Below, piece by piece: positions 1 through 64,000 of a stretch of DNA of 64,000 bases. This DNA is from Ulva prolifera (lineage: Eukaryota; Chlorophyta; Ulvophyceae; Ulvales; Ulvaceae). The stretch is taken from positions 3,993,310 to 4,057,309 of the forward strand of contig CM041197.1 of assembly GCA_023078555.1 (NCBI GenBank), given 5' to 3'. The stretch's first letter is position 1. The number at the start of each line of letters is the position of its first letter. A model generated the notes under the pieces. The model searched no databases. It saw only the letters and a program-made list of their open reading frames with translations, and was not told the DNA's origin. The position numbers were made by a program, and so were the translations under genes.

Positions 1-141
1 GCCATAAGAGATGCATGTGATCCGCTGCATGTGGAAGGAAAGTCTGGTCCAGCTTGCCCAAGGACCACAGCTCAACATATGTATTCCCAGTGGTTTCCGA
101 ACAACAGCACCCGCCAAACCCCAGTGCGCCGAACACAACCC

Positions 142-425
142 AGCCCCCAGCACATTGATGTTGGCCCTTCCTTGATGCGTATGTAACTGATGTGACAAGG
201 TCAGCCAGCACTGGCTGGGTGAGTGCCACGCTGAAGAAGAAGCACCTGCCTAGGCATAGGATACGGTTCAGTGATTGTAGATTTGCTTTACTTTACCTGC
301 CCGATTTGATGTAATAGCTGTGCTTGCTGATGCCCATTCACACTGGGTGGTGTGTATCATGCAGTACTAGATGACTAGATGACTAGACGTACTTCCTGAG
401 AACGAGTACGTGCTCACACATTTGC
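142..425. repeat. Duplicated block, copy 1
   Basis: Shares long blocks with 768-1035, including the stretch around tatgtaactgatgtgacaag (near 180 and 797) and the stretch around gactagacgtacttcctgag (near 381 and 977). The two blocks lie in the same order and orientation, so this is a local segmental duplication that was later interrupted by insertions. No coding content is recognised. Confidence 0.75.
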
Positions 426-477
426 GTGAATGGGCCCACCAGCTCGCCCGCAAGCACAGTGATGTTGGCCCTTGGTG

Positions 478-775
478 TGTTACAAGGCTACAGGTGGCAA
501 GGCGGGCAGTACCGCGAAAGAAGCAAGCAGACCAAGCGCACACCCAGACACCCGCAGACGCCACACCCATCACGTACAGAAAACCCATCACGCCCTCAGC
601 AAACGACACAGATCTGCAGACCGCCAAGCACGTACCCACACACCCACACACCCACACACAATTGCAAACCCAACGGCCCACACACAACCATAGCGGCCCC
701 TCCGGCTTTTTCCTTTGCAATTGTAACACACAACCACACAGCATCCAACACCTCAACGCCTGTCGCCGTACGACA
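478..775 (-). mobile_element. SINE-like family B, longest copy
   Basis: The stretch 479-600 is a near reverse complement of 7978-8100. The inferred 3' tail (CCTTGTAAC read on the minus strand) is at the left end. Flanks at about 466-472 and 777-784 both read ggccctt, a possible TSD. The right boundary is inferred from this flank only. The interior holds CA-rich simple sequence. Confidence 0.5.
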
Positions 776-1035
776 GGGCCCTTCCTTGGTGTGTGTATGT
801 AACTGATGTGACAAGGTCAGCCCGCGCTGTCAGCGTGGCTGAGTGAGTGGCTGTCTGAGGGAGCACCTGCCCCATGTGATCATCATCGCTGGAACAGTTG
901 TGCTTGCTGACGCCCATTCACACTGGGTGTGTTACAAGGACAGAGGCAGCAAGGCGTGTACCACCCAGTACTGGATGACTAGACGTACTTCCTGAGAAGG
1001 TGTAGTTGTTTACAAAGGTGCTCACACATGTTCAA
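768..1035. repeat. Duplicated block, copy 2
   Basis: Second copy of the block at 142-425. It carries an extra insert of about 28 bp (929-956) that copy 1 lacks, so copy 1 serves as the empty site for that insertion. Confidence 0.75.
929..956 (-). mobile_element. SINE-like family B, severely 5'-truncated copy
   Basis: The stretch starting tgttacaaggacagaggcag matches the tail end of family B. It is absent from the duplicate block around 345-355, where the flanks are contiguous. This shows a short insertion after the duplication. Confidence 0.6.
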
Positions 1036-1786
1036 GCTCTACATGCCTGCAAGTCTTTACGTTGGGATGCGTGCATGTGCATGCGTGAATGAGCGTCGTC
1101 TGTCAGTGACAAACAGGTGGCCGGCACGCGTACGACTGCCAGCGTCGCGTTGCTGGGTGACTGGGATGCAGGCACAGGGCCGAAGGCATGGCAGCCCGGC
1201 ATCAGATCCGCCTCACGGCTGAAACCATTTACCATTCAATCACTTTGATTTTTGAGCAGGGAGAGGGCAATTGCACACCGGAACTTCAGGCCGAGGAGGC
1301 GAACACCGAGCAGCGGTCTTGACAAACGCCGGTGGAGTTGAAGTGTGCGCGGGAGTGTGGCCAACCGTGCTACAGGACACGAGAAGCGGTAGGCTCCCAT
1401 GTTGGTGCCCTTTATTCAACATAGGGACGTTCGGGAAGCAGCCCAATACGATGTGGCATAAGTGAAAGTGTCGTGACAGTTCGGGATGCGATGGCCACCG
1501 GTGCTTTAAGTTTCGAGCTATCAGCTGGTCCTGCTTGCGCGGAACGCAATAGACGCAACGAAATCATGTGTCCCCAAGCTTGCTTCAGTACTTGGCCACA
1601 CATGTGGATTGGGGGGTTGTGCACCCGCCTCTTTGGCCAAGGGGAATCCCATGAAAAATCAAGTTTCACGCCGGGCTGCGCCCGGCGGCTCTGTTTCTGC
1701 GAAGGAGGGATCCCGGTGGTGTTGCGAATGAGGTTGAAAAACCAACTCATGCCGCTGCTGGCGCGGTTGTTGTGTATTTACATAAT

Positions 1787-2018
1787 AGTGAACGGAGGAA
1801 GACAAAATCCGAAATCGGATCTCATCCGAATCTACAGCGCTGTTGCGCAACACACACATACACACACGTACGATCACACTACAACATCGCTCACACCTCT
1901 GTCCGGCAGGATCCGCGGTTGTGGTGTAATTGTGTGTGTATGTGTTTGTGTTGCGCATGCTGCTGATTCGGATGAGATTGGGTTAACATTTTGCTGTTTC
2001 CCTTCTTCCGTTCACTCG
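1787..2018. mobile_element. SINE-like family A, head-to-head inverted pair
   Basis: The left half reads as the reverse complement of family A, with its tail (agtgaacgg) at 1787. The right half reads forward and ends ccgttcactcg. The centre keeps the family head motif (tccggcaggat, about 1902-1912). Two diverged copies therefore face each other and form a long imperfect inverted repeat. Confidence 0.65.
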
Positions 2019-2185
2019 TTTAAAATTGTAAAGATACCACTAAAAGCGGTGGCGGACGCAAAAGATATTACAAAAGGGCGATGGCGGACGCATGTTTCCA
2101 CACCATGCAACATTGAAATTCGTAGCCGCATTACAGCTCGTAAACATCCTCCTGCAGCAGCCTGTCAAACTCATCAATAGCCATG

Positions 2186-2230
2186 ATTCGGTTTCAGTGT
2201 TTGTTTTCTCCCGTTCACTCTTTTGTAACA
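2186..2230 (+). mobile_element. SINE-like family A, 45-bp truncated insertion
   Basis: Only the last 45 bp of the family is present, ending ttcactcttttgtaaca. It is flanked by perfect 13-bp TSDs atcaatagccatg (2173-2185 and 2231-2243). Confidence 0.85.
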
Positions 2231-2343
2231 ATCAATAGCCATGCCGATGTAATTTACTGAATAAAACAGCAGAGGTACTGATCGCCCACGTCTACAGCCG
2301 GCTCTAGTGCGTCTATATATAAAAGAGGAGCTCTGGTGGGTCT

Positions 2344-2489
2344 GGGTTGCGAGGAGGAGTGGACCTAGTGCAGCCGGACTGAGTTGTGTGTGCGGTTGTG
2401 GTGTTCGTGTGTGTGTGAGTGTATGTTGGTGTTGATTCGGATGCGATTCGGTTTCGGTGTTTGTTTTCTCCCGTTCACTCTTTTGTAAC
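2344..2489 (+). mobile_element. SINE-like family A copy
   Basis: Contains the head motif ccggactgagttgtg, a GT-rich middle, the block gattcggatgcgattcgg and the tail ttcactcttttgtaac. The 5' boundary is uncertain and no TSD was found. Confidence 0.65.
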
Positions 2490-3034
2490 CTGCTGTTGTT
2501 GCAATGCTTGCTGATTTGACATTGCTGGCCACGTCGCCGCGTTATCCTTGTACATGTAGCACACCACAAAGCGCATCTCAGTCGAAAGGTTCCCGCGCAT
2601 GCATGCTTTGTCGCGCGCATGCATGCTTTGTCGCGTCGAGCTGGTGCCATGGTGGCATGGTGGCGCAGGCGTGCCCATAGCGCAGGCGTGCTCAAAAGCA
2701 GCCACTGTCGACACGTGCGCAGCTGCGCACATGGTACCCCGGGCCTGATGACGGGCTACAAAAAGGTGAATGATGACGGGTAGATCTTTGCGGTGGGCGA
2801 TGCGTGATGCGCATGCTGTCGGTCAGCATTGTGTTGATCTGTCTTGTCAACCGCCACACTGATGGCTCTTGTAAGATGGGAATGATCCCTGCACATGCAT
2901 TAAAGCCGTAAGATCCTGAAGAGTCAGCGGATGCATACATTTGGTGGTTTTTTCTGGTGGTTTTTTCTAATTGTGAAGACGCTTTTGTAGTTTCTCATGT
3001 GCAGTGCACTTGCCCGTAGTGGGCGTGCACGGAC

Positions 3035-3110
3035 CTGGTAAATGAGTGGATTTGCGTGTGAATTCCTAGCAATGGCTCGATGCCCGGCCTCTGCCCTTTG
3101 TAACTACATG
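3035..3110 (+). mobile_element. 3' end of a LINE (5'-truncated)
   Basis: The stretch gtggatttgcgtgtgaattcc through the tail ctgccctttgtaac matches the 3' end of the LINE fragment at 13078-13576. Only the last codons and the 3' tail remain. Confidence 0.65.
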
Positions 3111-3120
3111 TGGTGCACAA

Positions 3121-3351
3121 TCCTCCAAGGTCGTTGCAGCGGGGCGATGCGGACATGTATCGGAAGTCTGGGCTTGTCATCTCTCGGGAGCAGGGGTTGC
3201 GGTATGACGCGGGCCTTGAGGACGCGATCCTGCCGGACTGAGTTGTGCGTATGGTTGTAGTGTTCGTGTGTGAGTGTGTGTTGAAGTTGATTCGGATGTG
3301 ATTCGGTTTCAGTGTTTGTTTTCTCCCGTTCACTCTTTTGTAATGGACGTT
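3121..3351 (+). mobile_element. SINE-like family A, near full-length copy (231 bp)
   Basis: Flanked by a 10-bp TSD tggtgcacaa (3111-3120 and 3352-3361). Order of parts: a unique head, ccggactgagttgtg, a GT-rich middle, gattcggatgtgattcgg, and the tail cactcttttgtaa. This copy gives the best view of the family's full length. It inserted next to the LINE 3' end at 3035-3110. Confidence 0.75.
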
Positions 3352-3759
3352 TGGTGCACAAGCCTTTATTCCGAATCGGCCTTTACCTACACAGCAGCAC
3401 CGCATCAGCACCAATTGTTACGGATCATCACCACGCGTGAGGCTATAACAAAAGAGTACATTACAAAAGATCGTTATTACAAAATATAGAACGGGAGAAG
3501 ACATACCGTCACCACATGTGACGGTATTTCGTAGCGCCGGTGGCCACCTACGTCCCGGCACGCATGGCATGCCAGGCTACGTGCGCATGCCGTGATCAGA
3601 TATAGCAAGCACAGCAAAGAAACAACTCCACTGCATGTTTTATCTCTGGTGACCTTGCCTTCGAGTTGGCAAAGCAGCGAAGTGATTTTCGATCGAGGAA
3701 GGGGGTTTGATCGGTACCGGTGCGCGCGGCAACTTCAATTTGAATTTGCACAACCTGGT

Positions 3760-3828
3760 GTGAGGTGTTGATTCGGAAAAGAGGCTTTCGTAGTAAATGC
3801 CTTCTCCACTTCCCTTTTTTCGTAAATG
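3760..3828 (+). mobile_element. Diverged SINE-like family A tail
   Basis: The order gtgttgattcgg, ccttctccacttccc, ttttttcgtaaat parallels the family A tail but is heavily mutated. No TSD is clear. Confidence 0.35.
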
Positions 3829-4080
3829 TGTTGGGTGTGAATGTGGACAAGTAATTGTGACAAATGACCTCATGTACATCTGGCGGAAGCTGCGCCATGG
3901 GTATGCGCAGCTGGTACAGGAGTTGCTTTGATTGCGATAGCTATGTGCCGGATATTGGTAGGTTCGGGGACATGGCTGATCATGCAGCGCTCATCAAGAA
4001 GTTGCCCATGTCCTGCACATGTGGAGTCGTGCGTGTACATGTGCAAGGCTGCCGATAAGGCTGCCGATTAACTGGCACGT

Positions 4081-4097
4081 TCACTCTTTTGTAACCT
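4081..4097 (+). mobile_element. 17-bp minimal SINE-like family A insertion
   Basis: The insert tcactcttttgtaacct lies between two perfect 14-bp copies of attaactggcacgt (4067-4080 and 4098-4111). Only the extreme 3' tail was inserted, the shortest copy in the window. Confidence 0.8.
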
Positions 4098-4353
4098 ATT
4101 AACTGGCACGTGGCCGTTGCCAGGAAGCGGGTTCCTGAGGTCGAATGTGTACGGCGGGCACTGTCTTTTCTGCCTGTATCGTGACGGCAGATCCGCTGGA
4201 TCCGGGCTGATGCTAGTGTTGGACGTTCGGGCTAAATTTAACTTCAGCAATTGCTGTCTCGCGTGGACAGAAGCAAAGCCGCGTCGTGACGTCACACGTC
4301 GACGGCATCCCGTTGATGCGGGGCATGCACGCGCGGTCCACAGTGATATCGTG

Positions 4354-4433
4354 TGTGTGTGAGTGTATGTTGGTGTTGATTCGGATAAGCTTCGGTTTCG
4401 GTGTTTGTTTTCTCCCGTTCACTCTTTTGTAAT
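4354..4433 (+). mobile_element. SINE-like family A, 80-bp truncated insertion
   Basis: Perfect 15-bp TSD cacagtgatatcgtg at 4339-4353 and 4434-4448. The insert ends cactcttttgtaat. Confidence 0.88.
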
Positions 4434-4622
4434 CACAGTGATATCGTGACAGGCGCGACATTGATGCAACCTACTAGTAGTACGAGTGCTGGTGGTCATG
4501 GGTAGCTAGCTATGGATCGCATGCCCACAGGGCCACCCGTTTCAGATCGTGATGCCTTGCATATATCTATGTATAGTTTACAAAACGGCCTGAGCTGCAG
4601 CTGTGTGGCTGACTGTTACTTC

Positions 4623-4666
4623 AGAGGGTAATCGAGTACTAAATATTTAGTACTCGATTACCCTCT
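4623..4666. repeat. 44-bp perfect palindrome
   Basis: Two 22-bp arms without a spacer, each beginning agagggtaatcgagtactaa from the outside and meeting at an AT-rich centre (aatatt). No TSD or gene is attached to it. It would extrude as a cruciform. Confidence 0.9.
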
Positions 4667-5036
4667 AAAATGTGTGGCCAACACACATTTGTGTGTTTGC
4701 CTATGTCGCTCGCATCTCTGTAACACTGTTACAGAAGAGTGGCCTATTGGTAAGTTTCTAGCGATGAATACTGCTCCCCGACGTTTACTTGAATGTGGCA
4801 TGACACGATTGATTCACCTGAACATGCATCCATGATGGGCTGGAGGTGTGTGGATCAGATGCCACAGTCCAAAATCCACAGTACACAGTCCAGAATCTGT
4901 AGCAACACCCTCCATGCCCCCCATGACCATGACGTGGCGATGTTCCAGACAGCGGCGTGAGACGTGAGTGCTCACGTGCGGGATCTCTCCTGAAGGCCTT
5001 GGTGCATTTCTGATCCCAGAAGCCGCCGAGGAAACA

Positions 5037-6498
5037 ATGAGACGCGTCACAGTGGCGGCCGTGGCCGCGCTGCTTGCGGCAGTGGCGGCAGGCATGCAGA
5101 TGGATGCTGTGGACACCCTCCGTGGGAACGTTGATGTGGAGGACTCCAGCCTCGACTTCGATGGCGCTGTCAATGAAGCACTTCAGTCTGAAGCCGCAGG
5201 GTGCGCTCCTTCAATTTCTGCATGCTTGATGCCAATCCGGCAGTCAGGTACATATACTGCTGACATGTTGACTCGTCACAAAACAGAAGTTTGAAGCTCA
5301 CCACTTGTGCGCTCGCAGCCGATTGGCTGGGATATGACCCTTTCGGAGATAGAGTGTTCAGTAAGACATTTGGCGGAGTTGCACATCTCTTCAGTGCGTG
5401 TTCTGCGGGTGTTCTGCGGGTGTTCTGCGGGTGCGGGTGCATCACATGCACATGCATATGGTGCATTTTTCTGAGTGGACGGCTCTGTGATTACCGCTCC
5501 ATGGGCACATCATCAATGGGCATCTGTGCACTCACCCTGCACATTGGATGCAGGGCTTCTAGTGATGCTCTGGAGAGCTGGCCGACACAGGGGAAGCTGA
5601 AACTAGATGGCGAGTACTACCTGGCGATCGGCAAGAGCGCCTCGAAAGACCGCCGCGACTCGACCAGCGACTATGTGTGCGGCATGGAGTACCACGACTA
5701 CTACGCGACAACGATCTCTTTCGAGCGTACAGAGTACCACAAGCATCAGAGGATGTACAACCTCAAGGTGACGAATAACCCAAGCAGTCGCCGCCCCGAG
5801 AGCTGGTGCGCTCCTTGACACTCGCCGGGCTGCGCAGGGACTGGTTTTTGCGTATCAGTGCGTATTGTGCCTTTTAAGACTGCCTCGGACACCGGCACGC
5901 GGAGCAACGGCACCCACGGGTGCTCCGGGGATGCTCACCTTCATTTCCAGACCGCATGCTACCTGTGTGCATCGGGGTAGGGCAAGGGTGTTCATTCCTC
6001 AGCAGCAGCGGCCAGATTGAAACAGCCGCACACCCAACATGGTGTTGCACGGCCAAAGCATGCTGCTGCGGACCCCGTGATCTCTTTACGCTGCCCTGTG
6101 GGTGTACAGGTGGCTCATCATCCACGCCGCTGTACGTTTGCGCACTAGCGAGACATGTCGCAGCACAGCAGCACCGCGTGACCACGGCGCTTCCGTGCAG
6201 GTACCTCACTGCAGGCCGTGACTACTCAGGGGACTCCTACGGCGACAAAGAGAGCAGCCTGCGCTTGATCGCACAATACGGCCGGCTCAACGGCGGGGTC
6301 TGGTCTTTGGTTCCACACCCAAGACACGCAGGCGCCGAGGTGCTGGAGTTGATGCATACCTACGATCGCACGACCAGTGATGTGCGTGGCTGGTACCTTG
6401 CGATTTCTAAAAGCCCCGCTGCCAACCGTGACTCTTCTTCCAAGTTCCTCGTTGTGACAGATCGGATTATTGAGGCCGCTTCTGTAGAAGTGGTATGA
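5037..6498 (+). CDS. Secreted protein of a local three-member family, gene I (3 exons)
   Basis: Exons 5037-5200, 5554-5805 and 6201-6498 join without a phase error (both introns phase 2) to give about 237 residues. Both introns start GTGCGCTCCTT, and the acceptors are TGCAG. Residues 1-19 form a signal peptide: MR, then an Ala/Val-rich core ending AVAAG. Exon 2 carries a block built on YYLAIGKS, then RRDS, then DYVCG. Exon 3 carries YLTAGRDY, then WYLAISKS, then NRDSS. The exon 2 and exon 3 blocks resemble each other (W/YYLAI.KS followed by RDS), which suggests an internal repeat of one beta-rich module. Gene II and pseudogene III share this architecture. No enzyme motif is recognised and the family cannot be named. 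A beta-trefoil-like fold is only a guess. Confidence 0.78.
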
Positions 6499-7403
6499 TT
6501 TACTAGGCACTGATATGGACAAGGTCAAGTAGTGAGCATGGTATGACTGCCGCAGTTGGTGCAAGTACATACCGAGGCATTGAGATTGTAATGATAAGTG
6601 GCTTGCTTGCGTGTATGGCATTCTCTCTGAGAGCAGGTCCTGACAACGTGGTAGCCACTCTCTTTCTCATTGCAGCTGCACTTGTCTACCCATTACCCCG
6701 CTTGGAATGCTAGACAGCTTCAGACATCCCGATCCTTGATGTGCGAGGCCCTTCCTACAACTGATAAGTAATCAGGATCGACCTACACATTCGATCAGCA
6801 GCACCACCATACGCTCACGCCTCACTCCGGCAGGATCGGGAGCACTGTCATCCTCCATCCTGCATCTTGACTAGGCCGTCACCTGATTAACCTGCCGTAA
6901 TTGCGGAGCAAGCGGACACCATGCCTAGCATGCATAAATGCACCTAAACTAGAACACACTGGCAGTGCACACCTCTGGGTCGAATAAATGCTCCAAGAGT
7001 AGTCCTCCATGTGAGGCGCACAGCTCAAGATCCTCATGTATGCTGCAGGACGGCTATGCGGTGATGCAAGAGGCAGCCAGGATTCATGTCACTGCAGATC
7101 CATGGCACCTCATGTGCAGCCAAATTGAGCCAATTATTGTCACATCTGCATGTGCAGCCAAACTGATCCAATTATTGTCACATCTCCATGGGGCTTCCTT
7201 TACCGGCAGTATGCTAGATCATTCATATCAGTGCAGCGCATCAGTTCTGTGAAGACCAAATCAATACTTCACTCGCTACCAAGAGCATTGCATGCACTAC
7301 GCACTGACCGCAAAATTTACAGGCAGGGACTCTATATCAATCTATGCAGCTGCCGGCGGAAGGCGCCCGTGCAATTCATCTACAAAATCAGTGGTGCCCC
7401 ACC
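6499..7403. other. Intergenic region with decayed repeats
   Basis: No gene seen. The stretch 6775-6850 holds a minus-strand relic of the SINE-like family A head (cactccggcaggatcggg). A 38-bp unit starting catgtgcagccaaa is tandemly duplicated at 7111-7187. Confidence 0.5.
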
Positions 7404-8436
7404 CTAGGAGATAATCTCCACAGCAGCGGCCTTTGACTGGTCATCGGTAACAGTCAAGTATGTGGAGACACAGTCACGCTCGGCCTTGTCACTGTCGGTG
7501 ATCCCCAGGTACCACTCCTTCACATCACACGCTATCCATTCCAAGTTGCGTTCCAACATCAGCATCGTGGTGCCTGGGTCCAAGGTGCTCTCAACGAATG
7601 ACCAGAAGGATTGCTTGCGTGGGTCAATGTGTGTCATCGCCCACAGGCTGTGTGCCTTGTCACCAATCGAGTTCTTTGGGTAGTACCGGTGTGCTCCAAG
7701 GTACATGCACGCACGTACTACTCTGACATGGACATTGGGCAACAGGGCAAGTACGCATGATCCAATCTACTGAAGATCGAGAGCCCCGTGGACACCCACA
7801 AAGTAGCTGTTTGAAATGACCTGTGGCCAAATTCACGAGCCATGCCTCAGCATATGTACCTGTGTATCTGCAGCTCAGAAAGTGTACCGAATGGCAGCAG
7901 CAGACTGCGTATAGGAATCTCGGACACTCTTCACGTCCATTGTGCAGACGTAGATGGACTGCACACACTCACAACATTGTTGCGCCGGTGATGGGTTTTC
8001 TGGGCATGGTGGGTGCCGCATGCGTGGGTGTCTGGGTGTTTGCTTCGTCTGTTTGCTTCTCTCGCGGTGCTGCCCGCCTTGCTGCCTGTGTCCTTGTAAC
8101 ACTCACAACATGCATAGGCATATGCCTACTGCTCCAGGTTACCCTGCGCAGGGCTGTCTGGCAAGGTATGGGAGCACACCAATTGCTGGGGCGGGGGGAC
8201 TCAGGGCATTGCCCTTCACCTTCAGGGTGTATGTGTTGAGGTTGCTGGAGGAGCCCTTCAGGTCAAAGGTGAGGTCGGTGCCAGCGCCTAAGTACGCAAC
8301 ACCGCATACACCATGGTTGTACTTGCCACGCTTGTCCGTGCCGTATTACTCACCCATTGCCACATGGTAATGCACGCTCCTATCGCGAGTCACCTTCAGT
8401 GACCCCATCAGCGGCACATCCACGTCCCGCAAGAAT
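7404..8436 (-). pseudogene. Secreted-family pseudogene III
   Basis: Exon 2 equivalent starts at 8436 after a good acceptor (tttgcag) and keeps the family order, with GSLKV, YHVAMG, then GVCGVAYLG and YTLKVKGN. An in-frame TAA interrupts it right after YHVAMGE. Exon 3 equivalent (7704-7404) keeps YLGAHRYYP and WYLGITDSDKAERD and is open to its stop. The acceptor base before exon 3 is changed from AG to AT (gtgcat instead of gtgcag). No signal-peptide exon was found upstream. A family B SINE lies in the intron (7978-8100). Stop, lost acceptor and missing first exon together argue for a dead copy. Confidence 0.72.
7978..8100 (+). mobile_element. SINE-like family B copy with TSD
   Basis: Ends in the tail gctgcctgtgtccttgtaac. 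Flanked by actcacaacat (7967-7977 and 8101-8111). About 122 bp long and matches the reverse complement of 479-600. Confidence 0.75.
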
Positions 8437-8448
8437 CTGCAAATAATG

Positions 8449-9945
8449 CTAGCATCCTTCTCTGTCCACTCTTGAAGATAGGCAGATGGTGTGCGCACTG
8501 TGGGGGAAAGTGTTCATATGCTGAGGGTCCTCGGCACAAGCAGAGTGCCATGACAACGTCAAACTTGGCGAGGTGTAGCATGCATGTGATGGATGCGTGT
8601 GCGTGTGCGTGGCGTGGGGTGTGTAGCGTGGGGTGTGTTGCAAGGGCAAAGGCAGAGAGTCCGGCAGCACCGCCAGGGCAACGCACACGCACACCAACGC
8701 CACCAGAACTCGACGTGGGGTATATGGTGGTACTGCCGTGCGCGGAAGCAGTGCACGGTGCTCTGGCCAGCCCATGGCAGCGTGCGCTGCTCGCCACACG
8801 CGGGCATACGCAGCTAGCTGTCCGCCCCGGATGCTGCTTTCCCGGCGCATTCCGCGGTGCATGATTGCCGTGAACGCGTCTTCTGTTCCCACTGTCTCTG
8901 GCAAACCCCTGCCATTTGCCTCGAACACTGCGACCATCACCTGCAGCCACTGGCCTACACCATCTGCTTCCTTACCCCAGTCACTTCGCACTCCTGCTGC
9001 CGCCCAGGCTGCATGCTGCGGGTAGAATGGCGCCAATCTCGGTGGCTGCTGGCTACCTGTTGCACCGCCGGCCGTCACCAACCAGCCCGGCTCCGGCTCG
9101 TAGTCAGCTGCGAGCTGCTTACTGCCGACCGAACTTGACTCCGGCGGCTCTGGCTGCCTCTTGCGGGGTGCCCACGCTGTTGCTTGGCCTGAACTTGCAG
9201 TGGGATCCCTGGCGCTCAAGCCTATTGCATCGCGGTGCACCTGCGGCAGCAAACGCGCGCGCCCAGTTGTTGCACCCCCCCCCCCCCCCCCCCCCCCCCC
9301 CCATGAGCGGTTGAAGGTGGTTCGTGGCGGTGGAGGGAGCGGCGTCTGTCCGCCCAATGCGTGCTGGGGGCCGTGTTCGCGAAATAACTGCTGTCGCTGT
9401 TGCGCAGCCGCTGCCGGTGGCGGCAAAGCGAAGCGTATCATGTTCGCTGTCTGGCGTGCCTGTTCCTGCGTTGCTGCACGTGCACGCATGTCTGCCCGGG
9501 CTTCTGCGCGTGTGCGGATGCGCTCCGTCAGCCACCGCACCAGGTCTGCACCTGTGCAGTAGGCGGATTCCCTCCGCACTTCGTCGCGCAGCGTCATGAA
9601 ACGAAGGCATGGCATCCCTGTTTCCGGGTTAACGACCTGGAACAGTGTGTTTCGCAGCACTTTACAGAACGTGAAGGCCATGCGGCTGGTATTGTGCAGC
9701 ATTTCGACAGCATCCTCCTGCTCAAGGTTGACCCACTCGACGTTGAACTCGTCAATTGCCGCTCGCACTGCAGTTGCGCATGTCTGCGGGTCGGCCAGCG
9801 TCTGCAGCACTTGACTGATTGATGTCACGATCGCGCCGCTTTCTCTGGTGTAGAGGCGCTGCGACTGGTCCGCCGTTGATGGGAGTGTTGCCTGTCTCGC
9901 CTCGGCCAGAGCCTGGCGCGAAGTCATTGCGCGTGCTGGCCGGGT
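8449..9945 (-). CDS. Unknown protein, downstream exon(s)
   Basis: Long open frame on the minus strand. A clean acceptor (ccacactgtgcag) precedes 9945. The first about 170 residues look genuinely coding: an Ala/Gln-rich start, then FNVEWVNLEQEDAVEMLHN, then VLRNTLFQVVNPETGMPCLRF, then an Arg/Ala-rich helical stretch. A poly-Gly run follows, encoded by the C28 tract at 9275-9302, then a segment with WGKEADGVGQWLQVMVAVF. Below about 8710 the frame runs through SINE-like sequence, so the real 3' end is probably near 8750. Gag-like proteins of retroelements are a possible source, but no motif proves it. It sits just upstream of pseudogene III on the same strand. Confidence 0.5.
   Translation of the reverse strand, partial: TRPARAMTSRQALAEARQATLPSTADQSQRLYTRESGAIVTSISQVLQTLADPQTCATAVRAAIDEFNVEWVNLEQEDAVEMLHNTSRMAFTFCKVLRNTLFQVVNPETGMPCLRFMTLRDEVRRESAYCTGADLVRWLTERIRTRAEARADMRARAATQEQARQTANMIRFALPPPAAAAQQRQQLFREHGPQHALGGQTPLPPPPRTTFNRSWGGGGGGGGGATTGRARLLPQVHRDAIGLSARDPTASSGQATAWAPRKRQPEPPESSSVGSKQLAADYEPEPGWLVTAGGATGSQQPPRLAPFYPQHAAWAAAGVRSDWGKEADGVGQWLQVMVAVFEANGRGLPETVGTEDAFTAIMHRGMRRESSIRGGQLAAYARVWRAAHAAMGWPEHRALLPRTAVPPYTPRRVLVALVCVCVALAVLPDSLPLPLQHTPRYTPHATHTHTHPSHACYTSPSLTLSWHSACAEDPQHMNTFPHSAHTICLSSRVDREGC
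9275..9302. repeat. Poly-C tract, 28 bp
   Basis: Uninterrupted C28 on the plus strand, one of four homopolymer G/C tracts of 24 bp or more in the window. It reads as poly-Gly in the minus-strand frame. Confidence 0.95.
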
Positions 9946-9959
9946 CTGCACAGTGTGGG

Positions 9960-11060
9960 GTTAGCGGGTTAGCTGGGCAGCAACAGCTCAGCGGGCAGCG
10001 GGCGGCAGCATGTCGGCGAGTCAGCGGTCCGTCATTGGGTCAGTGGCTGATCAGCGGTCCGAAGCAGGTCAACGGTCAGCGGTGAGTCAGTGGTGAGCCG
10101 GCGGTTCGGCGGCCGGCTAGCGGTCTGCGGCAGGACGGCAGCAGGTCAGCGGGCAGCGGTGCATCAGCAGTGGTTCAGCGGTTCAGCGGCTGGCTAGCAG
10201 TCCACAGCAGGACCGCAGCAGGTCAGCGGTTAGCGAGCAGCCGTGCTACTAGTAGAACAGCACGTCAGTAGCGCAGCAACACTTCAGCAGTAGCACAGTG
10301 GAGACGACGCAACGTCATCGGTGCTGTAGGACTACAACAGCAGTACTGTAGTGTGATTCAGCTACCTGGTTGTGGTCACCACGCAATGGGGTAGTGGTAG
10401 TAGCCGAGCTTTGCTTCAGCAGCAGCGCTAGACCAGCGCATGGGTGGTTTGGCAGCATTTCAGCGCTGTTACAGCGGTCAGCGGGACAGTGGCAGCAGCA
10501 CAGCAGAACTACAGTCGCGGTACCGCAGTGTTGTAATCGATATTCAGCGGTTTTATAGCGGTAGCAGTATTTCGACAACTGCAGTAGCAGAGCCGCCGTG
10601 CTAGCGCAGTGCAATTGTGTTGTCGCTGTTCCTCAGCGGTGGCGAAGCGGTGGTGGCCCAGCATCAGCAGTGCCGCAGGACTACAGTAGCAGTGCAGCAG
10701 GCTTGTAGCAGTGATTCAGTAGCCCGGTCGCGGCAGCCGCAGTGCGAGGTGGCAGCATTAGTAAATCAGCGGTGCTCGAACGGTGCGGGAGTAGAGCAGC
10801 GGTGGTTCAGCGGCGACGCGGTAGCCGCGACGCCGCAGCGGACATCACATCAGGGCTACGCGTATACAGCGATGCTACTACGGTAGTACAGCAGTTCTTC
10901 AGCGGGAACACAGTAGCCGCGACGCGGTAGCGACAGCGCAGCTGGGCTACAGTAGCGGTACCGCAAGATGCGATTCCGTAACCAGTCGATGGTGGTAGCA
11001 CAGTGAGATGAACATTGTTACTGCACTGCGGCACCACCGCAGCGCTAGCGCGGCATTGTG
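9960..11060. repeat. Degenerate CAGCGGT-type satellite
   Basis: About 1.1 kb built from variants of cagcggt, cagcagt and gtagcagt in irregular order. Open frames inside it are by-products of the repeat. It lies between the two coding parts of the unknown minus-strand gene and may be an intron. Confidence 0.7.
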
Positions 11061-11604
11061 GTAGCGTAGCTAGCGGTGCCTCCATGTCTCGCTGGGGGAA
11101 CACGCTGTCAGGTTCAGGGCACGTGGCTATGGGCGTGCAGCGCACCGCTGCCGGCTTCTCGGGGGTTAAAACGCTGACTCTGTCGCGGCCCCTTTTCACG
11201 AAAGGTTGGTCCTGCGGTGATTCAGCCGGCGGTGTTCGCGGCTCTTCGGAGAATTCTTCCGGTTGTTGGCCGTCCTCGTCTGCCCAGATAATGCTCTGTC
11301 CCGGCAACCTTGCAGCGCCTCTGCAAATTTCTCCGTGGTCCACGTATTGCAACACCTTCTGAAGCTTGGTCTCGTAGGCCTGTCGCGCTTTGTTCATCAC
11401 TGTGGCGCTGTCCTTGCCGCCGGCAGCCGATCGGGCATCTGCTGGAACCGGCAGCAACAACGGCGTTGGAGTGGTGCGAGTGTGTCCTCTGAAGTTGAAC
11501 CTAGCTACTGGGCCTTCGTTTATTGTCTTTGAATTGTATCGATTAATACGAATCAGCGTAACGGTGATTTGCCGGCTGTTCCTGTGGAACGTCAGCTGTG
11601 GCAT
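11030..11604 (-). CDS. Unknown protein, candidate upstream exon
   Basis: Minus-strand open frame starting near 11604. The credible part includes MNKARQAYETKLQKVLQYVD, then SIIWADEDGQQPEEF and an acidic, Pro-rich stretch with PFVKRGRDRVSVLTPEKP. Below about 11060 it enters the CAGCGGT satellite and stops looking coding. It is in the right place to be the exon before 9945. The junction donor was not identified, so the link is inference. Confidence 0.4.
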
Positions 11605-12118
11605 GAAGATGGCACTCTTTATTATCTCTGCGGGTTTGGGTTGCTTTGACCGTGGCGTTGCGGACAGTCTTGTGTGATCCTATCTGAACGGTTGACAGCC
11701 GTCAGATTTTTTTTAGCGAATAATAATACAGCATGCATCACAGCTATCAGCATGGTCCCGTGCTAGATGTTCATTGCTTTATATGTGCTGTGACATGCAC
11801 TCTGTCTGCGCTACTTTCTCGCTGGTTTGTTGCCCATGCAGCGAACCGCGGTTCGTCTGCCCCTGTCACCACCAGCAGAAATCCGCTTCAGTTCATCTTT
11901 CGGTTTGCATCATTACAGTGAAGAAAGCCTGTAATGCGACTCAGCAGGGCTCGCACGGTGTTACTACGCATACATGTAGTAATAAATCGGCATGCATATC
12001 ATCCAGACAACAAGTATTACATATCAAGGCCTCAGTGGGGGCTCCCTATGTCCGCATCCATCGTGTCGGCACAGATCTTACGTGCTAATCACCAATGAAC
12101 CGTAGCACCGCCGTGCGT

Positions 12119-14331
12119 CTACATAGGAAATATGTCTACCATGGCGGCCCGGGCTGGGTCATCGACAACGGTCAGGTACGCCGAGCTAGAGTCACGCTTG
12201 GCGTGAGGGGCATCCGAAATTGCTAGGTACCACGAGTTCACATCGATCGATGTGTGATCGAAGCTGTGCACCATCTGCAGCAACATTGTGTCTGGGCGAT
12301 GTGGGTTCTCTACGAATGTCCACAAGCCTCCCTTGTTTGAGTTGTTATGCGCAATGACGCGCAGGCTGTGCTCCGGGTCGCCAAATGTGTCATGAGGAAA
12401 GTAACGGTGCGCACCGAGGTACCTGCACGAATGAACTGCAGCTGCTCGCACATGACTCCCGAAAGGTTTAAATGTTGTCCGATTCTATTAAATGTGCAGC
12501 CTCGCTCGCCAACTCATGGCACAAATGAGTCTGGATTGGTTGCCGTAGAACTGTGGCGGCATGCATGGCACGTGTCACTTTGACAATGTTATAACTCGCT
12601 CCAACATGTATCGACGGACCATCGCACAAATGATTCAATTCTTGTGCAGGTGTACACGAGTCGACCCCAGACCCGTTGCGCTAATCGCGATTCCACATAA
12701 CACACAAGCAATCACGGTTCACAGGAGCCGACTTCACCGCTGCTCCAGCCAGCCCTGCTTGATTTGAAACATGCACCTTGGAATCGCACCGGCCGAGGGC
12801 CTCGAAATTCAGGTGGTTGTCCAGCACCGACAGAGCGTGTAGTGGGGGGTTGTGGAATACGGACTCGTCTAAATTGAAGACGGCGGCATCAGCAATGTCT
12901 TGTACGCCGCACACATACCCGCTGTGATAGTCGCGGAGGTCCTCCGGGTTGTGCGCACCCAGTGCCACGAAGTACCGCTCGCCTATCCTCAAGGCACCCG
13001 TGGGCGGCACAGGAAACTTCAAAGGCCTGCAAGGCGTGAACACATGCAGAGAGTGCGCAGAGCCATGCATACATACAAGATGGGGGACATCTTGTTTATG
13101 CCGCCGGATGACCCTTTGTGCGTAGGGGATGTGTCGATTCTGACCCCATGTGCTGATATCTACTGCGGCTGGGCAGCTCGGGAGGACAGGGGTGCTGCGG
13201 TGGTGCGGGACGTGCAGAAACGCACTACATATCGTTTGTACGACCCTGATGCATATAGTTTTATGCCGTTGTCGCATGAGCCGCATGGTCGTTTGGGACA
13301 GCCTGTTATGGATCACTTGAATCTGCTGGCGGAGGTTGCGTCTCGGTGTGGTAAGGTGAACCGTGCTTTGTTTGTGACGATTGCTCTGCGCCGGTTGAGT
13401 GTGGCTTTGTGCAAGAGAATGCTTACGTGCTCCGTGCGGGGCTTCAATCCTTTGGTGGTATTACCGGCAGGCCGATGGTGCGCTCGTGCGCGGCCTAGTG
13501 CCATGACTGAGCAAGTGGATTTACGAGTGGGTTCCTAACAACGGCTCGATGCCCGGCCTCTGTCCTTTGTAACTACATACATGTGCAACAAGGGATGGAG
13601 CAGAATGCATGCATGTCGATACATGGCGACAGTACCAGTCCCCCCGGTGACCGGTTCACATTGGCAGCCTTTGTGGCCTTCGGTGCCACGTGCCTCGCTG
13701 GCGTTCTTGTTGTAACACACAGGCAGAGTGTGTAAGCAGCAGAGTGGTGGGAGCCGGGTGTGCAGTGCAACAGAGCAAAACAATATCGGATCTGGCTGCA
13801 CACGCCCGGTGGGGTGCATGCAAAGCCTGCCGTTGGGATGCACCCCCAAAGAGTAGACCCGCCCACAGCACAAGGCAAGCACAGTGTGCGTGCTGTGCAT
13901 TGAGATTACTCTAAGCTCTGACCGCAGCCACAGCCACAGAGATCCGCCCACATTCACCATCAGAGCAATATCCGTATACATCTCACACAAACCAGGCACC
14001 TGGGAGTTGTGACTTGTTAGGACACCTATGGCATTGGATTGTATGCTCGGTCGTAACGCGCCCTTGCCTGCCACCTAAACAGCCATTCCAATCCAGTGCA
14101 TCGATCTCCACCGCGGAAGATACGAGCAGACAGCGGGCGACCAAACGCACGGGCGTCCGGGCAGTAAGCGCACTCTGCGGCAGTTGTATCGTCTGGGTTG
14201 TGGGAGGCATCACTGACTCCGGGGCTGGAGGCGCGGACGTCGCTGATGAGGGTGCCCACCACGTCCAGCGGCGCTCCCGCAGCCACCGACATGAGCAGCG
14301 CCAGCACAGACGTGACGGTTAAGGTCCGCAT
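12119..14331 (-). CDS. Secreted protein of a local three-member family, gene II (3 exons)
   Basis: Exons 14331-14174, 13026-12790 and 12422-12119 join in phase (both introns phase 2) to give about 232 residues. Donors are GTGCGC and GTGCGA, and acceptors are TTGCAG and GTGCAG. Residues 1-19 are a signal peptide (MRTLTV... ending SVAAG). Exon 2 carries RYFVALG, then DLRDYHSGYVCGV. Exon 3 carries YLGAHRYFPHD, then WYLAISDAPHAKRDSSS. Splice sites fall at the same places as in gene I, so the two genes are paralogues. Intron 1 (about 1.15 kb) contains a 5'-truncated LINE at 13078-13576. Function unknown; secretion is inferred from the N terminus. Confidence 0.78.
13078..13576 (+). mobile_element. 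5'-truncated LINE: C-terminal endonuclease-like fragment plus 3' tail
   Basis: Open reading to a stop at 13538. The segment with GDVSILTPCADIY, then AVVRDVQKRTTYRL, then SFMPLSHEPHGRLG resembles the C-terminal PD-(D/E)XK-like region common after reverse transcriptase in algal LINEs. It is followed by FVTIALRRLSVALCKRM. The 3' end ctgtcctttgtaac matches the relic at 3035-3110. A short TSD (tacataca) is visible on both sides. It lies inside intron 1 of gene II, antisense to it. No reverse transcriptase domain is present. Confidence 0.65.
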
Positions 14332-14339
14332 GGTCTAAA

Positions 14340-15740
14340 TGATTGGAATTTTGTGGGTACCACCTAAGTAAACCTTGCACTCGGGTCCAGACCTGCAGAT
14401 CAGTGGTGTATTTAAACACCATTTGACAAGACTGCCACAGGCAAGGGCCGATCCAGAGGTACACGTAGCTGTCCACATTGATGGGACATTCCGTGTGCTC
14501 CGAAGGTGCAACAGATCACCAGTGGAAGCATGGCCAGGAACCACGGTGTTGGCTACTACAAGCTATGTACAAGACATGTCGCAATACTTTGTCCAAAGAG
14601 AGCCCAGCAGCTCTCGACAAGGAATGCCAGGTGATTAGTAGTTAGGAGAAGATAACATATTAAGCAAGCGGGCAGTCATGTGATGGCAGCGTCCGCATGG
14701 CGATCGCAGCAATTGCGCAGATGCTGGCAGAAATTGATGCTGACCAGTTCCGCCGCCAGGCGGTATCACCACAACCCACACATATGCGACTCAAATGTTT
14801 ATGGTTGTTCTTGTCACTGTATGGCATGGGCACGTCCAAGCTGTCGGGGACCACGACGAAAACATTACCAGACGGGACCTGTGGCGGGTCATGGCACGCA
14901 ACCCGACCACCTGGACTGGAACAGACGCCGTAAGCGAGGAGACTCGAGGGAAGCGAGTGAAGTTGGTATACCAAGTGAAGACGTCGTCGATCACCAGTCT
15001 TCCAATACCACATCGGCACCAAATCGCGACGCAGCTGGGCTGCACTGCATGATTGATGAACCAATATGTCTGTTTCGAGGTCTGCTGCCGTATCTCGCGA
15101 GATATGCATGCTTGTGAATCAATATATTTTGACATTGCATGCTAGCAAGGGTGGCGAGTTGCCAATCCCTGGTGTGGGTGGCTTCCGGGGTGCATCGGTG
15201 ACGTGCACGCAACAGGAGAGCACGCATTCGTGAGCACTTGCCATCGTCGATCACGTCACGGCGCACAATCGAGGGTTCGACACAATGCCCCTCAGTATAA
15301 TGTATCTCCTGTTTCCCATCCCGCACTCAAACTACAAGACTCGGCGCGTCATGCGTTCCGCATGGGCATTAGGGAGCTGTCGGCGTCTCTGCAGGATTGC
15401 AGGCATCGAGGCGTCGCGAGGTGACCGACATAGCTTTGAGATGCACGCAGCGGGCAGATACGACGTCCCTTGCATACGCAGGTGCATGTACTATCTGAGG
15501 TAGAAAAGTGCATGCTCATCGTGGCAATGTCGATTTCCTCGCAGATCTGTCGCAGCAGAGCTCTGCATAGCCACATTGAGATACACCACACACATGAACG
15601 TGGCATCATGTGCAATCGTGACAGCATGATCACTGCATCCACATGCATCGTAAAATCACACAGAGATTTCGCACGGAGATCTCCGGTTCGTCTAGTCTAA
15701 CCGTTTACACTTTTTCGGTGACCGACGGTCGCACCTATGA
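14340..15740. other. Intergenic region with one coding-like fragment
   Basis: No complete gene seen. On the plus strand, about 14850-14990 reads RRDLWRVMARNPTTWTG, then GKRVKLVYQVKTSS. This looks like an old coding fragment and is loosely similar to the relic at 29579-30038. The rest is unassigned. Confidence 0.35.
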
Positions 15741-15755
15741 CCGCTGGCCTCCCAC

Positions 15756-15805
15756 AAAATAGTTCCAAAAGAGAGAACGGAAGAAGACGTACACCAAAAC
15801 CGGAC
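15756..15805 (-). mobile_element. SINE-like family A, 50-bp truncated insertion
   Basis: Minus-strand copy of the tail end of the family (ttccaaaagagagaacggaa). Flanked by gcctcccac at 15747-15755 and 15806-15814. Confidence 0.65.
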
Positions 15806-16084
15806 GCCTCCCACGACGATGCAGGAATAGTGTTACATGCCATACAGGCAAGTGGCACCGCAGGATCGAAACAATGGCACCACACACCTTCTCAACCACG
15901 GCGGCACCGGCACTCAACACAAACGTAGGGATACTGACGCGTGCAGCTCTCGCAACTGTATGCAAGAAGCGGGCGTAGGAGAACGTGGCGACTGCAGGTT
16001 AGAAATGCACATGGCTCCACTATAGAAGAGTCAGCGTGCAAAGCCTAAGCCGCGACAGAAGGATACCAGCACCGCGGGGCACCG

Positions 16085-16132
16085 TGTTTCGGTTTTGATG
16101 TTTATCTTCTCCCGTTCACTCTTTTGTAACTT
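16085..16132 (+). mobile_element. SINE-like family A, 48-bp truncated insertion
   Basis: Ends cttttgtaactt. Flanked by 16-bp repeats gcaccgcgg(g/t)gcaccg (16069-16084 and 16133-16148) with one mismatch. Confidence 0.8.
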
Positions 16133-16231
16133 GCACCGCGGTGCACCGGAGCGTGGGCCCCGGGTTTGTCTTTCTGCTCCCGGAGGGGTGCGCAGTGAAA
16201 ACGGCGCGCGCGCGCGCCCTCATTGCAACGT

Positions 16232-16294
16232 TCGCATTCGATTCGGAAGAGGGTCTATTGTTGTTTGTCTATCCCCGTTCACTGTTCTGTGAAC
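16232..16294 (+). mobile_element. Diverged SINE-like family A tail
   Basis: Order attcgattcgg, ttgtttgtctatccccgttc, actgttctgtgaac follows the family A tail. No clear TSD. Confidence 0.5.
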
Positions 16295-16582
16295 GATTGC
16301 TGCAGACATCGAATCCCCTATTACATGGAAGAACATTAGTTGCCCAAGACATCCGCTCTGCACGGCAGTGTTGGGTTGTAATACGCGAACGCACAAAATC
16401 TGGCAAGGTCGAAAATGCTTCCACACACATACACACATTGCCTCGAACTCTACGCACGGGGGCTCCACATCTGCCACGAAGCGCATGAAACTTGTTGCAA
16501 GGGCGAGTCCGACGGGGCCGAAGCGTGCCTCGTGTGCAGCGTGCAGCGTGCATGGTGCATGGTGCATGCGCAGATGCACACC

Positions 16583-16654
16583 AGAGTTATACAACAGAGC
16601 AAACGAGAGAAGACAAACACCAGGGAGAAAATAAACAGCAGAACCAACAGCCAA
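16583..16654 (-). mobile_element. SINE-like family A, 72-bp insertion
   Basis: Minus-strand tail sequence (gagcaaacgagagaagacaa). Perfect 12-bp TSD cagatgcacacc at 16571-16582 and 16655-16666. Confidence 0.75.
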
Positions 16655-16711
16655 CAGATGCACACCGGGATGTTTAGACGCTGGTGGGCGGGCACTGCGG
16701 TCGCGAGTTGT

Positions 16712-16992
16712 TGTTGTGATGTACCAGCCGTGGTACATGTGCACGCATAAATAATCATGGCGTGAGGGGTGTCAGGCATAGCGTGTACTGCATGCATGAC
16801 ACGTCTGATGAGTGTTTAGCGATGATGGCTGCGCAGTTGATGCGGCAGCCATGCAGAGCACTGTGACATGCAATTGACAATAAGTATGTGGTGTATCGAA
16901 GATACACTATCGGTTCAGATAGATCTATAGATAGATCTAAGCATATGAGTGCTGTAATATGTACTGCACAGGTCATCTGCTGAATCACAACA
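16712..16992 (+). repeat. 5' LTR of copia element 1
   Basis: 281 bp with ends TGTTGTG/CACAACA. Contains the palindromic stretch agatctatagatagatct near 16919-16937. It should hold the promoter and RNA processing signals, but no clear TATA box is assigned. Confidence 0.95.
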
Positions 16993-17003
16993 GGTTATGG
17001 GCC
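16993..17003 (+). other. Primer binding site, half-tRNA type
   Basis: GGTTATGGGCC directly follows the 5' LTR. It is complementary to the anticodon stem-loop region of initiator tRNA-Met, not to the tRNA 3' end. Drosophila copia uses the same kind of internal (half-tRNA) primer. Confidence 0.75.
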
Positions 17004-17298
17004 TGCCGCCTTCCACTGCTTAGCCGGTACCGTTTATAGAAAGGCTCCTAGGTCTTGAGACTCGATAGTGATGCCGGTTTCTTACGGTAGGTGAAAGCCT
17101 GGTAGGTAGAGCTTCAGGTTCGGTCAAACGGCCATCGACTGGTCGCTGAGGACTGAGAAGCACCGCTGTGCACAGATTTGAATCTGCGGGAGCGCAGTGC
17201 ATAAGATACTGTTTGACGCAGTGTGACGCAGGTTGTGTGTCGGTCAAAGTTTTTTTTTTGGTTCGACTATCGACGCAACAAGTCAAATCGACGCAACG

Positions 17299-20200
17299 AT
17301 GGGAATGTCAGACTTTATGAAAGTCACTCAATTGACCATGACAAACTATCACCGATGGAAAGGGGACATTCATTCTGCTTTAATTCTCTGTGGATTCTGG
17401 CCGGCTGTGGAACAGAACGCAGAGTACGCGGCGCTCGACGCTGCCGGGAAGCTTAAGATGTCACAAAAAGCCCTTGCAGTGATACGAATGAACACGTCAT
17501 CAGGTCTGAGGATTCATATCGACAGTGCCAATTCAGCAAAGGACGCTTGGGAAGCACTGGAAAGCATATTCACGACTGAATCTCTCGGTGCAAAGAATCG
17601 GATGAGGGATGAGCTGCACGCGTTGCGGCGGGAAGAAAAAGAAACAGCATTTGAGTTCGCTAGCAGAGCCAAGACTCTGCAATGCAGAATGTTAGATGGC
17701 TGTGGAATTCGTGTCCCGGATGATGAAATCATTCACGCGGTCATGAGAGGGCTTGGTCCGGAGTATACAATTTTCAAAAGATGCATGTCTCAAACCGTCA
17801 AGAGCATGACTCTAAATGAATTTTGCAATCGACTGCTCGAGGAGCAGCCAGACTCTTCGATGGAACAATTGGAATCGGAGCTCCAAGCGTTCCATGTGCA
17901 GAATTCAGGTGGCAGACAAGCCAAAGCCCCGCCACCTAGGAGATCGCATAAGCCAAAAGCAGAGGATCCACCAAAATCGAAGCGTTTTACAGGGAAATGT
18001 TTCAACTGTGGAAAGAAAGGACATCGTAAACCGGATTGTCCAGCTTTGAAAATGCAAACTCCTACTGACCAAAACGCCAGTCGAGCAGAAAAAGACCCGC
18101 CAGCTATGTGCAACTATCTTGTATACAACGTGTCAGAAGTTGTAGACAGCCCCAGTGCTGATGAGGTAGAGGAACATGTGGTGGACACTGGAGACGTTTT
18201 CAATTTGATGAACTGCGCAAAAGCATGCAAAGTTCTCATGGAAAACAGCACTGGAATCAGCATCCACACTGTCAGAAATGTATTGCCAACAATGATGATG
18301 ATACACGAGAAGTATCCAGGAATATCAAACAAGGATTTGGTTAGCATTTTCCTCGGGACTACCCAGCCCACAATTTCCAAGGATGCGCGTGCCTTGATGC
18401 AACAGCATGACTTCATGACTCCGTGGGTACCTAATTTACATCATGAAGATGACGATTTTGTTTATCATGTCGCAAATCACGCTGCAGCGGGTGAAATGCA
18501 CATTCAGGGGAAGCTGCAAAGAGTTTTGTTTGACTCAGGAACAAACGTACATGTGGCGAATTTCAAGTCAGGTGTAGCCGTGAAGAGCTACACGCCTTTT
18601 GCCAGCACAGCTAACAGAAGTGTGCAGATGGGTGGGGGTGAGAAACACAGGGCGCTGGGTCTCGTGGACTACGAGATTGCAGTGCAAGAAGGTTTCAAGC
18701 TGCAGATCACAGGGGCATTGTACGTGCCAACAGTGACAGCAAACTTGATTTCAGTTAGCAAAGCAGCCAAGTCTTCAAAATCTAGACTCAGTTTTGGAGA
18801 GCATGATGTCATCGCCACAGTGGGTGGCAGAGAAGTGATCATCGGCAAGTTGTCTGGTGGATTCTATGAGACATCTGTAACTCAGCAGAGTTATGAGAAG
18901 CCCAAGACTGTGTCATGGGCGGAACCGCTGGAAGTTTTTCATGTCTCATATGACTTGCTTCACAAGCGACTAGGGCATCCATCGCCCACTGTTATCAAAC
19001 ACATGTGCAAACATGATTGTTTGAAATGCATGCCAGAGAAGCTAGGTGCACCAAGCCATGTCTGTGAGTCTTGCATGAAAGCGCATCAAGCCAAGTTGCC
19101 TTTCGATGAATCTGAGTCAATCGCTGACAAGCCAATGACACTGGTTCACGTGGACACCATGGGTCCATTCCCACTGCCGAGTATATCAGGTGCAAGATAT
19201 GCTGTGGTCATGATCGATGACTACTCTCGCATGATAGCAGTGGTATGTGTCAAATCAAAAGCTGACATACCGGAGCGATTGACGTTCGCGCTGGGGCAGC
19301 TGCAACATTTGTCCAGGCAGCAGATGTTGTTCATGAGGTCAGACTACGGGTCTGAGTTCATAAATGCCAGAGTTCGAAAGTTTTTGGACTCGCAATTCAT
19401 CAAACATCAGAAAAGCTGCGTTTACACACCAGAGCAGAATGGCAGAGTTGAAAGATCAAATCGGTCACTTATGGAAAAACTGCGGGCTTTGATGTTCGAA
19501 TCACATGCACCAGCATGCATGTGGGAGGAGGCTTTGAATACGGCTGTGAAGCTGTACAACATGACAGCCTCCACACGCAGAAAGAAGACTCCATATGAGT
19601 TATTCTGGGGGATTAAACCAAGCTGCGATGCACTCAGAGTTTTTGGGTGCAAGGCTTTTGTTCAAGTACCCGAACAGAAGAGAAATAAGCTTGATGAGCG
19701 ATCAGTGGTGGGTACCATGATTGGTTACTCACAGTCATCCAAGGCGTACCGGATCCTGATTCCGGATGGTGACAGGTTCAAAGTGACAGAATCTAGACAC
19801 GTCAGATTCGACGAAAATGCGCCTGGGCCATGGATGACGGACAAGTCTTGCACAGACGAAGGCATCGATTTCAGTGACAACGTATTGATGCCGAACATGG
19901 GGAGAATGTTGCAGCAGCAGGATTTCCACCCTGCAGCCGCAGGTATCCAGCAGCAGGAAGGTGCAGGTGTTCAGCAACAAGACGTACAGCAACAAGATGA
20001 AATGCCTATGCATGAGCCAGAAGTTGCAGGACAGCAAATAGATGATGCAGATGAAGTGCATGAACCGCATGAACATCTAGATGAGGCTGAGCTGAATGCA
20101 CATGACAATGATGGTCAGGTGGCAGCTGCACAGGACCTGCCGGTAGCTGCACAGGAACAGGGAATGATTGATGCAGACATGCCAGAATTGGAAGATGCAT

Positions 20201-21858
20201 CAGTCGCATCAGATCTACAGGACCCAGAGGAACTGGACGATCATGCTCCTGGGGAGCAGGTGATGCAGGATCAGATAGCACATGAGCCAGAGGCTGGGGA
20301 GCCACCAGCACAATTTGGCAGGCCAAAGCGAAACACCGGGCCACCAGCTAGATATGCAGATTACAGGGCATATCATGCAGATTTGCAGGAGGAACCCAGA
20401 ACATTCCATGAAATCAAGTTCAGACTGGACAAGGAGCAATGGTATGAGGCAATCGCAAAGGAAAATCAGGACATGATCAAAAACGGGATGTATGATGTCA
20501 TTGATTGCAGCGATATGCCACCGGGAACCAAGGCAATTCCAACAAAGTATGTGTTTAAGTTCAAAAAGGATGAACTGGGCCGAATTGAGCGATTCAGAGC
20601 CCGATTCGTGGCCATGGGATGTGAGCAAAAGGAGGGCATTGACTACGTTGAGGTTTATGCACCGGTCAGCAATGACCTCGAAGAAACTGTCTATGTCAAA
20701 CCTCCGCCAGACTATCCAATCAAAGGAAAGGTTTGGAAGCTTAACAAGGCCATGAATGGTCTAAAGCAAGCAGGGCGTGCATGGTTTATGCACCTCAAGA
20801 GATGCCTGCTCAATCTGGGGATGACAGTGGCTCACGCAGATGAGAGCCTGTACATTTTCAGAGCTGATGGTGACGATAGGGAACCCACGTATGTGCTCGT
20901 GTACGTGGATGACCTCATTCTTGCAGGGAAGAGAAACAAAATTCAGTGGATCATTGAGTCTCTTAAGAAACAGCTGGAAATCGTTGACAAAGGAGATGCA
21001 AAGTTGTTCTTGGGAATGGAAATCATTCGAGACAGAGCCGCCGGAACGCTGTGGCTAGGTCAGAGTCAGCATGCATCTGATTTACTCAGCAAGTTTGGGA
21101 TGACTCAGGCAAAGGGTAGAAAAACTCCATTGGATGTCAAACTCAGTTTGCAGAAGTTTGATGGAACTGCAAATCAGAAAGATCTGAAGCATTATCAGAG
21201 TTTGATTGGAAGTCTTCTCTATCTAGCAAACTGCACAAGGCCAGACTTGGCGCAGTCTGTGGGTTTGCTGGCACGCTTCATGTCAAATCCGTCGCAGGAG
21301 CACATGGAAGCTGGCAAGCAGGTTCTCAGGTACCTTGCAGGTACCAAGGAGCTGGGGCTATCGTTTAAAAGGTCCAGCCCTAACAGCATCAAGGGATATT
21401 GTGATGCCGACTATGCAGGGGATTTAGATAAACGCAAGTCCACGTCTGGATATGTGTTCACTAGATCCGGGGGAGCTATTTCATGGAGCTCCAAATTGCA
21501 GAGCACAGTGGCACAGTCCACGTGTGAGGCTGAATTCATAGCCGCGGCACATGCAGCAAAGGAAGCTTTGTGGTTGCGCGACCTTCAAGCAGAATTCAGA
21601 AGACGCGTTGACCCAGTGATGATGTTTGGTGACAATCAGGGAGCTCTCAAGCTGATTCATCACCCGCATGCGCATCAACGCACCAAGCACATTGATGTGG
21701 CCCACCGATTTGTTCAGGACAGAGTGGAACGTGGGGAGCTTCAAGTAGAGTACATATCTACTCATGATATGGTGGCCGACTGCATGACCAAGGGAGTGCC
21801 CATGGCTAAGTTGTGGGAGAACATCCGGGACATGGGACTAACCAACAGACCAGCATAA
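17299..21858 (+). CDS. Copia gag-pol polyprotein with internal RT deletion (1519 aa)
   Basis: The first ATG in the open frame is at 17299. Order: gag; CCHC zinc knuckle CFNCGKKGHRKPDC (about residue 234); a spacer with a helix-turn-helix-like stretch (about 304-370); protease DSG (412); GAG-pre-integrase; integrase D619, D682, E718 (35 residues between the last two); an acidic Gln-rich linker; reverse transcriptase with YVDD (about 1202); RNase H starting at CDADYAGD (about 1369). RT is odd: DYVEVYAPVS runs straight into NDLEETVYVKPP, where element 2 has about 32 extra residues that include the first catalytic Asp. The loss is in frame (junction near 20670). Product: virus-like particle and integration machinery, RT presumably dead. 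Confidence 0.95.
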   Translation: MGMSDFMKVTQLTMTNYHRWKGDIHSALILCGFWPAVEQNAEYAALDAAGKLKMSQKALAVIRMNTSSGLRIHIDSANSAKDAWEALESIFTTESLGAKNRMRDELHALRREEKETAFEFASRAKTLQCRMLDGCGIRVPDDEIIHAVMRGLGPEYTIFKRCMSQTVKSMTLNEFCNRLLEEQPDSSMEQLESELQAFHVQNSGGRQAKAPPPRRSHKPKAEDPPKSKRFTGKCFNCGKKGHRKPDCPALKMQTPTDQNASRAEKDPPAMCNYLVYNVSEVVDSPSADEVEEHVVDTGDVFNLMNCAKACKVLMENSTGISIHTVRNVLPTMMMIHEKYPGISNKDLVSIFLGTTQPTISKDARALMQQHDFMTPWVPNLHHEDDDFVYHVANHAAAGEMHIQGKLQRVLFDSGTNVHVANFKSGVAVKSYTPFASTANRSVQMGGGEKHRALGLVDYEIAVQEGFKLQITGALYVPTVTANLISVSKAAKSSKSRLSFGEHDVIATVGGREVIIGKLSGGFYETSVTQQSYEKPKTVSWAEPLEVFHVSYDLLHKRLGHPSPTVIKHMCKHDCLKCMPEKLGAPSHVCESCMKAHQAKLPFDESESIADKPMTLVHVDTMGPFPLPSISGARYAVVMIDDYSRMIAVVCVKSKADIPERLTFALGQLQHLSRQQMLFMRSDYGSEFINARVRKFLDSQFIKHQKSCVYTPEQNGRVERSNRSLMEKLRALMFESHAPACMWEEALNTAVKLYNMTASTRRKKTPYELFWGIKPSCDALRVFGCKAFVQVPEQKRNKLDERSVVGTMIGYSQSSKAYRILIPDGDRFKVTESRHVRFDENAPGPWMTDKSCTDEGIDFSDNVLMPNMGRMLQQQDFHPAAAGIQQQEGAGVQQQDVQQQDEMPMHEPEVAGQQIDDADEVHEPHEHLDEAELNAHDNDGQVAAAQDLPVAAQEQGMIDADMPELEDASVASDLQDPEELDDHAPGEQVMQDQIAHEPEAGEPPAQFGRPKRNTGPPARYADYRAYHADLQEEPRTFHEIKFRLDKEQWYEAIAKENQDMIKNGMYDVIDCSDMPPGTKAIPTKYVFKFKKDELGRIERFRARFVAMGCEQKEGIDYVEVYAPVSNDLEETVYVKPPPDYPIKGKVWKLNKAMNGLKQAGRAWFMHLKRCLLNLGMTVAHADESLYIFRADGDDREPTYVLVYVDDLILAGKRNKIQWIIESLKKQLEIVDKGDAKLFLGMEIIRDRAAGTLWLGQSQHASDLLSKFGMTQAKGRKTPLDVKLSLQKFDGTANQKDLKHYQSLIGSLLYLANCTRPDLAQSVGLLARFMSNPSQEHMEAGKQVLRYLAGTKELGLSFKRSSPNSIKGYCDADYAGDLDKRKSTSGYVFTRSGGAISWSSKLQSTVAQSTCEAEFIAAAHAAKEALWLRDLQAEFRRRVDPVMMFGDNQGALKLIHHPHAHQRTKHIDVAHRFVQDRVERGELQVEYISTHDMVADCMTKGVPMAKLWENIRDMGLTNRPA

Positions 21859-21893
21859 GCAATGGGATGCATTCAATTCAAGCAATGCCTTCC

Positions 21894-21901
21894 ATGGGGA
21901 G
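21894..21901 (+). other. Polypurine tract of copia element 1
   Basis: atggggag abuts the 3' LTR, the expected site of plus-strand DNA priming. Confidence 0.8.
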
Positions 21902-22182
21902 TGTTGTGATGTACCAGCCGTGGTACATGTGCACGCATAAATAATCATGGCGTGAGGGGTGTCAGGCATAGCGTGTACTGCATGCATGACACGTCTGATG
22001 AGTGTTTAGCGATGATGGCTGCGCAGTTGATGCGGCAGCCATGCAGAGCACTGTGACATGCAATTGACAATAAGTATGTGGTGTATCGAAGATACACTAT
22101 CGGTTCAGATAGATCTATAGATAGATCTAAGCATATGAGTGCTGTAATATGTACTGCACAGGTCATCTGCTGAATCACAACA
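21902..22182 (+). repeat. 3' LTR of copia element 1
   Basis: Matches 16712-16992 over 281 bp. Followed by the TSD GTTGT. Confidence 0.95.
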
Positions 22183-22515
22183 GTTGTCGCCTTTTGACAC
22201 TATCGTCTAAATCCGCAGCAAAGAGCTGAAAGTACTTCCGACAGTGTTCCCAGGTGCGCACACGCAGGCGGCCTTTATATCACCAGCCGCGCCGCAATGG
22301 CAGAGTGTATGTGTGGTCATCACGAGTCCAATCTGCACGGTGTCTCACGGTGGCGTTGGTGCTTGCGTGTTGTCCGGCGGTGCCAACGCGGTGTATACCG
22401 GCCTCTCCGACTCGATCTTTGTAACAAGCAGCATGCTGTTCCGAAATTTTCGATCGATGGTGCGATCGATATTTTGCGACGCAAATGGCTGCCGGTGCGA
22501 CGTGCCTCGGAATGT

Positions 22516-22586
22516 GCAGTTACAAAAGAGTGAACGGGAGAAAACAAACACTGAAACCGAATCTCATCCGAATCAAATGCAACATA
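22516..22586 (-). mobile_element. SINE-like family A, 71-bp insertion
   Basis: Starts gcagttacaaaagagtgaac (the tail on the minus strand). 10-bp TSD ctcggaatgt at 22506-22515 and 22587-22596. Confidence 0.75.
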
Positions 22587-22689
22587 CTCGGAATGTCGAT
22601 CAGCCGTGCATGCAGAAGAGCTCAGCCGCGCAGCCAAGCACAGCACTTCAATGCCAGATCCACAGGCAGTGCACGCCAATGAACGCAGT

Positions 22690-23005
22690 CACTAGCGGCA
22701 TTGACAAATCTGGCGCTGTCATGGACTGTGGTGGTGGAGAGGGGGTCATGCACTCCCGCTAACGGGTGGGGCCAGTAAGGGCGCGCAAAATCGACGGCGA
22801 TTTTGACTGATTGGGCAAGCTTTTGACTATTGTTTACGCCCAATGCACAATCTGGGAGGTCTAACTCGTTCGATTGGGGAAATCGGCCCGTATTCGCCGA
22901 TCAGGCTTCTTGGGTTGGGGAGAATCGCCATTTGGGGAACGCGGCTCCCCAATCCTCTCCGATCCTTCCCAATCGCACAGCCGCTTGCCCAATCCTTCCC
23001 AAACC
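22690..23005. repeat. Dispersed repeat family C, copy 1
   Basis: Left part (gacaaatctggcgctgtcat, tggggccagtaagggcgcgc) recurs inverted at 24385-24640 and partly at 38290-38400. The right part is filled with gattgggga/tccccaatc motifs in both orientations, like subterminal repeats of a DNA transposon. No transposase or clear TIR was found. Confidence 0.55.
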
Positions 23006-23009
23006 ATAT

Positions 23010-24384
23010 CTGTGTAGGCTATAATTGCATTTAGGAGCCCCTGGGGGGTCGCGCCTGTTTCTATGGCCCCGCCAGGTGCTCTTGTGGTGACGTTTTAGTC
23101 TGAAGTCTGACCATGCCACTACGTCCCGGAACTCAATGTGTACACACCTGTGTGATACCTATTTAAGGCATGAAACATGTACCTCAGTTCAGCATACATT
23201 CTCTCCCGTTGGAGCACGTATCAGCTGACAGACAGCTGTGCATGATTTGTTGTCATTCACCATCGCAACACTCTGCTCATCCAGGTCAGAGCTCTTCAAT
23301 CAATTTCATTCACTTGTATTTAGAGCTATGAGTTACAATTCTGCGGACCGTATGATCGCAATGTAGCATCACTATCACTGCCAATGAGCAGCCTCGATGG
23401 CAACCATACACCATATCCGGCTACATTAAGATATGATGCTGCCAATCGACATTGTCTGATATAAAAAGAAGAGTCATCCGCGCCATATGCACGTGTTGGG
23501 TGCTTGTAATCGAAGGTGTCACATCCGTTGAGCTGATGCCTCTTTCATAAGGCAGCTGCAATGCACTGTAGCCCAGTGTGGATGTGCGCTGGTGTGCATT
23601 CTTGGCTGACTGAACCGGGTTAACAGATTATCCAACCAGCTGTCTCCTCGGTGTCTTGTGGACATCGATTGAAAAGAAAAGACTGTGGTTGCAATGTGAA
23701 GGCCTCCGTGCAGTTGCAGAGCTGGAAATAGTTCGCAGATCGTGCAGCTCATGAATCAATGCTTACTCCACTGAATTGCTGGACTGTCCTGTGTAGTCTC
23801 ATCGTTGTATAGTGGGAAGTGGTGAGTAGGCTTGGCGAGTCTCTTGCAACATGTGCATTTTCAGTACATGCACCATGTGTCCGGTCTTTCGCAAGGAGGC
23901 TACATGAATGAAGCATATTTCAGCTGATAAGTCTCCGGCGTATCCGTGGAATGTTTTTACGTGTCGCAGTTGTGTCGCGTTGCGAATGATCACCGCATTC
24001 TGCTCTCACCGATGCGCAATTAATCAACCCAGTTTGCCAGCAGGCGCGACTGTCTGGCAAAACTGCAATATGTTACCGCATGGTCCTATCGCAGATTAAT
24101 CTGGCATTACCATTGCTGGTGCATATGCGCGCAGGGCCTTGGCATCTCACGGGATCACGTTGGTCACCTTTGTATGCCACACGCACATACATTCAGTACA
24201 CTATAATTTAACGATTGACGGCCAGATAACCGCTAGCCGGCGATGGTCAGACAGGTTCACGGCAGCCCAATGTCGTTACACATGGTGAGGTCACCCACAC
24301 ACACAACGAAAATGCACCGAGCACCAACAGAAGCAACAAAATTGTGTGCTGTATGTCATTTTTGATGCTCTCCGTGCACTGGAC
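23010..24384. other. Intergenic region
   Basis: No credible gene or recognised repeat seen between the two inverted family C copies. Confidence 0.4.
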
Positions 24385-24640
24385 ACGATGCCGCGCGATT
24401 GGGGACCAAATAAGCGCGATTGGGGAGAATCGCCTGTTCTCGCTGAAATGGGTCATCGCGTTGGGGAGGCTCCCCAACGCTGGGATCGACCTCCCAGAGT
24501 GCCCAAACAACATAGACAATACTCAAATGCTTCCCCAATTTGGCAAATTCGCTGTCGAATTTGCGCGCCCTTACTGGCCCCACCCTTTAGCGGGAGTGCA
24601 TGACCCCCTTGGTGGAGGGTGGTGGCGTGGTGGCGACTTC
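24385..24640. repeat. Dispersed repeat family C, copy 2 (inverted)
   Basis: Reverse complement of copy 1 over the tgcgcgcccttactggcccc / gggagtgcatgaccccct region, and also carries gattgggga motifs at its left. With copy 1 it forms an inverted pair about 1.4 kb apart. Confidence 0.55.
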
Positions 24641-27600
24641 CAGAAAAGCTCGAATCGCAAGACAAACAGGATACAGAGATGTGCAAAGTTATTGTTGTTG
24701 TTTTGCTTCTAACCGGAGCTTCATCTGATACGTGTACGAGCCACAGCTGTAATTTCCAGGCACGGCTGTTGTGGCGTCACACGACGCATTGCCATGACAT
24801 GGAACCACGGACGCGGCGAGAGCAGCACGTGGGACATCGCGCGCTCAAACTTGGCTATGCAACGCACTGCGCAATGCATGCACGAGAGTGAACCTTCACC
24901 AACGCCACCGCGGTGCACCGTCCACCACCACTGCGCCACCCTCCATCACCCCAGGCAATTTCCTACAGTGCAGTCGTGCACAAATGGCTAGCTGTGACGA
25001 CCGCGATCATTGAGTTTTAGCAGTATACGACATTATCTTGAAGTTGGTATCCCTTGACATCTACTCGCTGTCCTGAAGGCGTTGGCTGTCCGCCAGGTTG
25101 ACGCCGCTTCGCGTCAGCCCCGCGTCACGTTTGTTCAATGGCCAACACCCATGCATGATGCTTGTCGTGTTGTGGTGATTGCGGAGCACCAGCAAACGTT
25201 AACGGCTGCAGGCATGTTGCATGGCCTCGCAGAAGCACAGGGCAGACGACCAGCATGCACACCCATGGGTGAGCATGTTGGGTGCGCAAGCTGCACTGAA
25301 ATATTAAATGTGCTGAAACAGCTTCAATTTGGCTCGCGAAGGCGCACAGTAGTAGATATGTACATTTAATGGATCAAGGAAGCATTCAGAAGGTGATCGC
25401 TGGAGAACTTGGCCTCCCGTGGCTTCATGATAGTGGCTCGGACGCGACGCAGCTAGCGAACGGTGACATGGCACGCAGGAGACATAGCATTGTGCACAGA
25501 CCGTGCAATAATGTTCTTAGTTACTTAGGTTGAACACATGACTGGTTTGCGGCACGGTCTGCCATGATCTGGCTCTCTCGTGTCCGCTCCGAGATGCCAT
25601 GGCTCCGCGGCAACGCAGCACGAATTGATAGTACAATTCAGATCCAAGGCCGGAAAAGGCTAAAATGTATGGATTCAGCCAATTTGTGAACTCGAGTTAT
25701 GTTAGTCTGCTGCTGCATGCCATCCTGTGACTGGTGCGCTTGCAGTGATACAGATACATGTGCGGCCATCGTATGCTCTGTATGTTGGAGAGATCCACTA
25801 TAGGTTCCGTGCGCGCGAGAAGTCTACGTCAGAAATAACAGACAGCTCTTTGGTATGTCTAAGAGTGCCAACTCCAGCCAAATCAGGGCATGCCAGGTGT
25901 CGTGTGTGTTCGTGCTGTTGCGAAAATGCCCAAGCTGTCTGCTGTCATCCCTGGCAAAGCCACGATCATGTCCACAGTGTTTTCACGATGATGAGATCTG
26001 ATTATATCAGCCGCGGAATGGTGTGCCAAAAGCTTCTGGTTACGTGGCGTTGCCAGTTAAGCAAAGCGCACTGCAAGCATGAATGTGAGGTTGCAGCCCT
26101 CGCGAACGCCCCTCCCAACACAACCTCGCTGAATGCAAGTACTTTTTCATATGAGAAGTGCACAGTACCAGTTGCACGATGACAATGTGGAAGCCTCCGT
26201 GCGTTACGATTCGCGGGCCACTGCACACCGATCGATATTCATCAATTCGATGTCGCTGGACATAGTTTTGCCCAGGATCACTTATGCAATATAATAGCGG
26301 GCAATAAGCCTTGATTGTGTGCCATATTGCACGTCTTCTAGTTGGCGCACTCTGCGTCTGCGCACCCACTCGCGTCTGCGCGCCTGTGAAACCAAGGCTC
26401 ACCCACTGGAGTGCGCCATCGAGTGCGCGACACATGAATGCGTGAGCATGCTGGGTGCGCTGAATTGCATGAACACGCAAATCATCAAATAGATGCTTCA
26501 TGATCAGGTACAGCATTGTAGTACGTGTTTGGTACATTCCTATCATCGCTGGCGCCCATCTACGGTGGTCCTTGAACCACCTCAAGTCGCTCCCACTATG
26601 CGCTGCTCAGTCTTCCTCAAATTGCATACTACCATACATAAAATACACTCAACATCCACCATCAAATCGACACTAGCTGGTATATACTTGCTCACTGCAC
26701 AATTGAACGTGGCCTGATCGAGAGGAGGACTGCTCCTTCGCCAAGTCTGCTCCTGCATACCAGAGATGATATGACGCCTTGTTGTACAGACCAAGGCACC
26801 TACGGTGTAAAAATTCACGGACAGAAAACGATGAAGGTGCAAGGTGGCATTCAGAGATGCAAGACAGTGTATGCACACCTGCCATGCTAGGCTTACTGCA
26901 TCGGTCTTGTCAGGTATCTAAAGCTGTGGCAATTGCCATCCTGCATGCGATCAGTTTTTTCATTCAGAGCACCTTAGTATGAAATGAGTCTATCGATCGA
27001 CTGAACACATCAGCAAGCTACCGGAGCAGCAGCAAACCATTTGGACCATCAGGCCACATCGGTCAGCAGATGTATGCTGCATGTCCTCATCGTGGCTGTA
27101 CCGATTGTCGATGCCTCAATCTCTGTATGTTGCAACCTGTGTGCTGGTTGCAGACCTACATGAGCAAGTATTTCTGAGACGTCCAGAGCTGGCAGCCATC
27201 CGAGTCAGGACATCAGCTACAACAGCCAGGCGTTGTGACCATTTACAGCAAATGTATCAGTATCATGTGACCGACCGTTTGTGCTAAAGCTGCAACGAAA
27301 AGTCAATAGCTAGCTTGACAGTCTCAGAACGAACCTCTGCACAACAAAGGTCTCGGATTGAAAGTTGAAAATACACATTGACTGTCGACATCGGATCTGT
27401 GTCTCAAGTTGGAGAGGTGTAGCAAGTGCACCTGCATGCAAGCACAGCTCTTGACATCAGGCAAACGCTTCGAGGTATGCACCATTTCAAGACATTCTAT
27501 GGAACAGACAGAGTCTAATCAACGTCACTCACGCGAACACAAGCTCGCCCTTGTCTTCGCCGGGCCCGGGGTCTGCTCGAGGGGCTTGATCTGATCAACA

Positions 27601-27990
27601 ACGAGCGCTCGTGAAATGTGCGCGACAGCACAGTGCACAGACATAAAAGATATTACGCCATGGAAGATCAAGTAATACATACTTGCGAAACGATCTGCGC
27701 CATCGGTGAATGCAGATCACCTGGTTATACTGCAACGGGGAGCTGCAACTGACACGGCGACATGCAAGAGCTGATCAACGCAGCATCAAAAGCCTTCCCT
27801 AACGCACCAAAGTTAAATATCCACTTCAGAAAGTAATTATGTTTCGTAGCGACGGCTGCCTGCAAGCGACGCTACCGCAAGTACTACACGCGAATGCTGT
27901 GTTGTGGCCGTTATCTGTCCATGCAATCGCTTCGACATGTAATTGCACCAGTATATAACATGTCTTCACTGCACTGGCGTACACGGGATA
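24641..27990. other. Intergenic region
   Basis: No gene supported. A short frame at 24679 (MCKVIVVVLLLTGASSDTC) looks like a signal peptide but no continuing exon was found. The rest is unassigned. Confidence 0.35.
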
Positions 27991-27998
27991 GCTGTCAG

Positions 27999-29178
27999 CA
28001 GTGCTCTACAACCGCCGTATTTTATGGAGGGATTCCCGCTGAGTTTTTCCATTTTTCAGAGGGCAAGCACCGCTGGTATGCTGAAATTTCGGAGGGCTAT
28101 CCCGCCGTAATTGTTTTTTTCTGGAGGGATGCCAAAAACATTTCGGGCTCGCTGCGCTCGCAATCATATATGTCTGCTGAAGTATGGTAGTGAGGAATAA
28201 CCTTTGCAATCATATACATTTACCTCCAAGGCTTGTTTGTGTGGGCAACAACAGCAACATACACATTCAGTCGCCCGCTTGCATACCAAAGGTCAGCACG
28301 CGTAACTCATCACGCTCAATGTCCTGCTCATCATCATTGTCACTATAACCTACCTCCTCACCACCTTCAGTACCTGGAAGCACATCAGACAAAACAGCGT
28401 CCCACGCCTCATCAGGCTGCATGGCTACTGCTTCAGCAAGCTTACGGACGAGGAGGCCACAATTTGAATCTTTCACCAGTTTCGCATACATGTCTATCAT
28501 GGTGAGTGCACCCTCCTTATCATCTATGGGCCTGTTGGGATCAAAATGCTGCTCGCGCAATTCTTCGAATGTGATTGCTTGTTTCACACGTATTTGAGAG
28601 TCAAGGGCGGCCACATGCGTCGATAACATCAGCGGTCGTATGATCACCGCCTAGCTGACTTCTCGAGCTCGCAGCCTGGTTCGTGCCGGACGTGCTAGCA
28701 ACCTCATCACGAGCGCGCTTTCTGGGGGCTGACCCCTTGAAACCGAACCGACTAAGCATTGCTCATAGCGACAGGTGCACACAGCGTCTATTGGCACTTT
28801 GAGCTGTGCTTCGCAACATTATGTAGCGATACAGAGCCAGCGTGTTGCGGCTACGGAGCAAAGCATCCAGTGACGTCTCGGAAAGTGCACCTGACACTGT
28901 GCACCTAGGTGCAGCTGCTCGTCAAGATCGCTCGCTTCGCTCGCTCGTGTGCTCGCAGCATTATCAATGTGAACACATCCCGCCCGCTGCGCTCGCACGT
29001 CGCACATTTCAGCGGGCAAGACCGCTCAGACGCCCGAGACACAGCGGGCTGCGCCCGCTGGCATTTGCTGTAACAGCCCAGTTTCAGCGGCGTAAACCGT
29101 CGACTTTTCAACATCTTGGCGGCATTTTCAGGAAAAACGTCTATTTCAGCGGGAAAACCGGCGGTTTGTAGAGCACTG
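27999..29178 (-). mobile_element. hAT-type DNA transposon, deleted (1180 bp)
   Basis: Terminal inverted repeats begin CAGTGCTCTACAA and continue CCGCCG at both ends (one indel). A perfect 8-bp TSD gctgtcag lies at 27991-27998 and 29179-29186, as expected for hAT. Too short for a hAT transposase, so non-autonomous. Internal GC-rich stretches repeat gggctcgctgcgctcgc-type motifs. Confidence 0.85.
28267..28647 (-). CDS. Small open frame inside the hAT element (126 aa)
   Basis: Acidic frame with FEELREQHFDPNRPIDDKEG, then LTMIDMYAKLVKDSNCGLLV, and an Asp/Glu-rich end. Just upstream on the same strand (about 28760-28650) another frame reads SRFGFKGSAPRKRARDEVAS, basic and like a nuclear localisation signal. 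Together they may be remnants of a hAT N terminus. No RNase H-like or dimerisation domain remains. Confidence 0.45.
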   Translation of the reverse strand: MIIRPLMLSTHVAALDSQIRVKQAITFEELREQHFDPNRPIDDKEGALTMIDMYAKLVKDSNCGLLVRKLAEAVAMQPDEAWDAVLSDVLPGTEGGEEVGYSDNDDEQDIERDELRVLTFGMQAGD

Positions 29179-29186
29179 GCTGTCAG

Positions 29187-29578
29187 CTGCACGGGTCTTC
29201 TGATGTTTAACCATGTGTGGCGGAGTGGCAACGATGCACTGATCTACAGTTGTTCGTTCCTCGGCGACGTCTAAAAGCATGAACACCATCGCGCGCCATT
29301 GCAATGCGCCGCAGTAAAGGATGCTGCAGTTTGTGTAGACCGTTGGATATGACATGACGGACTTTTTCACGCCTGCAACACCATTGAACGGGCTGTCGAT
29401 GGCTCTGTGTGGCCTTTGCTAGGACAGACCTTGCGGACAATCGACCACGGATTACAGCATGCTCTTCAATGGTGACAGATTTATGCGAAAGCACGGATAT
29501 CTGATCTGGTGTATGGCGCAGTTGGCTCGTACTTCAGTCACACGGCATGGCCATCCGGACACCACGTGCAATCTCCAT
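29187..29578. other. Intergenic region
   Basis: Nothing recognised between the hAT element and the coding relic at 29579. Confidence 0.4.
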
Positions 29579-30060
29579 TCACCATTCACGGACACATCCC
29601 AGCTGATTTAAGCCAACTAAATTCACATTGGCATGTGCAGAGGGTGCTGAGCCCGCCTCAGTGTTGACTTGAACAGGCTCATCCACAACCTTCACATAGT
29701 ACACACTATCCAACCAGCAGACTGAGCCTAGCAGCCTTCCTCCACTTGATGAGATGGTGTAACATGCCATGCTCTGCGAATCCCCATGACGCTGGGCCTT
29801 TCACCGGCCAGGTTCCCACAAAGCGCACCTCACTCAGAACCATGGCACACCCGCTGGGTGAGCTGTCGTAGTGACCCACGCTCCAGGAACCCAGCTCCAC
29901 ATTCCAACAGCTGTACATCAACTCTGGTACTGTGATTTTGTATTCCAACACGATTCGGCCCGCCGCAGACCCGGTTGCAGTGACTTTGCTAGACCAGCTC
30001 ACCCACAATCGGCGCACCCTTTGACGTGGAGCACCCACCAGGTGGGCAGAAAAGGTGATG
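29579..30060 (-). pseudogene. Degraded coding relic, possibly capsid-like
   Basis: Minus-strand frame with RRLWVSWSSKVTATG, then GRIVLEYKITVPELM, then LSEVRFVGTWPVKG. Near 29760 homology-like sequence continues only in another frame (CYTISSSGG, then DSVYYVKVVDEP), so a frameshift is likely. The strand pattern G-x-I/L-x-L-E-Y-x-I/V resembles the jelly-roll C terminus of small RNA-virus capsids, but this is a weak, pattern-level impression. It could be any beta-rich protein. No start or intact full length. Confidence 0.35.
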
Positions 30061-31549
30061 GGTGGCCATCAGATGCATCTCCTAGCTATAACAGGGGTTC
30101 CAAGCCCACCAACGTATGTTAAATTGACTCTAGAGCACAATGATACCTTTAGATCATCAAATCTCGCATTTCCGAAGGACTTACGATTCGGCTCACCCCA
30201 AGATCGCGCACCCAGTCCAGTGGCGCACCTGGGTGTGCAAGTGTGGCGTAGGACCTGTGAGTCAAGCGTTGGCCATGCAAGCAGAGTATGTGATACATGA
30301 AAAAGCTCTAGAGACGTTGATAGCTCTGTAGCTACAGGTTCCGCCGGAACATCGCGAACGTAATTGTTCTTTGCTACTGTGACAGATTTTCGCGTGGGCA
30401 TGCAAAGTTGTATCAAAGCTTCACACTGCAGCTAATGATTGAATAGTCAAGTTCCTGCTGTTTGTCAGTTGTTTCCGCTACGGGCGCCAACTTGGAGCTG
30501 GCCGAGCGTTTAGTGGCAACTCGGCGCAACCAAACTGCCTTGAAGGCCGCTTTATGCACTGCACGCCAACTCATTAAGAGGCATCACCGATGTTTATGTC
30601 TTTGTTAACGTGCTACGAGGCACATGCCGTGATCTACAACCGCGCGATGGCTGTGCAGCCGAATTCAGATGCAGGCCCGGATACTCAGCCCGTCCACCAG
30701 GACGAATGGAACTACCAAAACTCGGGTACTGTTTTCGATAGCTGTTTCTCGTTGACTGCGATGTCCTCTTGCGACTCATGAGGCAGATGCAGTGGCTGTC
30801 TCGTCATGCTGCCACAACATGTCAACAGAGCCTTGTGCCACCTCTATCCTGATGTTGTGCGTTTATACAATTGTTAAGGCCTCTGATTTTATATTACTTG
30901 TGTACACTAGTGAATAACCCGTGGACAGTGTGATGTGTCAGCTCAGTCCGTTCAACACAAAGTCACTTGCGCAGCACCACTGTCTTGCCATGCAGCCTTG
31001 CTGCCTCGCTGTACAACACCATGCCACTGCTGAGGGGCCTCATAGAGTCGTCAACGTACGTATGTGATCCCTTGGCAGTTCTGTCAAGATATTGTTCAGC
31101 ATTGGCTATGTAGATGTGCTGCACTGGGATGTGTCAGGTGCACATGCCAGTGTCAAGACATGATGAATGCTAACACCACTCCTGTGGTGAGAGCAGTGCA
31201 CTGCTGGGTGCAAACCAGACCTTGCATGTGCTTCACATTGCTGTGGCATGCCCCTTTCTGTCACACTTGGCGTGCAGTCACGTTGTGTGCCGTGTGCCTT
31301 AGCTGCATTCAGCTGGACAAGGCACGAGGCCTCGGGATAATCAAGTTGCAATGATCAGCTCGGACTTCGCAAGAGCACATGCATATGTGATGACGGCGTT
31401 CGTAAGATCGAGGACGCTCGTCGCGAAGGTGGCCAATGTGGTGGTGGAGGGTGGCAGCGAGGTGATCACAGCACAGCCTACCGGGACGCGACTGCGCCTA
31501 TGTCCCTGCTCACGCTGGAACTCGCGTCGAAACTTGTACTGCATGAAGA
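30061..31549. other. Intergenic region
   Basis: Only short chance frames. No gene, RNA gene or repeat recognised up to copia element 2. Confidence 0.4.
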
Positions 31550-31896
31550 TGTCAGAAAAGCTATCATTTATGCAGGGCGGACGCGCAGTCCTCATTCAGG
31601 CCAGGTCAGGACAGCCAGCATCTCATACCTTCTGCGCACAGAGGTAGAACCGAGAGATGCTTAGGAAGAGTGCTAGTACCGGGAAACAGTAAGAAGAATG
31701 GTTACAGATCTCAGTGTGCACATGCTTATATGCACACTGAACACTCAAGGTTACGGCGGGAAACCCTCGCACGATCTCTCTCACTACATCGAGACAATCC
31801 TAGCTGGCGGCTTACCCCTACACTGGATCCGCGGATCGTCCGTGCATGGGTGCACCTGTCACCACGCTGCTGCCCGCAGGCTCATGCATTGTGACA
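31550..31896 (-). repeat. 3' LTR of copia element 2
   Basis: 347 bp, TG...CA ends on the minus strand. Preceded on the left by the TSD GAAGA. Confidence 0.95.
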
Positions 31897-31905
31897 CTCC
31901 CCCAT
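31897..31905 (-). other. Polypurine tract of copia element 2
   Basis: Reads atgggggag on the minus strand directly before the 3' LTR. Confidence 0.75.
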
Positions 31906-31913
31906 AAACCCTG

Positions 31914-34900
31914 CTACGTTTCCACTAGCTGGAGTTTATTACGAACTTCTAACAAAGCAGGTCCGGGCAGCACTTTAGTAAACACATCCGCTAACTGATC
32001 AACAGTGCCCACCCATGCTACCTTAAGTTCATCCATCTGAACATATTCCCGCACTCGCAATTGCCGCACACGAATGTGCTTGGATCTGTCAGTGGACACA
32101 GCATTCACAGCCAAGATATTGGCACTCTTATTGTCACCCCACAGAGTCGGCTTATGTGGGACGAGTTTCAAATCGAGAAGCAACTGCTTCACCCACATCA
32201 ACTCGTTGGCTGTTGAGCTCATCGCGATGAGCTCAGCCTCTGTTGTATCCCCGGCCACTATACTCTGCTTCTTCGAACGCCAGAGAACAGAGTTCCCATA
32301 CACTCGAATAATCATGCCAGATACGCTTTTCAGATCTGCAGAATTCGCAAAGTCTGCATCTGAAAAAGCCTCTAACAAACACCCGTGTCCCTCAGAGCCT
32401 ACAAATTTTATTCCTAAGTTCTTTGTGGACTGCAGGTATCTCAGAACATGTTGCACGGCAGACCAATGTTCCTTCAAACTACTAGACATGTGCCGGGCTA
32501 GGGCATGTGCCACATAGCTCAGGTCAGGTCGTGTCACTCCTGCAATATACTGGATGCTCCCTACAGCACTCATGCACCTGGAATGCTCAGCAGCACTGGC
32601 TTTCTCCAGGTCAGGATGCTCTTTCACACTCCTTAGCTGTTGTCGCGGCACTAATGGAGTGGGAGATTTACGACAGTCAGACATGCTGTACTTTTCCAGC
32701 AGGTTCTGGACTTTGGTACGTTGTGTCATTGTGATTGTTTTGGCCTTCCGATCACGCGTGATCTCAGTGCCGAGTGCCCAAGACAGATCACCTAGGTCTC
32801 TACCTTCAAATTTTGTGAGAATGACACTGATGATTTCTTGCAGCCCCGCAGAGCAACTGAAAATGAACAAATCATCCACCCACAGAAAGATAAAGCAGCG
32901 ACTGGTTTTACTGACATACAATCCGGGATCACTCTGTGCGCACACAAATCCCAGTTCAGCCAAGACCTTTACTAAAGCTTTATGCCACTCGCGAGCGGCT
33001 TGCTTCAGGCCATACAGAGTCTTATGCAATTTCCATACACGTGTTGTCCCGTCTGTAAAGTACGGGGGCTGTTCAACGAAAACCTCTTCCTCCAGGTCAC
33101 CGTTCAGAAAAGCACACTGTATATCTATATGCCTAATCTCCAGATCCTCCTGAGCAGCTATAGACAGCAACACACGCAGTGTCGCGTAACTACCGACAGG
33201 GGACCATGTCTCGAAGAAATCTACTCCTTCTACCTGAGAAAAACCACGAGCTACATATCGTGCCTTGTACCGCTGAATCTCACCAGCGGGTCCGCGCTTG
33301 ATCTTAAACACCCACTTGCCCGAGATAGCTTTCTTACCCGCAGGCAGATAGCACAACATAAAAGTCCCGTGCTCACCCAGTGCTTCCACCTCCTCCTGCA
33401 TGGCACGCAACCATGCATCCCTGTCTGGACCCGCGAGTCCTTCCTTCATAGAAGGCAGATCAGGGTCGGAAGGCTTCTGCTTCCTGGCGGCAGCTGCTCT
33501 GCGCGACCCACAACGCTGAGCATTCTGCTGCTCGCCAGACTCCACATGCTGAGGTTTCAGACCTGCACAGGACACTCCACAGTCAGCCGCGGCTGATGTG
33601 TCCTGATCGCAGGCTGAAACAGCAATAGCAGCTACAACTGTCTCACTACTAGCAATGTCAGAGCCCGCAGGATCATGCATATGCACAGCTGCTACATCCG
33701 CAGCCAATGGAACAAGGCGTCTGCGTACAAGAGGATTGATTTTAATGCGAGGCAAGGCGGCTGGAACGGCCCTCACCTCGTCAGGCAAATCAACCCCAAC
33801 TGCGGCTGAGGGGTCCGGATCCTCTCCCCCTAATTCGGACCCGGTCTCCACCTCATCTGGCTCATCCTCCCAGAAGGGCCTCGGCGCCTCAGCTCCTCGC
33901 AAGGGCTGAGCAACTGCCCCCGCGCCAGATGCTGAGGCCGCTGCCGAATTACTCCCGGAACGGACCCGCTGAGCCTCCAGATTTTGATGAGCCGCAGCTC
34001 TTTCATCATCTGAGACAGTGTAGTCCATGTGCTGTTCATCGTCGTCATCATAGATGCCAGGACTGTCGTCATCCTCCTCCATGTCGTCGTCAGACGCACT
34101 GACAGACATTTGAACAGGGAACGCAACTTCTACACCAGGGTCGTGCAACACAGCGTTGCGCGTCACAACATACTGCGCAGTACGGGAGGGCGTGGCAACA
34201 GAGTGATGCACTTCGCCGCGCACTCGATGGGGGACGGGGACGTCAGGGTGAGCAGCAGCTCTGGACATTGCACGCGTGCGATGCAAAGCTGCTCTGGCTA
34301 TTTCCGGTGTTGCCCTAGCAGGGTCACGTCGGATAATCTCCGCAGAGGAGCCAGCTCCAACTCGTGGAGAGCACACAGCAGGACTGGGCTCAGGGTTGTC
34401 CTGCCGGAAAGTCATTTCCGTGACAGGAACCCTACCATGACCAGGGGGGGTGTGAAGCTGGTCACGCAGACGGCGCAACACTCCCCCATCATACGTGTGC
34501 TCTGCCGCGAAAGGAGGGACATCAGCATCGGTCACACGCTCACCCTCATCGTCCCCCTCGAAGGCAACCGTATAGGAGTTCGCAAACTCCTTAGGCTCCC
34601 GCTTGTCCACAACGGCGGACGCATCGTACTTGCGTACGTTTCTGATCATGTGATCAGCAGTGCACATGACCTGACGCACAACAAAAACCCTACCCCCAGG
34701 AACATTCTGGGCGTACACGCGCTGCATGCTGGGGCCCAGACCAGCCCCGACCCAGTATGCAGGCACATCCCGGGGGGACAACTTCCGCAGCTTGTTATCC
34801 CTGGGGTATGCATACACCTCAACCCCCCACGGACGCTGCTGCCGCAGCAGATCTTGGAACACCTCAACGGAGGTGTCTCTGAAAAAGGCCATATAAGGAA

Positions 34901-37466
34901 TGATATCCTTATCACAAGACCGCACTAAAAACTCATCTAATTCTGTCATCGCAAGCAACTTGTACTTGCGTTTCTCCTCATCCCTCAACTTATCGCGCTC
35001 GGCCTTCTTCAAGCGCTTTCCCTTCCCCAGGCTCTTCTCAGCTTCGTCAACGTCCGCAGACGCATTGACAGCATGCTGAGCTTTCAGGCCCTTGAGGATG
35101 CTCGCCAGTTTGTCATGGTACAATGCCGACGATGGCGTGAGATTGTGACCATGGACAACACTGGCGAGGCATTCTATCCACAGGAACAGAGGCAGGCCGC
35201 TCGCAAGCAGCACATCACGGAGTGACTCAAAGGCCACTCCGATCCTCCTCTCGATCATGCCATTACAGCGATGAGCGGCTGTGGGGGTCAAGCGGTGAGT
35301 AATGCCACGACGCTGGAGGTAGAGTTTTAAGGCCGCAACCATGAGCTCTCCCCCTTTGTCGGTGTGTAGGATGCGCACACCCGGTTCACCTGGCTTCACC
35401 ACATTCACCCGAATGCGTTCAATAATGTAAGAGATCATGGCCGCAGCCTCACTCTTTTTGCGCAGACCGACCACGAAAGTATAACGGGTAAAGGCACACA
35501 TCACAAACAAAACATATTTCACACCACCAATTCCTACTGGGGAGACAGGACCAGCTAAATCGGCGTGCAGTTGCTCACCAGGCCACTTGGCCTGACCCAT
35601 GAGCTCACGATCATTGGCAGAGAACTTGCCCGCAGGCACTTTGCCAATTCTGCAGCCGTGACACCGATTCCCCAGTGGCTCTGAATCGACATCCAAATTC
35701 AAATGACCATAAAATTCACTGTTAGATTGCATACGCTTTAGAACCCAATTAGACTGATGAAAAGACAAGTGTGCTAGAAAAGCAGGTTCCAGCAAGTATG
35801 CATCATATGGGACCTCAGCTCCCCCAGCATTGGGTCGCTGTAGGTCAATGGCCGCGACCGCCACATGATGCCACTGCTGTTGATCCTCAATAACTGAGGT
35901 CGGGCTGCTCTGGTTAGACCAGACTACCCCCCTATTGACAGGCGCACCGACGAGAATAGGTTTGGTCTCTACTGCCATTTTAAACGCAAAGACAGGGTGA
36001 CCATCCACATCTAGTTCCTGATATTTGACGTCATCTTCTACGCCGGTAGCCATATCACCCAGACCAGGAACATACAACACATTTCTACGCGTGTCTAGGA
36101 ACATTTGCTCATGTCTAAGACCCATCGTGCTGAGCAGGTTGTACGGACATTCAGGAGCATAGTAAACACCAGGGATTTCCACATCCAGCGGATGCTTGTT
36201 CCCATGCTTGTCCACATAAGTACCCAGGTTCACCTGAATGGTTCCCCTGCCCATGATAGAAAGCTGCCCTGGTCCCGCGAGATTGGCAACTTTCTGACAC
36301 GGGCCGTACTCAGTGAACATTTCCCGATTTCCTACTATATGCATGTCCGACCCACTATCGACAATAATGTTCCACGGAAGGGACGCGTCCGGCTGTGGAT
36401 ACTTGGCAGGCATTTCTATAGTGCAAACATCCTTGGCCGCAGCCTGTTTGCGTTGGGGGCAGTTCGCACGCAAATGTCCCTTCTTCTTGCAGAAGAAACA
36501 GGTCCTGGTCTCCTCGCGAGGAGCCTGGCCAGCTGCGAGGGCAGCGACCACAGGGCCATCACCACGGTGCTGCTTGCGCCAGCCATGGCCTGGTTTGCCC
36601 GCGGGCGCCCCAGACCTAGCCTGCAGCGACCGATGTTGTTTGAGCAAATCAGCATGCTCAGTCAAACGTGATATTATCACATGAGGGGAGGAGTGTTGAA
36701 CTTCGCCGCGCACAGCGTTGAACTCCTCCCCCACCTCTAACAGTTTCAAACGGAGCCATCGCTGGCCCACATCGGCACCTAGTGCCTCCAGTTGAGTGTA
36801 AACACTCATCACATCACCACAATATGTCGCAACATCTTTATTGTTTTGTGACAAAGAATTAAACCGACTCCACAGTCTGTGGATTTCGGCTTCAGTGCTA
36901 GGTCTGTACTTGGCAGTCAAGTAAGACCATGCCTCACACAAGTGTGACATGCGATAGACAGTCGTCCTATCCGCGTCAGGCAAAGACATTAGGACCTGTG
37001 TCCTCGCCCTAGCATGAACACGCTGTTCGTCCGCAGACGGTGCGTGCTGCAACAGATGATCTAACTCGAATTGACCTAACCACAAAAAGACTTTCTGTTC
37101 GTACGCAACGAAACTTTCAGTCTTGTAATTCCACTCAGGCAATTTCCCTTTAGTCAGATCAGGTTCGCTACGTCCCCGAGATGCACGCAGCGCCTCGGTT
37201 AACGTTTCGAGTGATATGAGTGACTCAATGTGACCAGGATCGTTCACAGCATGAGAGGAAAAAGGCACCTGCTGGCTGCTCTGCCCAGTGTGGGAAGAGG
37301 GTCGTGGCCGGACAATTCGTCCGCCCCGGAGCAACATACCCGCAGGCTGTTCTCCGTCAGGGAGCTGCTGGTCAGCGTCCCTGTCGACGAGAGGCTGCTG
37401 GTCAGCATCGTCACGCCTCTCCTCGCGAGGAGAGTTGGCGTTGGAGTTGGCATTAGAAAGAGACAT
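31914..37466 (-). CDS. Copia gag-pol polyprotein (1850 aa)
   Basis: Single open frame from ATG at 37466. Order: gag; zinc knuckle CFFCKKKGHLRANC (residue 323); protease DSG (370); pre-integrase zinc region ending CHGCRIGK; integrase D636, D703, E739; a long Ser/Asp-rich linker; reverse transcriptase with first Asp in HIDIQCAFLNG (about 1448) and WVDD (about 1531) where copia elements usually have YVDD; RNase H with SDADFANS and GDNKSANILA; C-terminal KHIRVRQLRVREYV and ADVFTKVLPG. No stops or frameshifts. It makes the particle, protease, integrase and RT/RNase H for this element. Confidence 0.96.
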   Translation of the reverse strand: MSLSNANSNANSPREERRDDADQQPLVDRDADQQLPDGEQPAGMLLRGGRIVRPRPSSHTGQSSQQVPFSSHAVNDPGHIESLISLETLTEALRASRGRSEPDLTKGKLPEWNYKTESFVAYEQKVFLWLGQFELDHLLQHAPSADEQRVHARARTQVLMSLPDADRTTVYRMSHLCEAWSYLTAKYRPSTEAEIHRLWSRFNSLSQNNKDVATYCGDVMSVYTQLEALGADVGQRWLRLKLLEVGEEFNAVRGEVQHSSPHVIISRLTEHADLLKQHRSLQARSGAPAGKPGHGWRKQHRGDGPVVAALAAGQAPREETRTCFFCKKKGHLRANCPQRKQAAAKDVCTIEMPAKYPQPDASLPWNIIVDSGSDMHIVGNREMFTEYGPCQKVANLAGPGQLSIMGRGTIQVNLGTYVDKHGNKHPLDVEIPGVYYAPECPYNLLSTMGLRHEQMFLDTRRNVLYVPGLGDMATGVEDDVKYQELDVDGHPVFAFKMAVETKPILVGAPVNRGVVWSNQSSPTSVIEDQQQWHHVAVAAIDLQRPNAGGAEVPYDAYLLEPAFLAHLSFHQSNWVLKRMQSNSEFYGHLNLDVDSEPLGNRCHGCRIGKVPAGKFSANDRELMGQAKWPGEQLHADLAGPVSPVGIGGVKYVLFVMCAFTRYTFVVGLRKKSEAAAMISYIIERIRVNVVKPGEPGVRILHTDKGGELMVAALKLYLQRRGITHRLTPTAAHRCNGMIERRIGVAFESLRDVLLASGLPLFLWIECLASVVHGHNLTPSSALYHDKLASILKGLKAQHAVNASADVDEAEKSLGKGKRLKKAERDKLRDEEKRKYKLLAMTELDEFLVRSCDKDIIPYMAFFRDTSVEVFQDLLRQQRPWGVEVYAYPRDNKLRKLSPRDVPAYWVGAGLGPSMQRVYAQNVPGGRVFVVRQVMCTADHMIRNVRKYDASAVVDKREPKEFANSYTVAFEGDDEGERVTDADVPPFAAEHTYDGGVLRRLRDQLHTPPGHGRVPVTEMTFRQDNPEPSPAVCSPRVGAGSSAEIIRRDPARATPEIARAALHRTRAMSRAAAHPDVPVPHRVRGEVHHSVATPSRTAQYVVTRNAVLHDPGVEVAFPVQMSVSASDDDMEEDDDSPGIYDDDDEQHMDYTVSDDERAAAHQNLEAQRVRSGSNSAAASASGAGAVAQPLRGAEAPRPFWEDEPDEVETGSELGGEDPDPSAAVGVDLPDEVRAVPAALPRIKINPLVRRRLVPLAADVAAVHMHDPAGSDIASSETVVAAIAVSACDQDTSAAADCGVSCAGLKPQHVESGEQQNAQRCGSRRAAAARKQKPSDPDLPSMKEGLAGPDRDAWLRAMQEEVEALGEHGTFMLCYLPAGKKAISGKWVFKIKRGPAGEIQRYKARYVARGFSQVEGVDFFETWSPVGSYATLRVLLSIAAQEDLEIRHIDIQCAFLNGDLEEEVFVEQPPYFTDGTTRVWKLHKTLYGLKQAAREWHKALVKVLAELGFVCAQSDPGLYVSKTSRCFIFLWVDDLFIFSCSAGLQEIISVILTKFEGRDLGDLSWALGTEITRDRKAKTITMTQRTKVQNLLEKYSMSDCRKSPTPLVPRQQLRSVKEHPDLEKASAAEHSRCMSAVGSIQYIAGVTRPDLSYVAHALARHMSSSLKEHWSAVQHVLRYLQSTKNLGIKFVGSEGHGCLLEAFSDADFANSADLKSVSGMIIRVYGNSVLWRSKKQSIVAGDTTEAELIAMSSTANELMWVKQLLLDLKLVPHKPTLWGDNKSANILAVNAVSTDRSKHIRVRQLRVREYVQMDELKVAWVGTVDQLADVFTKVLPGPALLEVRNKLQLVET

Positions 37467-37759
37467 CCTGCATTAGGACAGACGGTTGTTTGTTGCGCGC
37501 AGCAACTAACCGGTGGGATTGCTCGCAAGCAGACAGGTTGAGAAAAATTAGCGAACGCATTCGCTTTTCTCAGCGCTGATCATTAAAACAAGCTTCTCGA
37601 ATTGTGTCTAACAACAATATACCACGAGAAAGCTAAATGATGCCTGTGCTTTCGACCGCAGTCTGAGCGCCGGCAGAACAGTGGAATGCCCGCCGTGTCT
37701 GCGCACAGACATTGGCCGACGGCTTCCTGAACAAGACCATAAACGGACATAACGCTAAC

Positions 37760-37772
37760 ATCACCGATACCA
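37760..37772 (-). other. Primer binding site of copia element 2
   Basis: TGGTATCGGTGAT follows the 5' LTR on the minus strand. TGGTATC is the usual start of sites complementary to the 3' end of initiator tRNA-Met, so this element uses the conventional primer, unlike element 1. Confidence 0.6.
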
Positions 37773-38120
37773 TGTCAGAAAAGCTATCATTTATGCAGGG
37801 CGGACGCGCAGTCCTCATTCAGGCCAGGTCAGGACAGCCAGCATCTCATACCTTCTGCGCACAGAGGTAGAACCGAGAGATGCTTAGGAAGAGTGCTAGT
37901 ACCGGGAAACAGTAAGAAGAATGGTTACAGATCTCAGTGTGCACATGCTTATATGCACACTGAACAGTCAAGGTTACGGCGGGAAAACCCTCGCACGATC
38001 TCTCTCACTACATCGAGACAATCCTAGCTGGCGGCTTACCCCTACACTGGATCCGCGGATCGTCCGTGCATGGGTGCACCTGTCACCACGCTGCTGCCCG
38101 CAGGCTCATGCATTGTGACA
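37773..38120 (-). repeat. 5' LTR of copia element 2
   Basis: 348 bp. Promoter LTR for the minus-strand gag-pol. Followed on the right by the TSD GAAGA. Confidence 0.95.
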
Positions 38121-38148
38121 GAAGAATACATCAATAGCTATCGATACA

Positions 38149-39045
38149 TCATTGTGTTGCGGCAATCGGGGCTGTGTGCGATGAGTTCGTTCTGACCCAT
38201 GTCCTGTTGGCGGACCGAATGGCGGAGGGTGACAGGAGGGTGGAAACTAGTTGACTACCGCGCGGGAACATGTCCGAGGGTGGTACACCCACACGACCAC
38301 CGATCACCCGGCCACCATGGTGCACCACCACGCCACCACCCTCCACCACCACAGTCCATGACAGCGCCAGATTTGTCAATGCTGCTAGTGGATGCGACGT
38401 GACGCGCAAGGCGAGGGCAGGGAAGTCCAGGTGGGAGTTGTCCACAGGACACTGTAGCCATACGGTTGCCCAGGCAGCAGCATCTGTAGAGAAGGAATAT
38501 ACGAAGTCCAGAATGGTGGCAGCGAGGGCGCCCCCAGTCCAGGTGTAGAAGGCCATCGCGCTGACGGAGAGAAGATCGCGCACGCAGCCCACAGGTGGAC
38601 CCCAGTTGGAGGCGCAGGTTGTCGCAGTGGCTGCTCGCAGCTGCTCGCGCACTTGGTCGCCATTCAGGTGGGGCCTTCGTCGAAGAGCTTCGAACGGAGG
38701 GGGCGTCTGGTCGGTGGTGCTTTGGACGAGCATCTGGAGCAGGTGTGAGTGTATGTTGCAGTTGCTTCGGCTGAGATTCGGTTTCAGTGTTTGTTTTCTC
38801 TGGAGCAGGGTGCGGGAAGCCTGGCCGTACGACTTCAGCACCTCGACAGACGAGCGTCGAGTCGCTTCGAAGAAAGCCTTCGTAAGTGTCAGCAGGAGGG
38901 ATATGGCCAGGCGGATTGCCTCGCGCTCTGCTGCTTGCAAAGCGTCGAAGCCTGACAGTTGGATGAGGTCGGGAGGTACGCCATCGTCATCTGGAGGCTG
39001 AACGACAGACGCATAAAACTGACTATACTCGCTAGGATCGGCCAT
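38149..39045 (-). CDS. Hypothetical protein with in-frame SINE and repeat-derived C terminus (298 aa)
   Basis: Starts MADPSEYSQFYASVVQPPDD at 39045. Helical middle part with EREAIRLAISLLLTLTKAFF. A family A insertion (38744-38799) plus its duplicated 10 bp adds exactly 66 bp, so the frame stays open and about 22 residues (RKQTLKPNLSRSNCNIHSH and duplicates) are repeat-encoded. The C terminus from about 38400 downward is encoded by repeat family C (ALSWTVVVEGGGVVVHHGG). The frame ends only 29 bp from copia element 2. A gene whose 3' part was replaced by repeats is the likely reading. No domain recognised. Confidence 0.45.
   Translation of the reverse strand: MADPSEYSQFYASVVQPPDDDGVPPDLIQLSGFDALQAAEREAIRLAISLLLTLTKAFFEATRRSSVEVLKSYGQASRTLLQRKQTLKPNLSRSNCNIHSHLLQMLVQSTTDQTPPPFEALRRRPHLNGDQVREQLRAATATTCASNWGPPVGCVRDLLSVSAMAFYTWTGGALAATILDFVYSFSTDAAAWATVWLQCPVDNSHLDFPALALRVTSHPLAALTNLALSWTVVVEGGGVVVHHGGRVIGGRVGVPPSDMFPRGSQLVSTLLSPSAIRSANRTWVRTNSSHTAPIAATQ
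38290..38400. repeat. Dispersed repeat family C, partial copy 3
   Basis: Reverse complement of the start of copy 1 (atgacagcgccagatttgtc) followed by caccaccacgccaccaccct, also seen inverted at 24610-24635. Confidence 0.6.
38744..38799 (+). mobile_element. SINE-like family A, 56-bp insertion lacking the 3' tail
   Basis: TSD ctggagcagg at 38734-38743 and 38800-38809. The copy ends at tttgttttct and lacks the usual cccgttcactcttttgtaa. It is antisense in the 298-aa frame and keeps that frame open. Confidence 0.8.
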
Positions 39046-41159
39046 AACAGAGAAGTCTCACCGATACCTGTTGAATTGTCGGGTAGCGCAGGGAGCTGGG
39101 CACCCTAGCGAGCGTACAGAAACGACAGGAGAGAAGGACTCGGGTAACAATGTAGCACACAGTGGAATGGCTGGAACAGGAGCGCCCCAATCGACCAAAG
39201 GTAATTGTGTCGATCACAGCAAAACACTTGGAATATATGTGCCCAGGCCCATCCCTGCTTTGTGCTGTCCTCGCTACTGATAGCTCTGTGGAACTGTGGA
39301 ATCGCGCTGCTCGTTGATCTCTGTACGGATCAGGGTGCAGCATCCCGCGAGATCTGGCGATCTGCTGCGGGCATTGGGATTTGGCATGTATCATCCTCCG
39401 TCAATCCAATGCAGCAACATCGTGCTGCATGGATACGCAGACGTAGGTTGGCTGGCATGGTCTTTGACGCTGCACCCTTGGCGTGCGCAAGCGCAGACCA
39501 GGAGTATGCATGCGCCGCATGCATGACGTGTCATGCACTGAGCTGGCACTTCGCACTGCCAAAAGGTTGTGGCAAAAGGTGGCATGATACACGGGATTGG
39601 TATGTGAGATTATACATGTTGAGGAATGCTAGTGGCACTTTTGGGCATGTGGAATTATGCACATGTAGCTGTATGCATGCAGCTCATGTGCACAGCTGTG
39701 ACGTGGTACATGCTGGCATTCTGAGGTATTCTTTGGTATACTTTCGCCTGGCTCAAGTTTTGCAAGGCACTAGCCTGAGATACATACACATGTATCCACA
39801 ATTGGTGCCTGCATATCTGGAATAGGCGTGCTTCTGAGCAGACAGACTTGGCCATTACAACATTGCATTCGTAGCTGGCTCAAGGTGGCATACTCTCGCG
39901 GCTCTCGGGCAAATGCCACCTTTTAATAATGTCAAATGCACTGTAGCTTAAGAAGAAGCTTTGTATGCGCCGCTGTGGTACAGGGCCCCAATCCGCGCAG
40001 CAGTCGACACAGCTGCAGGTGCGTATTCCGCCTCGTACGGAGTGCAAACGATGATTAGCGCAAAATTCCGAGACAGTATCCTAACCTGTTGTGCCCTGTT
40101 CCGAGCTGCACGGTGCCCGAGGTCCTTGATCGTATCTGTTGCTGGGGGGGGTCTCTATAGCTACGGCGGTATGGGATGCAGTATTTGCTTCACCACCAGC
40201 TGTCGTATGTACAGCGATAATCCCTGCGGTATCTGCAATAGTATCTGCGGTGACCTCAGCTGGACGAGTATACAATGATGCATTCTTGTAGGTCAATTAT
40301 CTGGCATGCTTAAATGCTTCACACTTGCAGGCACCGTGTCTGTAGACACCAAGACAGGGACCATCCTTGTTGTGCCACTGATGACATGGGTGTATTTGTA
40401 TGTATTCGATGTTGCTTTGCAACAGTAGGTGCACTAGTGAAGGACTGTGGGTACTAGCCACGATCTAGCAGTGTAACGTAACTTCCAGTCACACTCTAGC
40501 TGCAAACAGGCCTGGGCACCACCTTTACTGGCCGTGCAGTGTTCAGGATCTTTCATGTTTTTGCCGAATGTTTAAATGAGTTTGATGTTTAGCTAGGTGA
40601 GTGCTACTTTGAACCAGCCTCGAATGTTTGCGAATCTGCACTGACTGTGGCCACATGGTTGAAGAGCGTGGTTGAGTCCATATACAGAACATGCGAATGC
40701 AGCATTCATGCATCATGGACCACGAGTCACAGGTGGTGGACATATCCCATTCGGAATACCATTGGCCGCGATTCCAGTACACTACCAAAAACAAATACTG
40801 TCATGCACGGTCCTCCAAAGCAGAACGCAGACTTATTACAACGACCTGCATATCACATGCTATCAACGGCTGCGACTACGAGAGTGGGCCTGGATTGGCA
40901 GCTGCACCGGTCTTTGTTTCCTAGAGAACAGCTGAACCGTTTGGCGCTGGCCCCCATAGTCGTCAAGGCCAGGCGTTCAAACTAGATTGTTAAAGAACAG
41001 GTAATAGCCAGGATCTACGTCCTCTTCTGGAGGAGGTTGCACAGGCAAGTGGCTGAGTTCGCTGTCCGGCCAGAGTACCCCCCCTTCTCTATTCAGCTCC
41101 CCGTTGTCTAAGTGCTGGCCCCAAGAGCAACCCATAAGCAACACCATCCTGCAATCACC
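39046..41159. other. Intergenic region
   Basis: Several open frames up to about 206 codons, but their composition (Cys/His/Met-rich, many rare residues) does not look coding. No repeat assigned. Confidence 0.4.
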
Positions 41160-41900
41160 TCAGCATTTTAGACCTTTGTGGAGTTGGCCGTGCCACAGGT
41201 ATAAGAAGGAGCGGGACGGTGAAGCACACCCATCATCTAGATAAGCTCCAGACTGAAGCATCCACCTCAAGGTGGACGCCCCATCCCGATCCTCGACCTC
41301 AAAGGCGCGGATTGCCTCTCCCACAAATGAGGCCATCGTGCCTGGATCTTCAAACATCCATCGTGGATGCTTAACGAGCACGCGGCATAGGTATTCATCA
41401 GGGGGGTCGTGCTCGGGTACTTCACTGGAGTCATGCTGTGAAGCACCGATTCCCCCTTCATGTCGCCGCAACATGTGGCGGTTCCGGAGAACGTGGAACT
41501 GAATCTGACTGGCGTCTACGCCCACGTAGACGCCAGTCATTAGCCCTGTCAATACCGGCAGGAACCTGCGGATCACATCCGTGATCCGCAAGACCCACTG
41601 ATTGCAGGCCGCAACGTTCTCCGCCACTTCTGCAGGTGCCCACCCACGGATGTCCATGAACAGATTGCATGTCGTATCTGCCATGGCCTCGAATATGTGC
41701 GGGGTGGGACGCCCATTGCGGGCAAGGTGCTGGATGGCGGAGTGGACGGTGTCCGCAACCGACGGGGTCATGACCACATTCGGGCACTCGTATTTGCGCC
41801 CTTGAGCCTCGCACTTGTCCACATCAATGTCTTCCTGGACGCAGTACATGCCCCACCATGCTCGGCCTTCTTGGGTCCCTATCGCTACTGGTCTCTCCAT
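41160..41900 (-). CDS. Hypothetical protein (246 aa)
   Basis: Starts MERPVAIGTQEGRAWWGMYC at 41900. Residue use looks coding throughout: VADTVHSAIQHLARNGRPTP, then WVLRITDVIRRFLPVLTG, then CRVLVKHPRWMFEDPGTMAS. No known domain seen. Two short perfect inverted repeats sit inside the frame (near 41513-41544 and 41570-41593). It lies about 1.3 kb downstream of the copy A transposase on the same strand and may be cargo of that CACTA element, which is inference from position only. Confidence 0.6.
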   Translation of the reverse strand: MERPVAIGTQEGRAWWGMYCVQEDIDVDKCEAQGRKYECPNVVMTPSVADTVHSAIQHLARNGRPTPHIFEAMADTTCNLFMDIRGWAPAEVAENVAACNQWVLRITDVIRRFLPVLTGLMTGVYVGVDASQIQFHVLRNRHMLRRHEGGIGASQHDSSEVPEHDPPDEYLCRVLVKHPRWMFEDPGTMASFVGEAIRAFEVEDRDGASTLRWMLQSGAYLDDGCASPSRSFLYLWHGQLHKGLKC

Positions 41901-42392
41901 AGCAGTGTCTCAGCCGGTCCATCCTGGGAATACATACGGCATCGCCCCCTCCTCGACTATCCGGACGGGGGCCTCTTGTATCAATCGCACAACATCGTAC
42001 TTGCTTTTGTACCGTTTGGACGGTGCTTTCGAAAAACCCTGCATTGTGTGGACGGTCGCTATGGATCAGCCTAGGGAGAATGTCTGGTCGGCGTCAAAAA
42101 GTTTCCTCTGGAATTACTGCGCGTCTGGTACGATGTTAACGTGATTGTCTTACTGCCTCTTTGGTGAGTCCTTATGATGGCTTGACGAGAGTAGCGCAAC
42201 ACATGCCTGTACAGATCTGTAGAGCCCGATACCTCCTACGCGGCCTGGCACTGGGTGAACTAATAACTGGATCGCTCGGCTATCCGTTATCCTTCAAACA
42301 GCCACACACCTAACGCAGATTACACGTGTGTCGTTCATTTGGTGTCACTGCTGCATGTATTACTCGGGGGCAGAAGTGTTGCACAACTGTAG
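41901..42392. other. Intergenic region
   Basis: Nothing recognised between the 246-aa frame and the 344-bp tandem repeat. Confidence 0.4.
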
Positions 42393-43147
42393 CAGTCTCT
42401 CCCGAGCAGCCCTCTTGCTGCACGACCCGGGACTCAAGCACAGATGCATCACACATCGAATAGGTATAAGAATGGGCGGTTTGTGGGCCACCAAAAAGTT
42501 TTGATGTCTGCTCTCCCGGGAGGGCTGCAGCCTCCCATTATTTAGTCCCGACACATGCTGCCAGAGCTGGTGTCTGCAAATGCATCGAGCCGTGAACCTT
42601 GGCTGAGAATGCAGTGGATATGTTTGTCAGTCGAGTGGTGAAAGAATTAATATGATAGCTTGAGAGTCCTGTCAGGATTGCACTGTTGCACGAGTGTGCG
42701 TGTTTGGCAAAATGCTGGCACGAGGCACGCATGTAGCAGTCTCTCCCGAGCAGCCCTCTTGCTGCACGACCCGGGACTCAAGCACATATGCATCGCACAT
42801 CGAATAGGTATAAGAATGGGCGGTTTGTGGGCCACCAAAAAATTTTGATGTCTGCTCTCCCGGGAGGGCTGCAGCCTCCCATTATTTAGTCCAGACACAA
42901 GCTGCCAGAGCTGGTGTCTGCAAATGCATCGAGCCGTGAACCTTGGCTGAGAATGCAGTGGATATGTTTGTCAGTCGAGTGGTGAAAGAATTAATATGAT
43001 AGCTTGAGAGTCCTGTCAGGATTGCACTGTTGCACGAGTGTGCGTGTTTGGCAAATTGCTGGCACGAGGCACGCATGTAGCAGTCTCTCCCAAGCAGCCC
43101 TCTTGCTGCACGACCCGGGACTCAAGCACAGATGCATCACACATCTA
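42393..43147. repeat. 344-bp tandem repeat, about 2.2 copies
   Basis: Units start at 42393, 42737 and 43081 (cagtctctcccgagcagccc). The third is partial. Units are nearly identical, so the array is young. Short frames inside repeat with the unit and are not genes. It lies just downstream of the copy A transposase stop. Confidence 0.95.
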
Positions 43148-43200
43148 ATGTGTACATAACCAGACCTGATTCTCAGCACAAAGCAACAGCCACCCTGCAC

Positions 43201-46126
43201 CTATCGCTTTACACCGGCATACCTACTTGACAGTTTTGCAGAAACACAAAAGAACCTTGTGTCACTTCTCTCGCGTGTCGGTACTGCCTGCGATTCGATT
43301 GACCTAAGATCTAGCACACACACCCCCTCAAACCGGGTGCCAGGTTTGGAGGGGTCCAACTTGTCAACTTTCACAAATTCGTGCAGCCGGCTGATACCCG
43401 GGTCTGCAGGCCGAACTCCCGGACCATGCTGGTCCACACTTGTGTACAGGTTAGCCACCCCCAGCCGCAAATCAGCTGGGTGCTGCCGATCGCAGCCCGG
43501 ACGATATGCCCCCTCTGGCAGCATACTACTCGTGAAAGTTGCGCGCACAAAGTACAAAAACTGCCCCACATACACCTTCATTTCAGTGCGCCCGTCTGCA
43601 TAAGCTACACTGTATCGGATCAGGAACCACTGATTGTTCTTCCTGGTCTGCGTTTTGCACTGCACACTGCTCATGGTATCCCCGATTGGAAGGTCAGCCC
43701 GGGTGAACTTCTGCAACTCCACCTCAACTCCAGCCTTGCCCGCACCGAGAGGGCCTTCCAACCCCAGTTCATGCAGAATGAGGCCCTCTCTTTCAGCAGC
43801 ATCGGTGTCTTTGAACACTGGCCACCCGTCCTGTAGGAGGGTCGTGTCTTCAAACAGGAGCAGAGGCAATCCCTTCATCAGCTGAGCATCCCCCGAAGCA
43901 CCCGGGGTGGGGCTCCACAGCACCTCTCCCTTTTCCCCGGCATCTACCTTCTTGGGTGCTCCCAGTAGCAGCGCCTGGTCTGGGAGGGGCATGTCACGTG
44001 AACACTGGCGACGTCTCTTGACGGCCCGCAGCGCTTCAGCCAGTGACACACAGTGACACCCGTCTGGAGTCAACTTCACCCGGCGGCATGCTAGGGTCAG
44101 TAGCCAATCGTGCACAAACAGCAGTTCAGGGTAGGCAGTACTGCGGTTCTTCACCATTCGCTTTACGAGCTGAACCATGCGTTCCACCCAGAACTCTGAC
44201 CACGTATAGCCAGGCCCACATGCCCGAACCTGGTCTGCCAGGTGCATGGCAGCAAGATGCAGCTTGTATGTCGTCAAAAATCTGCCCCCGTAGGCCTGCA
44301 TTCTCGAACATGTTGGCAAAGTGCTTTAGAGACGGCAGTCACACAAGCTTAACAAGTCTGCAATACGCATACGCAGCTCGATCAGCTGTCAGTTTGCCCA
44401 AGCGATTACATCTGCAGCGTGCGGACCTTCTCTACAATTCTCCCATACTCCAACAGATCTTTCTGTGCCTGCAATATTTGCTCTTCGGTGTGTTGACCAT
44501 CGTGCCACTTCATGAAATAATGGACCGAGGACCGCAGCAGTGTCCACTGCTCGTCGAAAGCCTTCTTCAGCCCGAGATGCTCTCGTTTCCACGGTAGGTC
44601 GTGGAGGAGGAACATGGAGAATGTCTCGGTGAATGCCAGCCATTCCTCCATCATCCACAGTCCTCTGTACCTGCACCAGCAGCAAACGATAGAGTTCATC
44701 GACACAATGTGGGGCATGCAATGCAACAGCAACGATTGCTTCACAGAAACTGCATGTCGAGACACCGACAGAGATGGCAGGAGACCCACCGAATCAAGTC
44801 AGTGTACGGCTTTCCAAACAACTCTGTCACCAGAATTTCAGATCCCTTTTTTGAGATGTGTTGCCGGATGTAAGTCGGGAGAACATGTCCTCCAGAAGAC
44901 ACCTGCCTCAGCCACATGCGCCAGAAGTCCTTGAGGATGCCCAGCAAGAAGATGTGCGCAATCCCGTATCGAAAGAAATGACACGGGCTGCACACTCAAG
45001 ATTAGGCAGTCAGTACTGCCCGTCAGGAAACATGTACATATTCTGGAAGACAGTCTTGACAGCAAGAGACATACTTCACGTATGACAGGCTCTGGAACAT
45101 CGGTTCTCCGCGAGCTCCGAGCTCCTTCTGCATCTGGTTGACCCACTCCTCCCGCTGGGTCTGATCCTTCTTTTCGACTGCTTCCAGTGATGGGTGCAGC
45201 ACCTGGTCTTGATAGAGTTTTGCCTTTTTTTACCACGCATCTTGATTTCAAGGTCGCTTAGCTTCAGCACATTGTCTGTCAGCCAGGTACTTGAGGCGAC
45301 ATCGATGGGATCAGTGAAGGCTGTCCTCGCAAGGTAACGCCCATCATCCTTCTGGAGGTAACCTAGTGGTACGCGAGGATGGTCCCCAGAGGTGTCAACA
45401 GCAGCCAATTCATGTGGATGCAACGTCTGACCTGCCATTGGTGCACAGCCGCCAGTTGCGGCATAACATGGGACCCTCTGTAACATTACAGCATCAAACC
45501 CCAACCACCTGCATACATATATACGGCAGCTATATCTGCAGATACACCAGGTGGGGTCTCAAGTGCAGCCCCGGCACGCGCCTGGATCTGGAATATCCGC
45601 CTTCCAGTCTACACAGCAACGTACCGGACAGTGTTGGCTTCGTGGTTGTGGGCCCCCGACATCGCACACGCAAAGCAGGCATTCGGCCCGGTATGATGCA
45701 AGCCGCCTGTTAACTTGGTCATGAACGGGATGTCTCCCTGCGCACACACCAGAACCGGCCACACTTTCAGCAGCTGTGGCCCGCCAACATCGACCAGGAG
45801 AGGTGTGGAACCCGGTCGGCCTGTAGGTTCACTCAGTGTGAGAGACTGCTCAACAGGAGTGGAATGTCGTTGAAGTCAGTAGGCATGTACATGTACAGCA
45901 ACACCACACCTGGATCATGTTTCTCAAAGAACTCTATGATGGGTGCCATGACATCATGGTAAGACCCAGGCTCTGTTGGTCCTTGAACGATGCACACCGG
46001 GGACCATGTTATATTCTTGGCTTGCAAACCCTCTGGCGCATCAGTCAACTTCAGCCCACAAGCCAACGTACCGTACACTTTGTTGGTGTAGATCTGGACA
46101 CCATCCCCCCCTGCATGAGCCGGTGG
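43201..46126 (-). pseudogene. CACTA (EnSpm) Tnp2-like transposase, copy A, split by insertion
   Basis: Minus-strand coding blocks match copy B in order: AGGDGVQIYTNKVYG and IIEFFEKHDPG (46126-45860); VWPVLVCAQGDIPFMTKL then CFACAMSG (45790-45640); CHFFRYGIAHIFLLGILKDF (about 44990); MMEEWLAFTETFSMFLLHDL (about 44660); YKLHLAAMHLADQVRACG and EFWVERMVQLVKRMVK (44270-44140, DUF4218-like); and a C-terminal domain with NNQWFLIRYS and VYVGQFLYFVRA, ending at 43201. Several introns separate the blocks. The N-terminal half is missing because the giant CACTA element inserted at 46126/46127. The frame resumes in the 15 bases after 63985 (reading SSVTM into PPAHAGGDG). The rest must lie right of the window. 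Broken by insertion, otherwise apparently well preserved. Confidence 0.85.
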
Positions 46127-46157
46127 CACTAGGAGAATGGCGACACGGCGAAACGGA
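46127..46157 (+). repeat. Left terminal inverted repeat of the giant CACTA element
   Basis: Begins CACTAG. Mismatches to the right TIR at positions 7, 23 and 27. Preceded by the TSD TGG. Confidence 0.88.
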
Positions 46158-46680
46158 TCCGGGTGTCGTCCGCCAGATTCCGAAAGTCCGTTCACTCTCT
46201 GATACCTCTCCGGCGTCATCGGAAGCGAGCAGTCGGATGGACCTTGGACTTTGGCACCGAATCATCCGCCGACCCAGGTATAATCTGCCGGACTGTGGAC
46301 GTACCTTACCGCTGCAAGTGGCCTTGGCGTGTCTGTGCCGGCTGCCATGATACGAGGTCACTTCGGGCCAAGCCCGCGCTGACAGTGGATCGAATGATAC
46401 TATTGGTTACTTTATTACTACACGCGTATCTGGAAACGACTGGATTGGACACGGTGCAGGTATATGTGGACCCATACTCATGGCAACTGACATCGACTTT
46501 GGGCAGGAGACGAAGCTGGAGGCAGGCTCACAATAGCGGTGACTTTCTGCATCGCCCAAGATAGCGTTGGTCCGTGTTTCAGGCTCGGCAGCAGTCCATG
46601 TAGTGTTGGTCGTCGCCCTGTGAATGGTGGCCGGAAAAGCGTGCACATAGGTTCCTGGATGCGAATGCATGCGGTGGTCC
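46158..46680. other. Left subterminal region
   Basis: Contains scattered cggatcc, tcatcgga, gtcggatgg and attccgaaag motifs related to those near the right end. Chance open frames only. Confidence 0.45.
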
Positions 46681-47031
46681 AGAGTGGCCATTCGGCGAAT
46701 GGCCACTCTGGCGGAGTTACGTCATCATGCTCCAGGTAAGGCGTGCGCTCGTCAACCTGGACGCGAATGCATGTGATGGTCCAGAGTGGCCATTCGCCGA
46801 ATGGCCACTCTGACGGGGTGACGTCATCGTCCTCAAGCAAATGTGTGAACTCATCCCGATTAGTACCTGGCTGCGAGTGCATACGCTGATCCAGAGCGGC
46901 CATTCGCCGAATGGCCGCTCTGGCGGGATGACGTCATCGTGCTCCAGGTAACGAGTGAGCTCATCCCGATTAGTATCTGGATGCGAGTGCATGCGCTGGT
47001 CCAGAGTAGCCATTCGCCGAATGGCCGCTCC
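46681..47031. repeat. Left palindrome array: 4 units of about 106 bp
   Basis: Perfect or near-perfect 29-bp palindromes at 46681-46709, 46783-46811, 46893-46921 and 47003-47031, sharing GGCCATTCG(C/G)CGAATGGCC flanked by AGAGT/ACTCT or AGAGC/GCTCT. Paired changes in the arms (AGTGG with CCACT, AGCGG with CCGCT) keep the symmetry in three units. Each linker carries gacgtcatc and a gcgaatgcatg(c/t)-like stretch. The array ends about 250 bp before the ATG at 47285. Confidence 0.95.
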
Positions 47032-47284
47032 AGCGCGGTTGATCTCACCCCGCCCTACCCGAGTGATCAGGCGCCTTTGCATTCGGGGCCCCCAACTTGG
47101 GTCGTGCTTCATGAAAGGGACAAACGGTGGATATTGTGTATGATACGGCTAACGTCCAGCGTTTGTAGTTCACCTGGCGTTTCAGTGCACCGCGTCCCTG
47201 CTGGCGTCGTATTCCTTCGCCTAGCTGCGCTGCTCGTGACCAGTTACCGCATCCGGCAGTGACTAGAATATTTGTTTGCAAACA

Positions 47285-50200
47285 ATGGATCCGCGCCATG
47301 CTGCAGCAGTTGCAGGGCTGTCAAGTACCCAGAATGGGCCTACTTCCGCGCGCAGCGGAGACTTACTCGTCGGTCGCATGCGTACTCAGAGAATCCCTGT
47401 AGTGGGTACTTTGATTTCAAGGGACGGGCGTTTTACGGATCGTGCCCGCGTCGGCCGCAACGACGGTCCACTGTCCGGTCCTGGGGTGTCGGTGTGGTGG
47501 TCCCTGGGGGTGGTTCTGCGAGACGACGTGGTGGAGAGTCGGACGAGGGAGCTGGGTACGGCCAAGGAAGTGATTGTCACTACCTGTCTCGTGCTCTCCT
47601 CCTGGCTGCACGAGCAGGCAATGCTCGTGTCCTCGTGGGAGGGCAAAGGGAAGACCCCACATGGCTGCCTGGTGCCCCGGCGGTGGAAGCCCCTGTCGGG
47701 AAAGACAGAGGTGTGTGTGCCCGGTGTGCTGGTGGATCAGCTGAGCGCGATCTGCATTTACTGCCAGTCCACTGACACGGGGCCCGGCTAACCTGTGGAG
47801 TGGGGCCACGACTCAGTGCCGCCATTTGTGCAGGTTGAGATCACCGGCCACGTAAGTGAGTCTGGCCTCCCTAAGACCAGAATCACAGCGGAGAGAGATC
47901 CGGAGCTTCGCCAGCGGTTCGATCTTCCTCAGATCAACGTGGGGGGAAAGCGAAAAGGCCCGGACCCCCCGCGTCCAGACGGTGTGCTCTCTGCACGCAT
48001 GTTGTTATGTAACGCAGTCACGTATGCTGTCCCCACATCGTGCGCGGCATGGCCTCCGCATTTGTGCACAAGTGACATGGGTGTTCTCGGTGCAGTGTAT
48101 CATTGCTCCACCCCGCGACACGTCGTGTGGGCCTGGGCTTCCTTCATGTCTGGGCTGTCCCCTCATCGCACCAAGTTGTGGACAGCCGGAAAGGCGTCTC
48201 CCGCGGTGGAGGGTCACGGGTCCTCCAGGCACAGGGAGAGACCCACATCCAACCTCCCAGAGGACCTGAACCCGCTGGTGGCGTGGGTGCTGTATGAACA
48301 CGCACACTACCTCCAGCTCGAGAGCATGGATGAAGATGAGCTCGAGCCGTGTCAGTCGATAGCACGGCACATTGGGGACCGGTGCCACAGGATGTTGGCG
48401 AACACAAACGGGGTCCCTGCACAGCCGGTTTTCCAGCTGACCTCGGGCGTGCCGGTGTTAGCTGACATGCACACCTCGCACTCGGACCTCATCAAAGCTT
48501 TCGTGCGCTCCTGTGACTTTCCATGACTCCGGCATGGACAGGGGGACTGCCTATTGGTCTGTGTGCTGTCCTGTTCTACCAGGCATTTGTGCCTTATCGC
48601 ATGCATGATCGTGGCCATGGTGCCCCGGGCCCTGTTTCTGTTGATCCCTCAAGTCTGGCCTGTCACCGGCCTGGGCTCGAGCTGTGTAGTCAGGTCTCTT
48701 TGCGTGCAGGATGTCAAGATCCTCGGCGAGTTTGTCGCGGCGCTCGACAACTTAGGACCCTGGGTATTGGCTTATGCGGCGGAGCACCCTCTGTTTCATT
48801 GTGCAGAGGTGCGAGGTGCCACTGACCTGTACATGCCATCGAGAGCTGCGTGTCTGTGCAGAGCTGTATATGCTTTCTGTTGCCCGTCCCCCATTGTTGA
48901 GTATACCTGGATCTCGCCGTGCAGGGTGACCGAGTAGCCCGAGCTCTCCGTCCGGCGTGGAGTTCTGTCCAGGCATTCAACTCCCACATCATGTGGGCAT
49001 GTGAAGGGCTGCAGCTGACCTCTACGGAACTGGCGTCCTTCGCCACGAATGGGATCCACCTGTTCATGCATGCTTATCGGCGCCTCGTCGCCGCGGCTGT
49101 GACAGGGGACCCGGGGGCGCCTGTCCTGGAGAGGCGGCGTGTGCAGGACATTCCAGCCTTGGAGCCCAGCCTCCTGGATCCCGCCTTTGCCGCCATCCTG
49201 GTGTGCACGGTAAATACCAGCAGTGCGCTACCAACCTTTTCTTCTCCATTGTTCAGGATTCAGTTGTTACCTGCTGTAGCCCCGATGTGGGGCAAGACTC
49301 AGCTTTGCAGACAGTGCTCTCGTCTGAACCACGCGGTGCATCCAGGTTTGGTGAAATCGGGGTATGGTCAGCCCGTTAAGAGGCTGGCCGACGACCTGAT
49401 CCCCTTGTGCCCGCCCCACACGCTGTGGCACTGGGCGCTCAGGAGCTGGCGGTACCTTAGCGTGGGGCAGAAAGACACCGCGGGGAGCAGTTCCGGGAAA
49501 TCAGCATCCCCGCCGGTTGTCCGCCTTAGGCCAGGATCATTCCCCGAGATCAAGGACTGGGATTATGCCGGCGCTGAAGAGCTTGCCAAGCTGTCCTTGG
49601 CCAAGGGGATGCAGAGCTCAAAGTGTTACATGTGCGAACCCCCGGTGATGGTCCCTACAGAGTCCAGGAGTGTCTCTTGCAGAACATGCTCCCTGCATGT
49701 TCAGTCGTATGCGACTGAGTACTGGCCATCGTGTCCTCCTGTTCTTTCACCAACGGGAGCATGTGCTGCTGTTAGTTGATCCAGAGTTGACATGCACGGG
49801 CCCTGGGACTACCAGCGTGTTCTGTTTGTTGTTGGCGACTCCGGTTAATGTTACAGGGCGGAGCTCAATAACATTCCCGAAGGTATCCTCGCCACCCTGC
49901 CCGAGGACTTCCGGCAGCCGCCTGTCGTAGCACCCCAGCCTACCCCTGGGGCAGGGGGTGCCGGTGACACCCCTGCCTCTGGCCAGCGCAACCGTCGACG
50001 AACCGGGAAGCACGAGGTAGCTAAAGCACGTACCAAGTCGCTAATGCTGCGTAAGATGGGGCTGCCACCAGCCAAGAAGGGGGACACAGCCGCTGGCGGC
50101 ACCGATACCGACGGCAGCGACACTCAGGAATCCGGTGGGGACAGGGGCACCACCCGCCCTGCGTCCAAGGTGGCCACAGGGCCAGAGGTGCTCGGCCTGG

Positions 50201-51919
50201 GTTCCGCTGCGGGACCGGGGCAGGGGGGGGCAGTCTCCCAGCCGGGGGGGGGGGTGCGTGTGGCCGTCCCGCAGCGGCTGTGCCGGTCACGGCAGCGACA
50301 GGGGGGTTGAGCCTGACTGTGGGGCGGGGGGTGGTTTGGGGGGGAAAGCAGCGGCGGTGGCAGATTCGGGGGCGAAGGCGGGATTGAACCCCACTGTGAG
50401 GGTGGCAGCCACTGGGGGGGCTGCGGAGGCATTGCCAGTCACAGCGCTGAAGGCGGGACTGAGTCCCGTGGAGGGGAGGGCAGCGGGGGGGGGGGACGCG
50501 GAGGCTACGGCAGGCTTGGCGGGGCAGGGCGGGTTGAGCCCAACGGTGGCGGGGGAGGCGGGGGGGGGGGGGCGCGGAGGCTAAGGCAGGGTTGGCGGGG
50601 CAGGGCGGGTTGAGCCCAACGGTGGCGGGGGCGGGGGGGGGGGGGGGGCGGGGGGGGGCCGGGCTGCGGAAGCTATGGCAGACATGGCGGCGCGTGGCGG
50701 GTTGAACCCACCAGTGGGGGGGGAAGTTGTGGGGGATTTTGCGGGGATCCCCTTGCAGGGTCAGGACGCTACCGGTCGTCCAGAAGTGGGCCCCTTTGGC
50801 CTGCCTGTCCCCGTGCCGGCGGGCGGACCGGAACCCGTCCCTACAGGGTTTATGCAACCGGACAGTGCGGAAGGAAGTGGGGGTCTGGTGTACGATCCGG
50901 TAGCAGACGCCATGTTTGCAGATGCTCTCGCTGAGGCAGTGCTGTATCCGGAAGACCACTCCTCAGATGATTTCGGATCCATCAGCTTGGATGACGATTC
51001 GGATCGTTCTGACCCAGCGGACCCCCGCTGCGCTGTGCACGAAGTGGCGACAGAGGACCCTGAGACTAGGCCGTCCCAAATAATCTACCTGCACGATAGT
51101 TCGGGGTCAGTTCGTCTAACCGTGGACGAGTCCTTCGAGGAGCAGAAGACTACCCTGCGCATGGCCGCCACTTTCGTATCTCCTCCGGGTGGTTCGGTCG
51201 GGCGTGCTGCTCAACTGCGGCTCATTGTCGTGGCAGTTGACCTGATGTTGGTAAGCACCGCCGGCATGGATTTGACTAAAGCGGAGCGCTTGGTCCGCAT
51301 GAAGTCGATCATATCGGCGTACGGGCTCCAACCAGATGAAGACACTGTATCCGAAGTTGTGTCACTGATTCAGACGGTGCGCTCCTCCAAGCAAACTACC
51401 CCCGCCCCCCCCCCCCCCCCCCCCCCCCCCCCCCTGGCCAGTCTGTCGCATGGCCGTGGTGGGCCAATTCTCTACTCCCGCTCCCAAGGCAGATGTACAG
51501 AACCCACAGATGTTGACCGTGCAGGGACGCAATTCTACAGAGGGCAGCGAAGCCGTCCCAGCCCCGGATCCTGTGGTGAATACTGGTTGATGAGCAAAGT
51601 CCCTGGGGGATGGGGGCCTGTGGTGAATACTGGTTGATGAGCTAAGTCCCTGGGGGATGGGGGTGCCGGTAGCACAGCTGCGTGGGAGTACACTTTAATG
51701 CGGCGTGCAGTGTCCGCTAAGCCATCACGCGTAGCACTTCCCGGCAGTATCAGCACAGTCACTTTGTTAATGCAGATGCTACGGGAATACGTCACAATTC
51801 TTCCCAGTTCGGCGGTAATACAAGGACGGTGGGCCACATCACTGTACAGTGATGCAGCCCCGTCTACTAGTGTCATACGCTCTGCTATAATGCAGGGGTT
51901 CACCGTTGTACCCCTCTAA
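47285..51919 (+). CDS. Cargo gene 1 of the giant CACTA element, unknown multi-exon protein
   Basis: ATG at 47285. Supported exons, all joined in phase 0: 47285-47710, 47834 to 48502, 48710-48808, 48925-49209, with donors GTGTGT, GTGCGC, GTGCGA and GTAAAT. Later coding parts are less certain: FPEIKDWDYAGAEELAKLSL followed by Cys pairs CYMC and CRTC (about 49545-49700); a basic region with NRRRTGKHEVAKARTKSL (49858 on); GLNPTV-type repeats (50190-50720); an acidic region with SSDDFGSISLDDDSDRSD; MDLTKAERLVRMKSIISAYG; a poly-Pro run; and a tail MRRAVSAKPSRVALPGSIST to 51919. Two TGA codons at 51635-51640 precede that tail, so another intron or an earlier end is possible. The Cys pairs may bind zinc. 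Function unknown. Confidence 0.6.
50190..50720. repeat. G-rich coding minisatellite
   Basis: Imperfect units of roughly 70-80 bp with ggggcagggcgggttgagcc and several G8-G12 runs. On the plus strand they encode repeats of GL(N/S)P-V-(A/E)G separated by Gly/Ala stretches. Frame changes between G-runs make the exact protein uncertain. Confidence 0.75.
51405..51434. repeat. Poly-C tract, 30 bp
   Basis: C30 on the plus strand inside the poly-Pro part of cargo gene 1. Length errors or polymorphism here would shift the frame. Confidence 0.95.
51571..51665. repeat. 50-bp tandem duplication
   Basis: Two near-identical copies of a 50-bp unit starting gtggtgaatactggttgatg at the 3' end of cargo gene 1. 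Fifty bp is not a multiple of three. The second copy contributes the TGA TGA stops, unless the region is intronic. Confidence 0.85.
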
Positions 51920-52319
51920 TCCTACAGCGCCGACCTGGTGTAGCCGTTGAGGATTGATAGGATTTTTTACACGAAATAACGATTAGAATACTGAGTCGAA
52001 CTCCGTACGCAAACTGTGGCGTCTTGTCTTCTGTAGACAATGTGTTCAGAACAGTTTCAGCTGTGCCTGCCTGGCAGCAGCCCGCAGCGCTGCAGATACA
52101 CCGAGGTTCAGTGCAGCTGCAGCGAAATGGCATCACCTGGCCTGTGGCGTCGGAATGTCCCGGATGCCACCCTTCAGTGACTCATACACGCGTCTTCAGC
52201 GAAATAGCCATCAGCTTGTTATACTGCTGACTCAGGGTAGCCACTACCGGGCTCGCCTTCTCCAGGAAGGTGTCAAAGCGCGCCTGCAGGTACCACTCCC
52301 TGCAGATCCAGCAGCTTCA
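51920..52319. other. Spacer between convergent cargo gene 1 and the protease gene
   Basis: No coding support on either strand. Probably holds both 3' untranslated regions. Confidence 0.4.
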
Positions 52320-55300
52320 TCAGGCAAAGGTCCCCACCGGGCCTCCAAGAGGGTGCCAGAGGATAGATGGTGACAATGCTGCGGTGGACATGGCAGGTGC
52401 ATCGAGTCGCCCGCACCTCAGCCCCTCTTCGGAAAAGTCGTTGAATGGCGGTGTCGGGAGGTGGCGGTCCCACCTAGCGTCGGCTAGCATCTTGGTGCCG
52501 TCCTCGACTGATAAGTGTCCCAACTTGTCGCCCCCTCTCCCGCCTCGGTGCCACTCTTGAATGAGGGCTCGAGTGAGGACGATACGGTACAGCACCGCGT
52601 GCTGCACCTTGACGCGGTTGGTGAGTAACAGGACCCTTCGAGTCGCCTCGACACCGTGGATGTCACTGCTGAACACAGTTCCCCCCTCCTGTCGCATGCG
52701 GTGGATGACGTCGCACACAGCGTCGGCCAGCATGCATGTGAAAATCCCGCAGTCGTGGCCGTTTGGTTGCTGCGGGGTTCCTCCAACCTGGACACCATTG
52801 GGGGACGGTTATAATGCTAATGTTACGTCAACAGATCAGGTCCACCGCAGACCTTGGACGCGGGGTGGTTCCAAAGCAGTACGCTGTCCGGTTTCGGGCA
52901 GAGAGGGGGGGGGGGGGGGGGGGGGGGGGAGTCTGGTGGGCGCAATCAGAGGGTGCTGTTGTGTCAACGATTGCAGTCCATTTGGTAATATGCGCGACTG
53001 TCAAGGGTCAGAGGACAGCATCTGTGTGGATGGTATCGCAGGCGAACAGTGGGACGTGAGCATTGTACCTTCGCCAACTTCAGGGTTATCCTAGCGGTGG
53101 ATTCGGTCGGCCGGGTGGCCAGTCGGACGTTGTGTCGGCGGCCCACTGCTTTTACCCGAGGCCGGGTGGTAGATGGGGGGTCTTCCGGGGGGGAGGGGGC
53201 CCGGCCCTCGGGGCAGTCAAGCGCCATGCACAGAGCCTCACTCAAGACGTCCCTGGCCCGTTCAGCGGTCCCTGAGTCGGCGCTTGTCAGGCTGTCAAAG
53301 AACGACACAGTCGGCGCCTTATTCTGCTTCATACGCCCTGCATTAACGCTGAAACGTCAGTAGTGGCGTTCAGTGGGCGTCTGTTGGGGGGGGGGGGGGG
53401 GGGGGGGGGTGGGGGGGGCATATGACAGTCCCTCGCACAGCAGGCTACCTCATCACATTGTCAGCTGCCGCGGGAGAGCGTACATGGGTGCCAGATGACA
53501 GCCAACATCCAGTGGCTGTTCCGGGGAACAGGGACTAAGACGCATTCTTGCTCAAAGGTGTGAGCTCTGAACATCCACCGCCCCATAAATCTGGTGCGTC
53601 CGCTTGACCAGTCTGCGTCCGCATCCCCAGTACATATCCCAGCCATATTCTGGCTAGGCGTTGCAATGACGCCCTGCCCGGCCAGCGCGACACACCTACT
53701 CAAGGCGTAGTCAACGTGTGCACTCTCGGCCCATGCGGTGGGCCAGCCTCTCGCGAGGGTGTCCAGACCGACTGTAACAGACACCCGAGCATCCCCAAAA
53801 TGCCCTAGCTGCAAGGTCACACCCCCCACCACATTCGGGAACCTCTCCCCATCCTCGTCGCCGGAGGACACTACGGTCGGTTCAGCTGCCTCCTGCGTCG
53901 TGTCGGCAGCGGATGAACCGGCGTCTTTGGAAGTGGACCCCCACTGCTGCTTCAGCTTGCCCGGAGGCTTTGCAGGGAGGTTTGTGACCCAATCCGGTGG
54001 CACCACCGGAGGGTGTGCCAGGAGGGACACAGCTGACAGCCGCGGCTTAACCTTACCGGCGGCCGAAGGCTGCGGGACGTCCGGGGCAGGAGGAAGTGCG
54101 GACAGGATAGGCCCCTCTTGACCGGGTGCTGGACAAGCAGGCTCCGGAGAGGACCGGAGCGGGGGGGGGGGCCTCGCCGATGGAGCAGATGGCTGCACCG
54201 ACTGGGGCAGGTTGGGGCCCCTCGCTAGGGCCATCATCAGGGGTGACGGATGGAACCTGATTGGCAGCGTCCAGCCGTGGCGGCGGCAGACAGCCACTGG
54301 TCCGCGACGGCGACGGCGGCCTCACAGGGCCAACCGGCTGTGGGGACTGCGGGGGCAACGCCACAGGGGGAACCCCTACTGCAGCCGGCCCCTCTGGCGG
54401 CGGATGATCCCGGCTAAGGATCTGCGCTACGGCCGCAGCCCCCCCCCGTGCGGCACCCCGTGCCCCCCTGGGCAACCTAATTCGTGCGGGCTGCTGAAGA
54501 CTGGTGCCCCGATCTGCGCGCCCTCTACCCGGTGCCCGTGCCCCTCGTGCCTCGCCAACCCGCTGCTGCTGCCGCGGATGGGTGTGTCTGCCACGCCCCT
54601 GCCTTCGGTCACCCGGGCCTATACTGGTGGCGATGGACTCTGTTGGCGGCGGGGCAGCGACTGCACCCGGTCCTGGGGCTGTGGCGGTGCCTGTGACACC
54701 CCCAAGAGCGGCGTCGGGTCCCCCCCGGTCTTCACCGTCCGACCCGCCCGCCCCACCCCTCTCTAGCTGTAACGCCAACATGGGCGCCTGCAGAGGCCCC
54801 ACCTGCACCTCGGAGCGAGGCCACTTAGGATTTGGAGTCCGTGCGAAGTTTGCCTCGCACTGTATCCACTCGCAGATCAAGTCTGTCCCGCCCGTGTGCC
54901 GCACACGTTCGAGCAGGCCGCCAGCGTCTTCTATGATGCCCGCGCCGACCTGGCAAGACCGGTACAGCACGATATCCTGTGGCTTGCACGGGGCCTTAGT
55001 ATGGACCGCGCGCTCGAATGCGATCATCCGGAGGTCGTGCCAGAGGGATTTCATCTTCTGCTCTACCCGCGCGGCGTGGTCGGCGGTTTGTGAAGCCTCT
55101 ACACTCTCCTTCATCGCCCGGATCGAGTCCAGGTACATTGCTAACCCTTCCCCCCCGGCCTCCACTATACAGCCCACCATGGAAACATCTACAGTCGTTA
55201 ATAGGTAGGCGTTGGCCATGAAGTCTATCGGGAACCCGGGCTTCCGGGTACAGATCGTTAGTGCTGGGATCGGCTGGCCAGGCGTCCAGTTACCCTGCAG

Positions 55301-55426
55301 GGCGGTTTCCAGGAACCGCTTGAAAGACGAGTCACACGAACGGTTACTACGAATTGTCGCAAGGTAGGCCCGCAAGTCCGCGTCCTTTATCATACTGGCA
55401 CACATCGTGTGGACTGTACACCGCAC
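52320..55426 (-). CDS. Ulp1-like (C48) cysteine protease, cargo of the giant CACTA element
   Basis: The three last exons join in phase: one ending at 53484 (donor GTACGC) with VPVPRNSHWMLAVIW, the catalytic His of HW; 53337-53069 with PTVSFFDSL, the catalytic Asp; and 52787-52320 with QQPNGHDCGIFTC, the oxyanion Gln and catalytic Cys. This His-Asp-Gln-Cys order is the Ulp1/SENP deSUMOylase-type fold. Upstream is an about 250-residue N-terminal domain (MIKDADLRAYLATIRSNRSC, then MKSLWHDLRMIAFERAV) and a long Pro-rich linker. The N-terminal and protease parts are in different frames that meet at a G11 tract (54161-54171), so either that tract is off by one or an intron lies there. Ulp1-type proteases are known from several plant DNA transposons. 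The substrate here is unknown. Confidence 0.82.
52905..52929. repeat. Poly-G tract, 25 bp
   Basis: G25 on the plus strand, inside the intron between the Asp and Cys exons of the protease gene. Confidence 0.95.
53386..53418. repeat. Poly-G tract, 24 + 8 bp
   Basis: G24, one T, then G8, inside the intron between the His and Asp exons of the protease gene. Confidence 0.95.
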
Positions 55427-55758
55427 AGAAACGTTCTATCCGCGCTATCGCGACGCAGTCTTCCTACATCAACTGCATCAGACCTTGCACCTACCATTAA
55501 TCTGTCCGCTGGACCTGCGACGTGCACTAACAGACGACACCGACGCTTGAAGAGGGAGCGAAAGTGGCCACGAGCGCACGACGCAGGACGTGGGTTGTAT
55601 GGCTCCAACGAGGGTGGCGCCTGTAGACACGCACTGGCGGGGACTCTGGTCCCCCCCGTGGCCGTCTGGCAAGTATGGAAAATGCAAAGTGGGCACAACT
55701 GGGATTGCAGTCAACTGGGATTGCTGACGAAGGCATATGCGGCGGTGGTCTTGTACAA
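55427..55758. other. Spacer between transposase 3' end and protease 5' end
   Basis: No supported coding sequence. Should hold the protease promoter and the transposase 3' end. Confidence 0.4.
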
Positions 55759-58700
55759 TTACACAGTTCGGCCAGAAGCCTTGTTCGCAGTGGCCCAATA
55801 CTGCACATTTTGTGCACCCCTCCGGACTGGAACTAACTGGCATGGAACTGCGTCCAAGTCTACGACGTATCTGCCGGCATATGCCCGAGACCCCCTGTTT
55901 GCACCCGCCACACCGAAAAACTCAGGGGGGCGTTTCAACACGGGATCAGGGGCGCGGGCTCCCGGGGTGGCTGGCAAGGTGCAATTATACAGATCAGCAA
56001 CCCCCAGGTACAATGGGTTTGGTTTCGCAACACATGACACGCAACACACGCCATCCCGGGGCTGCAGACACGCCCTCGTGAAATACTGCAGTTCCCCGAC
56101 GAAATACGTCACTGTCCCGCCACCCCCGTCCCCGTCCCCCCCAATGAGGTACCTCAAGAGGCACCACTTGTTGTCTTTCTTCCCTTGCGTACCCTGTTGC
56201 GCGCAGCTGAACATGTCTGCAACGCGGGATTGCATCTGGTGGAACTTCATCAGTGTCACTGTGCCCTCACGGCGAGCCTCATCAACAGTGCCATTCACCT
56301 TCAGGCCCAGAGCTCGGTGGATGGCCGCGCGACGTGCATATCCAACCCCCAGGCGACAGTGAGTTGGCCAGCCCTCATCCTGTAGGGAATCCTGATGGAA
56401 GAGGAGGTACGGCAGCCCTGTCAGCTCATCTCCCACGAAGTCAAGGGGGAGGACCTCTGCAGTCTCAGACTGGGCAGGAGCCCTGCCCACCCCGACGACC
56501 CTGCCGGAGATCCGGTCGCTGTCGACTGATTGATCCCCGTCAGCGGATCTTCCATTGCGAGTTCGTGCCCGCCGGCGTTTCTCCGTCGCTATGGCATCCG
56601 ACAGTGAGGTCATGGCAGCAGGCAGTGACGCTGCATCATGTAGCAGCCGCATACATGTGCGGCGCAGCAGTTCATCGCTCACGTATACTTGTTCAGGGCA
56701 ACGAGTCGATCGATATTTGATCAGCCTCTTCAAGAGCTGGACCATCCGCTCGATCCAGAATTCAAGACTGAAGAAGGATGCGCCGCAGCACCTCACCTGA
56801 TCCGGGAGGTGACAAGCTGCCAGATGCAGCTTGTACGTGCTGAGAGCGGCGCCCTCAAACGTCTCCTCCGCCAGCTTGGCGTACTGCAGCATCAATCGCT
56901 GTGCTTCCGTGATTCGGGCCGGTGTGTGCTGACCCTCTTCATATCTGAGAAAGTAGAGGGCCCCTGCTCGCAGGAGCCCCCAAGACTGCTCAAACACACT
57001 GCGTATGCGTTTCTCGGAGGCTTTCCACGGGAGATCGTGCAGGAGGTACAGCGAGAATGTCTCGGTGAAGGCCAGCCAGTCTTCCATGAGCCAGCGACTG
57101 CGGTGCCTACGCAAACAGTCACCCTGACTCAGACGGGCTGCTTCAATAGGAGTGCACATGGTTCCTGCAGCTGTGTCCAAGTAACAGTCCGACAAATGGC
57201 GCAGCCTCGGATGCGAGCAGGGTGTGCAGGCGATGGGACTGCGCACTTGGTGATGTCGGTGTACACCTTCTTGAAAAGAGAGGTCTGCATGATGTGGGGC
57301 GCTCTGGCAGCTATCGCCTTGACGACATCCTCTGGCAGTCGGAACAGGGCCCGGAGGCCAGTCAATGGCGCCTTCTTGGACTTCTTCCGGCCCAGGGGAG
57401 GGAGCCACTGGTTCCAGAAGTCCATGAGCACACCGAGCAGAAACACGTGCGCCACTCCGAGCCGGAAGAAATGGCAGGGACTGCAACGCCACAGCGTAGT
57501 TCATAATCAACTCCAAACTCAAGGGCGAGGCAGGCAGCAGCAGGCTGGGGGTGCTCGTACTTGAAGTAGGAGAGGAGACTGAACAGCGGAGAACCTTTCA
57601 CCCCCAGTAGCTTGTACTCATCTTTGGCGAGCTTGGCCCTGGACTTCGGTGTCTTCCGGTCGCAATAGCGTTTCAAGGTTGGTGCGTGGACCTGCACTAC
57701 CACAGGCCTGGCCAGGGTTACCACAACAAAAGAGCCGTATCACCAACGACGCTTGTTCGGTGACAGAGGGGTTGGCAAGATGAGTTGCGGCGCACAGAGG
57801 GGGGGCAGGGGAGTAGGCGGCATGTGCACAGTTTGCATGCTATGACACTGTAGATGGAATTGCACCTGGGCAGCGATCTTGTCGCCCTTTCGGCCCCTGG
57901 CCAGGATCTCTGCCGCCGAGTACTTCAAGCGGTTGTCAGACTCCCAGGACGAGGGCTGCACATGCCGGGGCTCAGACCACGCGGTCCGCGGAGGGTTGCC
58001 ACCAGTGTCCGGTTGTACACTCCCAGGCACCATCCGGGGGTTTGCAGCCGAAGATGCTGCTTCTTCCTCCGGGGTGAGTGATTTCCCTTTCAGAGGCCCG
58101 TCGGCATAGCAGGGCACGGGCTGGTGCAGAGGGTGATGGTGTCCCATCCACCTGTGTGGCATGCATGATAGCAGTTATAAGCAGGACAGGTACGTGAGAC
58201 AGCACTAGCAGGAAAGAGATTACAAACGTAAGTGAACACCCCGGACCTGACAGTGTTGGAGGGGTAATCCCACACGCCGTTTTGGGCACATCTGAAACAT
58301 GCCCTCTTCGCTGTATGGCCGATGCTGTTGGTAAGTTTCTCCAGCCATGGGATATCCCCCTCCACACAGCACAGCACCGGCCACACGTGCAGTACCTCGC
58401 CCCCTGGCAGTGTGATTTCGAGTGCCTCACCCCCAGCTCCTGCACTCCAGCCATCACGTGGTGCGGGGGCCAGACACTACGTGATCGGGAACTGTACACA
58501 TCACCCGGCAGTGACCAGGAAGACAAGGTGAGTGCGCGCCCGGATCATGCTTCTTGAAGAACGCCATCACGGACTCCAGAATGCTGGCCATGCATGTTGG
58601 TTCGGATGGCCCCTCCACCACTCCAAGGGGAATCCAGGCCACATTGGTACTTGAGAGATGGGGCGGCAGGTCAAGCAGGCGGATCCCCCAGATGGTGACA

Positions 58701-60286
58701 CCGTGCTGCTTGTTGACATACAGCTGGGCCCCGTCCCCCCCTGCAGGAAAAGCGACTGTCGGGACACGAGGCAGAGGGTCTCAATTCGCGGAGTCGCATA
58801 GGCGTGCCGTTTCGGTGTGCCTGATAGCCAGCTGCTCAGATGAGGAGGTGGAGCGCACCGAGGCTGAACAGCAGGACAAGCTCCCTATGCTTTGGCTTCA
58901 GGATTTTGCCCCCACACGCCAGGTTGAGGGCCTTTCCAGCCGGGGAGTTGAGGAAGCTGCTTTTGTCTTTGACAGCTGTTGCCCTGGCTTCCCGTACGCT
59001 CGTCAGCAGCCCCGGCTGCAGGAGGAGGTCTTTCAGCGAGGCTTCTTCGCCAAAGAAGAAAGCAGAGCGCACTGGGACACCCTTCCCTGTGAGATCGACA
59101 TCGAATCGCTGTTGACAACAACCAGGGGTTCCGCAGGTGTCCGCCAAATGCTGGTGATGGTCACCCGGATCAAGTGGGGGGAACAAGGTCCAGCATTGGG
59201 GACAAACGTGGCGCGTCACAGAGGAAACAGGCGGGACACCCAACACCGCCTTGACGAGGTGAAAGGAGGGGGGGAACAAGTTGCCATCGGGTAGCAGGAG
59301 GTAATGTATGAACCTGCACCACGTATCGACGACCACGTCTTGTATGCGAAAGAGGCTCTTCAACTGGGCAATCCACATGCACACCGTGAGGACGGTGAGG
59401 GCGCTGCCAGTGTATATGTGTTTCATGCGTTGGTCATGCCACCAGGCGCCCGTGCCCTTACGGGCCCCTGTGGTGGGGAGCGGGCCGTCGTCATCCGCCT
59501 CCTGCATGGGCAACGATGCGGCCAGTCCCACGGAGGAGTACGAGCGGATTCACAGCATTGCATGTAATGGAAGATGAGGACACACCTCGGATTCGTCTGA
59601 ACTGTAGTCCGTCTCTGAGGAGAAGGCAATGGAGTCTGCGTCTGAGGTGTCTGAGTCGGCGTCTGAAAATTGTGCGGGGCCCTCGGCATAGTCACTTTCG
59701 GACGGTGGGGGCAGCTGTATCACAATCCCAACACATCAGAGTTGCTTTGGGCGAGCAGGCAGGATACAGCTGAGGGACAGACGCGCTGACACCCATGGCC
59801 ATCGTGATCACGAGCCGCTGTCAGGCCGAACTGCATCATGATCAGGCAAACCGGGACTTAGCACGGTCAACTACCGAAGGTACGCACGTCGAAGAGGTCG
59901 TCGGAGTGGGCAGGCTCATCGGGGGGACCCCCTATGTCTGGAGGTGATGGGGATCTCCCAGAGGGACCGGCCCCGTCGTGTCTGCCGCTGCGGTCATCAT
60001 CGGCAGTAGCGGAGGTCGGGCCAGCGGCTGGCCTCGAGTCTGGGCCCGCGACGTCGTGTCCACCAGCGGCTCTCCGCGATGTGGCTGCTGCACTCAGTCG
60101 ACGGCTGCAAGGACCGTGATGGTTTTGGGCGGTGTTGTGCCTCTGAAACTTCTCACCACAGGCTAGACACTGGTATTTAAACGGTTCCTTCCCCGTCGGC
60201 TCGGGAGGGGTCAGGCGCTTACAGTTCGCTTTGGCAACCAATTCGTTCACCTCCGCCCTCTTCAGTCTATTCGCCGAACCGGCCAT
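55759..60286 (-). CDS. CACTA (EnSpm) Tnp2-like transposase with N-terminal zinc finger, copy B
   Basis: First three exons are resolved and in phase: 60286-59888 (donor GTGCGT), 59714-59586, then from 59501. Exon 1 holds a finger YQCLACGEKFQRHNTAQNHH ending in C (Cys2-His-Cys/BED-like). Exon 2 is an acidic Ser/Asp linker. Exon 3 begins the Tnp2 part with FPPSFHLVKAVLG, HVCPQCWTLF and FFFGEEASLKDLLL. Later blocks: AGGDGAQLYVNKQHG and FFKKHDPG (about 58780-58550); VWPVLCCVEGDIPWLEKL, then CFRCAQNGVW (about 58390-58260); RLGVAHVFLLGVLMDFWNQW (about 57460); MEDWLAFTETFSLYLLHDL; YKLHLAACHLPDQVRCCG; EFWIERMVQLLKRLIK (DUF4218-like); and a C-terminal domain with TYFVGELQYFTRACL, ending at 55759. A TGA in the frame before AGGDGAQ may be intronic. 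This is the likely enzyme that moves the element. Confidence 0.85.
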
Positions 60287-60623
60287 GGTAGCCAGCAGTA
60301 CTTAAGCATTCTTGTGACGAGGTTCAACAATAGCGCGGCCTCTGGTGTTTGTCGTCCCTATGATGGCATTACGTCCCACGAAGACCTCCCTGTCGCATCC
60401 CATGTTCGCCCTGACGCCACAATCCCTGGCGAGGCGCCGGGGTATCGAGGCAGCCAAACCTTTGAAGGCGGACCGCGCGACGACGCTACATCGGCATACC
60501 ATTCAAAGCACGGAGCAGCAAAGCATGTGCGAATGACGCGATATGTTAGCTGTGCCTACGATACGACCATCCACAGTACCGGCCATAGACGTGTGTTAAT
60601 TCCGCTTTGTCTAATCATCCACC
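60287..60623. other. Divergent promoter region
   Basis: Lies between the transposase start (60286, -) and cargo gene 2 (60624, +). No palindrome copies here. Presumably a shared bidirectional promoter. Confidence 0.45.
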
Positions 60624-61551
60624 ATGTCCAACCTGCAGTTCACGTTCCTCCGCGCGGCGCCCGTCGTCATCGAGAAAGAAGTTGTAGATGACGCAGACAA
60701 CGGAGCAGGGATGCTTGACGTGCTGGTCAGCAACGTGTGGAGCAGAGGTGCCGGCGTCGACGGGTTGACTTTGACGTCAACCGTCGACAAAGACAGCTCC
60801 GTTGATATCGACAGTGTCGAGAAACTGATGACGTGCGTAAAGTACTTCTTCAGGAAAGGCACAATCGCTGGACTGCTGAAGCCGCCCGTGCTGGTGAAGG
60901 CGCTGGGCAAGGGCAGAGGGAGCGTGGGACAAGCGTCGGCAGCCGTCGGCACTGCACACTCCACAGCTACGGCCTTGACTGCGGACCCCGAAGCTGCCAG
61001 GCGGTGGGAAACGATGAAGGATGCGGTGATGATGTGGACGGAAGGGATGAGATCCAAGGTGGCGGGAATGGCCGATGCCCACACGCGAGGCAAGAAGGTG
61101 CAGGCACTAGTGAACCTGGCCCTCCCAGACGACGAGAAGGTGTGGGTCGGGAGTATTCTAACGAAAACACAGGCGGACGCACTCGGCAAAGCTGCACATG
61201 GGGTACGGCTGCTGTCTCCGACTAACAACGTGATTGCAAACTGGGGTCCACTACCACCCCGTCAGGGCCACGGGATCGCATGCCACCGACTGTCAGTGTA
61301 GTGTCTTGGCACGTCAGAGTCGCCATTCGCGGTCAGTATGCAGTGACGGATATCGTGTACAGGTCGGCAGAACAGGTGAAGCGTACGAAGCTGCTACTAA
61401 TATCAATCATGCTTTCTACCGCCAGCACGCCCATTTGAACGCCGTGACCAAAGAGTGTGCCTCTGCTGATGCTCGGGTTATGCCGTACCTGTTGCCGTGC
61501 CCAACGGTGGCGGAGAAGGGAAGCACACAGTATCCGCCCAAACGGAGGTGA
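60624..61551 (+). CDS. Cargo gene 2 of the giant CACTA element, unknown protein
   Basis: ATG at 60624 in a good context (caccATG). The first exon reads MSNLQFTFLRAAPVVIEKEV, then DSVEKLMTCVKYFFRKGTIA, then EAARRWETMKDAVMMWTEGM, to at least about 61200. A second coding part starts after the acceptor gtgtacag near 61373 with VGRTGEAYEAATNINHAFYR and ends KRR* at 61551. The donor between them was not fixed (phase-0 candidates near 61200-61300). No domain recognised. Transcribed away from the transposase gene. It could be a TNPA-like accessory protein, which is speculation from position and context only. Confidence 0.6.
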
Positions 61552-61699
61552 CCCGATGTGCAGTAAGTTTTCGAGACGGGCGTGGGACCATAACACGGGC
61601 CTGCGGAGGAATCCCAGCGCCCGCGAGCAGAGGAAGCTGCTCGCGGCAATGAATGTGTTCCAGAACACCAAGGCATGTCCTCCACCTTGGTCAGAGTTG

Positions 61700-62049
61700 G
61701 AGTGGCCATTCGCCGAATGGCCACCCCAGCGCGAATGCATTGTGTTGCACTGCACGCGGCCGGAGTGGCCATTCGCCGAATGGCCACTGCAGCGCGTCAT
61801 GCATTGTCTTGCACTGCACGCGCCCGGAGTGGCCATTCGCCGAATGGCCACTCCAGCGCGTCATGCATTGTGTTGCACTGCACGCGCCCGGAGTGGCCAT
61901 TCGCCGAATGGCCACTCCAGCGCGTCATGCATTGTGTTGCACTGCACGCGCCCGGAGTGGCCATTCGCCGAATGGCCACTCCAGCGCGTCATGCATTGTG
62001 TTGCACTGCACGCGCCCGGAGTGGCCATTCGCCGAATGGCCACTCCAGC
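61700..62049. repeat. Right palindrome array: 6 units of 63-64 bp
   Basis: Each unit carries GAGTGGCCATTCGCCGAATG continuing to CCACTC (27-bp perfect palindrome in units 3-6) plus a linker cagcgcgtcatgcattgtgt. The core equals that of the left array although unit length and linker differ. The array ends 30 bp before the ATG at 62080. Long frames in all six phases here are repeat artefacts. Confidence 0.97.
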
Positions 62050-62079
62050 GCGGCGCGGCCTGCTTGAATCCGCACTTGC

Positions 62080-63168
62080 ATGGCCACTGACCTGCCATTC
62101 GGCGACTGTGTTCCAACCAATGTGGTTCGTGCGCAGTTCACCGTGAGAGGAGACCGCTTCCCTATCGATAGCGAACCCATGAAAACCCCCGAGGCCTGGG
62201 CTATGGAGGACGGTGAGTATGTGTGCGAAGGAATCGCCAAGGTTGCTGCGGCCCGGCGCGCCCTCGAAGGGACCGCTGACTCTCCCGTCCAACGGGGCAA
62301 GAGACAAAGGAAGACCGAGAAGGTACAATCTCACCACACGCTGTACTGCCCGCCTGAGGTTGGCCATTAAGTGGTACCGGGATTGTACGGGCGCCTGTGT
62401 GAGCGGCATGTGCCATCATTCGAGGCAGCCATGCGTGTACAGGCTCCTACCGCATCGAAGTCAGGAAGACGGGGCACTCATTCCAACAGCGGACGGCGCA
62501 CAATGCTCGCTGACTTTTCTCCCCGGCGGCCAGGGCTAGAACCAAGGGCAGACCGCACTGCTGATAAGGACAGTGAGCACCAGCCGGACGTGGAAGAGGT
62601 GGGTCACGATCAGATGGGTGAAGAGGAAGAGCCTGATTCTCCCCAGCGGGCAGACGATCGATGCGAGTCCCCGGAGATGGAGTTACAAGCCGCAGCGCCG
62701 GTATGTCCTCTTATGATTTGTGCCAATTGACGCCTAGTCCGATTGTACTTGCCCCACCCATCATCAGACCAGGTGTAAGAGCGCCTGTACATTGCAGAAG
62801 TCCAACAAAGCTCTTGAGAAGCGAAAGGCCAAGGCAGAGAAGGAGGCCGCCCTCCAAGCGCGTAGGGATATTCGGAAAAAGATTGAGGATTGCGAGGCTA
62901 AGCTGGCAAGGCATCAGCCCAGAAGCAAGGGTGCGAGTGTGCAGAAATTAAAACAGCAGGTTGCTGTATTGACGGTATGTCACTACCCCGATACACTTGA
63001 TCTGACATGTGACACCAATGCCTGCAATTGTAGCACTATTTGTGTGACAGTCGCTCAGACCTCGAATGCATTAGAGCCGTGCACTCATGCAGCTGGTATT
63101 GCATGCAGGCCGAGTTGTCAAAGGTGCAAGACTCCTTAATTGACGGCTTCCCGGACGAGGACGAGTAG
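62080..63168 (+). CDS. Cargo gene 3 of the giant CACTA element: coiled-coil protein (245 aa, 4 exons)
   Basis: Exons 62080-62322, 62443-62700, 62798-62974 and 63109-63168 all join in phase 0 (donors GTACAA, GTATGT, GTATGT; acceptors end in CAG). N-terminal part MATDLPFGDCVPTNVVRAQF, then GEYVCEGIAKVAAARRALEG and a basic KRQRK stretch. The second exon is acidic (DVEEVGHDQMGEEEEPDSPQ). The third is a coiled coil (KALEKRKAKAEKEAALQARR, then KLKQQVAVL). It ends DGFPDEDE. The start codon lies 30 bp after the right palindrome array, so the array is in its promoter or 5' UTR. A basic region plus coiled coil would suit a DNA-binding dimer, but no known family is recognised. Confidence 0.75.
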
Positions 63169-63951
63169 ACATGCCAGTGCATTGTATGGTTGTATTTGGG
63201 CCATCTCAGGACCATCTTGCAGCCTGTACGTATACATAGGTCCTTTGCCCGGTCCTGTCCGCGGAATGTCAGGGAGTCTGTCCTGAGGAAATGTGTGGGA
63301 GTGTGAGCTATGTATGAATCTAGCGATGAACAAGGAAAGCACGCGCCATGTAAGCACCTACAGCATATGAATGCAGGCATGTTGCCAACTGCAGCCCCGT
63401 GTTCACGTGCCTCATAACAAAGAAAACAACCACATCATGCTTCCACAAAACCGCGAACCTTCCTGCACTCCGCTTACATGTGCGCGACCAAGTCTGATCC
63501 GGTAATAACGCCCATGACGCCTTTGGTCAAGCATTGCGTGTCCACAAGTGCACACTCCTCGTAACCATACGTGAGTATATCTCAAGCCAGACGGATACAT
63601 GTACGTCAAGAGATCACCAATCCTACGGCCCAGCCTGTACTTCCCGCATCCCCGAGGCGGACGCCATACGGATCCGAGACGGATCCGAAATTTAGTGCAC
63701 GCGTCCGTAGTCCCTCCGTCGGACGCACAACGGAACCGTCTTTTCTTCCGTACATCCTCCGGTTGGGCTCCAAAGGCAGGCTAGTAACAAAAGGCGTTGC
63801 CCTGGGGCGTACCGGACGGGAATCGGAAAATCCTACCTGCCACTGCCCCACCTCCGCCACAAGTCTCCGATACTCCTAGCAACCTACGTCCGGCCTCCAC
63901 CGATTCTCCGTAGGCTCTCCAACTACCCCTCCGCACACACTACGTCAACTC
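63169..63951. other. Right subterminal region
   Basis: No gene supported. The last about 380 bp repeat short motifs such as tccgatac, tccgattc, ctccgtag and cggatccg in both orientations, typical of subterminal transposase-binding repeats. Confidence 0.55.
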
Positions 63952-63982
63952 TCCGATTCACCGTGTCGCCATTCTTCTAGTG
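63952..63982 (-). repeat. Right terminal inverted repeat of the giant CACTA element
   Basis: Reads CACTAGAAGAATGGCGACAC inward on the minus strand. Followed by the TSD TGG (63983-63985) and 15 bases of copy A transposase sequence. Confidence 0.88.
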
Positions 63983-64000
63983 TGGCATTGTCACACTAGA

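Follow-up and report, generated by a model that had tools for sequence, protein, structure and literature searches.

A 17.9-kb CACTA-type transposon of Ulva prolifera with five conserved genes and an exchangeable two-gene cassette

Results

Element boundaries and insertion site

The window, a stretch of 64,000 nucleotides of Ulva prolifera DNA, contains a CACTA-type element that is opened by CACTAG at 46127, closed by CTAGTG at 63982 and inserted in the transposase gene of another element. Features other than the five genes of the inserted element were located as follows (window positions).

43204–46126, minus strand: 3' portion of the gene that received the insertion, a diverged Tnp2-like transposase gene belonging to another element (31–45% amino acid identity per stretch)
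46124–46126: left target-site duplication (TSD), TGG, from sequence and empty sites
46127–46157, plus strand: left terminal inverted repeat (TIR), beginning CACTAGGAGAATGGCGACACGG, matching the right end at 28/31 positions and common to 11/11 copies
46654–47030: left array, 3.5 units of 110 bp, upstream of gene A
46951–55757: exchangeable cassette, genes A and B, present as a version of about 70% identity in other family-1 copies
61699–62052: right array, 5.5 units of 64 bp with the palindrome of the left array, between genes D and E
63952–63982, minus strand: right TIR, ending in CTTCTAGTG
63983–63985: right TSD, TGG, from sequence and empty sites

Both ends of this real CACTA-type element, which were originally predicted together with the TSD and the pairing of the TIRs, were fixed to the base by sequence, genomic copies and empty sites. 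In a search of 88.9 Mb of genome for copies, each 301-bp element end gave at least 40 scored matches. The copies of the window's family (family 1; n=11, the window's element counted) were 17,573–18,904 bp long, and all 11 started with CACTAGGAGAATGGCGACAC and ended with CTAGTG. Identical 3-bp flanks were noted in 9 of these copies, the flanks of the other two being tcc/tcg and ata/gat. A CACTA-type TIR start was seen not only in the 11 copies of family 1 but also in a family-2 copy and a family-3 copy. Beta-tubulin from this genome had its nearest PDB match in 6u42, a Chlamydomonas structure, as would suit a green alga. The element in the window is therefore one copy of a large family, and this family has probably been active recently. 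Over approximately 5.9 kb, from the transposase gene to past gene D, the copy C4_2956828 differed from the window by no transitions and three transversions in the scored columns.

Empty sites were evident when the joined flanks (320 bp) were searched against the genome. Thus, 18 of 34 matching places were uninterrupted paralogous sites in the same genome, aligned over positions 1–320 with 91–99% identity, and 7 of these were exactly 320 bp, the length expected with one TGG and without the insert. The other matches were one over positions 1–296, the two half-sites of the window and 13 partial ones. The insertion point lies in an 83-nt intron (GTACGG...CATGCAG) of the host transposase gene, 16 bp upstream of the 3' splice site, so that no reading frame is cut, contrary to the interrupted frame originally proposed. 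Past 63986 the host gene resumes, reaching into the next 9 kb.

Genes of the element

Five genes were delimited within the element.

47285–51637, plus strand: gene A, from conserved exons and splice sites, 3' part approximate; 5' exons 47285–47710, 47834–47981, 48096–48502, 48710–48808 and 48925 to about 49200; 3' exons, roughly, 49300–49650, 49858–50310 and 50585–51637
52182–55405, minus strand: gene B, predicted protein of about 830 amino acids, from PF02902, a PDB match and dN/dS
55759–60286, minus strand: gene C, Tnp2-like transposase of 1141 amino acids, conserved across families; eight exons, 60286–59888 (putative zinc finger), 59501–58859, 58740–58540, 58439–58247, 58151–57866, 57691–57561, 57480–57247 and 57097–55759
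60624–61301, plus strand: gene D, single exon, about 225 amino acids, with relatives in families 2 and 3
62080–63139, plus strand: gene E, about 280 amino acids; exons 62080–62322, 62443–62700 and 62798–63139

The predicted product of gene B consists of a conserved N-terminal domain, a Pro/Ala-rich middle and a C-terminal Ulp1/SENP cysteine protease, and we infer that a single gene encodes both the N-terminal region and the protease. Assignment of the protease from sequence to the Ulp1/SENP type (Peptidase_C48), as first proposed, agreed with a PF02902 match above cut-off (E=7.9e-8, 32.8 bits versus 20.7), with SENP2 as the best PDB match (1tgz, E=2.3e-7) and with retention of the catalytic His, Asp, Gln and Cys, read by eye in HW, FFDSL and QPNGHDCG.

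The Tnp2-like transposase with a zinc-finger exon of the original prediction stood as a conserved gene (gene C), its Tnp2 and zinc-finger identities being putative. Profile searches gave no match to PF02992 (Pfam Tnp2) in the spliced transposase or two relatives, the zinc-finger signal of the first exon was weak (E=0.05–0.21), and DUF4218, which accompanies Tnp2 in plants, was below the Pfam curated cut-off throughout (E=0.16 in protein C of the window, 0.0064 in family 3 and 8.9e-5 in the host element). These weak sequence signals suggest a Tnp2-like product, putatively of the DDE type. One intron of gene C is GC-AG, as in family 2, and GT-AG in family 3, and the amino acid identity of the last exon falls to 57–58% between families.

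Genes A, D and E, predicted as unrecognised, were conserved across families and gave no significant match in Pfam profile searches. Gene D, which had 103 matching stretches across the genome, showed 62% identity to its relative in family 2 and 40% to that in family 3; an hmmsearch of PDB with a three-sequence profile of this gene gave nothing below E=0.49. The product of gene E, read by eye, has an acidic middle and a Lys/Arg-rich, coiled-coil-like end.

Palindromic arrays

The left array carries the inverted repeat GAGTGGCCATTCG-C-CGAATGGCCACTC, with variation in some units, and the right array ends about 28 bp before the start codon of gene E. The pair is subterminal and asymmetric, lying approximately 0.5 and 1.9 kb inside the element ends. 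Arrays upstream of A and E were present in all three families; family 3 differed in the core sequence. The exact palindromic 23-mer occurred 331 times in the genome and its reversed control not at all; among the 100 palindromes listed, all on C1–C3, every one lay, by eye, within about 3 kb of a left end or of a copy of A or D. Perfect even-length palindromes of at least 16 bp, tried as array markers, were rejected: they did not mark the arrays, in whose repeat the two arms are separated by 1 bp. The palindromic arrays and the exchange of A and B described below were features absent from the first, sequence-only reading.

Conservation of the five-gene set

The order and orientation of genes A to E were the same in three families of this genome. 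Single copies of family 2 (18,347 bp, TSD CAC) and family 3 (18,601 bp, TSD CAT) each had ends that paired with one another at 24/30 positions. Further loci with the predicted gene order were also noted. Thus, D was at the expected place and orientation at 64 of 70 transposase loci, A at 49 and both at 43; absence of A, D or both from the expected place at the other 27 may reflect decay, limited detection or an altered layout.

Values of dN/dS, computed with a codon bootstrap, were 0.11–0.17 for C (versus families 3 and 2), 0.23–0.40 for D (versus families 2 and 3), 0.26–0.29 for B and 0.30–0.39 for the 5' exons of A (both versus family 2 and versus the alternative version of the cassette), and 0.59 for E (CI 0.42–0.77, versus family 2), the weakest constraint of the five. 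Comparisons of A, B and E with family 3 were saturated, and those of D and E with a mosaic copy were uninformative. An excess of synonymous change was absent from frame-shifted controls, the control frames differing less for E. Inside family 1 dN/dS ranged from 0.36 to 1.96, so that present function of an individual copy is putative. Purifying selection on the five genes was thus seen between families, wherever divergence was measurable, with dN/dS below 1 and only weakly so for E.

The copies, the empty sites, the purifying selection and the colinearity of the families support a five-gene set that moves together with the element. As an improbable alternative, A, the Ulp1 gene, D and E would be host genes that an ordinary CACTA element of one or two genes captured by transduplication, and would play no role in transposition. 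Gene capture by plant CACTA elements, Ulp1 included, is described in parts of PMC2528002 and PMC13317346, and the failure of A, D and E to match a Pfam family significantly would suit such an origin. Captured fragments, however, would be expected to decay, whereas gene order, orientation and dN/dS below 1 were kept while the transposase diverged to 57–58% identity, and D accompanied 64 of the 70 transposase loci.

Exchange of genes A and B

Genes A and B behaved as a cassette exchangeable between copies, being 70% identical in copies whose transposase blocks were 98% identical, with breakpoints at the left array and the transposase stop codon. Thus, the A+B block of the window was 96.4% identical to that of the C7 copy and 70% to that of mosaic copies, whereas its transposase block was 94.7% identical to C7 and 98.0% to the mosaic copy C1_3862382. 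Such discordant distances speak against mosaics that arose as assembly artefacts or from rate differences without recombination, as do the 98.4% mutual identity of two mosaics over their aligned stretch and the finding that A, where detected in family 1 (29 loci), was only 63–74% identical at 11 loci. This explanation, which draws on the reading of only two mosaics at sequence level and on the replacement or loss of most of the right half of one (C1_3931097), is thus very improbable. A mosaic with the other version of A and B kept the same palindrome core.

Discussion

The likely explanation of the findings is a giant cut-and-paste element of the CACTA type, autonomous in appearance, that inserted here recently. 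In this explanation, protein C probably recognises and cuts the CACTAG ends, and the arrays probably bind a dimeric, element-encoded protein that would bring the two ends together and control genes A and E, by analogy with TnpA of En/Spm. The basic, coiled-coil-like protein E would be the best candidate for this array-binding regulator. Protein B, judged by its protease domain, most likely strips SUMO off host silencing factors or the transposase, by which the element would escape repression, and A and D, both conserved, would be accessory proteins.

Partial accounts of Arabidopsis VANDAL elements (PMC10398659, PMC13317346) describe binding of tandem motif arrays by VANC and the presence of Ulp1 in some VANC genes. 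By analogy, A and B might be a VANC-like counter-defence cassette with the palindromic arrays as its targets, which we regard as possible but doubtful. The conserved domain ahead of Ulp1 in B, the location of tandem arrays outside coding exons, the different core of family 3 and the block-wise exchange of A and B are all consistent with such a role. On the other hand, the exchanged block does not include the arrays, and the core was unchanged in the mosaic that has the alternative A and B, so that the specificity of the arrays does not follow these two genes. Moreover, transitions at CpG sites were enriched just 1.3–3.7-fold in the five most diverged of eight pairs, so that there was no clear sign of strong CpG methylation in the past, and a strong CpG-decay signature was not seen. 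More speculatively, and with comparably low confidence, A and B could be a portable counter-defence cassette of a SUMO protease and its partner, swapped block-wise by the giant CACTA elements of this alga, which keep their transposase and ends, so that lineages would renew their escape from host silencing, the palindromic arrays being both docking and control sites of an element-encoded regulator. Viral origin or carriage was also considered and rejected, no relative of D or the main transposase exon having appeared among IMG/VR viral contigs in two of eight scans with peptide patterns.

It is rare for autonomous CACTA elements with several genes to be preserved so well that mobility genes can be distinguished from cargo. 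In this one genome the two become separable through numerous young copies, natural recombinants and three families with colinear genes. With a conserved SUMO protease that is swapped together with A in a cut-and-paste element, the question of why transposons carry Ulp1 becomes directly testable, and the 23-bp palindrome provides an exact handle on the element's own putative DNA-binding protein.

Comparison with known systems

The present element resembles En/Spm, Tam1 and Tgmt*, as described in part of PMC2613891, in its CACTA TIRs, 3-bp TSD, putatively Tnp2-type transposase, arrays inside the ends and size. Tam1 (17 kb) and Tgmt* (20.5 kb) place 17.9 kb within the published range and not, as originally suggested, among lengths unusual for CACTA elements. 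In contrast with these elements, which have one or two alternatively spliced genes, there are five separate genes on both strands, the arrays, which precede genes A and E at about 0.5 and 1.9 kb from the element ends, are built of palindromic units in tandem, and the transposase is too diverged for PF02992.

CACTA elements with Ulp1 are already known from plants, transduplicated ULP domains being described in the CACTA-ULP families of grapevine and rice (Cactavine-2, -3, -4, -5 and -13; PMC2528002, in part). The Ulp1 domain inside a CACTA element is common to both but, as far as that description extends, differs here in that it ends a conserved protein of about 830 amino acids in a five-gene set. 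An extra gene with Ulp1 and tandem-repeat arrays in non-coding DNA are likewise shared with the Mutator-like VANDAL/KIU elements, as partly described in PMC10398659 and PMC13317346; this likeness is one of description, between different transposon superfamilies, and anti-silencing by the present element is putative.

Element ends, copies and insertion site

The original prediction had placed both ends of the giant CACTA transposon, and these ends proved exact to the base: the element runs from CACTAG at 46127 up to CTAGTG at 63982, TGG on either side represents the claimed 3-bp target-site duplication (TSD), and the terminal inverted repeats match at 28 of 31 positions, the same as the first estimate (about 28/31). 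At least 40 scored places were found for each 301-bp end in a search of the genome (88.9 Mb, 44 contigs), and 10 further assembled copies were compared with the window element. All 11 shared the same start and the same end, at lengths of 17.6–18.9 kb, and identical 3-bp flanks were noted in 9 of them. The closest PDB entry to a beta-tubulin exon of this genome was 6u42, a Chlamydomonas structure, which suggests a green alga as the host. The flanks joined across the insertion matched 34 places in the genome; at 18, the match extended across all 320 bp, and 7 of these 18 were exactly 320 bp long. Uninterrupted paralogues with the length expected for one TGG indicate that both boundaries are well fixed. 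At C3:1549937-1553367 of the whole genome (G000), left and right ends were only 3.4 kb apart, which probably represents a non-autonomous derivative produced by internal deletion.

The gene hit by the insertion is the Tnp2-like transposase of another, diverged element (31–45% amino-acid identity by stretch). Since the insertion point lies within an 83-nt intron (GTACGG...CATGCAG) of this host transposase, 16 bp short of its 3' splice site, the interrupted reading frame claimed for the site was not upheld. A frame shift was noted between the two exons on either side of the intron. In the host element (window 63986 onward; positions 47193-50634 of L043, the joined-flank coordinates), an exon with a zinc-finger-like motif lies beside the transposase, followed by a plus-strand gene in the place of gene D of the inserted element and a coiled-coil-like ORF in the place of gene E. 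Pieces of D, A and B gave no tblastn match to this region at E<=1e-3. Other repeats and open frames in the window were as follows.

17227-21855, plus strand: long open frame of 1543 aa, reading by eye like an intact Ty1/copia-type polyprotein
31917-37472, minus strand: long open frame of 1852 aa, reading by eye likewise
42388-43149: 344-bp unit, 2.2 copies, 97% identical, immediately downstream of the host transposase

Gene content

The element contains the five genes predicted, A (+), B (-), C (-), D (+) and E (+), with exon models obtained by comparison with a copy about 70% identical in its left half and with two more families; introns in these models mostly had the pattern GTGCGY...GCAG. 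The C-terminal part of B is a Ulp1/SENP protease, as anticipated, with a PF02902 score of 32.8 bits (cut-off 20.7), residues H, D, Q and C all retained and SENP2 as closest PDB relative. Gene C encodes a transposase of 1141 residues in 8 exons with a putative N-terminal zinc finger. Its assignment to Tnp2 was less firm, as no Pfam match to Tnp2 (PF02992) was found in protein C and the one link was a DUF4218 signal that did not reach the curated cut-off even where it was strongest, in the homologue from the host element (E=8.9e-5). Genes A, D and E, previously listed as unrecognised, gave no significant match in the Pfam profile search.

Exchange of the A+B block

In two mosaic copies, C1_3862382 and C1_3931097, the cassette of genes A and B (left-array end to transposase stop codon, window ~46951-55757) was only 70% identical to the window, whereas the ends and the retained transposase/right half were ~92-99% identical; in C1_3931097, the right half was mostly replaced or missing. 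The copy on C7 was 96.4% identical to the window in the A+B block and 94.7% in the transposase block, whereas C1_3862382 had the opposite pattern (70% and 98.0%). These discordant sequence identities point to exchange of the A+B block between copies by recombination. With versions of A assigned by match identity, the family-1 loci (i.e., those of the window element's family) with detected A among the matches listed (n=29) carried the window's version (94-100%) at 18 and a 63-74% version at 11. At C9:323136-338653 (G000), a transposase of only 58% identity with 10 TGA codons and a D of 67% adjoin a left end of family 1 and a gene A of 94% identity, possibly a cross-family mosaic.

Conservation of the gene set

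The five genes form a unit. Single copies of family 2 (18,347 bp, TSD CAC) and family 3 (18,601 bp, TSD CAT) had the same genes, order and orientation as the window element, E being the weakest match in family 3 (E-value 0.002-0.003), and at 70 transposase loci among the matches listed, A was in place at 49 or more, D at 64 or more and both at 43 or more, in agreement with the suggested module, whose gene order recurs at other loci. At four family-3-like loci (C1:4760813, C1:10280859, C3:2085816 and C6:5706002), an A-like match was noted on the transposase strand, ~3-4 kb away; gene order there thus differs, perhaps with no room for B.

Compared with family 2 and with the alternative version of the cassette, gene A had dN/dS values of 0.30-0.39 and gene B values of 0.26-0.29. 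For C, dN/dS was 0.17 against family 2 and 0.11 against family 3; for D, the corresponding values were 0.40 and 0.23. The value for E against family 2 was 0.59 (CI 0.42-0.77); comparisons of A, B and E with family 3 were saturated. The excess of synonymous change was gone in frame-shifted controls, least clearly for E. Inside family 1, dN/dS ranged from 0.36 to 1.96, a spread that would be anticipated with selection absent from some of the individual copies. Among the premature stops of certain degenerate copies of the transposase, TGA predominated (5 and 10 in single copies).

Palindromic arrays and proposed mechanism

Tandem arrays in the left and right parts of the window element carry the palindrome GAGTGGCCATTCG-C-CGAATGGCCACTC.

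Left array: 110-bp units, upstream of gene A
Right array: 64-bp units, ending ~28 bp before the gene E start codon

Family 2 arrays have the same core, and family 3 has its own version in the same two places (CCCGAATGGT...ACCATTCGGG in the right array). The inner 23-mer occurred 331 times in the genome versus 0 for the reversed control, and all 100 of the 331 places examined by eye (all on C1-C3) were ~3 kb or less from a copy of gene A or D or from a left end.

Precise insertion, the TSD, near-identical copies, the conserved gene set, the arrays and the exchange are the observed features, and the mechanism that follows is a proposed one. Protein C would cut at the CACTAG ends, and a dimeric protein of the element, with E as the likeliest candidate, may bind the palindromes, thereby pairing the ends, and may also control genes A and E. 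Protein B would remove SUMO and so shield the element or its transposase against repression by the host, with A and D as putative accessory factors. A role in counter-silencing is also a serious option given the precedent of VANC, described in passages of PMC10398659 and PMC13317346 as an anti-silencing protein that binds tandem motif arrays, in some cases with Ulp1. Against such a role, the array core did not differ in a mosaic copy whose A+B block was of the other version, and enrichment of CpG-site transitions in fetched copies was only mild.

Relation to known elements

In the literature searched, no description of a green-algal CACTA lineage with five genes was found. The length of 17.9 kb, originally considered large for a CACTA element, is inside the 17-20.5 kb range given in a portion of PMC2613891, and CACTA elements with Ulp1 appear in a portion of PMC2528002. 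Thus, neither the length nor the presence of Ulp1 is by itself novel.
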